The position numbers and the translations under genes were made by a program. This document shows positions 1-64,000 of a stretch of 64,000 bases of DNA, one piece after another (position 1 is the first letter of the stretch; each line of letters starts with the position of its first letter). The DNA is from Macrolepiota albuminosa (lineage: Eukaryota > Basidiomycota > Agaricomycetes > Agaricales > Agaricaceae). Location: NCBI GenBank assembly GCA_027475525.1, contig JAMWFC010000054.1, forward strand, positions 310,001-374,000, written 5' to 3'. The notes beneath the pieces were generated by a model. That model did not search any database, was not told the origin of the DNA, and was given only the letters and a program-made list of their open reading frames with translations.

Positions 1-9
1 ACTACATTG

Positions 10-480
10 TCAATAGACCAGTCTGGTCTGATTCAGTGTTGTGTGCACACTAAGCTCTGTCAAACCCGTAACTTCATTACAATCTAGTTTGTCCTGCTCC
101 TTAGGTGCAAGCAGCAGATAAACCTTGCAGTTGGCAAGCTTTGAGTCTGATAGGAGCTTGATTGCATGGTCCCACTGCTTGCATTCTGGGAGGGAATCAA
201 ACAATGCCTTGGAGAAAACATCCTCAAAGTTGTGGAGATAGTTGGGGACCACATCACAGAGAGTCCAGACAGGGGAGTTGGCTGTAAAGGCCTAGGCTAG
301 CCATTGAAATGTGGTCTGACTAGCCTGGATCTTCTCTGTGGTCTCTGAAGCTCACAGAGTAGTGGCATAGATGCAGTCATGGAAATCATGTGAAGTATAA
401 GGCACACATTGTTGCCCAACAGTTCTTGCAGATTCCTGGTATCAATTATAATGATATTATTTTCTCAGTCACAAAATTCA
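10..480 (-). pseudogene. Ty3/gypsy reverse transcriptase N-terminal fragment
   Basis: The minus strand reads about 80 codons resembling the segment just before the reverse transcriptase core of Ty3/gypsy polyproteins. The recognisable part is VPNYLHNFEDVFSKALFDSL followed by a WDHAI motif, as in the family pattern 'P..Y.dF.dvFsk...d.LPe.r.WDhaI.L'. The frame opens upstream to about 480 and the fragment runs off the window's left edge, so its extent is unknown. No catalytic motif is inside the window. It is a decayed or cut piece of an element, and the copia remnant beginning near 530 lies on the other strand. Confidence 0.6.
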
Positions 481-529
481 CTATTCTGTGAGTATTTTTG
501 ATGTTAGCTGTGACCCTTGATTTAGAAAT

Positions 530-1850
530 CCATCAAATTGACATAATTGGTGTCTATTTGAAGAGAAGTCTCAATGAAGACATCTACATGCATGCACCAA
601 CTGAAGTAGGGAGAGCCAGATACTGGAAGCAATCTATGGACTAAAGCAAGCCAGGCATAAGTGGAAGGAGAGATTACATGACATACTTATGTGCTTAGAT
701 TTCAAATCTTCACATGCTAATGATTGCCTATACATCCTACATTTGAAGGGCAAAATTGTTTTTATTGTACTCATCTACATTTACAACATGGCTATAGCCA
801 GCAAAGACTTGTGCAAAATCAACTCCTTCAAGCAAGTCATGAACAAGGACTTTGATATCATCAACTTAGGCAAAATCCATTACTTCAGATTAAAAGAGAT
901 CAGCTAAACCAACTCATCTACTTGAACCAATTGATTTATATCAATCCATTCTTGACCAATTCAGTATGAGCTCTTGCCACACTGTTGCTATGCCCTTGCT
1001 TATCAACTATAACTTGTCAAATCCATTCTTGACCAATTCAGTATGAGCTCTTGCCACACTGTTGCTATGCCCTTGCTTATCAACTATAACTTGTCACTCT
1101 TGCAATTCCTGCACTTTGATAAAGAACACAATGATTACAAAACTTATGCAAACAAACTAAAGTATCTATCCTTAGTTGGCTCTTTGCTTTATGCTACACA
1201 GACTTGACCCAACATCCAGTTCTTAGTCAGCCTCCTGGTGCAGCTTTCTGATAATCCAGATATCCTACATCTTGATAGCTGTAAACATGTATTGCATTAC
1301 TTGAAAGGGACTAAGTCCTATTGTTTAAAGTTAGGCAGATTAGAAAATGACAAAATTACACTCATTGGATAGAGTGATGCTAATTGGGCCCAAGACTACT
1401 ATAATAGACAATCTATTAGTGAGTGATACTATGATATCAATGGTAGTTTGACCTCATAGTCCTTGAGGAAACAACTAGTGACAGTGACATCCACCATTGA
1501 AGCTGAATACATTGCATCTGCAAATGCTACATGTGAAGCCATTTGGCTTAGAAACTTATTAAAGGATCTGGACTTTGAACAAATTGAGGCCATCATCATC
1601 CATACCAACAACACCAGTGGTATCACTTTATTTAAAAATCCAGTAAGACATTTATGAGCCAAGCATATTGATATAAATTTTCACTTTATTCACAAAGACA
1701 TCAAAAGAAGCAATATAAAACTCCAATTATTTCTACTCATGATATGATTGCTGACGTGCTTACAAAAGCCTTATCTAAAGACACCTTTGAAAAGCATTGT
1801 GCAAGGTTAGATGTTGTATTGCCTATGCTGCCATTCAGTGGGAGTGTCAA
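530..1850 (+). pseudogene. Ty1/copia RT-RNase H remnant
   Basis: The plus strand shows the C-terminal half of a copia Pol in several frames. Near 545-600 is the RT piece VYLKRSLNEDIYMHAPTEVG. Near 630-660 is the YGLKQA-like motif. At 689-907 is the segment ending DLGKIHYF-like, where the YVDDM active-site motif has decayed to YIYNM. RNase H follows at about 1460-1660 with STIEAEYIASANATCEAIWL. A purine-rich GGGAGTGTC near 1840-1850 resembles the 3' end of a copia internal region. Stops, frameshifts and the lost active site show that it is dead. A 77-bp duplication sits inside it. Confidence 0.75.
943..1096. repeat. Exact 77-bp tandem duplication (site 1)
   Basis: Bases 943-1019 are repeated without mismatch at 1020-1096. 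The flanking bases at the same offset differ, so the match is exactly 77 bp. It is one of at least six such duplications in this window. Confidence 0.95.
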
Positions 1851-2329
1851 AGGGAAATCAACTGACTGCTCCAGTGAATGAGAGATAGCACTATGTCATT
1901 TGAAATTGTCATAACTTTGTATGTTTCACTTGTCTCCATACTTTTTCAAATTTCTTTCACATTGATTACTCATTCTCATTCAAAAAAGCTCTACATGATT
2001 TACTAGTATAACTAGTTATAAACCATTGACCACCTGGAGTCAGAATCATCTTCAATTTCTCAACTCCAGATATTACTTTTGTATATTTGTACACAAATAC
2101 AACTGTTCTGCAATATATTGTGCCGATGCAGTCACCATTGTATGTGTCAGGGAGCATGGGGCATGGAAGGTGGAATCTCTTATGTGCTGGAGGAGGTTGG
2201 GCAGCACAGAGGTGCTGTGCAGGAAACAATGGCTGTGGGATGGTGGTCACAGCTGGGGATAGGCATTCTATGAGGGTATAGAGAGAGTTGGAGATGGTGT
2301 CAGTTGTTTGGCAGAGTAAGGTTAGTTTG

Positions 2330-2886
2330 ATAGTATCCTGGATGAGTGAGCTGCACCTGCATCTTCATGTGGAGCAGGCAAGTCTAGGCTTTGTCCTGGG
2401 AGGCCATAGCATCCAAGGGAGCTTCTGGATTCCCAGGCTGAGACATGGAGTATGCAAGTGCTTAAATCTGGTAGGGAAGCAATGAAAAGGTGTGGGATAG
2501 GATTCCAGCAGGCTGTAGAGAGCTTCCAGACTAGAGTTGAGAGACTTGTTCTGCTGTAAGAGCAATCTCCAGAGACTGCAGCTAATCACACAACTGGCAG
2601 AGGGAAATGCAAAGTATATTAAACAGGCTAACATGCAATGAGAATAACTAATCACCTAGCAGAGGGAAATCTGAAGAGAACAAGTCTAAGGATTTCTCTG
2701 CTGAGGTGTGACACATCAGCACAATAGCAGTGAATGACTATACAGAACATAAAACTTACCCTGGGACAAGTCAGAGAGGTTCCAGAAGCCTCTGATGAGG
2801 CACAGAGAAAATCTGGGAGTGCCAGGGAGTTGCTGAGGGGGGTTGAAGGGTGCCAAGGGAGTGCCAGAAAAAGAAGTCCCCTGACA
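2330..2886 (-). repeat. Probable gypsy LTR or 5' untranslated fragment
   Basis: On the minus strand a sequence starting TGTCAGGGGACTTC at 2886 resembles the starts seen at 60078 (minus) and 62514 (plus), which look like the 5' ends of LTRs of one gypsy family. The following 500 bp are C/T-rich and hold no convincing coding sequence; short open frames here match nothing recognised. The other end is not defined. It could equally be a solo LTR or the 5' part of a decayed element. Confidence 0.3.
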
Positions 2887-2945
2887 GTACTGTATGTTAA
2901 GGACAAAGTGCACCATGAGTAATCATGCACAGACAGTACTCAGAG

Positions 2946-2977
2946 TTGTCTCTTTGTCTGGCCAGGCAAAGAGACAA
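2946..2977. repeat. 32-nt near-perfect palindrome
   Basis: An 11-bp arm TTGTCTCTTTG is followed by ten bases centred on TGGCCA and then its exact complement CAAAGAGACAA. Only one base pair in the palindrome is off. It could form a hairpin or cruciform; no function is implied. Confidence 0.8.
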
Positions 2978-3632
2978 TAGACTGAGGGTGAGTCACTTAC
3001 TATCATACCTTAATTATAGACTAAACATACTTACAATCTAGGTATGTACAAAATAAAGTCAATTGTATGAAAGACTGAGGACTAAATGTTCTTTCTATCT
3101 GTTGGACTTTCTGACTTATCACATATATCACACAGTTACTCATCTGCCAATTCAGGGTCACCCTTTATCATATACTGTCGCATAGTGATCAATAGCCCAT
3201 TGTTCACGTATACATATATATACAGACAGTAGATAGGACCCTCAGTCATTTATACCGGACTAAGGGTACGTCGAACACATCATGCATATTACAACTTACT
3301 GACTGTACCATAGATCAATACTTATATTGCTCTTAGGTCTAACTAATCAGGGATCCGGATTCTAACACAATCTAGAGTCTAGCTTTTAGCACTGTAAAGA
3401 TATTCTGTGATCTATATACGAAGTATCGTAACAAAGCGAGGTGGGGACAATGCAAGTGTGGCCGTTGTGATATTCCATGGTGTCGTGTCGTTGTACTCTT
3501 CACATTGCCACAATGACGTCACTCCAACATTATCCCCTCCGTCTGCGGACATATAGCAGACTTTCTATGTTTCTGTAGACACGTCGTTCTTGTGACGGCA
3601 CGTACAGGCAGGTAAGTTACATACATCAGTAC

Positions 3633-5661
3633 CTATCGTGTCCATACTTTACGAGGAAGCAACGAGCCAATATAGAGTGCAGCGCCACACACAAAAGTCA
3701 GAACGTAATACACTAGGTATCGCCCCAAAACAGATCCCTGTATGGACAGAGAGAACAAAGAAGCGGCAACTCCCGGCCCAACAGCTCTCATCAAGCTCAC
3801 AGTCATCTGGCGTCGACAGATCAACCATAAGAACTTCATCTGTCAAGAATGAAGAGCTTACCTGACTGAGTCCATTTGTGGCACCAAGCGACGCGCGATT
3901 CGGGGCCGCAGCTGCAATAAATATGAATATTGCGCCTATTACTTTGTATTACTACTAATCACTGTCGAGGGGAAAGGCCCTTACCAAATGACAAACTCAT
4001 TCCAATTGAAAGTAGTGTTTGCACTCCAACTAAAACCCACACGCCCAACCCTACGCCACTCCGCCTCGTCATTTCGCTTATTAGAGGGAACGATAAAAAC
4101 AACGGGATCGCACACCATATTCCTGCCATGAACGTCATCTTTGTGCCAATGGCATCATGTATCCTTGCAAAGAAGAACATCTGAAATATACCATTTAGGA
4201 ACCCATAGGCAGCGAGAACCTGGCCTATATTGGAGGGAGGGAGACCAAGACCGCCAAGGGACGTTGGTGTTGAGAGAAAAAGAGGTTGGATGGTTCGGAA
4301 GGCAAGCTCGAGCATTGCGAAGAAGGCGTAGTTGCCTGCAGAGATGAGGACCCGCGGGGTGAGAAGAGAGAGGAAGGGGAGGGGCTTCTCTTCTTCAGGC
4401 GAGGAGGCATCATTATGAGCTATGCTCGGCGATTCTAGAACTTGTTGCTTGTCCGTGGCATGACATCGAAACCTGAACAGAGAAGAGATTGAAGCCGGTG
4501 ACTTGTGTGTGTCCTTTAGGAACAGAAGTGAGATGAGCCATACAAGTACCGAGTAAGCTGCTGGAATTGCACAAGGTAGGAGGTACGGGTAGTCCTTCAG
4601 AAGCTTGCTTCTTCCGAATAGGGAGGGAAATTGTACAGCGGGATTGGAAAAAATGCCTCCAATGATTGGACCAATCTAATCAAGTACATGGTACATTTCT
4701 TTAGGCTTTGATCGGGTTTATGGAATAAGGGCTACTCACAGATCCGCCAGTGGACCATGCGATTGGAAGATACGCATATGCCTTTGAAAAGGAGGTAAGT
4801 TCAAGCACCTTACATCGCCTAAGCAACGAATAGAACGCACTTGCGCGATATTGGTTGAATCCGTCAATTCAGCCATCATGCTGGGAAAAGACGGCAGTCA
4901 GACCACGACGCGTTCAGCGTAAAGGTTCGCGTCGATATAATAAACAAACCTTTTGATTATTCCAACGTTCCCATCTTATCCCTCATCAGCCATCTCAACT
5001 GCCGAACTCAAAAAAGGACACATACTCAAAGCGCCACAGATGCATCGGCTTTTAAGTCTCAAATTTAGCCAACGAATGACAAAGGCCACCCATTAATGAC
5101 AGGTAAAAAAAGAAATAACCAACGGACCTAAAAACTAAAGTCCAAAAGGTTTTTGAAAGCCCAAATGAAACCATTGATATCGTCAGGCCAAAAAGTCCAA
5201 CAAGGACAACGGGTTTGCGTCCTATGTGATCTGACATCCGGCTCCAGTGAAGAACGGTGATTGCTTGTGTTACAAAGAACAACGAGTGCTATTTCGACAA
5301 GAAATGTCGCTCGTTATACAAAAGAAATAGAGACCGATTATGTCGCACCAAAAGCCCAACATAATACCCGACTTGGCTTTCGTCCCCGTTCGTCACACCG
5401 ATGTCTCTTATGAGCTGCATCATAAGTATTAGAGGATGATAACCGTTGTGGATCTAGGAGGAAATCAAAAGGAAAGTGAAAAAGCCAACATACTTGCGGT
5501 GCAAAGGGTGCTATAACCTGCACCGTCAGGGGTTCCGAAACTTGCAGTAGCATGACAATCGAGAACTGTCTCCAAGGGAGTGGGGTGTGGTATTGCTTCT
5601 GCTTCTTCTGTGTTGGAGGCCGGAGAAGAGGTGTTTCCTCGTCCGCAGTAAAATTGGACAT
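3633..5661 (-). CDS. MFS transporter, fungal DHA1/ZIFL-like
   Basis: A complete ten-exon gene for a 12-TM-type major facilitator of 487 residues. Minus-strand exons are 5661-5494, 5414-5349, 5288-5128, 5048-5026, 4974-4950, 4880-4841, 4781-4740, 4675-3985, 3935-3862 and 3806-3633. All joins keep frame and use GT-AG, with a weak GTCCGT donor at 5127. Start MSNFTADEETPLLR leads into TPLPWRQF, typical of basidiomycete members. The cytoplasmic loop motif reads SDHIGRKPV, and LNGNVGIIKSMMAELTDSTN is built across the 23-, 25- and 40-nt exons. IAWSTGGSIGPIIGG follows. A long hydrophilic loop around residues 260-300 separates the halves. Substrate is unknown; relatives carry drugs, metals or small metabolites across plasma or vacuolar membranes. 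The first in-frame ATG at 5772 was rejected because it adds an AT-rich, untypical leader. Confidence 0.9.
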
Positions 5662-6541
5662 TGACTTAGAAGGAATGAAGTGGAGGTAGCGAAGTAGATT
5701 TATGGGCTGGGTACTAAGTTTATATATTACAATAACAAAAGGGTTACGTATGATGGAAATTTTGTATCTCATCCACTTTGACAGGTACAGGGTCCTGTCA
5801 AAAGAAGTACAGTCGACTGAATAATCCGTGATTATGCGTGTAGTTAATTACGACAGCTTCGCTGTGATGTAGAAGTTTACTATGTTAACCTCAGTTTAAT
5901 ATGTACCCGACAAGAATACTAGTATATTCTAGTAATACCGACTATGAGCCTGTCTATGTTGCTAGAAGATAACAAAAGGTGAAAGTATGGACTCACCCTC
6001 AGTCGTGTATAACTGACTGAGGGTTCTGTACTATAACATGATATCTATATATGTTTTCTGGGGTCAAGGACAGGAACGAAGGTGCGAATAAGAAGATGGA
6101 ATCGTAAGATACATCAAAGATTCGCCAAGTCAAAGTTTCACGAAACTTTTCGTAGATTTGTAACAAGCTTGCTGATGAATACAAAACAGGCAGGCGTATA
6201 ATGTTTGGTTTGATGCCTCTACTATTGCGAAATCCTTGCTGGGATCGACAAAGCATTCACATCATCCGAGAGGCTCAAGTTGCCTCGATTTACAAGCGGT
6301 ACTTTATGTCCCAAATGGGTGCTTACCCATCTACAATTTGACAAACAACCTCAGAAGGCTCTTGAGTCAGTGACCAGTTACGACTTCTTCAGAACTGCGA
6401 GTTCTCAAATCCCATTCTCAGTTGGCTGGGCTACTGGGGTTTCCAGACAAGTAATTTCCAAACCCACTCTCTCTCAGTAACCCTAATTCAACCCCTTGTG
6501 TAATCACTTAACGCAGAAGGAATGAGAATCCTCACTACGCA
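5662..6541. other. Intergenic region, no gene seen
   Basis: This lies upstream of the MFS gene and downstream of the HtrL/YibB-like gene, both on the minus strand. It is AT-rich, with scattered stops in all frames. A hairpin around 5996-6024 (ACCCTCAGTC facing GACTGAGGGT) is also found elsewhere in the window and may mark a small repeat. Confidence 0.6.
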
Positions 6542-8214
6542 CTACGCACCGCCCCCCCTGCGCCCCTCGACCCACCGTGCGCCAAACAAGCCCCTCAACA
6601 TCCCCTCAACATCCACCAGCACCCCACTTGCCTCGCCCGCCTGCCCGCGCGGACACCAAGCCCACCCCGCCCCGCTTGCCCGCGTCCGCTCCTCATCAGA
6701 CGCGAAAAACCACTGGTAGAAGTACCAGTCCCCGCACGAGTTTGTGTGGAGGAAGGGGAGAGCGTGCACAATGCGCGCGAGGAGGGAGGAAAACGTGTGT
6801 ATGTGGATCGTAGTTTTATTCAAGGTTGTGAATACAGGGGCAGGAGGTGTTGAATTAAACTGAGATGAGGATGGCGAGGGAAGGGTAGGAGGCAACAGCC
6901 CTACGCGTGAGGGAACGATTACGCCCACGAACTTACCCGGGTACCGGAAAAGCATTGTGTTGATCAACGTTTGGTCTTTACCGACGAAATGGAAGGGCGC
7001 GCAGGTGTGGGCGATAGATGGCAAAGAAGACAACCATTGCGCACCTAGTGGGAGGCGCGTAGGTGGGGGAGAGGTATTGATGAACCAGTCGTGTGTCTGA
7101 TAGAATGTTTTGGAGAACCATGATATCCCGAGGGGTGTAGACCCGAAAAAGGAGCCTGGAGGAGGGAGAAGAGTGTCAGATGAGAGTTGAGGGGAAGAAT
7201 GGTGAGATGTGCCGGCAATCCCCCGTGGCATTTACGAGGACGCCTAAATGCACGGGACCGGCTAGCCATCAAACTTTGATGATGATCAGATTATCTCGCC
7301 ATCCCGTACGACCACACCAAAAGTAAATGTCAAGTTGTCTCTGCAGGCCGCAATCACACCGCAGACCCAAATACGTAGCCGGATGGAGAAATGACAGACT
7401 CACGCTTACCTTCACTCAGATCCATATCCACAAGCCCCATCTCGAAACGCCACGCGTATTCCTTCATGCCAGGGACACCATACAGCGGTATCAATACCTT
7501 ATCCTTATTTGACCTAGCAAATACTTGTTCCACCCTTCTTGGATCAGGCCAATGCCGAAAAGGATGTGGAGTGCGGAACGAGCCTGCATCGACCCAGAAT
7601 GCGTAATCATATTCAGAGTGGGAGAGTGAGTGCAGTGCTTGATCGAGGAACCATGGCTTTGCATTCCATATGGCGTATAGATCTGGATTGTGGATCGCGT
7701 GTTCGCGGTCCCAGGCATGCATTGCGTGATATTTGGAGATGTAAGGGGCGAGAGGAGGGATGAAAAATGGGGAGGTATAGGTTGTGTTTATTGTGAGTCT
7801 TTCTGTTCTTATGGATGTGGAGAGACGGAGGGCAGATACCTGCGATGCAAGCTCGGGGTTTGTGTAGAAATACACATCAGATTGTACACCGTTGGGTCCA
7901 AGAAAGTGTGTAAGCCAGGATATGTACTCTTCCTGTGTGTGTTTGGCCTTTGTAAATGAAAAGAGTGCCGACACAAGGAGTATGCGTGGAGGATTATCTG
8001 ACACAAAGTCTTCAGGTATACTTAACGGCTCAATGGGATGGGTGAACAGCGACCACGCTGCAAATCTGAGGTACACGAGCACAAGGAGGCAGAAAATGAC
8101 TGCAGGGAGGAGCCGTAGTCTAGTTCTGTGATTTCGCATTGGAACCACCAGAGGCAGGAAAGATGTTTCGTTACTTTGAACACTCCAAATCTGGAGTAAA
8201 TTGGGTTTCGCCAT
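6542..8214 (-). CDS. Type II membrane protein, HtrL/YibB-like
   Basis: Two exons, 8214-7410 and 7155-6542, joined by a 254-nt GT-AG intron, encode 472 residues. The join gives MDLSEGSFFGSTPLG in frame. Residues about 35-57 form one membrane segment (LLPAVIFCLLVLVYL), so a Golgi/ER-type signal anchor with a lumenal domain is likely. The domain reads RILLVSALFSF, YAIWNAKPWFLDQAL, YAFWVDAGSFR, FVGKDQTLIN and finally CGDWYFYQWFF. This pattern of a 'WnsKp' segment and an aspartate-alanine-glycine motif resembles the HtrL_YibB family, which looks glycosyltransferase-like; no activity is established for this family to my knowledge. A possible extra donor (GTAAGT near 6936) is not needed because the frame stays open. 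A later start at residue 26 is possible. The last 30 residues are low-complexity. Confidence 0.75.
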
Positions 8215-9051
8215 CCGAGAACAGAGAGTACGTAAGAAGAAGGTGCGGAAGTGTTAGATTCATATGTAATCTCTTTGTTTTACTATGCGCAGCCTAAGGA
8301 GTCCCTCAATCTTAATATGTTTCATCTAAAGCAAATGTCGTCATCGCTGACTATAAATAGCTTTGTATGCTTCCATTCTTCCTGTAGAGCTCATTGAGCA
8401 TGCGATGTATTCTGGCAGGTCCTACTCCAGGTCATATCGACGTATCTACACCCCGGGTCCTCATTCAGGTCCTTCATATCAAGTAACTAACCCGAGTGTC
8501 GTCTAGAAATTTAAAAAATAGCCAGGCTTGTGTCTGAAAAATATCACCCTAACTGGGAATGAGAGAAATCCCACATTTAAACCGGTGCTATATTATGATC
8601 TTTGGATGCTGATATCAAATGACCATCTTTAGAATTTATAAACTTCCGATAAACTCACGAGATGAATCAAACAATGGTCCCTCAATTTTGAGTCCATTCC
8701 GACATCATACGGGCGACAAACATGATGGAAAGACTGGATGCATCATAGTTCATAGTTTCCAGATCCTCCAAGATGCTGCAACTACAGATACAACAAATTA
8801 GGCTCGAGCAATGTGTGATATACTCGCTTTCCATCCCGAGCTCTAGTCCGAGATTTTCGTAGATTTGATATTAGTCATTGTCAGCGCATTGAATACAGAT
8901 GGGTCCTGAATTAAGCGCAAGGGTATAACGCGAATGGACGTTGCGAATGTTAGAAGTTAACGCCTAGAGCACACGAGTAAGTAATGCGACTAGGTAGAGC
9001 TATTAGTACGTGTCCGCTAATTTAGGTATGTGATTGCTTACTCTCAGTCTC
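8215..9051. other. Intergenic region, no gene seen
   Basis: No open frame here resembles a known protein. It holds the promoter side of the minus-strand HtrL/YibB-like gene. A TATAAA at about 8351-8356 lies on the plus strand with no gene downstream, so it was not called as a promoter. Confidence 0.5.
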
Positions 9052-9285
9052 TGTTAGACCGTGATTGATGTGACGATGTGAAAGGGTACCACGGACACAT
9101 TGTCAGGGCCAGCATGGCCAAAAGACTGCTTTGTTGAACTCACATACTTATAGAGACACTCGTAGATACTGCACCCTCAGTTCCGTTTACGTGTTCTGAG
9201 GATGCGTCGTCTCGTAGAGCAACATCCATGCAATGACACTAATACAATACCTAGACATAATTACTTACACGTCGTCTGTCTAGGT
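9052..9285 (+). repeat. Truncated copia LTR (same family as 16362-16641)
   Basis: This begins TGTTAGACC and follows the first about 234 bases of the 280-bp LTR at 16362-16641 with few substitutions, then stops at CTAGGT. What follows is the inverted-repeat sequence of the neighbouring candidate element, so the LTR is cut there. Several differences from the 3' copy are at C/T positions. Confidence 0.85.
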
Positions 9286-9842
9286 ATATCACCTAAGGCA
9301 GGGCACTTCATGCTTCTTGATGGGACTTTAGGGGGATTATTTGTGTTGACAGTAAGTACCCTAAGACACTGACCTCTTGAGAGGTCCTTGCTTCCTTTCC
9401 TAAAATAGAACTAATTAGATTCCTCCACACTGGTTGACCGAACCTCGACCTCCACCATCTTACTTCCAAACCTTCCAACTTCCACAGCGGGTAAATCGAC
9501 CTTCGGTGCCGATAGCAACTACGTCATCATTTGATTGATACGAGCTCAGAAATAAACGATATTTTTCTCCAGCATCCCAAGAACATTGCAAGATCCTTGC
9601 AGATAACGCCTCCCAGCCGATTATCTTTACTGTGTTTGAACCAGAGGGTAAGCTTATCTGATATATTATATCTTATTTCGATACATGTTTATTCACTTCT
9701 TCCTGCATACCTGGTCTGGTGTCATATTCTACAATGTGAAGTTGAGGATCGTGAGATCAGTACGATATAAGTCGATGTTTTCAGGTTGTGGTGTACATAG
9801 GAGGAAGATCTTCAACTATTATATTACGATTTTGTGACGGAT

Positions 9843-10426
9843 TTAGTCGTATACCACTGACCTGGTGTACGATGGGAGAGCAATAATTGGTTCAGTTGGT
9901 CTATTCTTGCATTCTGCATGTATTTGATCAATGGTTCCTGCTGCATACCCGTTTACATCCAAAGTGTTAACACTGGTGTTATGCATATGGGTATGGTGGA
10001 TGCTTTGGTTGACGTCGGAGGAGCTGTTGTTCCTGTTGCTTTCTGGTAATGCGGAGCTTGGTACATATGACAGGTCGTTCTGGCTGCGTACATTAGGTGA
10101 GGACTGACCTCCACCAGCAAAGGCATAAGATAATGTGAAAGGCTCAGCTTGCAGGCATTGCATGTGTGAAGTTATTTGGGTTTGCCCTGTTTGCAGATAC
10201 AATAGACTATATCCAGTATCAAGGAATCCGATGTTAGACTTTACATGTAAAGCATGATGCTGACACCACCACAAAAAGGCGAAGAGCATAGTTACAAGTC
10301 CACCAATGACCCTGCCAATCATGGGACCTATCAGAGTTCTTGAGTGCGGCATTGGGGAAGCAGGAAGAACAGACAGCATGATGGGAGTAGATGTGGAGGA
10401 AGCTGGAGATGGAGTGAAAGTAGCAC
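9843..10426 (-). CDS. Partial exon of S/T-rich single-pass membrane protein
   Basis: An open reading frame begins after a splice-acceptor-like CTACAG at 10427-10428 and runs to a stop at 9843. It starts with Ser/Thr/Pro-rich sequence (ATFTPSPASSTSTP), then a membrane segment IGGLVTMLFAFLWWC preceded by a GPMIG motif, then a polar tail rich in Asn, Ser and His. This architecture, an S/T-rich stalk followed by one TM, is common in agaricomycete surface proteins of unknown function. No first exon with a signal peptide was found upstream, so this is a fragment or a gene with a distant 5' exon. It lies inside the candidate inverted-repeat element. Confidence 0.4.
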
Positions 10427-11104
10427 CTGTAGTGGGAACCGAGTGAACTTAGAGATGGTCATGTGTATACTACTATAATCGAGCTGTCTTACATTTTGTA
10501 TTTTTGTCTTACCTTTTCAATATGACTTATTTCAACAAAATTACTTCATAGAACTCTTAAAGGAGAATACAGATAGCTCATGCTTCATTTCTAGGGTGTT
10601 CTATGGACTGTAGAATATCTTATTGAATTTATATGTTTGGGTATCCACCGGGCCGGCAGTCTGATCTATTTGTCATACAGTTTGGCGGAAATTTCCCTGA
10701 TGGCATGATCAAATCAGAGTCCTCTTTAAAGCTGATCGAGCTGATCAATCAGGCTTGATTAGATTAATTGCAATAGATGACACATCTGATATGATTGCAT
10801 CTGATCATGGCAAATCGGACGTTCCCAGAATTTTTCTGACATTATATGCCCACCATCCACCCCAATCGCCCCCAGTCGCGCTTGTTTTATGTAGACAATC
10901 ATTACATTTGATTTCTCTCTTTGCACACCACCTGCTTACGAGCATTGCTAAGTCCTGTCGATTGTGGTCACGAGCGATAGGCAAACGCGTGCGCAGAGTG
11001 CCCGCCCACCCAGCGGCCATCTGCTACACGTCCCAGTCACACATTGACTCAGCCCTCAGCCTTCATCGCTCTTTGACCACAACGACAAAGCTGGATTGAA
11101 AAAA

Positions 11105-11166
11105 CGGTCGGTTGGTCTGGTTGGTCTGGTTGGTCGGTTGGATGGTTGGTCAGTCAGTCAGTCAGA
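11105..11166 (+). repeat. Simple repeat, GGTTGGTC/CAGT type
   Basis: Repeated GGTTGGTCT units are followed by four CAGT units. It is low-complexity sequence next to the inverted repeat at 11219. Confidence 0.8.
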
Positions 11167-11311
11167 CCATATTTGGATCTCCGGATTCAGATCTTGGCTT
11201 CCCGAAGGTGCGGTTGGTACACTTAGGGTACTTCCCATCAGCACAAATAATCCCCTTAAAGTCCCATCAAGAAGCACATACCGTCCTGCCAGGGGTGAGG
11301 TATATACAATA

Positions 11312-11412
11312 CAGTTCCGTTTATGTGTTCTGAGGACATAATTACTTACACGTTGTCTGTCTAGGTGTTGGTCACACCGCTAGACTTGCTGCTATCAATA
11401 TACGTTCCAACA
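11312..11412 (+). repeat. 5' LTR remnant of copia element
   Basis: This matches the 3' LTR from the internal CAGTTCYGTTTA to the terminal ACGTTCCAACA, with a deletion of about 56 bases after TTCTGAG. It is immediately followed by the primer binding site. Confidence 0.85.
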
Positions 11413-11424
11413 GGTTATGGGCCT
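11413..11424 (+). promoter_or_regulatory. Copia primer binding site (half iMet tRNA type)
   Basis: GGTTATGGGCCT follows the LTR end directly. Drosophila copia and relatives prime from an internal cut of initiator tRNA-Met whose anticodon stem region is complementary to GGTTATGGGCCCA. Eleven of twelve bases agree here. Confidence 0.8.
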
Positions 11425-11645
11425 ACCCTGAGCAGGCTACTTGTCACAGTACCGCTGCTCGCTTGGAACGCGAAATTCTCTTTGTCTTGTCGACACCGAT
11501 CATCCCAGGCTTGCCGCCTGGAGTTAGCTATTGTTATTTCTGCATTGTCCTCTCTTCTGCATACAGAAACTACCTTATTGTTATCCTTTTGGAAGATAAC
11601 AGAATATTATTTTAAGCCATCCAGATCATCCACGTTCCGCATATG

Positions 11646-12671
11646 ACGATGGATTCTAAGATGTCTACCACCGACGTGACTGCCCCTTTGATCCGTGCTA
11701 TTTTCATCCACGGCACTGAGTGGAAGCACGACAAGTTCTCCCTGTCAAAGGTTGAGTTCGGTGAAATTATGTAATCACAAGTTAGTATCGCCACATAGGT
11801 AACCAAATAAATAAGTCGTGTTTTGTCGCGTTCTTCTTCGACGGTCAGCTCTCCTGCCTCTTGCAGCCATCCTCGCGTTCTCCACGGTCAGCTTTTACTT
11901 CCTTAGCCCTCCAACACTCCCAAAATTTGCCCAAGGCAAACTTCAGCAGGTGGTCTAAGGTGCTGGAAATCCACCTCTCGCTCCTAGGCCTCAAGTTCTA
12001 CGTCTTCCCCACATGCATCCCTTGCCCAGACTCCCACACTGAGCCTGTGGCACATCAGAACTGGGTCTCCAATGACGATCTTGCGCATGTGGTAGTCTTG
12101 ACAGCCAGGACTGGACGACATGAGGACGGCTGCCAGTCTATATGACAAGGTCAAAACTAGAGCAGAGGGCAAGGGCCCGGTTTGCATGGTCACTCTAATG
12201 CAGGAGGTACTGAAGATCCAGTGCTCCTCCAGTGAGTCTCTCACCGTCACTGCAAAGCGGATCTGCGACACTGTGCACCACATCTTCACAGTCAAAGCCT
12301 TGGATGAGGATCTGTTCAAATGTGTTATCCTGCTCAACAGCCTGAGCAGTCCACAGTACAAGCCCATACAGGCTCAGGTCTCTCAAGGCCTTGCCGATGC
12401 AACAAAGGCCACTCCCTACACCTCAGATAATATATGCAAGTTGATGGAGACTATGCAGAACCTCACAAACCTGAAGGCATCTGGCACAGGATTGTCCACT
12501 GACACGGTGCTGGCTGCCACAGTAGAAGGATGGTGGCGCTCCCAGAAGCCGTGGCTTCCTGGGCACACCCACCATGCTGGGGTGAAGTGCTGCACACAGC
12601 AGACCCTGTGGAGGACACAAAGCACCCTTCTGTGCACACCCCAGCAGGGCCATGGCAAAGCAAGGTTTTGA
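11646..12671 (+). pseudogene. Copia gag, broken
   Basis: The likely gag start is at 11643-11646 (MTMDSKMSTTDVTAP), which soon stops. Gag-like sequence resumes near 11930 with ANFSRWSKVLEIHLSLLGL and continues in another frame from 12120 (CMVTLMQEVLKIQC, DLFKCVILLNSL). The W...L...L pattern is typical of copia Gag, which packages the RNA in cytoplasmic particles. At least two frame changes separate the pieces. No complete CCHC zinc knuckle was found. Confidence 0.7.
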
Positions 12672-13461
12672 AGTGGCATGCAACACTGCATGTGCAGCTT
12701 GCCCCATGCCAAATGCACAGGCTAGAAAAGGAAAGGGTGCAGCTGGTGGAGGAAAGGTCTATACGCAGCTCGCAGAGCCAGAGGGAAAGATCTACCTGGT
12801 TGAGGACAGCAATCTTGGAAAACTTCAAACCCTCAACACTGCACCAGCACCGATAGGCTTTGCAGGCCTGACAACCGATGACGTTCTCACTAACTTCTCC
12901 TTGACCAACAAAGCCAAATGGAAAGGCTGGATGACGACCATTGAGGAGGAGGAACCACAAGCATCAGTCGACTGGAAGCAGAATTCAACAACTCTATCAG
13001 GCCTTGCAATGATCACACCACTCAGCCAGGACCAGAACACCATTCTCACCATGATAAATGATCAGCCATTCTATGTCGATTCCAGGGCAACGGTCCACAT
13101 ATCCCCACACAGGTCAGACTTCATCACCTTGCAACCTATCATACTCAAGGACATCAAAGGTGTTGGGGGGTCAGCAATTACTGCGCACAGCATAGGGAAT
13201 ATACAGCTGTACACCAAACAGGGGAATCTCCTCTGCCTTCAAAATGCACTATATGTGCCGAATTTGACTGTTTGCCTCATTTCTGTAAGCTGGATCTCCA
13301 TTGACAATCAAGCATGCTCAACATTTGACAATGAGAAAGTCAAAATTGTGCACCACTCAAGCGGAAAGACCATAGCACAAGGCACCCTTATGCAAAAGAA
13401 GAAACTGTATGCTATTGATCTCTCTGATGCCATGGCTGAGCACGTATACACCGCCCAGTAA
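12652..13461 (+). pseudogene. Copia aspartic protease segment
   Basis: An open frame holds the copia protease region. The active-site stretch reads YVDSRATVHISP instead of the family D-S-G-A, so the glycine after the catalytic Asp-Ser is arginine and activity is probably lost. Downstream are the expected VGGSAITAHSIGNI, LQNALYVPNL and LISVSWI segments. It is continuous with gag in the family polyprotein and is followed by the GAG-pre-integrase zinc region at 13465. Confidence 0.8.
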
Positions 13462-13464
13462 GAC

Positions 13465-14340
13465 ATGACCTGGACCACCTGGCATTGCTGCCTGAGTCAT
13501 GCCAACTACCAATCCATTCTGCAGTTAGCCTGCAATCACAAGATCAAAGGTGCGCCCACTTCTCCCCACTGTCAGCCACCAAAATGTGACAGCTGTCTAC
13601 TTGGGAAGCAGACTAGATCCCCTGTTCCAAAAGTACAACAGGAGGGAAGCAGGGCCACGTGGAGATTGGAAATAGTATGGGCAGATCTAATGGGGCCAGT
13701 GAATGTGAAGTCAAAGTCATAAAACCATTACATACTGGACATAGTTGATGACCTTACAAACATGCCTTGGTTGATACCTCTCAAAAATAAAGGGGAAGCT
13801 TTTAGTGCACTAAAGGCATGGGAATTAGCTCAATTAAATAAGTGCAGCATAAGAGTCGGAAAATACAGGACCGGATTCAATGGGGAGCTGAACAGCACTG
13901 AAATAGAAGCATGGCTCAAAAGCAAGGGGACCGGATCAGAACACAGCACACCATATACCTCAGCCCAAATTGGACAAGTCAAATGCATGCATTGAACCCT
14001 CATGGAAAAGGCAAGGTCAATGCGGATTGATGCAAAGTGCCCCAAGTACCTGTGGGATGAGTTTTACCTCACCGCAGCACACTTACATGCAAAAACTCCG
14101 ACTAAGTCACTGAACGGAAAGATGCCTCATGAGCTGTGGTTTGGAAAATGTCCTGACTACTCCTACATGTGGGAGATAGGGTGCTGAGCCTTTGTGCTGG
14201 TGCCAACCCACAACCCCAAGATACAGCCGTGATCCATTGAGTGCACACTGATTGGATATGGGATTGATTCCAAAATGTATCAGTGCTGGGACAGAAAAAG
14301 ACTAAAAGTATATCAATTTTACCACGTCAAATTCATAGAA
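13465..14340 (+). pseudogene. Copia integrase with premature stops
   Basis: The zinc-binding region reads WTTWHCCLSHANY with CDSCLLGK; the second conserved residue of WHrRLGH has drifted. The catalytic core is represented by ADLMGPV and FNGELNS-like pieces, then MRIDAKCPKYLWDEFYLTAA and LIGYGIDSKMYQCWD. Stops occur after 13720 (TAA), at 13993 (TGA), 14185 (TGA) and 14230 (TGA). The three TGA codons stand where relatives have Arg or another CGA-encodable residue. The enzyme would have inserted the cDNA; this copy is dead. Confidence 0.8.
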
Positions 14341-14728
14341 CATCATGAACTGCCACAAGCTCCACACTCATCTCCACAGTCAGCCTCTGACCTGATGCCT
14401 CTGGCACCTACCCTTCCACTCATACTGTCACTCCAGCAACTAGACGAGTCCGCAATACTAGAACCCCAAGACAACGACAATGACCTCAGCGAATTTGAAA
14501 TTGACCAGCCTCTAGACACAGAACACCCTCCTAGCCAGCCCTATGCTGTGCCTGAAGAAGATCAACAGCAACCACAATGCTTGACTAGATTGAGGCAACC
14601 CACAGAGAAGGCTTACATGCAAGGCAGTCAACCACAAACCTGCTTGGAAAGGGTGATGGAAGAGGTGAGGGAGAGTGAGCGGAGGATAAAGAAATCAAAG
14701 AACAACATGTCAACAAGGGAAGATAAAG

Positions 14729-16315
14729 TTGGTAATGGAGAAGCGCCCATGGGAAGAGGCACAATTGGGACCAGACACAGAGAAATGGGAGCAGGGATAT
14801 TGGGAGGAGCTCAGATTGTTGAAGGAGATGGGAGTATACAGACTTGTCCCACAATCTCAGGTACTGGCCAGGCAGAAAGTCAAGAAGGCCAAGCCTATTT
14901 TCAAAGTCAAGCGTGATGAACATGGTGATCCAGTCAGATACAAGGTGTGGCTTGTATTCAAAGGATATGAACAGGTATATGGCAAGGACTACAACAAAAC
15001 AACATCCCCAACAGTGTGTATGGAGTCGTGGCATATCCTGTTACACATCGCAGCAGCAGAAGGCTGGGACACTACCCAGATCAATGTTAAAACTGCATTC
15101 CTCTATGGAATCTTACCTGGAGAAGAAGTGCAGTACATGGAACAGCCTGATGGGTTTAAGGAGCCCAGAAAGGAGGACTGGGTGTGCAAACTGCTGAGAG
15201 GGCTTTATGGAATGAAGCAAGCAGGCTGAATCTGGAACCAGACGTTGAACAAGTGGATGGTGTCATGGGGCTTCACCAGGTTAGCATGCGAATCTTGCAT
15301 TTATTACAGGAAACAGGTGACAGGGACAGTGATTGTGGCTGTACATGTTGATGACTTCTTATCAATAGTGAGCTCAAAAGATGAAAACGAACAGTTTAAA
15401 GCCCAGCTGAAGGAAGCCTGGACAATTTCAGACCTAGGCACCCCTTGACATATTGCTGGTGTGTCCATGCAATGGGACAGAACTAATCAAACAGTTGCGC
15501 TATCTCAAACAGCCTTCATCAACTGAGTCATTCAGCAATTTGGCCAGCAAGATGCACACCCTCTGTCACTGCCTATGGAGCCCAGAGTGAAGCTTCGACG
15601 CCCCAACCAAGATGCCCAGACTAAGGAGGAGAAGGAAGACATTGCCCGACTCCCCTACAGGTCCCTAGTCGGCTGCCTGCTATACATCGTCATTGCCACT
15701 CACCCAGACATTGCCTGCGCCGTGCAACAGTTGTTTCAATTCCTTGATAATTATGACAGATCTCACTGGAACACCGGCATCCACCTCATCAGGTATTTGA
15801 AAGGTACAAAGGACATGAAGCTGAGGCTGGGAGGCCCCTCGATCACTTTGCAAGGCTTCACCGATGCAGACTGGGTGAGCTGCCTGGATACGAGGAGGAG
15901 CACAGGCAGGTACATGTGGTCCCTTGGCACAGGCGCAATATTCTGGTCAGTACGGAAACAAAAGACAGTAGCAACATCATCATGCAAAGCAGAGTACATG
16001 GCAGCATATGAATCCATGCAAGAGTGCATCTGGCTGCGAATACTCATGATGGCGATAGGACAAAACGACATGACAACAAAACTGACTACTCTATTCTGTG
16101 ACAACAAGGCTGCAATTACCCTTTTGGAGGACCCCATGGCACACACGAGAGTCAAGTACTTCGATATTAAATACCATTTCATATGCAAGCAAGCGCACAT
16201 GGGAGAAATCATCATTAAGTACATCAATATCAGAGACAATGTAGCCGACATGTTCACAAAGGCCTTACTGCGCCCGCTGTTCACTCACCTACGCCAAATG
16301 CTCAGAATACAATAA
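14729..16315 (+). pseudogene. Copia reverse transcriptase-RNase H, broken by TGA codons
   Basis: Reverse transcriptase begins near 14790 with WEELRLLKEMGVYRLV. It then reads VFKGYEQVYGKDY and GLYGMKQAG up to TGA at 15227, and continues with VAVHVDDFLSIV (active-site YVDD is VHVDD). TGA follows again at 15446 and 15524. From 15575 one open frame covers the thumb and RNase H: RYLKGTKDMKL, GFTDADWVSCL, STGRYMWSLG, SSCKAEYMAAYESMQE, CDNKAAI and DIKYHFI, ending at 16315. The order and motifs are classic Ty1/copia. The 3' LTR starts 47 bases later. Confidence 0.9.
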
Positions 16316-16361
16316 TGCCATGCTCATATGCAAGGAGGAGTGTGTCTGTGGTAAGGAGAAG

Positions 16362-16641
16362 TGTTAGACTGTGATTGATGTGACAATGTGAAAGGGTACC
16401 ATGGACACATTGTCAGGGCCAGCATGGCCAAAAGACTGCTTTGTTGAACTCACATACTTATAGAGACACTCATAGATACTGCACCCTCAGTTCTGTTTAC
16501 GTGTTCTGAGGGTGCGTCGTCTCGTAGAGCAACATCCATGCAATGACACTAATACAATACCTAGACATAATTACTTACACGTCATCTGTCTAGGTGTTGG
16601 TCACACTGCTAGACTTGCTGCTATCGATATACGTTCCAACA
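16362..16641 (+). repeat. 3' LTR of copia element (280 bp)
   Basis: It starts TGTTAGACTG and ends TTCCAACA, with the short inverted ends TGTT/AACA usual for LTRs. It is preceded by the purine-rich AAGGAGGAG and AAGGAGAAG near 16330-16360. Inside, GCACCCTCAG and CTGAGGGTGC at 16482-16514 can pair into a perfect 10-bp stem with a short loop. A second, truncated copy is at 9052-9285. Confidence 0.9.
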
Positions 16642-16914
16642 GTCTCATATACTTGACTGAGGGTATGTACAATGTCCAACAGTAGGTTTAAATATCTGTA
16701 ATATTGTGTATCAGGGTAGAGAGTTAATATCAGAAGAGAAATGAAGGAGAAATATAAGCAATTAAGTTGTCCCTTGCCAGGCATCAAAAGCTTGACGCTT
16801 ATGGTGTTCAGCAGCACTTAACAGCAACATCTCATCAAATGAAGCCCACCACATGTAACAGTGGGGATTTTGCAAAACACCCCTCTAATATAAGAAACCT
16901 GTTCTGCAAAATCT

Positions 16915-17069
16915 TGTTACCAAGTATGTTTTGCAAAATGAGCCCTCTAATTCATATACCCCTATATCTATGGCTTGGAAACCCTTACTGCTGTTACCAA
17001 GTATGTTTTGCAAAATGAGCCCTCTAATTCATATACCCCTATATCTATGGCTTGGAAACCCTTACTGCT
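16915..17069. repeat. Exact 77-bp tandem duplication (site 2)
   Basis: Bases starting TGTTACCAAGTATG at 16915 recur from 16992 at an offset of 77 without mismatch. One extra matching base at the edge is expected by chance. Confidence 0.95.
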
Positions 17070-17270
17070 CATCATTGATCATGGTGACCACCTCTTTCCA
17101 TTTTATGGATTCTCACCTCCTGGCCATTGTCTCCAATCCTGCCACTATGCTACCCTGCCCCTGCTCTTGACTCTTGATACTGCCACTGCTGGCACCCAAT
17201 TGTGTTTCCTAAGAAAAAAGTGAAAAAAAAACCTGTTATGCCATTTCCACTGTGCCGATTTCTGATGGAA

Positions 17271-17989
17271 ACAGTTTTTACACAAAGGAAACTCACCTTT
17301 CTCTATGGTAAAAAGCTAGCTAAGAAATAGGTATCAGGTTTCTTTGACCCTTTTTGCATCAGATACAGATTCTGGCCTCAGCAGAATCATCACTTGAACA
17401 TTTGTAACCATCTCTACCTCTGGCGGAATGACCAAACCTTCTCCCTGAGCAATGTAGCACTCTACTGTGGGTAAAATAGGTGTCATGACCCTGTCTCTGG
17501 CGGAATGACCAAACCTTCTCCCTGAGCAATGTAGCACTCTACTGTGGGTAAAATAGGTGTCATGACCCTGTACACAGACACCTGCTGCAATGCATATTCA
17601 TAGTGTCAAGAAATAATTAACGTGAATTATTTCCTAACTAAGTGTACTTTTAGAATAACCGCACCTCGTTGAGGTGCTATATCTAATACATTATAGTAAA
17701 CCGGACCTGTATGGGGTCCAGGGGCTACAATATTGAACTGAGGATATGAAGACTTACCAGTCTCTGTATCTGATGCAAAAAGGGTCAAAGAAACCTGATA
17801 CCTATTTCTTAGCTAGCTTTTTACCATAGAGAAAGGTGAGTTTCCTTTGTGTAAAAACTGTTTCACAGGGTCATGACACCTATTTTACCCACAGTAGAGT
17901 GCTACATTGCTCAGGGAGAAGGTTTGGTCATTCCGCCAGAGGTAGAGATGGTTACAAATGTTCAAGTGATGATTCTGCTGAGGCCAGAA
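17271..17989. repeat. Inverted, order-swapped repeat pair
   Basis: Block A (about 97 bp) and block B (about 125 bp) occur in order A-B on the plus strand at 17763-17861 and 17865-17989. They also occur on the minus strand at 17271-17369 (A) and 17370-17573 (B, lengthened by a 77-bp duplication), but in order B then A. The copies are nearly identical. The pair looks like an inverted, circularly permuted duplication or a misjoined contig. Confidence 0.75.
17418..17571. repeat. Exact 77-bp tandem duplication (site 3)
   Basis: Bases 17418-17494 are repeated at 17495-17571 with no mismatch and with differing flanks, so the length is exactly 77. Confidence 0.95.
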
Positions 17990-18020
17990 TGTTAATCTAT
18001 CAGTATATGTATCAAGTTAT

Positions 18021-18036
18021 AACAGGTTATGGGCCT
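18021..18036 (+). promoter_or_regulatory. Copia LTR end plus primer binding site remnant
   Basis: AACAGGTTATGGGCCT repeats the LTR-primer site junction seen at 11409-11424. Only debris follows, so this is the left end of a deleted copia element. Confidence 0.6.
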
Positions 18037-18515
18037 ATAGAACACAATGATATCTGAAAAGAACTTGATCTCTTCCCCTTGACATCACAATCCTGGCACT
18101 CATGCTCCCTGTCTATGTGCATAGCACAACAAAGCCCTTGTATCAACCTTGTCATTACATGGAGTCCATATTTCCAGCTTACTCCCTATGACGTCTTAAG
18201 CTTCTTTTATAGTCATATACGCCTACCTTTATTTATTTCTACCACCATACAGCACTCAACCCATTGTAAATGAGTTGATCTCAGTTGCTCTCGACGGTCA
18301 TTCTCAAAGGTCACTTAATAAATCAAAATCGACAACTACATGTCAAGCGGCAAATATTGAAAGCGTGGTAACCAATTTAAGGCTGCACAGAACCGAAGCC
18401 CTGCGGGCAACTTTGACCAATGGGTGCGGAACCGCTGCGGATGTAACATATTTTAGCCGGGATACATTCACCCGTGCAGGACGTAGTGTGAACGGAGCCT
18501 TTTCCTTGAAAAGAG

Positions 18516-21500
18516 TTAAATGCCTAGCAAGTACCGAAGCTCACTCAAGGTCTGCGCAACTGAGAAGGCGGGCGAACTTACGATTACAAGAGAGGGGTCA
18601 GCCTCCATGGCTAAATATGAATTTCCTGTTGAGTATGAAGCACATAAATAGATACTAACGCCTAACCTTCCGTGACGAGATGCCACCAGGTGGCATTCAA
18701 TGGGTCGTTGTCCGTCCACGACGTGATAGTTTTTCCGTATGTTTGACGTGTGTTGTACTCGTAGGTATATACCGGGCCAAAGGTGGTTTGAGAATCAAGG
18801 TCGGGATACGAGTTGACATCACTCTTCCATCTGTCACAGGATATTAGCCAAGAACAAGAACATTATAGCGGAAAACTGAACGTATGCGCATCCATGATAT
18901 CAAAGGTCTGCAAGAATCATCCATTTTAGGGCTTGCAAGGATAAATCATACTGAACCTACAGCGGAGTCAACCTCATAGACTCTAAAGCCGGAGTTCAAA
19001 TTCGTGACGGGGGTGATCGAGGGGCCAATCTGAGGTTTTGTGTCGACATTAAAGTTGGAGAAGAAAGGGAATTCCTCATACCCAAGACAAAGTTTGTGCT
19101 GTCTCGGCACTCATTGTTGTGGCATTATTGGCGTAGAAGATCTTCAACCTGGCATCAGTCAAAGATGACATTAAGGCTTGGAAATACGCACAGATAACTG
19201 ATCCTCGTGGGTGCTTCACGTTGAATGCTAGTTGAGTGACGGAGTAAATGTAAGGTATATCTATGCTTACTGCCCAAAGAAAATGTCTATCGAACAGGTG
19301 AGATGAGACACAAGGATAGAAGGGAAACAGGTAACCGTACTGGCAATGACATGAGGCGAGTAACGGTCCACTCTGTCAACACGTTAGGATTGAGTGCCGT
19401 GAGGCTATCCAAAGAAGTTCTCACATCTGATAGACTATAAAGGCCTTGATTAGATGGTGTAGAAGACGACGGAAGAAGGAAAAACTGACAGAGGTTCGTG
19501 GGATTCTTCAAAGGATTACCTCCGTCCCAGCCTGAAAGTACGTGTCCTATAATCCAGACTACACCGAAATAAGACTAGCGTATTACGTCCGGAAGCTTTC
19601 GGCCACCCACCTCGATCTCCTGCATCTTCAGCATCTTGTAGCTCATCAGTCAGGAATCGCAGCATGCCGGAAACGTCGGGGTCGGTCATGTTGATGTAAT
19701 TGAAGTAATTTGAACTGCTCGAGTCCTGGAGATAGTTACCAGAATATCACAGATTGACATACCGGTACCCTGATCGACTTTTTTGTTAATTTGACAGCCA
19801 AAGTGACACAAGTAAGGGACTTACACATATCGGTGTTGAGAGAAATTACTCGTAGCCCGTCTGCTCTCTTGGCCATGTACCCCGCATAGTGCTTTTTAGC
19901 GAGCTGAACTGCAGCCTCAGGAAGCCACTTCTCATGTTTCCAAAGGTCAGCTACATGATCATAGTTCCTATCACTTGCGATGAGATTCGTTGATAACCTA
20001 TGCAACGAGAGTGTTACCAGCTAAATTGTTGCGCAAGGGACCCACCAAGAGACGAGGGAGCATCCTGTGCCCTTAACATAACGGGATCAATAGGGCGTTC
20101 CACGTGTTCTTGAAGAGTACGTACTGGTTATAGGTATCATGATTGCCCAGAGCGGCGTATACAGGACCTGTGCCAAGCATACGCCTGAAAAGATCATACA
20201 GTATCGTCTGAAATTTCTCGTAATACCTTCAAAAACAACTACAAAGCAGGAGATCGACCGACCTCAGCATACTCCACATAGTCTCTGTCATTGAAGGGCG
20301 TGAATTTCCTGCTTCGACTAACATTGTTCAACATACCTTGAAAGTTGATTTTCCGAATCGTGAGATACTAGATCGCCAGTATAGATGGTCCAAGCAAAGC
20401 CGGTATCCTGAGTATCTGTAAGAGCAGGGATTGCCTGGAGTGCTGCCATGCCAAGCGCCATCGGCGTATCGCTGGAAACGAAGTCAATAACAGAACTTTG
20501 TTACGAAGGTAGGAAAAACTTACCAGAGAAATGCGCCATATCGCGGTGCTGGGAATATAGTTGTGTTCTGACTGTCCGGATTAAACGCGTTTTTACGGCA
20601 GCATGGTGATCCTGTGCAGTTTGCTTCTGAGCCAGTTGCATATCCTGAAGAACGTCAGCAAAACATAATCTTTTTCATGAATACACGCACTCGGATCAAT
20701 GTGGAAGTCTGACATGTGCAAGACTTTCACCCTCTTGCCGCTTCGCTTCTTCGCTTTATGGTGCTTCGGCTTGGGCTTCTTGAACCAATTTGACAAATCC
20801 AGGGGAGCCGTAGCAGGGGCTGGGCATTGTTTAAAGAAGTTTGAACAAAACCCCTAGAAAACCCCTATTTAACACTCTTACACCCAGATGGCTGATTGTA
20901 CGAACCTGCCCATCGTCTCCACCAACGTCCATATTTGCAGCGACTTGAGTGATGACAGATCCAACACCTAGTAGACCAAAGGTAGCCTGGCATGTGGCTG
21001 AAATTTTCAAGGTCTCGCAGATATCAACGACAACGTCGGGACCATGCTCGGGAACCGCTAAAGCAACAAATTTCAAGACCTCAAGCATAGCCAAGCAGCG
21101 AGCACAGCTGTTGTCTGCCAAGGCCGAACTGTTGTTAATTGAACCTATCTGCTGAAGAGCCTGGTTGTAGATTTTGCTCGAGGAAGCAACTGGTGGTAAA
21201 AAGTGTGGGTCGACCGCATCCTGCAAAGGGAGTGTATCAGGGTCTGTGAGGTTGAGTGGGTACACTTTGTGCTATTCAGGCTGCATCAGGAGACAGCATA
21301 TTTGGACGAACGACACGATGATACGCAACGGTGACCGGATCAGAGATGATTGGCTGGACTTGTGATGATGTGGCAGTGGGATTGTTGTAATAGTGTGAAA
21401 AAACTGAGGTGGGAAACATGCCAGGGACAGTAAAGTTCTGAGGGACAATCAACGACGCCATGGCAAGCTGAGTAGTTTGTAGTGCTGAGGACAAAAGAGC

Positions 21501-21518
21501 CACAGCAACCAAGTACAT
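18516..21518 (-). CDS. Acid sphingomyelinase-like phosphodiesterase
   Basis: A many-exon secreted metallophosphoesterase. The start at 21518 gives a signal peptide (MYLVAVALLSSALQTTQLAM). Exon 2 (about 21258 to 20908) carries a saposin-B-like domain with DNSCARCLAMLEVLKFVALA. The catalytic domain follows with GKRVKVLHMSDFHIDPR (metal ligands Asp and His), YATGSEANCTGSPCCRKN, TIYTGDLVSHDSENQ, YAALGNHDTYNQ, WILGHV-like WIIGHVLSGWDG, and GHTHEDQ rebuilt across an intron near 19300-19200. Then come YANNATTMSAETA and NLNSGFRVYEVDS, ending near NATWWHLVTEAMEADPSLV. All metal-binding motifs of the family are present. It would hydrolyse sphingomyelin-type phospholipids in the vacuole or outside the cell. 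The last exon is uncertain; a stop at 18516 is one reading. Gypsy element A is inserted about 560 bp upstream of the start. Confidence 0.85.
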
Positions 21519-22081
21519 CTTGGGAGTTTAAGTGCAAGAAGGGAGGTTGAATAACATAAAATCGAAGCCTTTTATTTGGATGCACGAATAAGAAGAGGTC
21601 CATGTGGTACCTGTGCCGTGTGAGGCTATCATGGACACTATAGTGTTTGAAGGATAGTACGACATGATGACCTATTGGCTTCTATTCACGTTCGTGCAGG
21701 AAATCACTCGATACCAGCAAATGGAAGAAGAGCGACAACTTACTAGAATTACCGGGCACACATATATATGCTCAACGCTAAGAACCAAATTCAACGATAC
21801 CTTTTTGTGCAATGAAAAGGTCGCCAAGAGCTTGAACGACAAGGCCGCATGACCCCAGAGAATTGAAGTTACCTTAATAGGTAAACAATTCTGGCGGCAA
21901 AAGCGGAAGAAGCTGGTCAGAAGAATTAAATTCCAGCCACTCTCTTAACCTATAATTAGTGTTTCAAAATACAATTCTCAAGAGATTGCGGTCACAAATG
22001 CCTCTGATTCATGACTACAAATACTGTATACGATTCAAACTTGAATCCTCAGAGGATCAGTGAAATTTTTCCCAGGACTGG

Positions 22082-22290
22082 TGTAGCGGTTCGTGACTAC
22101 GTGACCCTTATACCCATATGTTTTGCTCTACTTACATCACACTCCTTGACTACCGCTTACCTATCCTATAAGTACCTAACCGAATGTTGTAGTTAGGCAG
22201 TTTTGCAATCGAGGACTTACAACAGTTCACACCGCGAGACTCTACTCAGTGTGCCGTGACCCAATCCTAATCCGGCTGGCTCACGTCACA
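22082..22290 (+). repeat. 5' LTR of gypsy element A
   Basis: It runs from TGTAGCGGTT to CTCACGTCACA and matches 31317-31525. Its ends are TG and CA. Confidence 0.95.
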
Positions 22291-22410
22291 TATTTTGAAC
22301 TTCTAAAGTCTTAGAAAAACCTAACTACAGAGAAAAGGCTCACTTCAAGAGGATCTCGGACGGTCTGATCAACCGGAAGTCATACCCAGTAGTGAGCAAA
22401 CCAGTTTATT

Positions 22411-25400
22411 ATGCATACTAACCAGAATACCTCATCTAGATACCCCCTCCGGACACGGAACCTGGCGGCTACGGCTACTAGCCAGGGGACGAGGGCCGGA
22501 TTGAATATTCGCGATACCGGAGCGGCCGGATCGCAGGCCAGAACTACCCAGGGCACCGAGGTGGGAACTCGGAACCCTCAAGACAGAGGTGGGACTGGCT
22601 ATAATACCCAAAGCATCCCGGAGCCGAGAGAGCCCGGAGACCCCTCAGAAAGGGAGAGCACAGACACCTCGGGTGTAGAAGAAAGTGAAGATCACTTGAC
22701 TGCAAGGGATACGTCGGAATTGACGGATTTACCTGACGAGTTGGACATCGAGCAGAGGCTCAATGTTGACGCAAAGCCACCTCGTCGACGGGCGAGGGTG
22801 GAAGATGAGGCGTCGGAACAAGCTGAACCAAAGGGGCTGTCAGAGGAACAAGCCCGAGCAGTTGACTCTGCCAGAAATAACCTTACCGAGGTTGATCGAG
22901 AGCGTATTGACCGTAGATATGCTAATATATCCGTGACTGCAAGGAATGAGTCAGGAATGGAGAATGAGAGAGAGCAGCAAGAAGGCACCTCCAATAATAA
23001 AGGAAAAGGGGTAGATCCTCGCAATTGGGGAAATATCCACCTGACGGGGGAGGAAATCGACCCCGAAATACAGGAAAAGATCCTGGAAGAATATAACTTG
23101 GCTCAGCGTGAACGAGAAGCCAAGGATAGAGAAGCAATTGACCTGCAGGCAGAAGGAGAAGAAGAGCCTTCTGAATGGGAGGAAGAATACATTGCCGAAC
23201 AAAGGGAGTCGGAAGACGATGATGCAGTCGATCGTAAGGAACGTCGTCAGAGCAACCGGATGGTAACGGCCCTTCTCAAGGCCACTCGCGAGATCGAAGA
23301 GAAGGAAAGAATCCGTGCTGAGAAGAAAGGCCGTGAATACGTGGCTCCTCGTGAGTTTACTCAGCAATTACGCAGTCTGAGGGAGCAGCTGGGAAGAGAG
23401 GACGAGAGATCAGGAGAGCGGGACACCGTTTCGAAGCCTAGGAAACGGAAGTCTAAGTCTAAGCCTAAGAAAAAGAAGAAGTCACGCACAGAGGCCATGA
23501 AACCGGCCGCACAAATAGCTGAAGAGAGTGCCCTGGGACAGGCTTTCCGACGCATCGGCGCCATAAATGATACTGAGCCGAGCGACGACAGCTCCAGCTC
23601 TGACTCCGATGAGACGAGTGATGAGTCCTATGCGACAGAATCGGAGACGGGAGACAGTTATTCAGATTCCTCGTCCGACAGTAGATCCAGAGGCCGCGGC
23701 CACAAACAGAGAAGGAATTCTCACACCCACCGTAAGAAGGGACGCAAGTCCAAATCTTCCCGTAGACGGCGTAAGTCAAGACGATCGAGCAGTAGTAATG
23801 ATCGAATCCGACCAAACCCTCCGTCGACGTATGATGGAACGGCTGACGTCCAGCAGTTCATGCAGTTTATGTCCAACTGCTCGTTGTATTTGAAACACGG
23901 GCATGTGAGCAGACGTCGTCAAGTCCTGATTGTATCTCAGTTCCTCAGGGGAAGAGCTTGGAGATTTTACGCACGAGAGGCATCTCTAGATCCTGAAAGT
24001 TGGGGGATCGATCGGTTTTTCGAAGGACTGTTTAATGACTGTTTCCCTGTAAATTTTCGAAATCAGCAGCGGAATAAACTGAACAGTTTTCATCAGGGAA
24101 AACATGCAGTAAGAGATTATGTGTCAGGACTTGAGGAACTGTTTACGATCGTCGGTTACATTAGCAAGAGAGAGAGAATTGTTAAGCTGTTCAATGGGTT
24201 CAGAACCTCAGTGCGGAAAGAATTATATAAGAAAGGACTTACTCCGGAAACGTCCAAATGGAATCGCATTGTAGAAGAAGCGGAATTCATTGAAAGATCA
24301 GAATTGGTGGATGTGGAGGACAATCCCAGTACGGAGAGCCGCTCGCACAAATCCCACCGTCATCATCATAGTAAGGATAAGAAAAAGGATTACAAAAGTA
24401 GCGAGAAAGATGATCGTCAAAGCAACCCTGGGGGCTCCAGTCAATCGAAAAAACATTCTTCTCATCACAAGAAGACTAACCAAACCCCCGGATTCTCATC
24501 GATGAAGCATAAGTTCGGGGGAAGTGGTGGAAAGAAAGAGGCCACCGGATCTGACAAGCCTAAGGGTGAACATCGTAAGCTTAGTAAAGAAGAGATCGAA
24601 GAATATCGTGCAGCGGAGAAGTGTTTCTACTGCGGAGGTAAAGGCCACTTCGCGCGAAACTGTTTTAAGAATAAAACAGTAAAGTCGAGTTCCACTAGGC
24701 CACCGGGGATACAATCGAGTAGTATCCGTCTTGATCTCCAGGAAATCGATAGGAAGCGAGATGAGGCGTTGGAGGACACGACGCAAGGTCTGTCGATCGG
24801 AGCGATTGGAATGGAACCAGTTGCGAGTAATACATTTGAGTCCGAGTACGACTCGGGAGAAGAATCAGCTTGGGATATTATTAGCTTCATATTCTCAGAG
24901 GATGGAGACGAAAGGGACGAATCTAATAGCGATGACCTCCCTGACCTCCGGCAAGTCTCTGATACGGACGAGTCTGATTGTGACAGCGTTCCGGATCTGC
25001 AATCTGTATCTAATACAGACGAATCTGGATACTCCAGTAGTACGGATGAAGATGTACACAATTGGATCCCTAATTCAGAAACTGACCCCACCGAGAGGAA
25101 TGAATGGCCAGCTGATGATACCGGAGAGTCTGATGCTGAGACGCGGGAGGCTGAAGTTGTGTTGAGCCCACCGAGAGATTTTGGGAGGGACGTCTACGAG
25201 ACAGACGTTCCGAATGGTGAGATTAAGATATGTCACCTGTGGAAAGAAGAGTTAGCCCGTGGAAAGCCAGATAGAATAGGAAGCGCTCAAGGTCGTAAGA
25301 TGGAGTACTTCTTGGAGATGAGGCAGCCCTATCCCGGGGACCCAGCCAATTGTCTACAGTTTCGGGGCCGTCGTTTCTTGTCCTATGACATAAGTGAGGA

Positions 25401-27441
25401 TGAGGTCTGTCTCGTGGACATGATCCGAAACTTTGACACCGTGCTGCCCAAAAGCCTGGTGGAAGATCATAATTTCAAACCGTCGCTGTGGTACGCTCAC
25501 CAGTGCCAAGCTGCATCCGGAATAGCACTCCATAGGAGACAGTGGTATGACGTAGGACTGGCTTCTGACGTGTGGGCTTGGAACGCGGCCCAAGTGTTGC
25601 AATTAGGTGCCCCGTATCTCCAGGATGAGAACTCCCGGCTCCCCAAGCGATGGGGACGGTTTAAAGTGAATCGAATTACTGATGCCGAGTTCGAAGTGTA
25701 CGATCGAACCCTTGAGTTCCGCGTGAACGTCTCGGAGGAATACCTGAAGAATCCAATGTTTGATATTGTACACTGGTATGAGAAGCAGCTAGATCGAAGG
25801 ATAAGCCAGATTAGAGACGTGTTCTTCGAAGAGGAACGAGAGAGCTTAGGATTAAGTCTGCTCGAATGCAGTCCTGATCAAGAGTCAGCAGACCCCGATC
25901 TGGCAGACCTGTTAAGAATAATAAGCGCGCAGAAGCGACTGCGCATTGAGTCTACACCTACCTCGTTGAGGGTGCTAGAACTTAATGGGCAACAAATTGA
26001 AGCAGGAACTTTCCCGGCGCTGTCTCGTAACAATATTCGGCGTAAGGATATAGCACGAAACATTCCTAAACCGTTGGTGATCGTGGTGAAGCTAGCGGGA
26101 CACCCAGTGCGTGCGCTAGTAGATTCGGGGTCCCTCGGAGACTTTATCTCGACTACTGTGGTGGAACAATTAGAGCTAAAGAAGCAGGAACTGTCACAGG
26201 CCATACCTGTTCTACTGGCCGTGCAAGGATCCCGATCGAAAGTAAATTATGGTGTGACGGCTGAAATCGAATATCAAAGGATTAAAGGACCTCGATATTT
26301 CGACGTCATGAACTTACATGGCTACGATATGATCCTAGGCACGCCATGGATATATCAGCATAAGGTTGCGATTGGTTTGAATCCGCCCCGAGTGATTATT
26401 GGAAGTAGCGAGGCTGTGCCTATGAAGGAAGGTACTGGAGTAACGAGACTTTCGTCTCGGGCTATGGAGCAGGTCGAACAAGACCTCGATACTGTAAGGG
26501 AGGAATTGAAGCAGTATGCAAAGCCAATATGTAAATCGGCCACAGACACACCTCTACCACCTTTACGTGCCATTAACCACGAGATCCCAATCATAGATGA
26601 GAGCGTGATTTACCCCTGGAGACCGTCAAGGTGTCCTGAAGCACTGAGACCATTGTGGGACGAGAAGCGTGCTGCTTACATCAAGACAGGCCGTTGGGAA
26701 GTGACGGCCAGTGGCAACGCAGTGCCTATGATGTTCCTGAAGAAGCCTGGTAAGCCTGGAGAACCGATTCGGTTGCGAAGCGTTATAGACCTCCGGGCTC
26801 GAAACGCAAACACCCATAAGAAGTCGTCACCTTTACCTGACATGGACGGGATCTTGAGGCGTGCCGCTGGTGCTAAGTATAGATCTATAATAGACGGTCA
26901 AGATGCATATGAACAAATCCGTATAAAGCCGGAGCATGTACCGAGAACCACTGTAACCACACCAGACGGAAACATGGTTAGTCATGTCATTCAGCAGGGA
27001 GACTGTAACGCTCCTGCTACTTACCAAGCTCTTATGAACCATCTATTCGCTGCCTACATCGGCCGATTTGTCGATGTATACCTAGATGACATTATAATTT
27101 ATTCGAACTCCTTAGAAGAACATGTCAGACATGTTAAACTAGTCCTGGATATCCTAAAGAGAGAAAAACTGTATCTGAGTGAACGAAAACTCCAATTTTT
27201 ATGCACGGAAATGAAAGTGTTAGGACGCGTAATAACAGATCAAGGTATACGCATGGACCCTGATAAAGTTGATGCGCTGTCGAAGTGGAAAACACCGACT
27301 AATCGTGACCTGTTGAGAGGTTTTCTTGGAGCGGCAGGGTACCTGGCAGATGACATAGACAGAGTTAGGATTCCGATGGGAGTGCTGCATACACTTACGG
27401 GAGACACTGTCCCTTACCGATGGGATCATACTCATCAATGA
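22411..27441 (+). CDS. Gypsy A Gag-protease-reverse transcriptase
   Basis: The 1676-codon frame begins MHTNQNTSSRYPLRTRN. Residues 1-470 are charged and disordered, ending in Ser-rich acidic and Arg/Ser-rich basic stretches. The capsid-like Gag region is about 470-640 (QFMQFMSNCSLYLKHG, FLRGRAWRFYARE, SFHQGKHAVRDYV). A CCHC knuckle CFYCGGKGHFARNC starts at residue 738. An unrecognised domain of about 200 residues (roughly 950-1150, including WYAHQCQAASGIALHRRQWY) precedes the protease, whose VDSGSLGDFIS has its Asp at 1238. The RT follows, with YLDDIIIYS at residue 1557 and DPDKVDALSKWKTPTN. The frame stops at TGA 27439-27441, exactly where relatives have Arg in 'HQrAFe'. It is followed in the same frame by the rest of Pol, so this is one nonsense change or a readthrough site. 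Confidence 0.92.
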   Translation: MHTNQNTSSRYPLRTRNLAATATSQGTRAGLNIRDTGAAGSQARTTQGTEVGTRNPQDRGGTGYNTQSIPEPREPGDPSERESTDTSGVEESEDHLTARDTSELTDLPDELDIEQRLNVDAKPPRRRARVEDEASEQAEPKGLSEEQARAVDSARNNLTEVDRERIDRRYANISVTARNESGMENEREQQEGTSNNKGKGVDPRNWGNIHLTGEEIDPEIQEKILEEYNLAQREREAKDREAIDLQAEGEEEPSEWEEEYIAEQRESEDDDAVDRKERRQSNRMVTALLKATREIEEKERIRAEKKGREYVAPREFTQQLRSLREQLGREDERSGERDTVSKPRKRKSKSKPKKKKKSRTEAMKPAAQIAEESALGQAFRRIGAINDTEPSDDSSSSDSDETSDESYATESETGDSYSDSSSDSRSRGRGHKQRRNSHTHRKKGRKSKSSRRRRKSRRSSSSNDRIRPNPPSTYDGTADVQQFMQFMSNCSLYLKHGHVSRRRQVLIVSQFLRGRAWRFYAREASLDPESWGIDRFFEGLFNDCFPVNFRNQQRNKLNSFHQGKHAVRDYVSGLEELFTIVGYISKRERIVKLFNGFRTSVRKELYKKGLTPETSKWNRIVEEAEFIERSELVDVEDNPSTESRSHKSHRHHHSKDKKKDYKSSEKDDRQSNPGGSSQSKKHSSHHKKTNQTPGFSSMKHKFGGSGGKKEATGSDKPKGEHRKLSKEEIEEYRAAEKCFYCGGKGHFARNCFKNKTVKSSSTRPPGIQSSSIRLDLQEIDRKRDEALEDTTQGLSIGAIGMEPVASNTFESEYDSGEESAWDIISFIFSEDGDERDESNSDDLPDLRQVSDTDESDCDSVPDLQSVSNTDESGYSSSTDEDVHNWIPNSETDPTERNEWPADDTGESDAETREAEVVLSPPRDFGRDVYETDVPNGEIKICHLWKEELARGKPDRIGSAQGRKMEYFLEMRQPYPGDPANCLQFRGRRFLSYDISEDEVCLVDMIRNFDTVLPKSLVEDHNFKPSLWYAHQCQAASGIALHRRQWYDVGLASDVWAWNAAQVLQLGAPYLQDENSRLPKRWGRFKVNRITDAEFEVYDRTLEFRVNVSEEYLKNPMFDIVHWYEKQLDRRISQIRDVFFEEERESLGLSLLECSPDQESADPDLADLLRIISAQKRLRIESTPTSLRVLELNGQQIEAGTFPALSRNNIRRKDIARNIPKPLVIVVKLAGHPVRALVDSGSLGDFISTTVVEQLELKKQELSQAIPVLLAVQGSRSKVNYGVTAEIEYQRIKGPRYFDVMNLHGYDMILGTPWIYQHKVAIGLNPPRVIIGSSEAVPMKEGTGVTRLSSRAMEQVEQDLDTVREELKQYAKPICKSATDTPLPPLRAINHEIPIIDESVIYPWRPSRCPEALRPLWDEKRAAYIKTGRWEVTASGNAVPMMFLKKPGKPGEPIRLRSVIDLRARNANTHKKSSPLPDMDGILRRAAGAKYRSIIDGQDAYEQIRIKPEHVPRTTVTTPDGNMVSHVIQQGDCNAPATYQALMNHLFAAYIGRFVDVYLDDIIIYSNSLEEHVRHVKLVLDILKREKLYLSERKLQFLCTEMKVLGRVITDQGIRMDPDKVDALSKWKTPTNRDLLRGFLGAAGYLADDIDRVRIPMGVLHTLTGDTVPYRWDHTHQ

Positions 27442-27453
27442 GCCTTTGAAGAC

Positions 27454-30400
27454 GTGAAGCGTTCGGCTATACGATGCAAGGATCACCATCGGAGACCAAT
27501 CCAATACAATGATGGAGCGCCACCAGTGAACGTGGTTACTGATGGGTGTGCTACCAGGATAGCTGGAGTCGTTAGTCAGGGACACGATTGGAAAACAGCA
27601 GACGTATCTGCATTTTTCTCAGCAAAACTGAACCCCGCTCAACAGAATTACCCCATCCATAAAGTCGAGATGCTTGCAGGTGTTGAGACAATGTTGAGAT
27701 ATCGTGATATCCTACAGGGTGTAAAGTTTAAATGGTACACAGATCATAAGGGATTAATTCACTTACTTGCGCAAAAGAACTTGTCTGGACGGCAAGCTAG
27801 ATGGTTAGAGAAGATCTCAGAGTTCGACTTTGAGGTGATTTATGTTCCAGGAACGGAGAACATTTTGTCCGATGCATTATCGCGGCTATATTCAAATGAT
27901 GAGACAGGTACAGTGAGATCTCGAAGTGAATACACGTACCATGATGTGATAGATAATGACTATCTGGGAGAGCACATGATCTCAATGCCAGTTCTTGTCG
28001 GAATGGAGGGCGAGAATGCAATAGGTATACGGGATGAACCTGGAATGACAGTGATGGCTACTCCGGGAATCGATCCGGCCCCAAAACGGAGAAATAATAG
28101 AAGCAATGTCGAACCTGCTGAGACTGGAAGACCAGAAACATCGAAAGAGTTTGCTTCAAGAATGAGACGTCATTTTGTCCTTAAAGGCCCCCAAGAACAA
28201 AAGGAGGGCGGGTCCGAAGGGAAAACTGACACTGTTAAAGAAAAGCTAGTCATAAGAATACCGGCAAAAAAGACTGCAGGCACCAAGCCTAATAGCGAGG
28301 AACAAGAAAAGGATGAGCGGCTGGCTGCCCGATCAGATGCCTTAAGAGAACAGATCGAGAGGTTACCACCAATGTCGATCGAAGAATTGGTGAAGGGGAG
28401 CAAGGAGCCAATAGATCTGCTCGAAGCACTGAGGAACAGATACTCGGAGGACAGTCTATTCCAGAAGATAATAGATGACCCGAAAGCATATAAGAACTTT
28501 GAGTGTGAGGAAGGGTTAATTTACCTCCGATCCACAACAGAGAGGACTCTGTGCATTTCATCGATCATTGTGAATGGTCGAAGTGTGCGGGAAATAGTTA
28601 TATCTGAGGCTCATTCTCTATTGGCACATTTAGGACATAGAAAAACGTACACTTACCTGCGCGAGTTGGTCTGGTGGAAGACCATGGATAAAGATGTAAA
28701 GAAGTATTGCGAAACGTGCACAACGTGTATGCGGAGTAAGCCCAACAACCAACGCCCATATGGGCTTCTCAATCCTCTGCAGATACCGACATCACCGTGG
28801 GAGGTAATCGGAATTGACTTTCTTGGGCCTTTGCCAGAATCAAAGGACCGTAACGGCACTTATGATGCAATAACCGTTATTATCGATCTACTGACTGGGA
28901 TGGTACACATTGTTCCTAGCCGCACCGACTACACAGCCCGAAATGTTGCTGAATTGGTGTTCAGCGAAGTATACAAGCATCACGGCTTACCTAAAGCTAT
29001 AGTCAGTGATAGAGACTCTTACTTTACAAGCACCTTCTGGTCTCACCTGCATTCATTGATTGGAACTCAACTTCGAATGTCGTCGGCCTACCACCCCGAA
29101 TCGGATGGGTCCACGGAAAGAGCTAACCGGACGATTACTCAGATGATACGTCAGTGTATAGGGGCTACTCAACGGGATTGGGTTGCCAAGCTACCTGCTA
29201 TTGAGTTTGCGGTGAATTCGGCACGATCCGAGACTACTGGTTACTCACCTTTCTTCTTGAACACGGGCCGTATGCCCAGACCAATGATATGGAAAAGAAC
29301 CTCAAGCTCCGAATTTCCAGGGGTGCGAGTGTTTGCCCAGCGTTTGCGTTTAGCCGTCATGGCCGCACATGATAGCATTATTGGGGCTCGGGTAAAGCAG
29401 ACCCGAGACGCCAACCGTAAGAGAAGAATGGTACCCTTCACTGTAAAGGACTTGGTTTACGTATCTACGGAAAATATGAGTTTTCCAAAAGGGCTTACTC
29501 GTAAATTTATCCCCAAGTTCATTGGACCGTATCCTATTGCGGAGGATTATGGTAACAACTCATTTCAAGTTAAGTTACCAGTCGCCATGACGCGGAGAGG
29601 AATCCATGATGTTTTCCACGCGTCCCTGCTCCGAATACATAAGCCTAATGATGACAGGTTGTTTCCCGGTCGCCTGGATGAACAAATAGTCATTGAGGAC
29701 GCAAGTGAGTGGGCTGTCGACCGGATTGTGGCACACAAGGGCACCCGGACCAATGCGATGTTCGAGGTCCTTTGGAAGGCAGGTGATAAGACATGGATGA
29801 GTTACTCGCAAGTCGAAGAACTCGATATATTGACTCCTTACCTTGACCTGCTAGGGATAGATGGTATTTCCGAGCTCCAGGATGGTGTGGGTGTACCACC
29901 TCCTGATGACCCACAGTCCTATTTAGGGAACCTTGAACTGGCGCCATGTTTAAATGAGGGAGAAGTTACCTGTGATACTGATCAGGACCTCCTATCCCAT
30001 TTCACCTCTCACCTCAGCCTTTCTTCCCTCGACATCCACCCCGACTTCGTTTTTATGCCTGCCTACCGATCCCATCGTGGCCGTGGGGGGCATCACGGTC
30101 CTCCCAGGTATCGATCCCAACGCCAGGGACACCATCCCAGCCCCCCGGAACAGCCTAGCCACCCCTGGGTCTACCAGGACTCTAAAACGCAGCTTATCTG
30201 TCTGACTCCTCCTGACCTGAAGCATGGGTACACCATTCATCCCCTCCAGATGGTTGAGTATCTATCGTTCAACCGGAAGTTATGCCAGAATGGAGGACGT
30301 ACCCGGAAAGCCACCCCCCTCGGGTTCGACACCTTTACGAAGATCTTCAATTCGGTGCCTGCCGACCAATATAAATATCGGTTTGCCACATATGATGACG

Positions 30401-31035
30401 AGGCTGGAAGATGGAAGGCACCTGAGTATCGGGTCAGGTCCCAGCATATTCGCACCCGTTTCGTCGATAAGAAACGATACCGTGATCTCATCACCATGGG
30501 TCTAATCTCAAACCGCGGACACGTCAACTCGGTCATGCTCAATACCACCATGGCTGCGTTGCAGCAGCCTCACATCGCCAATTCGACCAAGAACTATTTC
30601 TACCAGCGGCGTCGTGACGAGCGCCGGGAGCGGGACAACGAGGACAGCGATGAGTCCTACTCCGAGGAGAGCGATGAAGAGGACTTATCTGACAATGATT
30701 CGCGACGTGATCGATCGCGTTCACCCACTCGTGGTTCCAAATCAAATACTCTGCCTCCCGCGCCTCCCAGCTCGCAGATAACCGCTCCGCGTGGATCCCA
30801 GTCGGTACCTTCGAGCAAGGAAGTTGGAAGGAACTCCCGAGGCAGTCCTGTGGTTAGAGGGGCAGATGGAACCTTTTTAGAAAACCGATACGCACCTGAT
30901 AGCCCCCGAGGGACTTGCGATCCCTCTATCCTGATGGGCCCTATCTCAGAAGATGTTCAGATGAAGAATTTGGAGACTGCCAAGACCCACGACGTGTTGT
31001 ACGACCCCGACTTCGATCTAGACCTCAATGTTTGA
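27454..31035 (+). CDS. Gypsy A RNase H-integrase-chromodomain plus long tail
   Basis: This continues the frame of the upstream gag-RT after TGA 27439. RNase H has the catalytic Asp in NVVTDGCATRIAGV and the YTDHKGL motif, ending FDFEVIYVPGTENILSDALS. Integrase has an HHCC zinc finger (HSLLAHLGHRKT then CETCTTCMRSK), then the DDE residues in GIDFLGPLPES, VSDRDSYFTS and ESDGSTERANRT. A chromodomain-like segment follows near 29717-29850 (VDRIVAHKGTRTNAMFEVLW, then DKTWMSYSQVEE), which in relatives guides insertion to chromatin. About 385 more residues follow that the family does not normally have. These include a conserved-looking core (GFDTFTKIFNSVP, RTRFVDKKRYRDLITMG) and an acidic plus Ser/Arg-rich stretch. 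Function of the tail is unknown. Confidence 0.9.
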   Translation: MKRSAIRCKDHHRRPIQYNDGAPPVNVVTDGCATRIAGVVSQGHDWKTADVSAFFSAKLNPAQQNYPIHKVEMLAGVETMLRYRDILQGVKFKWYTDHKGLIHLLAQKNLSGRQARWLEKISEFDFEVIYVPGTENILSDALSRLYSNDETGTVRSRSEYTYHDVIDNDYLGEHMISMPVLVGMEGENAIGIRDEPGMTVMATPGIDPAPKRRNNRSNVEPAETGRPETSKEFASRMRRHFVLKGPQEQKEGGSEGKTDTVKEKLVIRIPAKKTAGTKPNSEEQEKDERLAARSDALREQIERLPPMSIEELVKGSKEPIDLLEALRNRYSEDSLFQKIIDDPKAYKNFECEEGLIYLRSTTERTLCISSIIVNGRSVREIVISEAHSLLAHLGHRKTYTYLRELVWWKTMDKDVKKYCETCTTCMRSKPNNQRPYGLLNPLQIPTSPWEVIGIDFLGPLPESKDRNGTYDAITVIIDLLTGMVHIVPSRTDYTARNVAELVFSEVYKHHGLPKAIVSDRDSYFTSTFWSHLHSLIGTQLRMSSAYHPESDGSTERANRTITQMIRQCIGATQRDWVAKLPAIEFAVNSARSETTGYSPFFLNTGRMPRPMIWKRTSSSEFPGVRVFAQRLRLAVMAAHDSIIGARVKQTRDANRKRRMVPFTVKDLVYVSTENMSFPKGLTRKFIPKFIGPYPIAEDYGNNSFQVKLPVAMTRRGIHDVFHASLLRIHKPNDDRLFPGRLDEQIVIEDASEWAVDRIVAHKGTRTNAMFEVLWKAGDKTWMSYSQVEELDILTPYLDLLGIDGISELQDGVGVPPPDDPQSYLGNLELAPCLNEGEVTCDTDQDLLSHFTSHLSLSSLDIHPDFVFMPAYRSHRGRGGHHGPPRYRSQRQGHHPSPPEQPSHPWVYQDSKTQLICLTPPDLKHGYTIHPLQMVEYLSFNRKLCQNGGRTRKATPLGFDTFTKIFNSVPADQYKYRFATYDDEAGRWKAPEYRVRSQHIRTRFVDKKRYRDLITMGLISNRGHVNSVMLNTTMAALQQPHIANSTKNYFYQRRRDERRERDNEDSDESYSEESDEEDLSDNDSRRDRSRSPTRGSKSNTLPPAPPSSQITAPRGSQSVPSSKEVGRNSRGSPVVRGADGTFLENRYAPDSPRGTCDPSILMGPISEDVQMKNLETAKTHDVLYDPDFDLDLNV

Positions 31036-31316
31036 AGACGGGTTATCCTGCGGTCTATACGTCGACCCTCGAAGTTCAAAGTTCGATATTATTAACCCTC
31101 AATGGTCAATTCTGGCCAATCTCCCACGATCCTTTAACATCGTTGGTTCGATCCCCACTCTCCCTTGCTTTTCCTATTTGCCAAAGTTTTAATTGATATC
31201 GTGATAATTTCCTTGTCCATTGATTCACACTCTTTTGACTTTTCCGATTTACCATCAGTTTATCCACTAGTTACCTTGAAGCCGAGCCAGGATCACCCGT
31301 TCGGCTGGAGGGCGTA
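31036..31316 (+). other. Gypsy A 3' untranslated region
   Basis: This non-coding stretch lies between the pol stop and the 3' LTR. The purine-rich GGCTGGAGGGCGTA just before 31317 is the likely polypurine tract used to prime plus-strand DNA. Confidence 0.6.
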
Positions 31317-31525
31317 TGTAGCGGTTCGTGACTACGTGACCCTTATACCCATATGTTTTGCTCTACTTACATCACACTCCTTGACTACCGCTTACCTATC
31401 CTATAAGTACCTAACCGAATGTTGTAGTTAGGCAGTTTTGCAATCGAGGACTTACAACAGTTCACACCGCGAGACTCTACTCAGTGTGCCGTGACCCAAT
31501 CCTAATCCGGCTGGCTCACGTCACA
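31317..31525 (+). repeat. 3' LTR of gypsy element A
   Basis: It matches 22082-22290 over its whole length and is followed by the target duplication ACTGG. Confidence 0.95.
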
Positions 31526-31530
31526 ACTGG

Positions 31531-32284
31531 CCGCTGGCAGAAAGTATGCCGCTCGACCTCGATCAAATTTCAAGGTCCGAACAGCCGCGACACATCGATG
31601 AGTGAGAGGGACAAAATGACTCAGAATTGCGACGCGAGTTCCGGGTGCTATTGATTGGCGGATGCTGGCCGAAAACAGTGGGGTCTGCGCGCTGAGTGCT
31701 AAGCCACTCTCTAACCACCTGTTGACCCTTTGCACAGTTCAGATGGCATCAGTCGGTTACAGCGCCGCGTAACCTCCACACTCGTGAACGTGGCGTATCT
31801 CGGTGTTACAGAGATTGGGTGACAAATCCCTACATACTGCAAACCACCGATGGTGCTGGCGTACGACCGATAGAAATGCGACGATTGCAGGTATGCGATC
31901 TACGACTTCAAAGGTTCAACTGTTCGACTAATTTGTTCTTTTCAGCTATGCCAACGTATCCAATTTTCCTAGAGACAGACAAGAAATTCAACATATTGGG
32001 GCGGGCAGTCGTTACTCGGAGTTGGCGCATAGAATTCCATTCCTATAATCACTTCCACAAAAAACATACACTCTACGGTCAGCAGTATGCAGACCAACAG
32101 GACACAGACCAGCAAGGCAGGGCGTCATTTGTAAGCCCTCCTTTGTTTGTAATTTCTACCCTAAGCTGTATTTAGGGATGGAACGTATTCCTCGGTCATA
32201 ATTTTCGGGACGCACAAGCATAGTTTACCGACAAAAGTAACAAGGGATGTATTCAAGTAGTGTAGTATAGAAGCCTGACCCTGA
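31531..32284. other. Intergenic region, no gene seen
   Basis: This is the right flank of the gypsy insertion and continues the sequence that ended at 22076. It holds no open frame resembling a known protein. It forms the 3' side of the first dynamin gene. Confidence 0.5.
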
Positions 32285-35271
32285 CTAATAGCCGATTTGT
32301 AACAACTGTTGCGCCGCCAGATGCATCCTTTCCAGCTTCTTCGTGAGCTCTTCTCTGCGTACCGCGATGGCCACGTTTTCCTGCGCATACCCTCTACAAA
32401 TTTGATCGCCATTTTTCGCATTAATCCCAAGGCCCATGTTCAAGGTCTCCAGGGCGTTACGCTCGATGCCCCAGATGAGTTCGTAGTCAATTGCGAGGGG
32501 CACGTTGTCCGCGAAGCGTTTGTAAGCAACTAAGTTTGAGAAACACGAAGTCTTGTCAGCCATTGATACATCAATGCACATGACTAGTAGATAAGAATAT
32601 ACCTTGGAAGTAGGCACGGACATCCGCCATAATAATCAACGCTGGCTCCATCTCGTCAGACTCTATAAGCCTTGTGAGTGTCTCGGGCTTGACACCCGTG
32701 ATCCCTACTTCAACAAGACCCGCCAACACTTTCGCAATACCGTATGGCAATTCCACGTGTGAATTTTTATGATGATGTACCACAGGTGGACTCGGAACCT
32801 TGTATTGCTCAATAGCGGCTGTCAGTTGGGAATTTCGGTCTTTCTCCCTGGCAGACCGGTAATGTGTCAAAAACTTGTCTTTGTAGTCGGCAAAGTAGTG
32901 TGTGTTCAATGAGAATGGACGGTCTTCAAGTTTCATAAGCCAATCGATACGTTCTTCAGCGCGTTCCATACATTTGTTGATGTGGTCCTGAAGTATAATC
33001 CTGACTCGTCCACAGATAAGTGAGGATGCGGTCTGAGAAAAAAGTAGGAAACTGACTTGACACGCTGAGCGAGTTGACCTTGACCGAAGGCTCCCAGATG
33101 GACTTTGATGAGCCTATGTACGTATTTACCAAGAATATTGTAAACATCACGGCATAGCGCTTGTGCTGGAACATGCCATTGCTTGATGATGGCCCTGATG
33201 AACGTCTCTTGCACAACGAAAGGGTAGGACCCTGGGAGCTCGCGCGTACGAGCTCTGTTGAAAATTGTACTCAGGAGTTCAAGTTCTACAGACAAAGGTA
33301 CTTACTCGTTCGCCTTTTCCATAACTTCGTCAATATAAATGACACCTGTCCTCAAAGCATCATCTAGATGAGGAATCGAGGGGCTACGAGGCGTCGGGTC
33401 CTCCTGCGGGTAAAATTCGTCACCAAAGACAGAGTCAATAGTTTCATGGACGATCGGAAGCTCTTCCTTTCCTTCCTCGCTAAGAAGAAACGCCGCCTGG
33501 TCGAGCTTCTGCTTCTTTTTAGCATGCACCCTCTTGAAGGGTTGGAATTCAGGCGCGGTCATCCTAATGGCTCGCCGAAATTTATCATGCGCAGGACGTA
33601 TGATTTGCAGAAGCCCAGCCTCAGACACGCCTTCAACTTGTCTGGAAAGGTCTCGAACGAAGTCATGCAAGAGGCTGGCAATCTCGTTGCGCGGATCTGA
33701 GGACGGAGCTTTGGGTAAGCTGTGAAGCGCATCGCGAGTAGCAATAATCGACTTTTCAATTTCGTCCTGTATCTCTGGAAGTCTATGATCAAGAACGTGT
33801 GAGAAACGGCATCAATGAGGGCAGATCAGCGACTCACCTCTTCGAGATTAGATCGGACAACAAAACGCTCAACCTTTCCACAAGGTTACTCGTACAAAGG
33901 TACTTTTTGTACATCTCATCCATATCCGACCACACTGCTGTATACGCGAAAAACTCCTCTTCATTCTTGCGCGCCTTTTCCCAGGTCGTACCAGCAGCAA
34001 TCTCTGCAGAGCTCGGCTGTTTGACGCAGAACCACCCGTTTTCAAGGGGTTCTTTCATGTTGTGGAGGATACTTATCCAGTTTTGCTCCTCGCCTGTAGG
34101 GATGCGGTCGGGTTTCGTGAGGACGCCTGAAATAAGTATCAAAGGATACTTATCCAGTTTTGCTCCTCGCCTGTAGGGATGCGGTCGGGTTTCGTGAGGA
34201 CGCCTGAAATAAGTATCAATAAATAAGTAAAGTGATGTCGAGCTTGAAAAGAGATCTTACGTACCGACAGTCCGTTTTCCTTCTGGATCATAAAGCTTTG
34301 CCATCTCTTGCGCACCTTGGTTTTGAAAATCGGCTGCGAAAATTTAATCGTTGTCGGTCAGATTGATGAGAACCTCTTGATAGAAAAAAATATCTACTCT
34401 CGCATGCCACAGTCAAGAGAATGATACAGCTGGGTCTTTTGATGTATGTAGCGACCAGGTTTTTGACAAGATCAATGTCATTGGTATTTCCGGCTGACCC
34501 GACACCGGCGATAAGGCCTACAGATATAAAAATCAGGATGGAGTAATACGGAACACTCGACGCTTACCAGGAAGATCACAAAACGAGAGATCTGCGACAT
34601 CGGGCCCACTGATCTGGAGCGATACAAAACAGCTGGAAAAGCTCAACTCCAGGTTCGCTCCGTGGTCATCGCCAGTCAAGAAGTATCGTGCACCGTGAGC
34701 ATTCCGGATTGTGGGGTTCAAGATAGCCCATTGTGCCCTCCTGATACGATCTTCCACTTCTGACTTGTTCGTGATGACATCCCCGAATTTCTCTGTTTTC
34801 ATTTTACCATTATCGGAGATGCGAAGGGAGACAGTACATTTCCATGCACCGCTAGAGCGGGAGAGTCGGCATTCTGTAGGGCACCTATATCAAGATAATT
34901 ATGTCAATCGAAAACTGAGCAAATGTGCAGAAGACGATAGATCATGTGCTTACCGAGTACACGTTCCGGCTGCACGAGGTAAAGTGATACCGGAAATACT
35001 CTCGATTAAAGAGGACTTTCCGGCGCTCTGTGAACCAATGACAGCAATCTGAGGCAGATCTATATCGACTTCAACGCTGAAGCACTCTCAATTATCACTT
35101 CAAAAGCCATGGATGAAAGATATACCCAGTACTGTGCAGACGGTTTACCAGGTCCAGCATCTGGCGACTGGTTTGTGAATGTACGGGGTTGGAAAGTCCA
35201 ATCCCTTGAACCGGAGGAGTCGAAAGGTCCGACATAGATGTCGGCATAGATGAGAGGTCATAAGAACCCAT
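32285..35271 (-). CDS. Dynamin-like GTPase, copy 1
   Basis: A multi-exon gene of about 700-750 residues starting [20 protein letters not shown] at 35271. The GTPase domain has the P-loop [17 protein letters not shown] (about 35041-35000), [11 protein letters not shown] with the switch-I Thr, then [16 protein letters not shown] (about 34570) and [11 protein letters not shown] (about 34120). The stalk region includes [20 protein letters not shown] and a long helical stretch with [20 protein letters not shown]. The C-terminal GTPase effector domain ends [20 protein letters not shown]. No pleckstrin-homology domain was seen, so it is closer to Vps1/Mx-type fungal dynamins, which remodel membranes, than to classical dynamin. 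It is a close tandem paralogue of 37083-39941. The 77-bp duplication at 34066-34219 doubles an intron end and exon start. Confidence 0.88.
34066..34219. repeat. Exact 77-bp tandem duplication (site 4)
   Basis: Bases 34066-34142 recur at 34143-34219 without mismatch, with differing flanks. The unit spans a splice acceptor and the TKPD-encoding exon start of dynamin copy 1. The paralogue at 38571-38930 has the unit only once. Confidence 0.95.
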
Positions 35272-37082
35272 TGTAGTCTCAAGTACACAGTCGAGAAGAA
35301 AGGGTAGCGATACCCGCAAGCAGTCGAGGTTTTTATGCTCTGGTACTTTGTTTGTGCAAATGCGGGATTAACACGACAAAGCTTCGATTGACGTCTGAGC
35401 TGATAGTATTGAAGTTATCTAGTGTAAGACGCGTGTCCAGGCCCTTCAGCTGCTTCGACTAGTTACGGTGAAAAAGCGGAAGGGTCAAGATACGGGACGA
35501 CTCAGATACAGTGCGACATATTATAATGGTTTTTTGCAATGGCATGACGTAAGTATGTGAATTTGTACGTACTTTTTAGACACTATCAATCTCGGGTCTT
35601 TCCGTTGACATTTTTAGCCGCCAATGAGACGCACTTCTTGGGCGCTTGTTTCAAACTGGATTTAGGTCAGGACTGCTCCGAACTCCAAAAAGAGTCGTGG
35701 ATCTGGCTATTCCAATGCAAGGCGGCATCTCCACCACGTCTGAATATGCTTTCAGGTTCTTGACGTTGTTAGTGGCTTAGTGAAGGTTGTCGTGAGTCCA
35801 ATATACTTTATTATGTTTTTCACCCCTTCCCCAAAGGATCCTCCTACACGCTTTAACCTATCAGCGCCTGTTACAACTACCCGGAAGCCATAATGTACCG
35901 CATATGGCTGGCACTCTATCTTCAATCAACTTCGAGCTTATGGTTTATGTTTTCCTATTCAAACGTCAGACAAGTCACAATTTTTGAGTATACAACAAGA
36001 CAGCCTGAGGGTTACCATGCATTGCAGTCCTTCTCCCCTGTGTCTATCGGCTCAGCGATCAAGCTATATCTTCAGAAGTGACAGTTACTTCGACTTATGC
36101 CAAGGCTCAGAGAACTTTGATGGTGGTAAGTACTCCTCTATCTCTCATCCAGGAGTAATATTTGACGTGCGGATCATCGCAATGCAACCCGCAGAGCCCA
36201 TGCAGCAGTTTTTAAGTGCCCGTCAAGCCAAGCTGATATCCCTAGGAATTGCCAAGATCGATCCGCAAAGTTAAATGCTAATCCAGCCTGATTTGAACTC
36301 AACGATGGCTTTGGAACTTGCCGATACCTGTGTTTTTCACAGTCCCCAAAACTAGAGAATTAATCAGTATTATATGTATGTGAGATATATCTGATTCCAC
36401 CAATTTCATGGCGGAAGCTCGCAATGATGCTACAACTCCGGCGTCTTTGCTCAGCCTCTTGTTAATTCTTTCCCGAGATTTAGAATCATAGTCAGTCTTA
36501 GTGACGATCTATTTTTGATCTAAGCTTTTTTTAGCAAGGACGTGGCCAAAAACACTCCACAAATCGGCCCGCAGTTCATCGAGGTCTTACCAGTCCCAGC
36601 TTGGGTTACTATCTTACTGATTTCTACTTACGTAGATTTGATAGATAAGGTAGTGGTGGGTGGGTACGCGAGACAAAAAATTCGAATCGCTTGTTAACTG
36701 AGTAGGGAACCATTATCGAAGAGGTCCCTCGACTCGCCTGGAGAGGAAACTGTTGTAGGAGGTCCCTGAGACCTGACCTCAGAGGTTTCCCTCTCCAGGT
36801 TCGCGATCCACGTGAGAGTTCTTACGCGATCTCAAATTCCTTCATTGGTCTCGTAAAAACTTCCCATTTGACTATGATACTTACAATGTATCTACCGCAG
36901 TGATAGATCCAGTCCAAATTTATTGGTTGAGTTTGTTGTAAGCATACGACAATTTCCCTTTGACCTCCCAACAGGTAAGAATGGCATATATCATCAAAAT
37001 AAAGGGGCATACTCGCAACGCAACAAGATTTGTAAAACAAAAGCAGGAAAGATCAAGCATGGTCGCACATTACATGTATGAA
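35272..37082. other. Intergenic region between dynamin genes
   Basis: No gene was recognised. It holds the promoter side of dynamin copy 1 and the 3' side of copy 2. A hairpin-forming inverted repeat lies at 36737-36799. Confidence 0.5.
36737..36799. repeat. Inverted repeat, possible small hairpin element
   Basis: The arm CCTGGAGAGGAAAC at 36737 faces GTTTCCCTCTCCAGG ending at 36799, about 35 bases apart. The loop contains a second short mirror, CCTGAG...CTCAG. It may be a tiny MITE or chance. Confidence 0.55.
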
Positions 37083-39941
37083 CTAAAACCCAATCTGAAG
37101 CAGCTGCTGCCTTGCCAGATCCATCCTCTCTAGCTTCTTCGTAAGCTCCTCTCTACGTACAGCAATAGTCGCATTTTCCTGTGCAAGTTCTTTGCAAATC
37201 CGATCACCATGGTCGCTATTGACTCCAAGGCCCTTGCTCAACGTCTCTAGGACATTTCGTTCAACACCCCATACGAGCTCGTAGTCGACGGCAAGGGGAA
37301 CATTGTCCGCAAAGCGCTTGTAAGCGACTAGAGTTTGAAGAAGATCAGCCATGAAGTCTTGTCATCGAAGTTCCCAAAATCTATACGTACCTTGAAAATA
37401 GGCACGTACATCTGCCATAATACCTAGCGCCGGCTCCACCCCATCGGGTTCAATAAGTTTTGCGAGCGCCTCCGGCCTGACACCCACAATTCCCATCTCG
37501 ATAAGACCTGCCAACACTTTCTCAATCCCTGTTGGAACCGATGGTACATGCGAACTCCCAGAACCCGGAGCCGGGCTATATTGTTGAATTGCAGCCATCA
37601 GTTTAGGGTTTCTGTCCTTCTCTCTCGCTGTCCGGTAATGATCGAGAAATTTATCCTTGTAGTCAGCAAGGTAGTGTGTGTTGAGGGAGAAGGGGCGATC
37701 TTCGAGTTTCATGAGCCAGTCAATACGTTCTTGGGCATGTTCCATGCATTTACTGAGGTGGTCGTGAAGGAGAACTCTGAATCATACAACGGGGGTGAGG
37801 ATGCGCTCTGATAAAAAAAAGTAGAATACTGACTTGACACGTTGAGCAAGTTGTCCTTGACCGAAAGACTCTAGATGACATTGAATTAATCCTTGTACAT
37901 GTTCACTAAGCTTCTGATAAACAACTCGACAGAGTTCTTGGGCTGGCGTGCGCCATTTTTGGATAATGGCTCTGATATAGGTCTCCTGCACAACAAAGGG
38001 ATAGTTCCCAGGAAGCTCGCGTGTACGGGCGCTGTCGAAAGTTGTATCAGTGAGAATTACTAGTATACAATGTCGGCGAAGGAAGCAACGTACTCGTTTG
38101 CTCTTTGCATAACTTCATCAATGTAAATGGCATTTGGGTTTGGGATACACACAGGCTTCAGACCCATACCATCGAACGATCTGTTGTTGTCGGAAGTAGC
38201 GGTTTCATCAAGAATCACGAAATCATCATGTCCTTCCTCGCTCAGAAGGAACTTCGCCTTTTCAATCTTCTTCTTTTTCGCAAACCTCCTTTCAAAAGGT
38301 TGGAAGTCAGGCGCCGTCATTCTGATGGCACTCCTGAAAGAATCTTGTGCGGGTCGAATAGCCTGAAGGATTCCGTTTTCCGGAACGCCCTCCACATGTT
38401 TGGAGACGTCCCGAACGAAAAGATGCAAGAGATTAGCGATCTCGTTACGGGGATCGGAAGAAGGAGGTTTAGGAAGACTGTGAAGGGCGTCGCGAGCTGC
38501 AATGATGGACTTTTCAACTTCATCCTGTATCTCGGGAAGTCTAACGTTGAATACCACATGAGAAACAGCGTCATTGAGGCAAGTTAGTGACCCACCTTTT
38601 CGAGATAAGGTCCGACAACAAAGCACTTAACCTCTCCACAAGATTCCTCGTACAAAGGTACTTCTTATACATCTCATCTAAATCCGACCACACTGCTGTT
38701 GACGCGAAAAACTCGTCTTCATTCTTGCGTGCCTTTTCCCAAGTCGTACCGACAGCGATCTCTGCAGAGCTCGGCTGCTTGACGCAGTACCACCCATTCT
38801 GAAGTGGTTCTTTTATGTTGCGGAGGATACCGATCCAGTTTTGCTCTTCGCCTGTAGGGATACGGTCTGGTTTTGTGAGGACGCCTGACATAGATATCGA
38901 TAAGTAAAGTAATGTTAAACATGGAAACAAATCTCACGTACCGACAGTCCGTTTTCCTTCTGGATCGTAGAGCTTTGCTATCTCTTGAGCACCTTGGTTT
39001 TGGAAGTCGGCTATTAACATTGAGATTTGTCGATCAGAAATAAAGTAACCTAACGAGAGGTGGAAAACCTTACTCTCGCAAGCCACGGTCAACAAAATGA
39101 TACAGCTGGGTCGTTTAATATATGTAGCAACCAGGTTTCTGACGAGATCAATGTCACTTGTATTTCCGGCTGACCCAACGCCAGCGATAAGACCTACGGA
39201 AGTAACTATCAGGGACGCGCCATCCAGAACACTCGACGCTTACCAGGAAGATCACAAAACGACAGATCTGCAACATCGGGCCCACTGATCTGGAGCGAAA
39301 CAAAACAGTTAGAAAAGCTCAGCTCCAGGTTCACTCCGTGGTCATCGCCATTCAAGAAGTGTCGTGCACCATGAGCATTCCGAATTGTGGGGTTCAAGAT
39401 AGCCCATTGTGCCCTCCTGATACGATCTTCCACTTCTGACTTGTTCGTGATGACATCCCCGAATTTCTCTGTTTTCATTTTACCATTGTCGAGGATGCGA
39501 AGGGAGACGATACATTTCCATGTATCGTTGGAGCGGGAGAGTCGGCATTCTGTTGGGCACCTATTATTGAGATGATCTCAATGAGAATCTGAATAAATGT
39601 ATAGATATACCATAGACTTACCGAGTACACGTTCCGGCTGCACGAGGCAAAGTGATACCGGAGATGCTCTCGATCAATGAGGACTTTCCAGCGCTTTGTG
39701 AACCAATGACAGCAATTTGAGGGAGATCTATATCGACTTCAACGCTGAAGCATTTTTAATTACACCTCAAAAGCCATGGATGAAAGATATACCCAGTACT
39801 GTGCAGACGGTTTACGAGGTCCAGCATCTGGCGACTGGTTTGTGAATGTATCGGGTTAGAGAGTCCAAGCCCAGAGGAGTGAGCAGGAGTGGAGAGGCCT
39901 GACATAGATGTCGGAGTGGATGAGAGTCCGTCAGAATCCAT
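37083..39941 (-). CDS. Dynamin-like GTPase, copy 2
   Basis: It is a tandem paralogue of the gene at 32285-35271, in the same orientation and with the same intron layout. It starts [20 protein letters not shown] at 39941. After an intron, [20 protein letters not shown] gives the P-loop near 39710-39680. DLSFCDLPG is near 39245 and [11 protein letters not shown] near 38875. The stalk and effector regions follow, ending [20 protein letters not shown] and a stop at 37083. All four G motifs are present and no lesion was found. Divergence from copy 1 is concentrated in the N-terminal tail and in a Pro/Ser/Gly-rich loop near 37560. Like copy 1 it probably acts in membrane fission or tubulation; the specific organelle is not shown by sequence. 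Confidence 0.88.
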
Positions 39942-40518
39942 TGCAATCTACCTAAGTGTATGGAGTGGAAAAGACAGGATAGGAAGATACCAGCAAGTAG
40001 GTGAGGTATTTATCCGTCATGCCGTGTTCATACAGCATGGTAAGTGCCCGCAGCTAAGGTTTGACAATACGAATATATCGCTCCATCCACTTGATTCTAG
40101 CGCCAGGGAAGCGTCAAGTGCAACGCATTATGCGTTAGGGTGAGCACAAGGTGAAGCGGATCTTAATGAGAAGCACTCAATATGTTCTATTTCGTACAGC
40201 AGCTTGGCTCATGTGTGATGAGATCATTCAATTTAGGCGCCCAAGTGCAGCTAGCGAGTAACCAATGTAGAGCTCGAAGCGTTGGCCAAACCCCACTTTT
40301 ATTAACAAAAGTAGGCCACTAGGTGACCTTGTACAAAAAGGGTCAATAATTGCAACTTGAAGAACACAAATATATCGTTTTGAGCGAGACTAGAGCGCTG
40401 GTGTAAGTATGTCAGGGAGATGTGACTAAAGTTTACAAGTTGATTTTTGATTTTTGTGACAAGGGCCGGGCCTCCGATCACGGTCGAACCCCGTCTGATT
40501 GTAATATGTACTTACTGT
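39942..40518. other. Promoter-side region of dynamin copy 2
   Basis: No gene was seen. Gypsy element B is inserted about 580 bp upstream of the dynamin start. Confidence 0.5.
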
Positions 40519-41437
40519 TGATACGAATGCCTCTAAATCGAGGCATAAGAAAGACAAGAAAGGCTCCCTAAAAACAAACAAACCAAACGGTTATCTGCTG
40601 AAAACTGTAAGCAGGCGTCGAAAACTGTAGACGCGGGAGCCTTCACCTCAAAAAAAAAAAGCCTCACGACGTGTAAAAACGACGAACCCAGCACGTAAAC
40701 AGCCAAGTAGAGATGCGCCGAATATCCGATCAAAGGGGATAGCCGACAGTGGCGGTGCTCGGCAGTCAGATCCGGCATCAACCATCAAAAAGAACTATCC
40801 CCGAGTGACGACGTACCATTGGAAACAACGATGAGCCTCGTCCTCAGCACCTCGACACGTTGTACCACGACCACGCAACCACGACAGGCCGCTCTGGCAA
40901 AAGAAGGAAGAAGGATAACCAAAGAGTTAGAAGGGTAGGAAGAGCCGAAGAAAAAGATGGACGAACCTTTAGCCACGACGCCAAGCGCCGGCACAAACAG
41001 CAACCGAGGTCCAGACCCGGTACAACGCTACGCCGAGCGCCAGTCGTGCGCACAACATAAAAATACACGAGGGATTCGACGGTCCGTGCGTCGAAGGAGG
41101 CAGTATAAAGAGGAGGGGAATTTGGGGGAGTCGGGCAAGCAACGCACTTGCCACGGCTCGGAGTCCCCAGGGAGCGGACATCTTAGGCCAGCCGCATAAT
41201 AGTTGACTTCGGGTTTTATTAGTAATTAATACTATTTGATTCCCAAATTTTAGTGTGAATTTTGATTTGCATTACAATTTTAAAATCAATAAAAATTATA
41301 ACAACACTACTTTACGGAGTGTGCGTGCGCGTAACTAAGCCCCACGATCTTAGTGAAGTTAAGTTGACTTATTTAAAAGTCTAGTCTTATTCCGTTAAGG
41401 CTACTTTACAATATAAGTAAACTTACATTTCGCATCA
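40519..41437 (+). repeat. 5' LTR of gypsy element B
   Basis: It matches 50095-51013 over 919 bp. It carries a TATA box at 41104 and an AATAAA at 41288. The candidate primer binding site TGGAGCCCACC starts three bases after the LTR end; the tRNA was not identified. Confidence 0.95.
41104..41109 (+). promoter_or_regulatory. TATA box in gypsy B 5' LTR
   Basis: TATAAA in the context CAGTATAAAGAGGAGG sits about 180 bases before AATAAA at 41288, the arrangement expected for U3-R of an LTR. It is repeated at 50680 in the 3' LTR. Confidence 0.6.
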
Positions 41438-41482
41438 TCTGGAGCCCACCGCGAGGGGGCTTTTGTTGCACAAACAAACACT

Positions 41483-43054
41483 TTGTCGGACTTCCATTTG
41501 GAGTCCAAAAACCCAAAAAGAAACATTAGTTTCGCACCGCCAGGTTCTTGGCCCGGCACGCCTAAGGTTACTACACCAAGGGCAAAAACCATTATTTCTC
41601 CCAGGAGAAGAGAAACTCGTGCATCCTCCAAGGGCACAGTTGCTAGTCTCCCGGATCCAGACGCTGTACTTCGTAAACGAAAACTTCGGACTGAGAAGTA
41701 CATGCCTACACCACAAACACCTAAGTCTTCATTGTCTGAGCCAACTAAGTTGACCAGCATTATGGAGCAACCCATGCGCTATAAAATGCCATTGCCTGAA
41801 AGTAGAGATGCACCTAAGTTCAGAAGCAGTGAGCCTGCTGAGGTTCACAGGTTTCTGCAGAGAATGCAGTCTCTATTCAATCATGCAGGCATTGTGGAGG
41901 ATGGAGAAAAGAAGAAGAGGTTATTAGAATATGTGGATGCAGAAACTGAGCAGGAATGGAGAGGTTTCGATAGTTTTGAGGATAGATATCCTTGGGCCAC
42001 CTTTATAAAGGAGGTTAAGGAATCATACCCTGAAGCTATGGATGAGGCAGGAAGCATGGCAAACCTGGATAGGATCTGTAGGGAGCATGCCAGGCTAAGC
42101 AGAGGGGATGCCCCTGAGCTGCACTCCTTAATCAGAAAATTCAGGGCTGAAGCCAAAAAGCTGGACAGTGTTGTAGGGAATGGGGTATTGGTGGATAAGT
42201 TTATGGGGTGTTTTACACCCACCCTGGCAGAGTTAGTGGAGGAGAGACTCATCCACAAACATGGCCATTACAGGGATCCTGCTCGTAATCGTCACAAGGA
42301 CAACAAATATGACTTGTCTGAAGTGATTGCAGTAGTGACAGCCCTAGTAGATGGGACAACTGTCAGGAAGACTAGGGGAGAAACCACCAACAGGGAGGTG
42401 GGTGGAGTAGTAGTGAAAAATGAGGAGGCAGAAGAAAGGATGGCTCATCTGCAAGACTCCATGGTTGCTATTGGGAAGCAGGTTGGCAGCATCCAAAGTG
42501 CTATGCAGGCTCTGCAAAATAGCCAACTGGACATAAGGAATGCCTTCCTAACTACCAAAAGCCACCATGGAGGGCAAACAGAGAGGCCTGCTCAGGCCAT
42601 GATGCCAACCCCTGGTGGAAGCACATACTGCTTCTACTGTTGGGGAACTGGTCATCGTATAGCTGAGTGTGAGCAGGTGAAATCAGATGTTCAAAAGGGA
42701 TGGGTGATACTAGTGGATGGAAGGACCAGGATGCCCAACAGAGCCCCTCTACCCAGAGAGCCATCAAGCATATCACCACATGATAGAGTAATGAAGTTAC
42801 ATGACTCTCAAGTGGGGTTGTACTTTGGCTGGGCTGAGGAAGCTCAAGACATCCCAACCTACTCTACTTACACCAATGCTGTAAGAGATACTAGGGATGA
42901 CATGTTGGAGCGCATCCAGCATGGAGAGGCAGACAGGCTAGGGGAACTGGAAAAAGGCTTTCAAAGACTGACAGAAGTCATGTCAGTCTTAGTCAACACC
43001 AGGCATGCTCCTAGTCCTGGTGAAGGACAACAAGGAGGGTCCAAGGATTTTTGA
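41483..43054 (+). CDS. Gypsy B Gag
   Basis: An open frame of 523 codons; the first ATG in frame is at 41702 (MPTPQTPKSSLSEP), so the real start may be there. The Gag core reads APKFRSSEPAEVHRFLQRMQ, LLEYVDAETEQEWRGF and GVLVDKFMGCF. A coiled-coil-like stretch follows (MAHLQDSMVAIGKQVGSIQS). A CCHC knuckle CFYCWGTGHRIAEC near 42640 binds the element RNA. The stop TGA at 43052-43054 overlaps the protease frame, which lies in the -1 frame, at a run of five T. Confidence 0.9.
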   Translation: MSDFHLESKNPKRNISFAPPGSWPGTPKVTTPRAKTIISPRRRETRASSKGTVASLPDPDAVLRKRKLRTEKYMPTPQTPKSSLSEPTKLTSIMEQPMRYKMPLPESRDAPKFRSSEPAEVHRFLQRMQSLFNHAGIVEDGEKKKRLLEYVDAETEQEWRGFDSFEDRYPWATFIKEVKESYPEAMDEAGSMANLDRICREHARLSRGDAPELHSLIRKFRAEAKKLDSVVGNGVLVDKFMGCFTPTLAELVEERLIHKHGHYRDPARNRHKDNKYDLSEVIAVVTALVDGTTVRKTRGETTNREVGGVVVKNEEAEERMAHLQDSMVAIGKQVGSIQSAMQALQNSQLDIRNAFLTTKSHHGGQTERPAQAMMPTPGGSTYCFYCWGTGHRIAECEQVKSDVQKGWVILVDGRTRMPNRAPLPREPSSISPHDRVMKLHDSQVGLYFGWAEEAQDIPTYSTYTNAVRDTRDDMLERIQHGEADRLGELEKGFQRLTEVMSVLVNTRHAPSPGEGQQGGSKDF

Positions 43055-44076
43055 GGAGCTCAAGGAAGGAAGTGAGGGAAGCTCCACCAGGGATACCCAC
43101 ATTTCCAGAGAGGCAGCCACAAAATTCCTGGAAAGAAAAGCTAACTTTGAGGATTCCACCCAAAGTGGCACCCAAGTTGGACTTACCTTTTGAAAAGGTG
43201 CCAGCTTTGAATGAGAGGCAGGAGGTACCAGTGCAGGACACTGGTAGGAGTTCCATTCAGGGAACTAGGAAGGAGCTGGAGAAGATGGTTGAGAAGCTGT
43301 GGGAGGTACCAGTGCCACTAACCACCAGAGAACTTCTGGATGTGGCACCTGGTTTGAGGGAGGTCATGGTACAAAAGTTGGTACCAAAGCCTCCCAGGCC
43401 TAAGGAACCCAATATTCCTAGGACAGCTACTCAACACCTGACAGCAGTGGAGAAAGAGCCTAACAAGGTAGATGTTAATGATCTACCTATGGCCACCTAC
43501 TTCATTGCAGATGGAACACAATCTGGCTTGCCTACTGGTGCAGTAGTGCACCAGGATTGTGTTGCCACTTACTTGGAAAATATCCCAACAGGAGAAAAGC
43601 CAGTAGTGGTATATGTAGCCAGGGAGTTGCAGGTTCTGAGATCTCTCAACCCAGTTGTCAATCAAAAGGGAAGAGCAGAGGCAATTCTAGATAGTGGATC
43701 TCAAATAGTCTGCATGGCTTTAAGAGAGGCTCTCAATCTAGGATTGACTTGGGATCCAGACATTAGGCTGAGGATGGAGAGTGCCAATCAGCAAGTGAAT
43801 GAATCTGTTGGTTTAGCACGTAATGTGCCATTCACTTTTGCAGAAGGGTTCACTATCTATCTACAAGTGCATATTTTTGAGAGTCCTGCTTATACTGTCT
43901 TATTGGGTCGTCCATTTGACACCTTGACAGAAAGCAACATTCAAAACTTGCAGGATGGCAGCGCCATCATCACCATTCGAGACCCTAATACAGGTCGTCG
44001 AACTGCCCTGCCTACTATTGAAAGAGGCAAAATGCCAAAGGCAGGGGCTGCTAGGGAGAGTGAAGCAAAATTTTGA
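43051..44076 (+). CDS. Gypsy B aspartic protease frame
   Basis: The frame opens in -1 relative to gag and has no ATG at its start, so it is expected to be made by frameshift or restart. The first 200 residues are Pro/Lys-rich linker. The protease core has AEAILDSGSQIVCMALREAL (catalytic Asp at 43690) and YTVLLGRPFDTL with the flap and second hydrophobic-Gly motif. It stops with TGA at 44074, again overlapping the next frame in -1. It would process the Gag-Pol particle proteins. Confidence 0.88.
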   Translation: MRSSRKEVREAPPGIPTFPERQPQNSWKEKLTLRIPPKVAPKLDLPFEKVPALNERQEVPVQDTGRSSIQGTRKELEKMVEKLWEVPVPLTTRELLDVAPGLREVMVQKLVPKPPRPKEPNIPRTATQHLTAVEKEPNKVDVNDLPMATYFIADGTQSGLPTGAVVHQDCVATYLENIPTGEKPVVVYVARELQVLRSLNPVVNQKGRAEAILDSGSQIVCMALREALNLGLTWDPDIRLRMESANQQVNESVGLARNVPFTFAEGFTIYLQVHIFESPAYTVLLGRPFDTLTESNIQNLQDGSAIITIRDPNTGRRTALPTIERGKMPKAGAARESEAKF

Positions 44077-47000
44077 GTCTCGAGGAACTGGTTACAGACC
44101 AGGGAGAGATTGCAATAAGTCTTGCTGAGACTCAGGAAGGGGAGATTGTGGTGACTGGATATTCTATGGAACATAGTAAATTCAGTCAGGAAGAGTTGAG
44201 AGATGTGTACTTGCATGCTTTTACAGCAAGCAAGGAGTGTGAAGAGAAGGAGCAGAAGACATTGTCAGCATATTTGAATGGGCATTTAGCTCAGATACCT
44301 GACAGTCTTGAGGAGCTGCTAGTACAAGAGGAAAACTTAGAGTCAAAAGCAGGTGTGGGGGAGACTGCCCAAGTATTTTCTAAGAAATACAAACCTGTGG
44401 CTAGAAAAGTTAAGCCTGTACTAGGTACCTCACCTGAGGAGTTTAGAATTGAAAGGTGCATTACTGGAGACCCACTGGCAGACATGCCTCAGTTGGATCC
44501 CAATCCACCAGAGTTCAAACCCACAGGGAGATACACAGCTGAGTGCAAAGAAGTCATTGACCAAGCCCATGGTGATGGTTTTCTTTGGCCAGAGGAGATG
44601 AAAGCAGTACATCACCTTATGATGCTGCAAAACCAGGCTTTTGCATGGGATGATGCTCAAAGAGGAAGGCTGAAGGAGGAATTCTTCCCTCCAGTAATCA
44701 TGCCAGTAATACCTCACACCCCTTGGGTGTTGAAGAACATTCCTATTGCCCCAGGCCTTAGGGATAGAATCTGCCAAATGATAAAGCAGAAGATTGAGGC
44801 AGGGGTCTATGAGCCCTCTAACTCCTCATATCGCTCCCAATGGTTTACAGTGTTAAAGAAGGATGGTGAAAGCTTGAGGATAGTCCATAGCTTGGAGCCT
44901 TTGAATAAAGTGACCATAGCACATTCTGGGTTGCCACCAGCAACTGAGGAATTAGCTAGTCACTTCTCAGGCAGGGCTTGTGGAGGAATCTTTGACTTGT
45001 ATGTAGGATATGATGAGAGAGTACTAGATGTGCGCTCTAGAGATTATACTACATTCCAGACACCATTTGGTGCTCTGAGGTTGGTTACCTTACCAATGGG
45101 ATGGACAAATTCAGTGCCTATCTTCCATGATGATATTACATTCATCTTGAAGGATGAGATACCACATGTAACTTGGCCATACATTGATGATGTACCAGTC
45201 AGAGGGCCACCTCATAGATATGAGTTGCCAGATGGTAGCTGTGAAGTCATACCAGAGAATCCAGGCATTAGGAGATTTGTATGGGAACACCTACTCAATG
45301 TGAATAGAGTGTTACAAAGAATCAAATATGCAGGAGGGACTTTCTCTGGAAAGAAGTCAGTAGTATGTGCAGATGAGATTGTGGTTGTTGGCCATAGATG
45401 CTCTTATGAAGGGCAGAAGCCAGAGACCAAGAGATTTGCCATAGTGATGGGATGGGGTGACTGCAGGGATAAACATGAAGTAAAGTCATTCTTAGGGACC
45501 TGTGGTACCTTTAGATCCTTTATCAAGGATTATGCTAAGGTAGCAGCACCTATCAATAAACTTACTCAGAATAATGTACCTTTTACTTGGGGAGAAGAAC
45601 AGCGCTCTGCAATGGCACAAATGAAAAAGTTGCTAGCAGAAAGTGCTCCTTTAAAACCCATTGACTATGAGTCAGGAGGTGCAGTAGTTCTGTCAGTGGA
45701 TACATCCTGGATGGCAGTAGGTTTTGGAATCTTCCAAGAAGACCCAGACAATCCTAAAATGCGCACTTGTGCCAAGTTAGGATCTATCACCCTGAATGAG
45801 AGAGAAGCTAGATTTTCTCAACCAAAAAGAGAGCTGTATGGTCTCATGAGATCTCTGCTAGCCAACAAGCATTGGCTAGTTGGTTGTAGAAAACTAGTGA
45901 TAGAGACAGATGCCAAGTATCTTAAAGGGATGCTAGGAAATCCTGGAGTAGGACCCAATGCCACCATCATGAGATGGATTGAGAATGTCCTACTCTACCA
46001 CTTTACCTTAAGGCATGTGCCAGGCAAAACATTCAGTGTGGATGGATTGTCAAGACGGCCTAAACAACCAGGAGATGAGGAGTACCCACCAGTTGATCCT
46101 GAGTTAATGGATGAACCCAAGTCTATGAACTATGAGTATCCAGACAAGATCAATAATATACCTGGTTGGGAGGGTTGGGAACCTTTGGAACTTGAAGAGT
46201 TTGCAGATCAAATTGACACTAGAGGTGGCTATCTAAACATGGTAGCTACTGAAGTATCAGACTTTGAGCAAGAACTTTGTAGAGCCAGGTCCCAAGAGCA
46301 GGAGCTTAGGGATGGCATCTTGAGTCAAACCCCAGGAACAAGCATGAACCCAGTAGCAGTATTAGCTATGACCATGCCTCTGTTACCAGTGGAAGACCAA
46401 GAAGTCAGAGTAGAGGACACACAAACCTACCTAGAACACAGGAAAGGTAGTGAGGGTGAAGACTGGGATAATCTGCTACCCACTGTTCAGAGTTGGTTGC
46501 AAGACCCAGGTACAGAACCCAAGAATCTACAAGGCTGGGATCTAGAGAAGTTTAAGAAGTTTGCTAGGCAATTCTTCTTTGACAAGAAAGGGAGATTGTA
46601 TAAGCGCTGTCATGAGGAGAAACATAAACTAGTAGTCCAAATTGATAGACGAATGTTCATGCTTAAATCAGCCCATGATGCCTTAGGACATAGGGGAGCC
46701 TATGCCACCAAAATGCTTATACAGGAGCGCTTCTGGTGGCCTGGCATTGAAGGGGATGTGCAGTGGTATGTTGGGACTTGTCACAATTGTCAAATCAGAC
46801 AAAAGACAGTAGTCAACAGAGAACCAACTGTAACTTATACTCCTTCCATCTTCCAAACAATTCACATTGATACCATGCACATGACACCAGCCTCCAATGG
46901 CTGTAAGTACATAGTACATGGCAGGTGTGCCTTGTCTTCTTGGATGGAAGGTAGACCCCTGAGGAAGGAGAACCATAAGACCATTGGTCAATGGTTGTTT

Positions 47001-47897
47001 GAAGATGTGATTTGCCGCTGGGGCTGCATTGCAGAAATCATCACAGATAATGCTGGACAGTTCAAGCAGGTCACTGCCTGGTTGGAAAAGAAGTATGGGA
47101 TTAGAGGTATTACTATCTCCCCTTACAACTCACCAGCTAATGGTAGAATTGAAAGACCTCATTGGGATGTCAGGCAAGCTTTGTTCAAGGCCTGTGAGGA
47201 TCGCACTAAATGGTTCTGGTTCTTCTACCATGTAATGTGGAGTGACAGGATAACCATTAGGCAGAGGTTTGGATGCTCACCATACTTCATGGTCACTGGT
47301 GCACATCCTACTCTACCCTTGGATCTAGCAGAGGCCACCTGGTTGGTAGAACTACCAGAGGGACCTCTGACTACAGGGGAGTTGATTGGATATCGTGCTA
47401 GAGCTCTAGCCAAACACCATCAACATGTGGAGGAAATGAGAGAGAGAGTTGGGAAGGCTAAGCTCCAGTGGGCATTGAAGTTTGCAGAAGAGCATAAAAG
47501 CTCAATCAAAGACTTCAATTTTAAACCATTAGACTTGGTACTAGTCAAAAACATGACTACAGAAAGTTCATTCAGTGCTAAGATGTTGCCACGATTCCAT
47601 GGGCCTATGGTAGTAATTGCCAAGACTCAGGGTGGTAACTACATTGTAGCAGAACTAGATGGGTCAGTTTGGCAAGCACGGGTAGCTGCTTTTCGAGTTG
47701 TACCTTACAAGGCTCGTAAAAAGCTGATCTTGCCTCAAGGCATAGAGAAGTGGGTGGATATTACACCTGCTAAGCTAAAAGAGCTAAGGGAAGAACTACG
47801 AAAACCTACAGAGCTAATCACCAAGGACATCTCCTTTGGCACAGTAAGGCTCCATGAGCCCACTGACCAGGAGTTGGGTCTGTCTCCAACTGATTAA
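44073..47897 (+). CDS. Gypsy B reverse transcriptase-RNase H-integrase
   Basis: An open frame of 1274 codons. RT motifs are SYRSQWFTVLKKDGESLRIV, FQTPFGALRLVTLPMGW and YIDDVPVRGP (active site at residue 370), a variant typical of one basidiomycete gypsy lineage. RNase H has VLSVDTSWMAVGFGIF, ELYGLMRSL, IETDAKYLKG and HVPGKTFSVDGLSR. The integrase zinc finger is HDALGHRGAYATK with CHNCQIRQK. The core has HIDTMHMT, EIITDNAGQFKQ and NGRIERPHWD for the DDE triad. No chromodomain was recognised; the C-terminus ends LHEPTDQELGLSPTD. The first ATG in frame is well inside, so it is likely expressed as a fusion. Confidence 0.92.
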   Translation: MSLEELVTDQGEIAISLAETQEGEIVVTGYSMEHSKFSQEELRDVYLHAFTASKECEEKEQKTLSAYLNGHLAQIPDSLEELLVQEENLESKAGVGETAQVFSKKYKPVARKVKPVLGTSPEEFRIERCITGDPLADMPQLDPNPPEFKPTGRYTAECKEVIDQAHGDGFLWPEEMKAVHHLMMLQNQAFAWDDAQRGRLKEEFFPPVIMPVIPHTPWVLKNIPIAPGLRDRICQMIKQKIEAGVYEPSNSSYRSQWFTVLKKDGESLRIVHSLEPLNKVTIAHSGLPPATEELASHFSGRACGGIFDLYVGYDERVLDVRSRDYTTFQTPFGALRLVTLPMGWTNSVPIFHDDITFILKDEIPHVTWPYIDDVPVRGPPHRYELPDGSCEVIPENPGIRRFVWEHLLNVNRVLQRIKYAGGTFSGKKSVVCADEIVVVGHRCSYEGQKPETKRFAIVMGWGDCRDKHEVKSFLGTCGTFRSFIKDYAKVAAPINKLTQNNVPFTWGEEQRSAMAQMKKLLAESAPLKPIDYESGGAVVLSVDTSWMAVGFGIFQEDPDNPKMRTCAKLGSITLNEREARFSQPKRELYGLMRSLLANKHWLVGCRKLVIETDAKYLKGMLGNPGVGPNATIMRWIENVLLYHFTLRHVPGKTFSVDGLSRRPKQPGDEEYPPVDPELMDEPKSMNYEYPDKINNIPGWEGWEPLELEEFADQIDTRGGYLNMVATEVSDFEQELCRARSQEQELRDGILSQTPGTSMNPVAVLAMTMPLLPVEDQEVRVEDTQTYLEHRKGSEGEDWDNLLPTVQSWLQDPGTEPKNLQGWDLEKFKKFARQFFFDKKGRLYKRCHEEKHKLVVQIDRRMFMLKSAHDALGHRGAYATKMLIQERFWWPGIEGDVQWYVGTCHNCQIRQKTVVNREPTVTYTPSIFQTIHIDTMHMTPASNGCKYIVHGRCALSSWMEGRPLRKENHKTIGQWLFEDVICRWGCIAEIITDNAGQFKQVTAWLEKKYGIRGITISPYNSPANGRIERPHWDVRQALFKACEDRTKWFWFFYHVMWSDRITIRQRFGCSPYFMVTGAHPTLPLDLAEATWLVELPEGPLTTGELIGYRARALAKHHQHVEEMRERVGKAKLQWALKFAEEHKSSIKDFNFKPLDLVLVKNMTTESSFSAKMLPRFHGPMVVIAKTQGGNYIVAELDGSVWQARVAAFRVVPYKARKKLILPQGIEKWVDITPAKLKELREELRKPTELITKDISFGTVRLHEPTDQELGLSPTD

Positions 47898-48597
47898 AAT
47901 CCAGAAAAGATGAACTATATTTCTAAAAAGAAATAACAATAGTTCAGGCCCAGGCAGGATTTAACAGTATAAGGAGAAAAAGGTGGTCAGTAGGAAGAGG
48001 CACTCAAGAAAAGTACTAGTCTAAGACTGGCTACCACTCAAATACAGAAAAGATCCTTGATTTAAGACCATAACTAATTAAGTTTACAATGGGACATGAG
48101 CACAAAAGTGCTAATGTGCGAGTTAAAAACTAAAAGGTTATGGTTTAATAAGGATTTAAGGCGCCGACGTTCTAGTACGAACCTAACCCGTGGTCTAAGA
48201 AAGAGTCGAGCGTTGACACAATACGTCAACGCGCGAGTTCGAAACCAGGCAGGGGATAAAAGGTCTACGTAGACATGGGCATAGCAGGCCAACGTGCGAG
48301 TTCGAACCCAGCAAAGAACTAAAAACGTTGACTAAAAATAGTGAGCGTTCAAGTTTGAAACTGAGGAAAAAGCATGGGGAGACGGTGTGTCGAGAGTTCG
48401 AGCCCCAGGGGGGGGGAATAAAATAAAATTCCGAAGAAAAGAACGAAACGTGTGGTTATCAATCAAAAACTTAAACATCGCACGTTTCGGACTTAAGGAA
48501 TATATTGGGGTACTACGAAGTAAAGAGGGAAGGGGGGGGATTATATTGAGACTAAACTAGGCAAACACAGAATCGGTGTTTGCAACGAGGAAGTCTT
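47898..48597 (+). other. Gypsy B region between pol and antisense gene
   Basis: Non-coding. It holds a degenerate repeat of a GAGTTCGAA motif and G-runs. It would form the 3' side of both the plus-strand pol and the minus-strand accessory gene. Confidence 0.6.
48180..48415 (+). repeat. Degenerate repeats with B-box-like GAGTTCGAA
   Basis: CGCGAGTTCGAAACC (about 48231), GTGCGAGTTCGAACCC (about 48293), CAAGTTTGAAAC (about 48350) and GAGAGTTCGAGCCCC (about 48388) recur at 45-62-base steps. They resemble the tRNA T-arm or Pol III B box GGTTCGANNCC. No full tRNA fold was found. Confidence 0.5.
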
Positions 48598-49877
48598 TTA
48601 TACCGCCACGGCGTCTTCGGTTGCGTCCTGCGGGAGGTCCTGAAATTCAATATCGGAGTCGTCGTTACCGGACTGTGAAACAAACAGAAAAAGTAATAAG
48701 ACCTGACAATAGAAAAGAAGTAAGGACATACTGGCAAGGAGACCTGAAGCGCGTGGAGCAACGAGCCAGCTTGGTCAACCTCAGAGGGACCAAGAACCTT
48801 GCTGAGACGCGCACGGCGTTCGGAGATCATCTTGAAGGTCTGCAGCACGATGTCAAGCTGGTAAAGTTGAAGCTGTGCAGCTACGTCGACCGCGTCGCAG
48901 TGCCTCTGAAGTTCAGCTTGAGGAACGGAGTCGTCGTCGTCAGCCAGTTGGACCGCGTCCAAGACCTGGTCCACCTCGGAAAGTAGCGCCAGTGCTGCCT
49001 CGCTACCAGGAACATGGCTAGCTGGGTGACAAGAAGGATGAGAAAAGGGACAACGAAAGATAACAAAGGGAACGCACCAAGTGATGGATGCACCCTGAGT
49101 TTCTTTGCCCTTGGTTTCCCCTCGGGCTCGACCTGAGGAGGGGGAAGAGACAACGTCAGCGTGTCCAAGCGACGCACAACTAAGTCAAGCTTGCGAGCTA
49201 GAACTTACGTTAGCACGGCGTTTTGCGGGGCGCGGAGTAGGCGTACCGAGCATCTCGACATCTTTGTCCTGTGCGCGACGCAGTACCTGTAGCAAAAGAA
49301 TCAGGATTACAAGTAGAGGAACTGAAAGGGGAACTTACCTCCTCGCGCTCCTTCCTAAGTTTTTCGTTCTGTGCAACGACGAGGAAAGCGTCAACGAAGG
49401 AAAAGAATGCCTTCACGTCGCCCGAATCATCAGCGGCACTGCGATCAAGTAAGGGAAGGATGCCGGAGAGAGTCTCGCAAAGACCTCTCTGTTCAGAGAG
49501 ACGACCAAAGGTGCTCTCATCAGCAAAACGCTGTGAAAAGCATCAGACGGAAGGGGGAAGAGGGAAAAAGAAGAACAGACCCAGCCAGCGCCACCTAAGA
49601 ACCGAGCACGGTCGGCAGGTGTTCCAGGAAAAGACCTGGCAGTGGCACAGAGGCCAATTGCAGCCTCTGCGAACCATGGGTACTTGAACACGGACGTTAT
49701 AACCTTGTTGCCATCGCGCTTGACAGCGCGCTGGAACAAGCCATAAAAATCCGTCGGAACAGGCGCAGGCTGGGGAGGCGGAGCAGGTGGCTTTGGAGGG
49801 GTCGAAATGACGACTTGAGGACGCGGTCTAGCGTTTGCAGACTTGCGAGGAGCAGTGGGGACACCGGAAGGAGCCAT
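48598..49877 (-). CDS. Antisense six-exon accessory gene in gypsy B
   Basis: Exons on the minus strand are 49877-49581, 49530-49339, 49286-49209, 49132-49078, 49021-48744 and 48672-48598, giving 324 residues plus TAA. Five introns of 50-76 nt end in AG with pyrimidine-rich tracts and all keep frame; donors are GTAAGT twice, GTGCGT once and weaker GTCTGT and GTCTCC. The protein starts MAPSGVPTAPRKSANARPRP, a Pro-rich arm. A folded-looking domain follows (DFYGLFQRAVKRDGNKVITS, FKYPWFAEAAIGLCATARSF), then RLSEQRGLCETLSGILPLLD. Two basic clusters (RPAKRRAN, KPRAKKLRV) could be nuclear signals. Next come a helical region (ALALLSEVDQVLDAVQLADD, RHCDAVDVAAQLQLYQLDIV) and an acidic tail. No family was recognised. 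A roughly 190-residue N-terminal half plus coiled region suggests a nucleic-acid or Gag-binding regulator, but that is inference. Confidence 0.8.
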
Positions 49878-50086
49878 GCTCAGGAATGAGGGCAGGCATC
49901 GTCGTTTTAAGCTGGTACGGGTATGATCGAACGACTCAGGAGAGGGAAAAGCGAAAAATTTTATTCTCTATCTACTGCAGATACGGAAGACAAATTTTAA
50001 GACTTTGGCTCGGAGAAAATTGAAAATGGAAAGGCTGGGCTCACCAGGCTGGTTTACGATGACTGAGGACAGTCATTACATAGTGT

Positions 50087-50094
50087 GGGGGAGG
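50087..50094 (+). promoter_or_regulatory. Polypurine tract of gypsy B
   Basis: GGGGGAGG lies directly before the 3' LTR start TGATACG and is the expected plus-strand DNA primer. Confidence 0.75.
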
Positions 50095-51013
50095 TGATAC
50101 GAATGCCTCTAAATCGAGGCATAAGAAAGACAAGAAAGGCTCCCTAAAAACAAACAAACCAAACGGTTATCTGCTGAAAACTGTAAGCAGGCGTCGAAAA
50201 CTGTAGACGCGGGAGCCTTCACCTCAAAAAAAAAAAGCCTCACGACGTGTAAAAACGACGAACCCAGCACGTAAACAGCCAAGTAGAGATGCGCCGAATA
50301 TCCGATCAAAGGGGATAGCCGACAGTGGCGGTGCTCGGCAGTCAGATCCGGCATCAACCATCAAAAAGAACTATCCCCGAGTGACGACGTACCATTGGAA
50401 ACAACGATGAGCCTCGTCCTCAGCACCTCGACACGTTGTACCACGACCACGCAACCACGACAGGCCGCTCTGGCAAAAGAAGGAAGAAGGATAACCAAAG
50501 AGTTAGAAGGGTAGGAAGAGCCGAAGAAAAAGATGGACGAACCTTTAGCCACGACGCCAAGCGCCGGCACAAACAGCAACCGAGGTCCAGACCCGGTACA
50601 ACGCTACGCCGAGCGCCAGTCGTGCGCACAACATAAAAATACACGAGGGATTCGACGGTCCGTGCGTCGAAGGAGGCAGTATAAAGAGGAGGGGAATTTG
50701 GGGGAGTCGGGCAAGCAACGCACTTGCCACGGCTCGGAGTCCCCAGGGAGCGGACATCTTAGGCCAGCCGCATAATAGTTGACTTCGGGTTTTATTAGTA
50801 ATTAATACTATTTGATTCCCAAATTTTAGTGTGAATTTTGATTTGCATTACAATTTTAAAATCAATAAAAATTATAACAACACTACTTTACGGAGTGTGC
50901 GTGCGCGTAACTAAGCCCCACGATCTTAGTGAAGTTAAGTTGACTTATTTAAAAGTCTAGTCTTATTCCGTTAAGGCTACTTTACAATATAAGTAAACTT
51001 ACATTTCGCATCA
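50095..51013 (+). repeat. 3' LTR of gypsy element B
   Basis: It matches 40519-41437 base for base in all stretches compared, including an 11-A run, and is followed by the CTGT target duplication. Short open frames inside it are repeated in both LTRs and are not considered genes. Confidence 0.95.
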
Positions 51014-51017
51014 CTGT

Positions 51018-51664
51018 CTTTCACCGCTGCGGTGCATGTTTCACGACCGCAGCGGTTGTCACGCATGCCTTCCCGGCCTCAAATTTAAAGTGGAAACATA
51101 TGCATCAAGCCTTTAGACACAGTAGATGATAACTCTTTCTTGAACTGAAGCAATATGATGTCATATGAGGTAATCTTAACTTCCGCAGACATATATCGTC
51201 AACGTACCCATCAAGTTGGATTTTTGTAACACTCGATTCCAACTTGCAAGCGGTGCAGTGATCATGTACATCAATCACAGCAGTGTTGCTGCTTGATAAG
51301 GCGTTTACTACGTCTCATTCTCGTTTCTCGTGACTTTGATTTACTGCCATTTTTCATTATTAGGCCTAAGGCCTTAGGCTCGAACATGTTTCCACTAGCG
51401 CTGTGCATACTAGCATCTGATTCTCAATCGCTCCTGCGCCGATAGGAGAACCTGACGTCAAGCACCGTAACCCACCTGAGGGTCAGCCACCAAGTATGCG
51501 ACAATCTTCACCCCCTTTTCTCCTCAGACTACAACGCATCCCGATCGTAATTAGCCCCACAATTATCGCATTCCCACATGGCAATCGATGCCGAGGTTAT
51601 ATAAACTAACCTTTCCGACAATTCGATTCGTAATTTACCTACCCAACCACCAAATCTAACGACC
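51018..51664. other. Promoter-side region of the collagen-like gene
   Basis: No gene was seen. The host sequence resumes after the CTGT target duplication. A TATATAA-type sequence near 51598-51603 lies about 65 bases before the ATG at 51665 and could be the TATA box of that gene. Confidence 0.5.
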
Positions 51665-52309
51665 ATGAAATTCTCAGCGATCGCTAGCACTACATCCCTT
51701 CTCGCTTTTACTGTCGTTGCACGCTCCCAAACTATCACTGCTGCAACAGCAACTTCTTCGGGTACGGGCGCCGACGCGGCTTTCGCAGCCACATCCACCG
51801 CAGTCGTCACAGACGCCACCGCCCTAATGTATGTCTTTCCTCATACTCCTATCTCTTAATCTTCCAACTTACTGATATTCAATAGTGCGTCAGAACTTGC
51901 AGCGACGGGCACGGAATCATCTGCATCTCCGACTACCGACGTCGCGAGCGCGGTCTCCTCTATTGCGTCAGATATCAGCTCCCAGATTTCCATCCTGGCA
52001 ACATCATCCGCTATCGCTGGCGCAGCTCCCGGTGCGAATGGCTCACCTGGCGCACCCGGAGCGCCTGGTGAGCCTGGTTCTCCTGGTGCTCCTGGCAGTT
52101 CAGGTGCCCCCGCAACGCCAGGCACCTCTTCGCGCCCGACAGCCAGCATGCAAACGTCGGGTTTCTCGACAGGTACTGCTGTTCGACCAAGTTTCTTCCC
52201 TTCTCTTACTCCTTCAGCCACGGCAGTAAATGCGGCATCGGCATCAAGTGTGGTCAGCTATGGCATATTTTATGCATTGCTCGCAGCTGTTGCTGCGGCT
52301 ATGATTTAA
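51665..52309 (+). CDS. Secreted collagen-like, probably GPI-anchored protein
   Basis: Exons 51665-51828 and 51886-52309, joined by a 57-nt GTATGT...AG intron, encode 195 residues. The signal peptide is MKFSAIASTTSLLAFTVVAR. The mature part is Ala/Ser/Thr-rich, as expected for O-mannosylation. A block of Gly-X-Y triplets with Pro (PGANGSPGAPGAPGEPGSPG and a few more) lies near residues 115-140. The last 18 residues (YGIFYALLAAVAAAMI) are hydrophobic after small residues, which fits a GPI-addition signal. It is probably a cell-wall or surface protein. No enzyme domain is present. The triplet block is too short for a stable long collagen rod. Confidence 0.82.
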
Positions 52310-54162
52310 GTTGGAGGGGTCAATTATAATATTTCATTCATCATGGATGGACTTTTCACACACGATATTAGAATATTTTCACATATTAACCACCATTTCT
52401 TGATATATCGAATACATTGGTGACACTCTGGAGGGTGTTAATGAGTCCTTGCCCCTAAATCAATGGAACTTGCATCGAATGGGGTTCATGGGGAAAACAA
52501 AGACACAATATTAGCGCAATCACATATATCTGTTCTTTAGTGCTTCTGATATAGACGTTTCCTTTCCGAACAAATTGCTTGTCAGGTGTAATCCAGAACA
52601 ATCCGGCTATATCAAACTCGGACATTCTTGCAATGATGACGAGGAAAATAGAGTTAAGTATAGCCATGACATGTCATAGGTGTACTTATAATGAGTTATC
52701 CTTAACGTCAAGAGACTACAGTCACGGATGGTCATTTGGTCGTCGTATGTACGCGTCGTCGACTCAAGACCGAATCGGAGGGAAGCGTGATACTGAGTAC
52801 AGCACGTTGGGATAACAAACGTGTCTATGTCCATCGTCGTCGGTATTCCGAGCCCGAAGTTGCTTTTCTTAGTGCCCATCTGATTAGACTTCTCCATGAA
52901 AATCTGTAAAATGTAAATATTACCTTTCTTGTGCCTATTGTTCTCACTACCCTAGCCACATTTTGATGTGTCCTCTTCAGTCGTTGACATCGTCGGAACA
53001 CTGAAGTAAGACCTACTTACTATTTGATACATATCCTTGATTCCCCGTGCTGTAGTACTTAATCTTTGAAATAGATAGATATATCAGTCGTTGACATGTT
53101 CGAAACACTGGGGTCAGATCTACTTACTATTTGAGTCGTGTACCTGTATTACTTACTTTAAAAGGTATATATATCAGTGGCTGACTTGTTCGTAACACTG
53201 AGTACTTGTTTTGAATAGCTCAACCTTTCAATGTAGTGCAGCAAGGAGCAAAAACGTTTATCATTAACCCTGTCGTCCCATGATTAATGTGGGAATTATC
53301 CGAACCCAATTTGGATGTCAACACACCAGGGATGCTTGTCAAGAAACCTGATGTTTGACTCCGGATCGAGCTACTCTTGTATTGACCAGCTTGTATTGAC
53401 CAGTACGTCTTATCTTATTTCAAAATATTTCTAAAAAAACGTCATGTGTCTCTACTGTACTTGTATCTGGGCAGAGACGACAGGAAGTTCGGATTATCCT
53501 TCCATTTCGAAATTCTGGATTGACTGCGAACATGTTACGACAATGCTCCTGTGGCTGACTTGGACATAGGCGCTGGGAAGACCCTGGAGACCAGGTGGCT
53601 GGTGTTCTGGACGACCAAGGTTCAGCCTTTCCATCCTCGCGCTCACCATTTGTAGTTCGTATTCTTGAAACACCTACATCATTTCAATCGGAATGAGCCA
53701 TCGTGAGAAGAAACACAGCGAAAGCCACGGATCCAGGGTCTGCCTTCATTCAGCCTGGTCTCAACCATGAAACCGTCCGTTGTTAGGTGAGATGCTCCAG
53801 GTTCTATTTCTGTATAAATTGCACATCGGCGTTAGCCGACAAAAAGAGTTTGAGCTTTTGCAGAATGTAGAGGTTAAGAAGAAGGTTGAGGATTAGGTTA
53901 GCAGGTGAGCGGTACAACTTGGAGAACTTTTGTATCAAGATCTTGACAAAAAGCACAAGCGAGATTATAGCGAGTTGTACCGGAAGCGGGGGTTGGAACA
54001 AGTTGATCATCAATAATGTCAGGAGTATCGACCTCTGAAGTGTGATCACTGATATTCACAACAAAGTCAAAGAATGGGGTTATATCAAATTACTCGTATG
54101 TTCTGGACTCTGGCCGAGTATTTGTCCTTCTATCATTTTTCTCCAAAACTTCCTTGTGCACA
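52310..54162. other. Intergenic region with degenerate repeats
   Basis: No gene was established. A short open frame at about 53890-54027 on the plus strand (ERYNLENFCIKILTKSTSE) might be a gene fragment but matches nothing recognised. A degenerate tandem repeat lies at 52978-53218. Confidence 0.5.
52978..53218 (+). repeat. Degenerate tandem repeat, three units
   Basis: Units start CAGTCGTTGACATCGTCGG (52978), CAGTCGTTGACATGTTCGA (53086) and CAGTGGCTGACTTGTTCGT (53175). Each continues with AACACTG, and the first two also share CTACTTACTATTTGA. Unit length falls from about 108 to about 90 bases and the last is cut. Confidence 0.75.
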
Positions 54163-55680
54163 ATGGATAAACTCCTCAGACCCAGAGCTGTAGACGTCTC
54201 CCAGACACTTGGTGTTGTCGAGATTGGAGTCTTCGTCTCTATTTTCCTGTTCGGTGTGGTAACTGTCCAAACCTTCATATACTATAGGTGAGCCTTTGAC
54301 TGTTCGTTGGTAACAGAAGAAATGATGGTTGAGCCATACGACAGAAAGTTTCACAACGACAGATCATTCTTGAAAGCCTTTGTAAGTTTCCCCGTGCCTC
54401 CACATAGGATTGAAATCTCAGCGACACAATCAACAGGCCGGCGCAATATGGTCAGCTCGATAGGCCAATCTAAGCTTGGACACTTATGTTTCTTTGGACA
54501 GGATCATGGAACTCGTTTATGCAATCGCGATCACCAATATGACTTACAACGTGAGTTGAAGCACTAATAAGCAGTTTCCTTCTGACTTTGGTACAACAGG
54601 ACTCAGTGATAAATTATGGAAATTCTGATCCACTCATTGCGCTTCCAACGTCGGGGGATATATCCGTCTTCCTGACTGCGATTATTTGTCCCGCGGTCCA
54701 AGTGACAATTGTCCACGACTCGAAATCTCAAACCTTGACTTATATCCCCTCAGGCATACTTTGTTTATCGCATCCGCGTATTATCTTCCAAGTGGCTCTT
54801 CTCATGTGTCTTGTGGTTTTTATGCCTCCTCCGCTTCATCGCTACCCTGGGTCTTGGATCTGTTTCCCATGGTACACCAAATCTTCTTGTCATCAAGGAA
54901 AAATGGAAGTGGATGTTTGTCGCATCATTCACATTCACCGAAGTCACCGACGTACTGATCACCGGATCGTTGTGTTATTACTTGTGGCCTCACCGTGACA
55001 TAAGTGGGAGGTGCGTGTATAACCTTGTGTCGGCGTTCCTGCAGTGCAGCACCGAGAAACATATTCAGGGCAAGGGCAATGGTTGATAAACTCATTGCAT
55101 GGACCATTCGTGAGTGAAAAACGTGCGTTCAAGATATAAGAGGACCTGACTTGCCATTTTAACCTCTTGAAGAAACAGCATTGATAACAAGGTAAGCCTG
55201 AGAGTGTTCTTAAGTGGCATAACATTCTGGCTGATATCAGGTCAATGCAATGATTCAGTATTGTAGAGACAATCCAGCTGATCTTGGTGAGGAATCATGT
55301 CACAACTTTCCACTTGTATTGGAAATCATTACTCTTCTACAGTTTATGGTGGAAGAAAATCTTGCTTGGGCAGCAGTCCTCTTGGTAATTCCTCTATGTA
55401 AGCTCTATTTCAGTAAGCTTCTTTAGAGGCCTGACGACCTGACAAGTATCTTCCAACTCTCTCATGGCATCGTATGTACTTTTGGTAAATTATTGCTTAT
55501 CATCAATCTTATCACTGCAATATTAGACTCAACGCTCGAGAAAATCTGCGCAGTACAAACGACACAAATGAGCTGAAGTTCAATTCGAACCTGAACATGG
55601 AACAGTCAACGGTGCGCGGAGTAGATTTGTCCGGAGGCATTGTCTTATCTTTGCTCTTTAATAGCATCCAACTGAGATAA
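54163..55680 (+). CDS. DUF6534-type multi-pass membrane protein
   Basis: A gene of about nine exons with seven predicted membrane segments. Exon 1 (54163-54287) reads MDKLLRPRAVDVSQTLGVVE then VSIFLFGVVTVQTFIYY. Next come KFHNDRSFLKAF, IMELVYAIAITNMTYN, then PLIALPTSGDISVFLTAIIC. A large exon carries AYFVYRIRVLSSKWLFSCVL to SFTFTEVTDVLITGSLCYYL. Then come RARAMVDKLIAWTI, WAAVLLVIPLCKLYF and SNSLMASLNARENLRSTND. This order, especially the kLy...S.LMASLNARe..R ending, is characteristic of the agaricomycete DUF6534 family, whose function is unknown. The C-terminal tail to the stop at 55678 is polar. Some middle exon borders (55085-55450) are approximate. Confidence 0.82.
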
Positions 55681-55859
55681 ATCTCGCGATGACAACTATT
55701 ACAGAGCAGCACAACATCAACGCAGAAGTAGGCAAGCCTCATGGGCCGAATTTTGTGTGAAAATAGTGTCAAGGTATATGAAGTGTCTGCATGGAACGCT
55801 CTTCAAGACTAACTGTATACACATCAGTACTGCAGTTCCGAAACAGTCGAGATAACAGA

Positions 55860-55992
55860 TGTTGTAACTAATATACTGTTTACAATCGTCTGTGGTTGGT
55901 GAATTCTGTCCATCTCTGTGCCTGTGAAAGCTTTTGTCATCTTGTGTCATTCTCTTGTGCTTCCTATGCCTCTTGCATTCATTTCTTTAACA
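55860..55992 (+). repeat. Candidate 5' LTR of copia element 3
   Basis: A 133-bp stretch starts TGTTGTAACTA and ends TTTAACA, with TGTT/AACA inverted ends, and is followed at once by the copia primer site. The left limit rests only on the TGTT start. Confidence 0.45.
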
Positions 55993-56006
55993 GGTTATGG
56001 GCTTCA
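55993..56006 (+). promoter_or_regulatory. Copia primer binding site (half iMet tRNA type)
   Basis: GGTTATGGGCTTCA follows AACA, the same junction as at 11413 and 18025. Ten bases match the internal iMet tRNA complement. Confidence 0.7.
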
Positions 56007-56067
56007 GCCACAACTCTATCAAGCTGATCACTGCTTGTGCTTTGATTCATGCAATGCCATTGCTGCC

Positions 56068-56390
56068 ATGTCTGACCAGCTTCCTCATTTTTTGTCTTGA
56101 TGCTGCATTGCAATGTTTTTGAAAAACTCAAGGACTCTAATTGGTTTTCATGGACCAATGAAATGATGGATACCTTTCAGAATATTGCTATAATTGGCAT
56201 TGCTCTGAGCAAGCTTTCTATGCTCAGCTCAGAGGAGAAGAAGAAATGGGATAAGTCAGATCAAATTTGCTGGGTCACATCTATATACAGGTTTCAGAGG
56301 AGTACTAATATGTATCTCAATAAGGAATGCAACAATGGTATTGTTGGAGATAAATTGCTCATGATGCTAGGCCACAACATGTGCTGGTAA
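56068..56390 (+). pseudogene. Copia element 3 gag, broken
   Basis: It starts with ATG at 56068 (MSDQLPHFLS), then a stop and frame change. The Gag-like frame is 56097-56390: FEKLKDSNWFSWTNEMMDTF, then KKKWDKSDQICWVTSIY. The spacing from the primer site (about 60 bases) is normal for copia. Pol remnants of probably the same element reappear at 60086 beyond two Tc1-type insertions. Confidence 0.7.
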
Positions 56391-57003
56391 GTGTGAATTA
56401 GGAGATGAGGCACAGATAAGGAACATATTGGATTTTGGGAACACCTCAGCCTTTCATGCTCACACTGAGAGTGTGTTCCAAGTTTTACTTACAATCAATA
56501 CCATTAGCTTATGCACTGCTATTCACAGGTGCATACTACAAAATCAGTCTTTTGTACATGGACTGAGTCTATTTGTCCTGTGACAGGTATCATTGCTTGG
56601 ATTGTACTCAAAGCTTACTTTGTCGGAGATCTTCTTCTCTCCTTCTTTTCATGTAGCTTTCTTCTTTCAGAATTCATCTCTCGTCTGTCTTAACATTCTT
56701 GCTCAGTCTCTTAAATCTGACCTTGCACAGATTAAGGTAATGCTTATCTTCTACTGTGGCTGTTGACTCTGTTGCAATTAAGTTGGAAGGAGGTACAGCT
56801 GAAAGGTAGCATAAAGGTGGTCAAATTCCAAAATTTATTGTTAGTGATGTTTATTGTTCTTGTAGCTTCAGCTGCCTGCCATAATTCTGAACCTCCTATA
56901 TTGGGGTAATGATTAGCTTTTTTTGTTGGTTGTATTATAGCAGTGTGCTGAGATAAACTGATTTAGAATGAGAAACAACAAAATAACATACCAAAAAGAG
57001 GCA
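56391..57003 (+). other. Decayed copia interior, no open gene
   Basis: AT-rich sequence with no frame longer than about 60 codons that could be assigned. By position it should be the rest of copia element 3 gag. Confidence 0.4.
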
Positions 57004-57005
57004 TA

Positions 57006-57871
57006 CACTGGCTCAAAAAACTGCTCCAATGTTTGGCATTTTTGGAAAGATTCACATGGTGTGCAACAATAACCTAGGCAAAAAAATTGTAAAAATTCAC
57101 ATGACATACCACTGCATCCTGGCTTCATAATGATGTATAGATCATGTGATTTGGACAAGAACTTGCTGATTAATAAATCAATCAAAATATTCAATCATTG
57201 GGGCAGTTTTTTGACCTATTCTAATTTACTTTAACAGGACTGGAGATGACAGAATTAATGAATTGTGTGGCTTGAACAGCATTATCCAGCTTTCCAGTAG
57301 TAATTTGATGAATAATAAACTGTTTGTCATATGCTGTAAGCTTAGAAGGATGACCTCAAGGATAATTCTCTTTGTTGCTCTCCAGTTTTTTTCTGATCCT
57401 CCCCACAGTGCCCTTTCCCAGGCCAGTTTTTGCTTGAATTTGATGCTGTGAATACCCTTCATTGAGGAGAGAAGCAACAGAAGAGCAATTGGCAGCAGAA
57501 ATAGGTCACATAATAGTGGTAAAGTATCAAGAGATAATTGATTAAAGTTGAACATGTCAAATTAGCATAAACAAGGTCACATGACATTGTTTATACTTTC
57601 CACAAAGTGTTTCCATCTTTTACTGCTGAAAAGTGTTGAGAAAATATGAAAATTAAAATGAGTCAAAAAACTGCCTCATTAATTGAATATTTTGATTGAT
57701 TTATTAATCAGCGGGTTCTTGTCCAAATCACATGATCTATGCATCATTATGAAGCTAGGATGCAGTGGTATGTCATATGAGTTTTTCCAATTTTTTTGCT
57801 CAGGTAATTGTTTCACACCATGTGAATCTTTCCAAAAAGGCCAAATATTGGGGCAGTTTTTTGAGTCAGTG
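57006..57871. mobile_element. Tc1/mariner-type deletion derivative
   Basis: An 866-bp element starts CACTGGCTCAAAAAACTGC, ends in the inverse (GCAGTTTTTTGAGTCAGTG) and is flanked by TA on both sides. Both ends carry long inverted repeats of about 230 bp, each with the CAAAAAACTGC motif twice. Only part of the N-terminal transposase region remains in the middle, on the minus strand. It is a non-autonomous relative of the element at 58258. Confidence 0.85.
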
Positions 57872-57873
57872 TA

Positions 57874-58255
57874 TGTAAAATTGTAGATGAGACTCTAAGA
57901 AATCATAATCATTCCTCTAGAAGTGGCTATGTTGGACCCAGATCACTAATTATAAGGAATAGTAAACATGGGATATAAAAGCTAAAACTTCTACATGAGT
58001 ATCATATGCTTAAACTAGGAGGAGCCATACATGTCATGTTGGGTATTCAATTTTGACAATATCACACAGTCACTCTTCACACAGGATTGCAGTCAGGGCC
58101 AATGACATACACTATCACATTCATACAATATGACATACTTTACACTGTGAACAATGACACTATTGTCTACTCGTATCTATATAAACATGGACTTATCTTA
58201 GAATGCTCTTAGTCAATTATATCAGACTGAGAGTGAGAGTGAAATTTTGTACTCA
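57874..58255. other. Spacer between Tc1-type elements
   Basis: AT-rich sequence without recognisable coding content. It may be copia debris. Confidence 0.4.
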
Positions 58256-58494
58256 TACACTGGCTCAAAAAACTGCCCCAATGTTTGGCCCTTTTAGAAA
58301 GATTCACATGGTGTGCAACAATTACATAAGCAGAAAATCATAGAAAATCACATGACATACAACTACATCTTGGCTTTATAATGACATATAAATCATGTGA
58401 TTTGAACAAGAACTCACTGATTAATAAATCAAACAAAATATTCAATCATTGGGGCAGTTTTTTAACCCACTCTAATTTACTCTAATTTTCATGT

Positions 58495-59485
58495 CTAGTA
58501 CTTGGTATGGCCTCCATTTGCCTTTATAGCTGCCTTGATCCTTCTAGGCATGCTCTCTATAAGGCTTTGGCATACCTGTGATGGTATTTCATTCCACTCC
58601 TTGACCACACTCTCCCACAACTCATGCACTCCTTTAGAGGGTACCTCATACTCCAAAAGTTTGCACTTGATGTAAACCCAGAGATGTTCAATGGGATTGA
58701 GGTCAGGGGATTGGGCAGGCCAGGATATTACAATGATGTTGTTATCAGAAAACCAGGTTGTTGCCTGTTTGGAGATGTGTTTTGGGTCATTGTCCTGCTG
58801 AAAATATTGTCCTTCCTCCTCCATTTCCAACTTCTTAAAGCTTTTCACCACTCCCTTATCCAAAATCTCACAATAATGTGCAGCATCCATCTTTCCCTGA
58901 ACTTCTATGAGCTTCCCTACTCCATTCCAACTCATGCAGCCCATACCATTAAATTGTTTCCTCCTCCATGCTTAACAGTTGGTGTAGTGGTGCGGTCAGA
59001 TAGTGGTTCTTCTGGAATTTTCCACACATATACCTTCCCATCTGATCCAATACAGTTGGTGTAGTGGTGCGGTCAGATAGTGGTTCTTCTGGAATTTTCC
59101 ACACATATACCTTCCCATCTGATCCAATCTGATTAATTTTTGTCTCATCACTCCACAAAACCCTTTTCCAATCCTCCACTGTCTAGTTTTCATGATACTG
59201 AGCAAATTTGAGCCAGTTTGCACAATGAGCAGCCTTGAGCATAGGAACTTTCTTCTTTGTTGCTGAGCAAAAGCCTGCCTCCTTCAATGCATTTCTGACT
59301 GTCTGAGGATTGACAGGACTAGAGATAACAGAATTAATGAACTGTGTAGCTTGAACAGCATTATCCAGCTTCCCAGTAGTAATTTGATGAATAATAAACT
59401 GTTTGTTGCATGCTGTAAACTTAGAAGAATAACCTCCAGGATGATTCTCTTTGTTGCTCTCCAGTTCTTTGCTGATCTTCCTCAC
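58495..59485 (-). pseudogene. Tc1-family DD34E transposase, interrupted
   Basis: The minus strand reads MRKISKELESNKENHPGGYS near 59485, then VRNALKEAGFCSATKKKVPM. A TAG follows, where relatives have Trp in the 'W t.eDWkrV' context, and then LWSDETKIN with the first catalytic Asp. The later part has GKLIEVQGKMDAAHYCEILD, FQQDNDPKH with the second Asp, and SPDLNPIEHLW with the Glu. Exactly 34 residues separate Asp and Glu, which defines the Tc1 group. The enzyme would cut and paste the element at TA. The frame break near 59050 is caused by a 77-bp duplication; reading across a single unit keeps the frame. Confidence 0.88.
58975..59128. repeat. Exact 77-bp tandem duplication (site 5)
   Basis: Bases 58975-59051 recur at 59052-59128 with no mismatch and different flanks. 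It shifts the transposase frame because 77 is not a multiple of three. Confidence 0.95.
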
Positions 59486-59585
59486 AGTGCCCCTTTTCAG
59501 GCCAGTTTACCTCCAGGATGATTCTCTTTGTTGCTCTCCAGTTCTTTGCTGATCTTCCTCACAGTGCCCCTTTTCAGGCCAGTTT
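59432..59585. repeat. Exact 77-bp tandem duplication (site 6)
   Basis: Bases 59432-59508 recur at 59509-59585 with no mismatch and different flanks. It interrupts the N-terminal part of the transposase; the related element at 57006 has the unit once. Confidence 0.95.
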
Positions 59586-60000
59586 TTGCTTGGATTTGAT
59601 GCTGAAAATACTCCTCATTGAGGAGAGAAGCAACAGAAGAATGATTGGCAGCAGAAACATGTTGCATAATGGTGGTAGAGTGTCAAGAAGGTGATTGATT
59701 GAAGTTGAACATGTCAAATTAGTACAAACAAGGTCACATGACATTGTTTATACTTCTCACAAGGTGTTTCCATCTTCTACTGCTGAAAAGTATTGAGAAA
59801 ATATGAAAATTAAAGTGAGTCAAAAAACTGCTCCAATGATTGAATATTTTGTTCAATTTATTAATCAGCGAGTTCTTATTCAAGTCACATGATTTTTACG
59901 TCATTATGAAGTTAGAATGCAGCTGTATGTCATGTGAATTTCTACAATTTTTTACTTATATAATTGTTGCACACCATGTGAATCTTTCCAAAAAGGCCAG

Positions 60001-60078
60001 AAGAAATAAGAGAATGAATGAAGGGAGAGTGAAGAGATAAGGAGTGAGAAAAGGAAAAAAATGAGGAGTCCCCTGACA
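60001..60078 (-). repeat. Fragment of gypsy-type LTR start
   Basis: On the minus strand it starts TGTCAGGGGACTCC at 60078 and runs about 78 bases of pyrimidine-rich sequence. It is an inverted relative of 62514-62593. It abuts the truncated Tc1 end, so one deletion may have joined them. Confidence 0.6.
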
Positions 60079-60085
60079 AGATGTA

Positions 60086-60720
60086 ATGATCTATATCTCA
60101 CCATGCTATGAGGACTTCATCACACTACATTCTATTCCTGCTTGCATCATAAAAGGGCTGGGAGAATCATCAGTGGTGGCAATTGGCATCAGAAACATTT
60201 GCCACTACATAGCAAAAGGCACAAACATTATCCTGACAGATGCACTCTACATTTCCAATGCCACAGTACATCTCATATCCATGAGCTCACTCACTGCTTC
60301 CTCTGGTCTTGACTTCACATTTGACAACCAATCTGTAAAGATCATTAACAGATTTACTCATGCACTTGTGGTGCAAGGTCTCTTTATTCTAAACCAACAA
60401 CTCTACTGACACAAAATGGAGGCCTGGCTCCTTTCCTGTAGAATAGAGCAACAGTTTGAGGCCATATATATCTTGAGCAAATGCACTACACACTGATAGA
60501 AAAAGCATGGGCCATGCAAATCATTGCTAGATGCCCACTCAACATGTGGGATGAATTTTATATGATAGCCTCACACTTTAAAAGGACACTCACCAAGTCT
60601 CTTGAAAATCTTAGCTCTCCCATTACTCTTAATGAGGCTTGGACAAATCAGCACCTGAAGATATATGCTTGATCTATTGAATGTATCCTGTGGCACTAAG
60701 AAGAAAATTACAGTCATGTC
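60086..60720 (+). pseudogene. Copia protease and integrase remnants
   Basis: At 60086-60409 is the region just after the protease active site (ISPCYEDFITLHSIPA, LTDALYISNATVHLISM, LDFTFDNQSVKIIN). At 60481-60672, after a deletion, is integrase sequence (LIEKAWAMQIIARCPLNMWD, then EFYMIASHF). Both resemble the same regions in the element at 12652-14340. RT and RNase H are missing. It is probably the continuation of copia element 3. Confidence 0.75.
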
Positions 60721-61522
60721 CCAGAATTGTTGTGCCTTTTGAACTGAGGTTGGCATGATAAGTCCTTACTTATTTTCAGTATTTAATGACATTACTAACT
60801 CTGGTTTCAGTATGATAAATGTTGGTTTGAAAATGATCTAGATGATGATGAAGCTCCTCCTGGGCCAGTAGTTACCAGCATCAACAAATTATTGGTGGTA
60901 TGTGCCCTTCTTCTTTGACTTACTCCTCCAATCACCACTAACCCTCATGTAACAAAGTTACAGGTTTGTGATAGCTTAAAGGTCATGCTGTACAGAATCA
61001 GACCAGTCCAGTCTATTGACTATATAGTATAACACAAAAATAAGGTGCTTTATAAGCAGCTGCTAAGTATGTATTTATATATAAATAAATATTAGATTAT
61101 ATTATAACAAACATAATATAATTTGCTACTAATACTAACTATAAGCTATGTGGCCATGGCCACATAGCATTCTATGCTATAGTATTTGACTAAATGCTGT
61201 CAGATTCAGACTCATTAACAACTTCATGTTGCAGCAAAATATATGTAGTGGTTATGTACAGACACTAGCATTGGTGCACTTTAGAATAAATTGTATTGTG
61301 TAGAGTATATAAAACATGTACTTAGCATTGGTGCACTTCAGAATGAAGGAACAACAACACTAGAAAACAAAGTAATACTGTGGTCACATGTACTGAAGAT
61401 GCTCCTCATCTAATAGGCATTCAACACTTCCATCTGACAAAGTGTTCACAGCATTACTGGAGACAGTGTCTTAGGAATACACTGATAATTTTTATTTTTT
61501 TCCAAAGTTTGTTAACAGCTTC
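60721..61522. other. AT-rich region, no gene seen
   Basis: It holds TATATAAATA-rich sequence, a short direct repeat of TAGCATTGGTGCACTT (about 61269 and 61323), and a 24-bp palindrome at 61145. No coding sequence was recognised. Confidence 0.5.
61145..61168. repeat. Perfect 24-bp palindrome
   Basis: GCTATGTGGCCA is followed directly by its exact reverse complement, with no spacer. It may be a relic of an insertion footprint or chance. Confidence 0.8.
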
Positions 61523-62500
61523 TCATGAGAGAGGTTTTGCAAAGAGGTCAGCTGCCATGTTGTCAGAAGAAATGTAAGCTGATTTGATTTTGCCATTGTA
61601 GATGGCCTGACAAAGCCAAAACCAATGTTGGTCTAGATGCTTGAGATGTCTCATATTCTCAGACTGTTTAGACATGAGTATTGCAGATTGATTGTCAAGA
61701 TTCAAAACAAGAGGCATTGACTGTGGCATGCCAATGTCTGCAAGAAAGTTACAGAGCCAACAGAGCTCACAGCCTGTCTCACTGGCTGCAACAAATTCTG
61801 CTTCTATGGTAGAGAGTGCCACAATTATCTGTAGCTTTGACATCTAGCTAATAGCTCCTCTAGCAATAGTAAGGATTGAACTACTAGTAGAATGGCTGTT
61901 ATCCAGATTGCCACCATGATTGGCATTGGTGAATGCAATGAAAGGAGAAAGGGCAGAGGAGGCAGCTTTGACAGAGTATTCTATCTTGTAATTGAGTGTT
62001 TTGCAAATATATCTTATTAAATGTTTTACAGCTTTTTGGTACTTAGGTCCTAAATAGGCATTGAAGCAATATAGCACACCAACTGTATATGCTATATCTG
62101 GTTTGGTACATATTGCTAGATAAAGCAGAGTGCTCATAGCCTGAATATATGAGACAGTTCATATTTCTTTAATTTTTTCAGATGTTTAAAGGGAATTTGC
62201 CTTTGAAAGATGGGCACCAGGATTGAGAGGTGTTGCAACAGCTTTGCTATCAAACACATCAAAACAAGAAAGTATTCCTGTGGCATAGGCCTTTTGATCT
62301 ATCTATAATTTCTGTTTAGGTCAGTCACAAGTCACAGCTATATCAAGCAGGCCTGTAATAGGCCTTAGATGCCTTAGTTTAAAGTGCTGTCTGAGACTTA
62401 GAGGCAAGTATCATGTTGTTGACATAGATGGGAATAATAATACGTACACCATCTCTGAGGTAGACAAATGCATAGATCTGAAGTAATATAAGCAAATTTG
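61523..62500 (-). pseudogene. Copia RT-RNase H remnant, minus strand
   Basis: From about 62480 the minus strand reads a copia RT piece (YLRDGVRIIIPIYVNNMILA), in which the YVDDM active site has become YVNNM. After stops it continues at 62137-61844 with YLAICTKPDIAYTVGVLYCF and HLIRYICKTLNYKIEY. Then RNase H at 61843-61523 reads VALSTIEAEFVAASETGCEL, LDNQSAI and DNMAADLFAKPLS. Active-site loss and stops show a dead copy. The 5' part is cut off by the LTR starting at 62514. Confidence 0.8.
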
Positions 62501-62513
62501 AGCTTTACAAGAA

Positions 62514-62868
62514 CCTGTATCAGAAGACTCCTTATTTTTTCCTTTCTTCACTTCTTATCCCTTTACTCTCCTTTCATTCATTCTCTTATTTTTCCTATCA
62601 TTCTCTCATTTTACTATTTCTATTCTTTTAACACTATCTGTTAGTACTATTCTCGATCCTTGAAATGCTCTGATTTTTTAGCTATTATTCAGACAAGTGT
62701 GGGCCCTTTAGTACCGCTTCCATACTGCTTATATAAGCCAGAGTTTGCTTTTCTAACTTCTAAAGTCCAGAGTTTTCTTGCCTTATTTGTACAGTTGTTT
62801 ATTTAAGCAATTTTCAAGTTTTTAAGATTTTATTGTATTGTATATTTGTTTCCTATACTTCAGAGGCC
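62514..62868 (+). repeat. Candidate gypsy-type solo LTR
   Basis: It starts TGTATCAGAAGACTCC, related to the TGTCAGGGGACTCC starts at 60078 and 2886. It contains a TATATAA (62729-62735) and an AT-rich, polyadenylation-like 3' part, and ends near TCCTATACTTCA. No Pol follows. The right border is a guess. Confidence 0.45.
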
Positions 62869-64000
62869 CCAGATACATTCAACCTGGCATAGGGAATCCT
62901 TATGGTGTAGGTCACTTAAAAACCACTAAAATGTGACAAATAATATTGCACCTTTAAAAATTGATATTTTTTTCACCTGTCTTGCTAAAATGCTTTTTTT
63001 AATGAAGAAAACAGAATACCAAAACAGATTTTTATACCTTCAAAACTAAAGAAGTTATATTTTTTAGATGTTCCAATTTGGCATTTTCTTATAGGGTAAT
63101 ATCTAATAAGGAAATTATCTATTTAATCAGGCATTGAATATCTGTGCCATTATCTCTAAAACACATCAGTATGACTTATATTTTATAAAGTTAAACTGTT
63201 TGACCTTGACCTGAGCTTTTGAAGTTCCAAGCCCTTTATAATAAGCATTTATTTATCTGTGCATTTGATATTCCTATTTTCAAATAGTTGAAACTTGCCC
63301 AAATGCAAAGGCATGTGGCATATTGTCCTTCAAAGTGTTAGAAGTCTAAAAGAACTTTATAAAATTGAGTTCACAGTTAACTTTATAATCATCATAATTT
63401 TTTCTATATTCAAGTGTTTGGCTTGCTTTAGCCAACCAACCAACTGTCAAACAAATAATATTACTTTAGTAAAGGCCATGACTTATACCCTTCTTTCTGA
63501 GCTTGTATTAGTTATTAAAAACCCAGCTTTTTGAAACTGTATCATTTTCCTAAGCATTTATTTCATCTTGTGCAATAGGAACTAATAGCTGCTCAACAAA
63601 GTTTGAGGCTTTCACAGATGTATCCACATCTCCTATTGTGTAACAAACTAGATGGAGAAAATATTCCTAGAGATAAGAAAATGTTGTTTTGATACTCTAT
63701 AACATTAAGATGATTGTATCCATTAAAATAAAGCCTCTTTTTGTATCCAATAAAGCAGAACCCCTCATTTCTGAGCCATCAATGTGCTATTCTAATTGAA
63801 ACACCCTTGATAGCCTTTATTTAAATGTGCAGAAAAAGTTTAATCTCTATATATTTTTTGAGATGGTGTGAATATTTTTGGCAGCATCTGGCACCAACTT
63901 TTTTGCTGTGGACAACTGCAATTTTGCTGGATTTATAGCCTATTTATTTGACCAAATAAATATAAGAAGTTTAGCCTGTCAGGTTCTGCTGATAACAAGG
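62869..64000. other. AT-rich region, no gene seen
   Basis: Both strands are stop-rich and no protein family was recognised. It may be the decayed interior of the gypsy element whose LTR lies upstream. Confidence 0.5.

What the first reader, a model, noticed from the sequence alone, without database searches (positions are those of the whole stretch)
48598..49877. Intact six-exon gene antisense to gag-pol inside an LTR retrotransposon
Between pol and the 3' LTR of gypsy element B, the opposite strand holds an open gene whose six exons (297, 192, 78, 55, 278 and 75 nt) join in frame over five GT-AG introns of 50-76 nt to give 324 residues. Introns in the sense strand would be lost when the genomic RNA is spliced and copied; antisense introns are not. 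Their presence therefore argues for real antisense transcription inside the element. The protein has a Pro-rich arm, a compact N-terminal domain, two basic clusters and an acidic tail, and matches no family I recognise. Retroviral antisense genes such as HTLV HBZ and antisense frames of some plant gypsy elements are loose parallels. A regulator of Gag, transcription or integration is a possible role.
Basis: partly seen in the sequence, partly recalled or inferred. Interest (0 to 1): 0.9.

Follow-up and report, generated by a model that had tools for sequence, protein, structure and literature searches.

The report
Spliced antisense gene in fungal retrotransposons
A family of jumping genes in a mushroom carries, on the strand opposite to its own proteins, a complete intron-rich gene for an unknown protein that evolution keeps intact and that seems to be made in two spliced versions; its role is not yet known.

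Summary
The gene is real. On the minus strand between pol and the 3' LTR of a young Ty3/gypsy element, six exons join over five GT-AG introns (328 aa; exon 5 is 290 nt, not 278). It is a family feature, not a one-off capture: at least 55 places in this genome, 34 of the 39 pol copies scored, and 88 annotated Termitomyces proteins are relatives. Of 26 distinct copies modelled, 20 were kept as intact; median dN/dS is about 0.115. Five near-identical insertions, each with its own 4-bp target duplication, all carry the five introns. (1) 'Intron 3' is 76 nt in 16 of 20 copies because it is coding: a second, mutually exclusive splice choice with its own selected frame swaps a basic stretch for a helical one. 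(2) gag-pol is mostly 95-99% identical between copies, but everything after the pol stop is deeply diverged and recombining. Elements without the gene also moved recently, so it is not needed in cis. No family, fold or function match was found and no RNA data were at hand. Best guess: a trans-acting nuclear regulator of the element. Antisense ORFs at this place are known in plants and in Botrytis Boty; this six-exon, alternatively spliced form is a new variant.

The parts
40519..41437 (+). 5' LTR (919 nt), identical to the 3' LTR
41483..43054 (+). gag ORF (523 codons from a TTG by the ORF lister; CCHC-type motif CFYCWGTGHRIAEC seen by eye)
43051..44076 (+). aspartic protease ORF
   Evidence: PF13650 E 2.9e-4, under the curated cut-off
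44073..47897 (+). pol ORF: RT, RNase H, integrase
   Evidence: Ty3-G Gag-Pol E 2.3e-24 and PFV integrase E 2e-12
49581..49877 (-). antisense gene (ANT) exon 1, 297 nt, ATG at 49877
49531..49580 (-). intron 1, 50 nt, GTCTGT..CAG
49339..49530 (-). ANT exon 2, 192 nt
49287..49338 (-). intron 2, 52 nt, GTAAGT..CAG
49209..49286 (-). ANT exon 3, isoform A, 78 nt (ends in ...PRPAKRRAN)
49133..49208 (-). intron 3 of isoform A, 76 nt; its 3' part is coding in isoform B
49247..49286 (-). inferred isoform B exon 3 (40 nt), donor CTCG|GTACGC
49198..49246 (-). inferred isoform B intron, 49 nt, holding GCTAAC and ending TTCTAG
49078..49197 (-). inferred isoform B exon 4 (120 nt), KLDLVVRRLDTLTLSLPPPQ then VEPEGKP; full isoform 337 aa
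49078..49132 (-). ANT exon 4, isoform A, 55 nt
49022..49077 (-). intron 4, 56 nt, GTGCGT..CAG
48732..49021 (-). ANT exon 5, 290 nt (reader: 278)
48673..48731 (-). intron 5, 59 nt, GTATGT..CAG
48598..48672 (-). ANT exon 6, 75 nt with stop
49960..49965 (-). TATA-like AATAAA, 88 nt before the ATG; such a site 83-94 nt before the ATG in 17 of 20 copies
48501..48506 (-). poly(A)-signal-like AATATA 91 nt after the stop; a like site at 85-92 nt in 16 of 20 copies
50095..51013 (+). 3' LTR; first part (U3-like, to about 50650) strongly diverged between copies, last part (R-U5-like) less
   Evidence: U3/R/U5 borders inferred, not mapped

Best explanation
An element-borne accessory gene. Shown by sequence: a complete intron-rich gene on the strand opposite to gag-pol, in most copies of a Ty3/gypsy family, under purifying selection, with a second selected coding frame inside intron 3. 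Inferred: it is transcribed from its own promoter in the spacer before the 3' LTR, and spliced in two mutually exclusive ways around GCTAACGTAAGTTCTAG. That stretch serves as codons plus the donor of isoform A, or as branch site plus acceptor of isoform B. Isoform A (328 aa) holds a basic KRR-x-KPRAKK stretch that looks like a nuclear signal. Isoform B (337 aa) replaces KRR with a helix-forming KLDLVVRRLDTL stretch. Most likely mechanism (inferred, about 0.45): a trans-acting nuclear protein with a compact N-terminal domain and a helical C-terminal half that tunes expression of the family's own elements, with the isoform choice setting its place or partner. That the gene is real and selected I hold at about 0.95; the two-isoform reading at about 0.8.
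For: Structure kept in 20 of 26 distinct copies; median dN/dS 0.115 for the gene against 0.083 for pol over 178 usable of 190 pairs; the gene frame has the highest synonymous share of six frames in five of six exons and ties with one element-strand frame in exon 6 (0.42 each). Intron 3 frame B: 828 synonymous to 409 other changed-codon pairs and 0 stops in 16 copies, other frames 0.13 and 0.06 synonymous with 35 and 24 stops; the same segment occurs in Termitomyces protein models. Five insertions with their own 4-bp duplications carry the gene. TATA-like site in 17 of 20 and poly(A)-like site in 18 of 20 copies. Confident N-terminal domain, pLDDT about 97 over residues 31-160 of relative P0001.
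Against: No RNA or protein data. Elements without the gene moved recently (C62 LTR pair 99.5-100%; C24 and C68 3' parts 99.6% alike), so it is not essential in cis. The KRR is kept in only 11 of 16 copies, so the nuclear signal is weak evidence. No family, PDB sequence or fold match points to DNA binding or regulation. A link between gene and U3 types fades with distance and looks like plain linkage. Among the closest pairs dN/dS rises to about 0.4, as expected of decaying or relaxed copies. Copies analysed for codons were chosen as stop-free.
Confidence: 0.5

Rival explanations
1. Accessory protein of the particle or of integration: the protein acts with Gag, cDNA or integrase (particle assembly, nuclear import or target choice) rather than on transcription.
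For: Long helices (126-168, 236-280 in the P0001 model) and an acidic tail suit a binding partner; plant authors propose nuclear transport roles for like proteins (passages).
Against: No sequence relation to gag (hhalign probability 0.1); gag and pol are nearly uniform while this gene is deeply diverged, which argues against a tightly matched partner; gene-less elements move.
Confidence: 0.25
2. The antisense RNA is what matters: transcription toward pol makes double-stranded RNA or interferes with the sense transcript, and the protein is secondary.
For: The transcript is complementary to the genomic RNA 3' region; reviews raise this for plants (passages); small RNAs derive from a Botrytis gypsy element (passages).
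Against: An RNA-only role does not explain dN/dS 0.115, constant exon lengths with varying introns, or a second coding frame in intron 3.
Confidence: 0.12
3. Passenger: a host gene captured once and carried without use to the element.
For: Intron-rich and GC3 0.57, against 0.47, 0.43 and 0.42 in gag, protease and pol, like a host gene; dispensable in cis.
Against: Purifying selection across copies with dS near 1.4; all 88 relatives in the profile search are from one genus and no copy was seen that is clearly outside an element, though 21 of 55 places were not checked for neighbours beyond the listed pol copies.
Confidence: 0.08
4. Artefact: chance open frames and chance splice sites.
Against: Recurrence of the six-exon structure over strongly diverged copies and independent annotation of relatives in Termitomyces.
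Confidence: 0.01

Closest known systems
Plant aORF-3R elements (maize Grande gene23, rice RIRE2, Silene Retand, Phaseolus PvRetro13)
   Same: Extra gene between pol and 3' LTR, opposite to gag-pol, in most copies, protein unlike others, function unknown (PMC7264820 passages and section 5; Retand passages).
   Different: Different protein (no TRP28 or other Pfam hit at its cut-off). I saw no report of several introns or of alternative splicing in the passages read; a search of the Retand paper for 'intron' gave 0 occurrences.
Botrytis cinerea Boty (BcGypsy1) antisense gene brtn
   Same: Fungal gypsy element with an antisense gene between pol and 3' LTR (cited in PMC7264820, and PMC8365987 passages).
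   Different: An ascomycete element. Its sequence was not at hand and the original paper (Zhao 2011) was not read, so homology and intron content are untested.
HTLV-1 HBZ and related retroviral antisense genes
   Same: Spliced antisense gene at the 3' end (recalled), nuclear regulator (passage).
   Different: HBZ is a bZIP protein whose promoter lies in the 3' LTR (recalled; passage on the promoter). No bZIP match here; the TATA-like site lies in the spacer outside the LTR.
Yeast Ty1 copy number control (p22/p18)
   Same: A family-type-specific self-encoded regulator, with mosaic subfamilies made by recombination (abstract of PMC7055915).
   Different: [quoted passage not shown] this protein is antisense and unlike gag.

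Membership tests
Ty3/gypsy LTR retrotransposon | Paired LTRs and target-site duplication | tested here: met
   919-nt identical LTRs; 4-bp duplications in 5 of 5 near-identical copies
Ty3/gypsy LTR retrotransposon | Order protease, RT, RNase H, integrase | tested here: met
   Protease ORF, then RT-RNase H like Ty3-G at pol 235-677, then integrase at 823-1070; Pfam RVT_1 itself gave no match at E 0.001
Antisense aORF between pol and 3' LTR (aORF-3R) | Place and orientation | tested here: met
   pol and LTR on opposite strand to the gene in 26 of 30 loci
Antisense aORF between pol and 3' LTR (aORF-3R) | Present in most copies of the family | tested here: met
   34 of 39 pol copies scored
Antisense aORF between pol and 3' LTR (aORF-3R) | Antisense transcript | not testable with these tools
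   no RNA data
Boty brtn | Sequence homology to brtn | not tested
   brtn sequence not at hand
HBZ-like bZIP regulator | bZIP domain | tested here: not met
   no bZIP among Pfam hits at E up to 1 in 7 relatives
Retand TRP28 protein (PF04195) | TRP28 domain | tested here: not met
   not among Pfam hits at E up to 1 in 7 relatives
Ty1 p22-like Gag-derived factor | Sequence derived from gag | tested here: not met
   hhalign of 61-sequence profile with gag: probability 0.1, E 0.68
Any solved fold | Fold match of the confident domain | tested here: inconclusive
   [not shown]

The most novel reading that the evidence does not exclude
The region after pol is a swappable type cassette: an alternatively spliced antisense regulator with a matching U3, diversified so that each type controls its own kind, much as the immunity region of lambdoid phages (recalled) sits in an otherwise shared genome. 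Uniform gag-pol beside deeply divergent antisense genes and U3 is what this predicts. The matching of gene and U3 was tested and is not shown: the link fades with distance.
Probability: 0.13. Interest if true: 0.88.

Novelty: new variant of a known kind. Interest (0 to 1): 0.64.

Why it matters
Antisense accessory genes of LTR retrotransposons are known but unexplained. This family offers dozens of diverged copies in one genome, a selected protein, a splice switch readable from sequence alone, and natural elements with and without the gene. That makes the function of such genes testable in a fungus. It also shows that a multi-intron gene can travel by reverse transcription if it lies antisense, and that gene annotation of mushrooms counts such retrotransposon genes as host 'hypothetical proteins'.

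Tried and rejected
Chance ORF: rejected. Sense-strand ORFs over the same region (48576-48986, 49105-49452, 49271-49687 +): in five of six exons the gene-strand frame has the higher synonymous share; in exon 6 the best element-strand frame ties (0.42) but has a stop in 18 of 19 copies. The gene-strand frame being stop-free there is partly by selection of the copies.

Gene-U3 co-evolution: a whole-gene Mantel test looked positive (rho 0.33, p 0.005), but split by exons it holds only for exons 1-2 next to U3 (0.40) and not for exons 5-6 (0.06), and the two halves of the gene do not correlate with each other (-0.01). Read as linkage plus recombination.

A hairpin-like GCAAACAC-N7-GTGTTTGC just after the stop was seen and not tested for covariation. 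The species of the window was not identified. Promoter and terminator programs were not run, being bacterial. A Pfam call with pieces of pol failed on wrong coordinates and was not repeated; one search answered the question.

Full report
WHAT IS THERE. The window lies in a 100.1-Mb genome (G000:C89), species not named. The element has identical 919-nt LTRs at 40519-41437 and 50095-51013, gag, protease and pol in sense, and RT-RNase H and integrase like Ty3 and foamy virus. On the minus strand, between the pol stop (47897) and the 3' LTR, six exons join to 328 residues. I call the gene ANT.

A FAMILY FEATURE. From the rows shown I counted 55 distinct places; 34 of the 39 pol copies scored have ANT within 2.5 kb downstream. 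Of the 30 loci held with 1.5-kb flanks, 26 show pol on one side and 27 an LTR match on the other; the five near-identical copies are among them, and in L046 and L066 the LTR match is only a short patch. Five copies (C89, C110, C94, C27, C26) are 100% alike over the gene and sit in different flanks with 4-bp duplications CTGT, CTGT, TTGT, ATGA and ATAC. So the element moved with all five introns in place, as expected if they lie antisense to the genomic RNA.

RELATIVES ELSEWHERE. A single-sequence search gave 19 proteins, all named Termitomyces, E up to 6e-46. A profile search gave 88, all rows named Termitomyces (7995 candidates scored). They are annotated as hypothetical proteins. Gag relatives were found in Termitomyces, Tephrocybe rancida, Arthromyces matolae, Tricholoma furcatifolium and three unnamed records, 14 in all. 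Absence of ANT from the other genera is not shown; the search depends on annotation and shared words.

SELECTION. Of 27 differing copies, two (L039, L040) have the same gene, leaving 26. Six were dropped: four with internal stops under the projected model (L062, L063, L064, L065), one with a poor model (L061), one without a model (L068). In the other 20, exon lengths barely vary while introns 1, 2, 4 and 5 range over 46-60, 50-74, 49-82 and 53-141 nt; 17 of 20 have GT-AG throughout. Over 190 pairs the median dN is 0.158 and dS 1.36 for ANT, 0.015 and 0.177 for the last part of pol; median dN/dS 0.115 and 0.083 (178 usable pairs; pairs are not independent). By part: N arm 0.21, domain 0.10 and 0.14, basic linker 0.09, C helices 0.10, acidic tail 0.26. 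The closest pairs reach about 0.4, as decaying insertions would.

THE SPLICE SWITCH. Intron 3 is 76 nt in 16 of 20 copies and 75-77 in 18. Its 3' part reads KLDLVVRRLDTLTLSLPPPQ in frame with exon 4. Several Termitomyces models contain this segment instead of the KRR segment. The route is a 49-nt intron from CTCG|GTACGC to TTCTAG. GCTAACGTAAGTTCTAG is then either codons plus donor (A) or branch site plus acceptor (B). In the 16 copies tested (L045, L054, L059 and L067 left out) frame B shows 828 synonymous against 409 other changed-codon pairs and no stop; the other two frames show 0.13 and 0.06 synonymous shares and 35 and 24 stops. The full isoform B frame is open in 15 of 16; in L049 the script took a later AG. 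The isoform-A-only stretch is also selected, less strongly (0.43 against 0.12 and 0.10). In L045 and L059 the A donor reads AT, while the B acceptor AG remains. A rough pattern count over 89 Termitomyces proteins gave 23 A-type, 24 B-type, 8 with both and 34 unclassed; it misfiles some (P0011 holds both). So both choices are probably used; RNA must show it.

SIGNALS OF A TRANSCRIPTION UNIT. A TATA-like site lies 83-94 nt before the ATG in 17 of 20 copies; a poly(A)-like site lies within 160 nt after the stop in 18 of 20, at 85-92 nt in 16; simple shuffles average 2.6 and 1.8 of 20, but the copies are related.

THE MOSAIC. Identity between copies drops from 0.91-0.99 in pol to about 0.6-0.75 right after the pol stop, to 0.4-0.65 in the first part of the LTR, and recovers in parts of the last third (0.80 and 0.73, then 0.56). 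Pol DNA is mostly 95-98%, gag mostly 97-99% with some copies near 90%. ANT and pol distances do not correlate (rho -0.04, p 0.62), nor do the two halves of ANT. The simplest reading is that one gag-pol has spread by recombination through a pool of old 3' regions. Why those regions are so diverse is open.

DISPENSABLE IN CIS. C62, C24 and C68 carry this gag-pol or pol with a short 3' region lacking ANT. The C62 LTRs are 100% (332 nt) and 99.55% (666 nt) alike; C24 and C68 are 99.6% alike over 1290 nt. A fourth, C114, keeps exon 6 and then runs into other sequence that looks like a nested element. The fifth, C65, was not looked at. Gene-less elements may borrow the protein in trans; that is untested.

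WHAT IS KNOWN. Antisense ORFs between pol and the 3' LTR are described in plants and in fungal Boty; their function is unknown and authors suggest regulation (PMC7264820, passages and section 5; PMC11963269, passages; PMC8365987, passages). Searches on antisense genes in LTR elements, Termitomyces and Lyophyllaceae, brtn and gene23 listed no paper that I recognised as describing this gene or a multi-intron, alternatively spliced gene of this kind; subscription papers are mostly not held. Verdict: a real, selected, new variant of a known kind.

Noticed in passing
G000:C106:2374381-2388088 (L081 covers part): LTR pair 82% like the window's LTR, U3 included, around an internal region in which the 5 kb read show no match to this element's gag, pol or ANT: an LTR type shared with another kind of element.
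   Followed up: partly
L070 (C62), L071 (C24), L072 (C68): Gene-less 3' regions with the same pol; L070 and L071 each hold a 77-nt exact tandem duplication.
   Followed up: partly
window 48540-48590, minus strand: Inverted repeat GCAAACAC-N7-GTGTTTGC about 14 nt after the ANT stop, similar in most copies printed.
   Followed up: no
window 50172-50273: A patch of the otherwise diverged first part of the LTR aligns at 77-92% in many copies; a possible regulatory site.
   Followed up: no
window 22411-31035: Two long plus-strand ORFs (1676 and 1193 aa), probably another retroelement.
   Followed up: no
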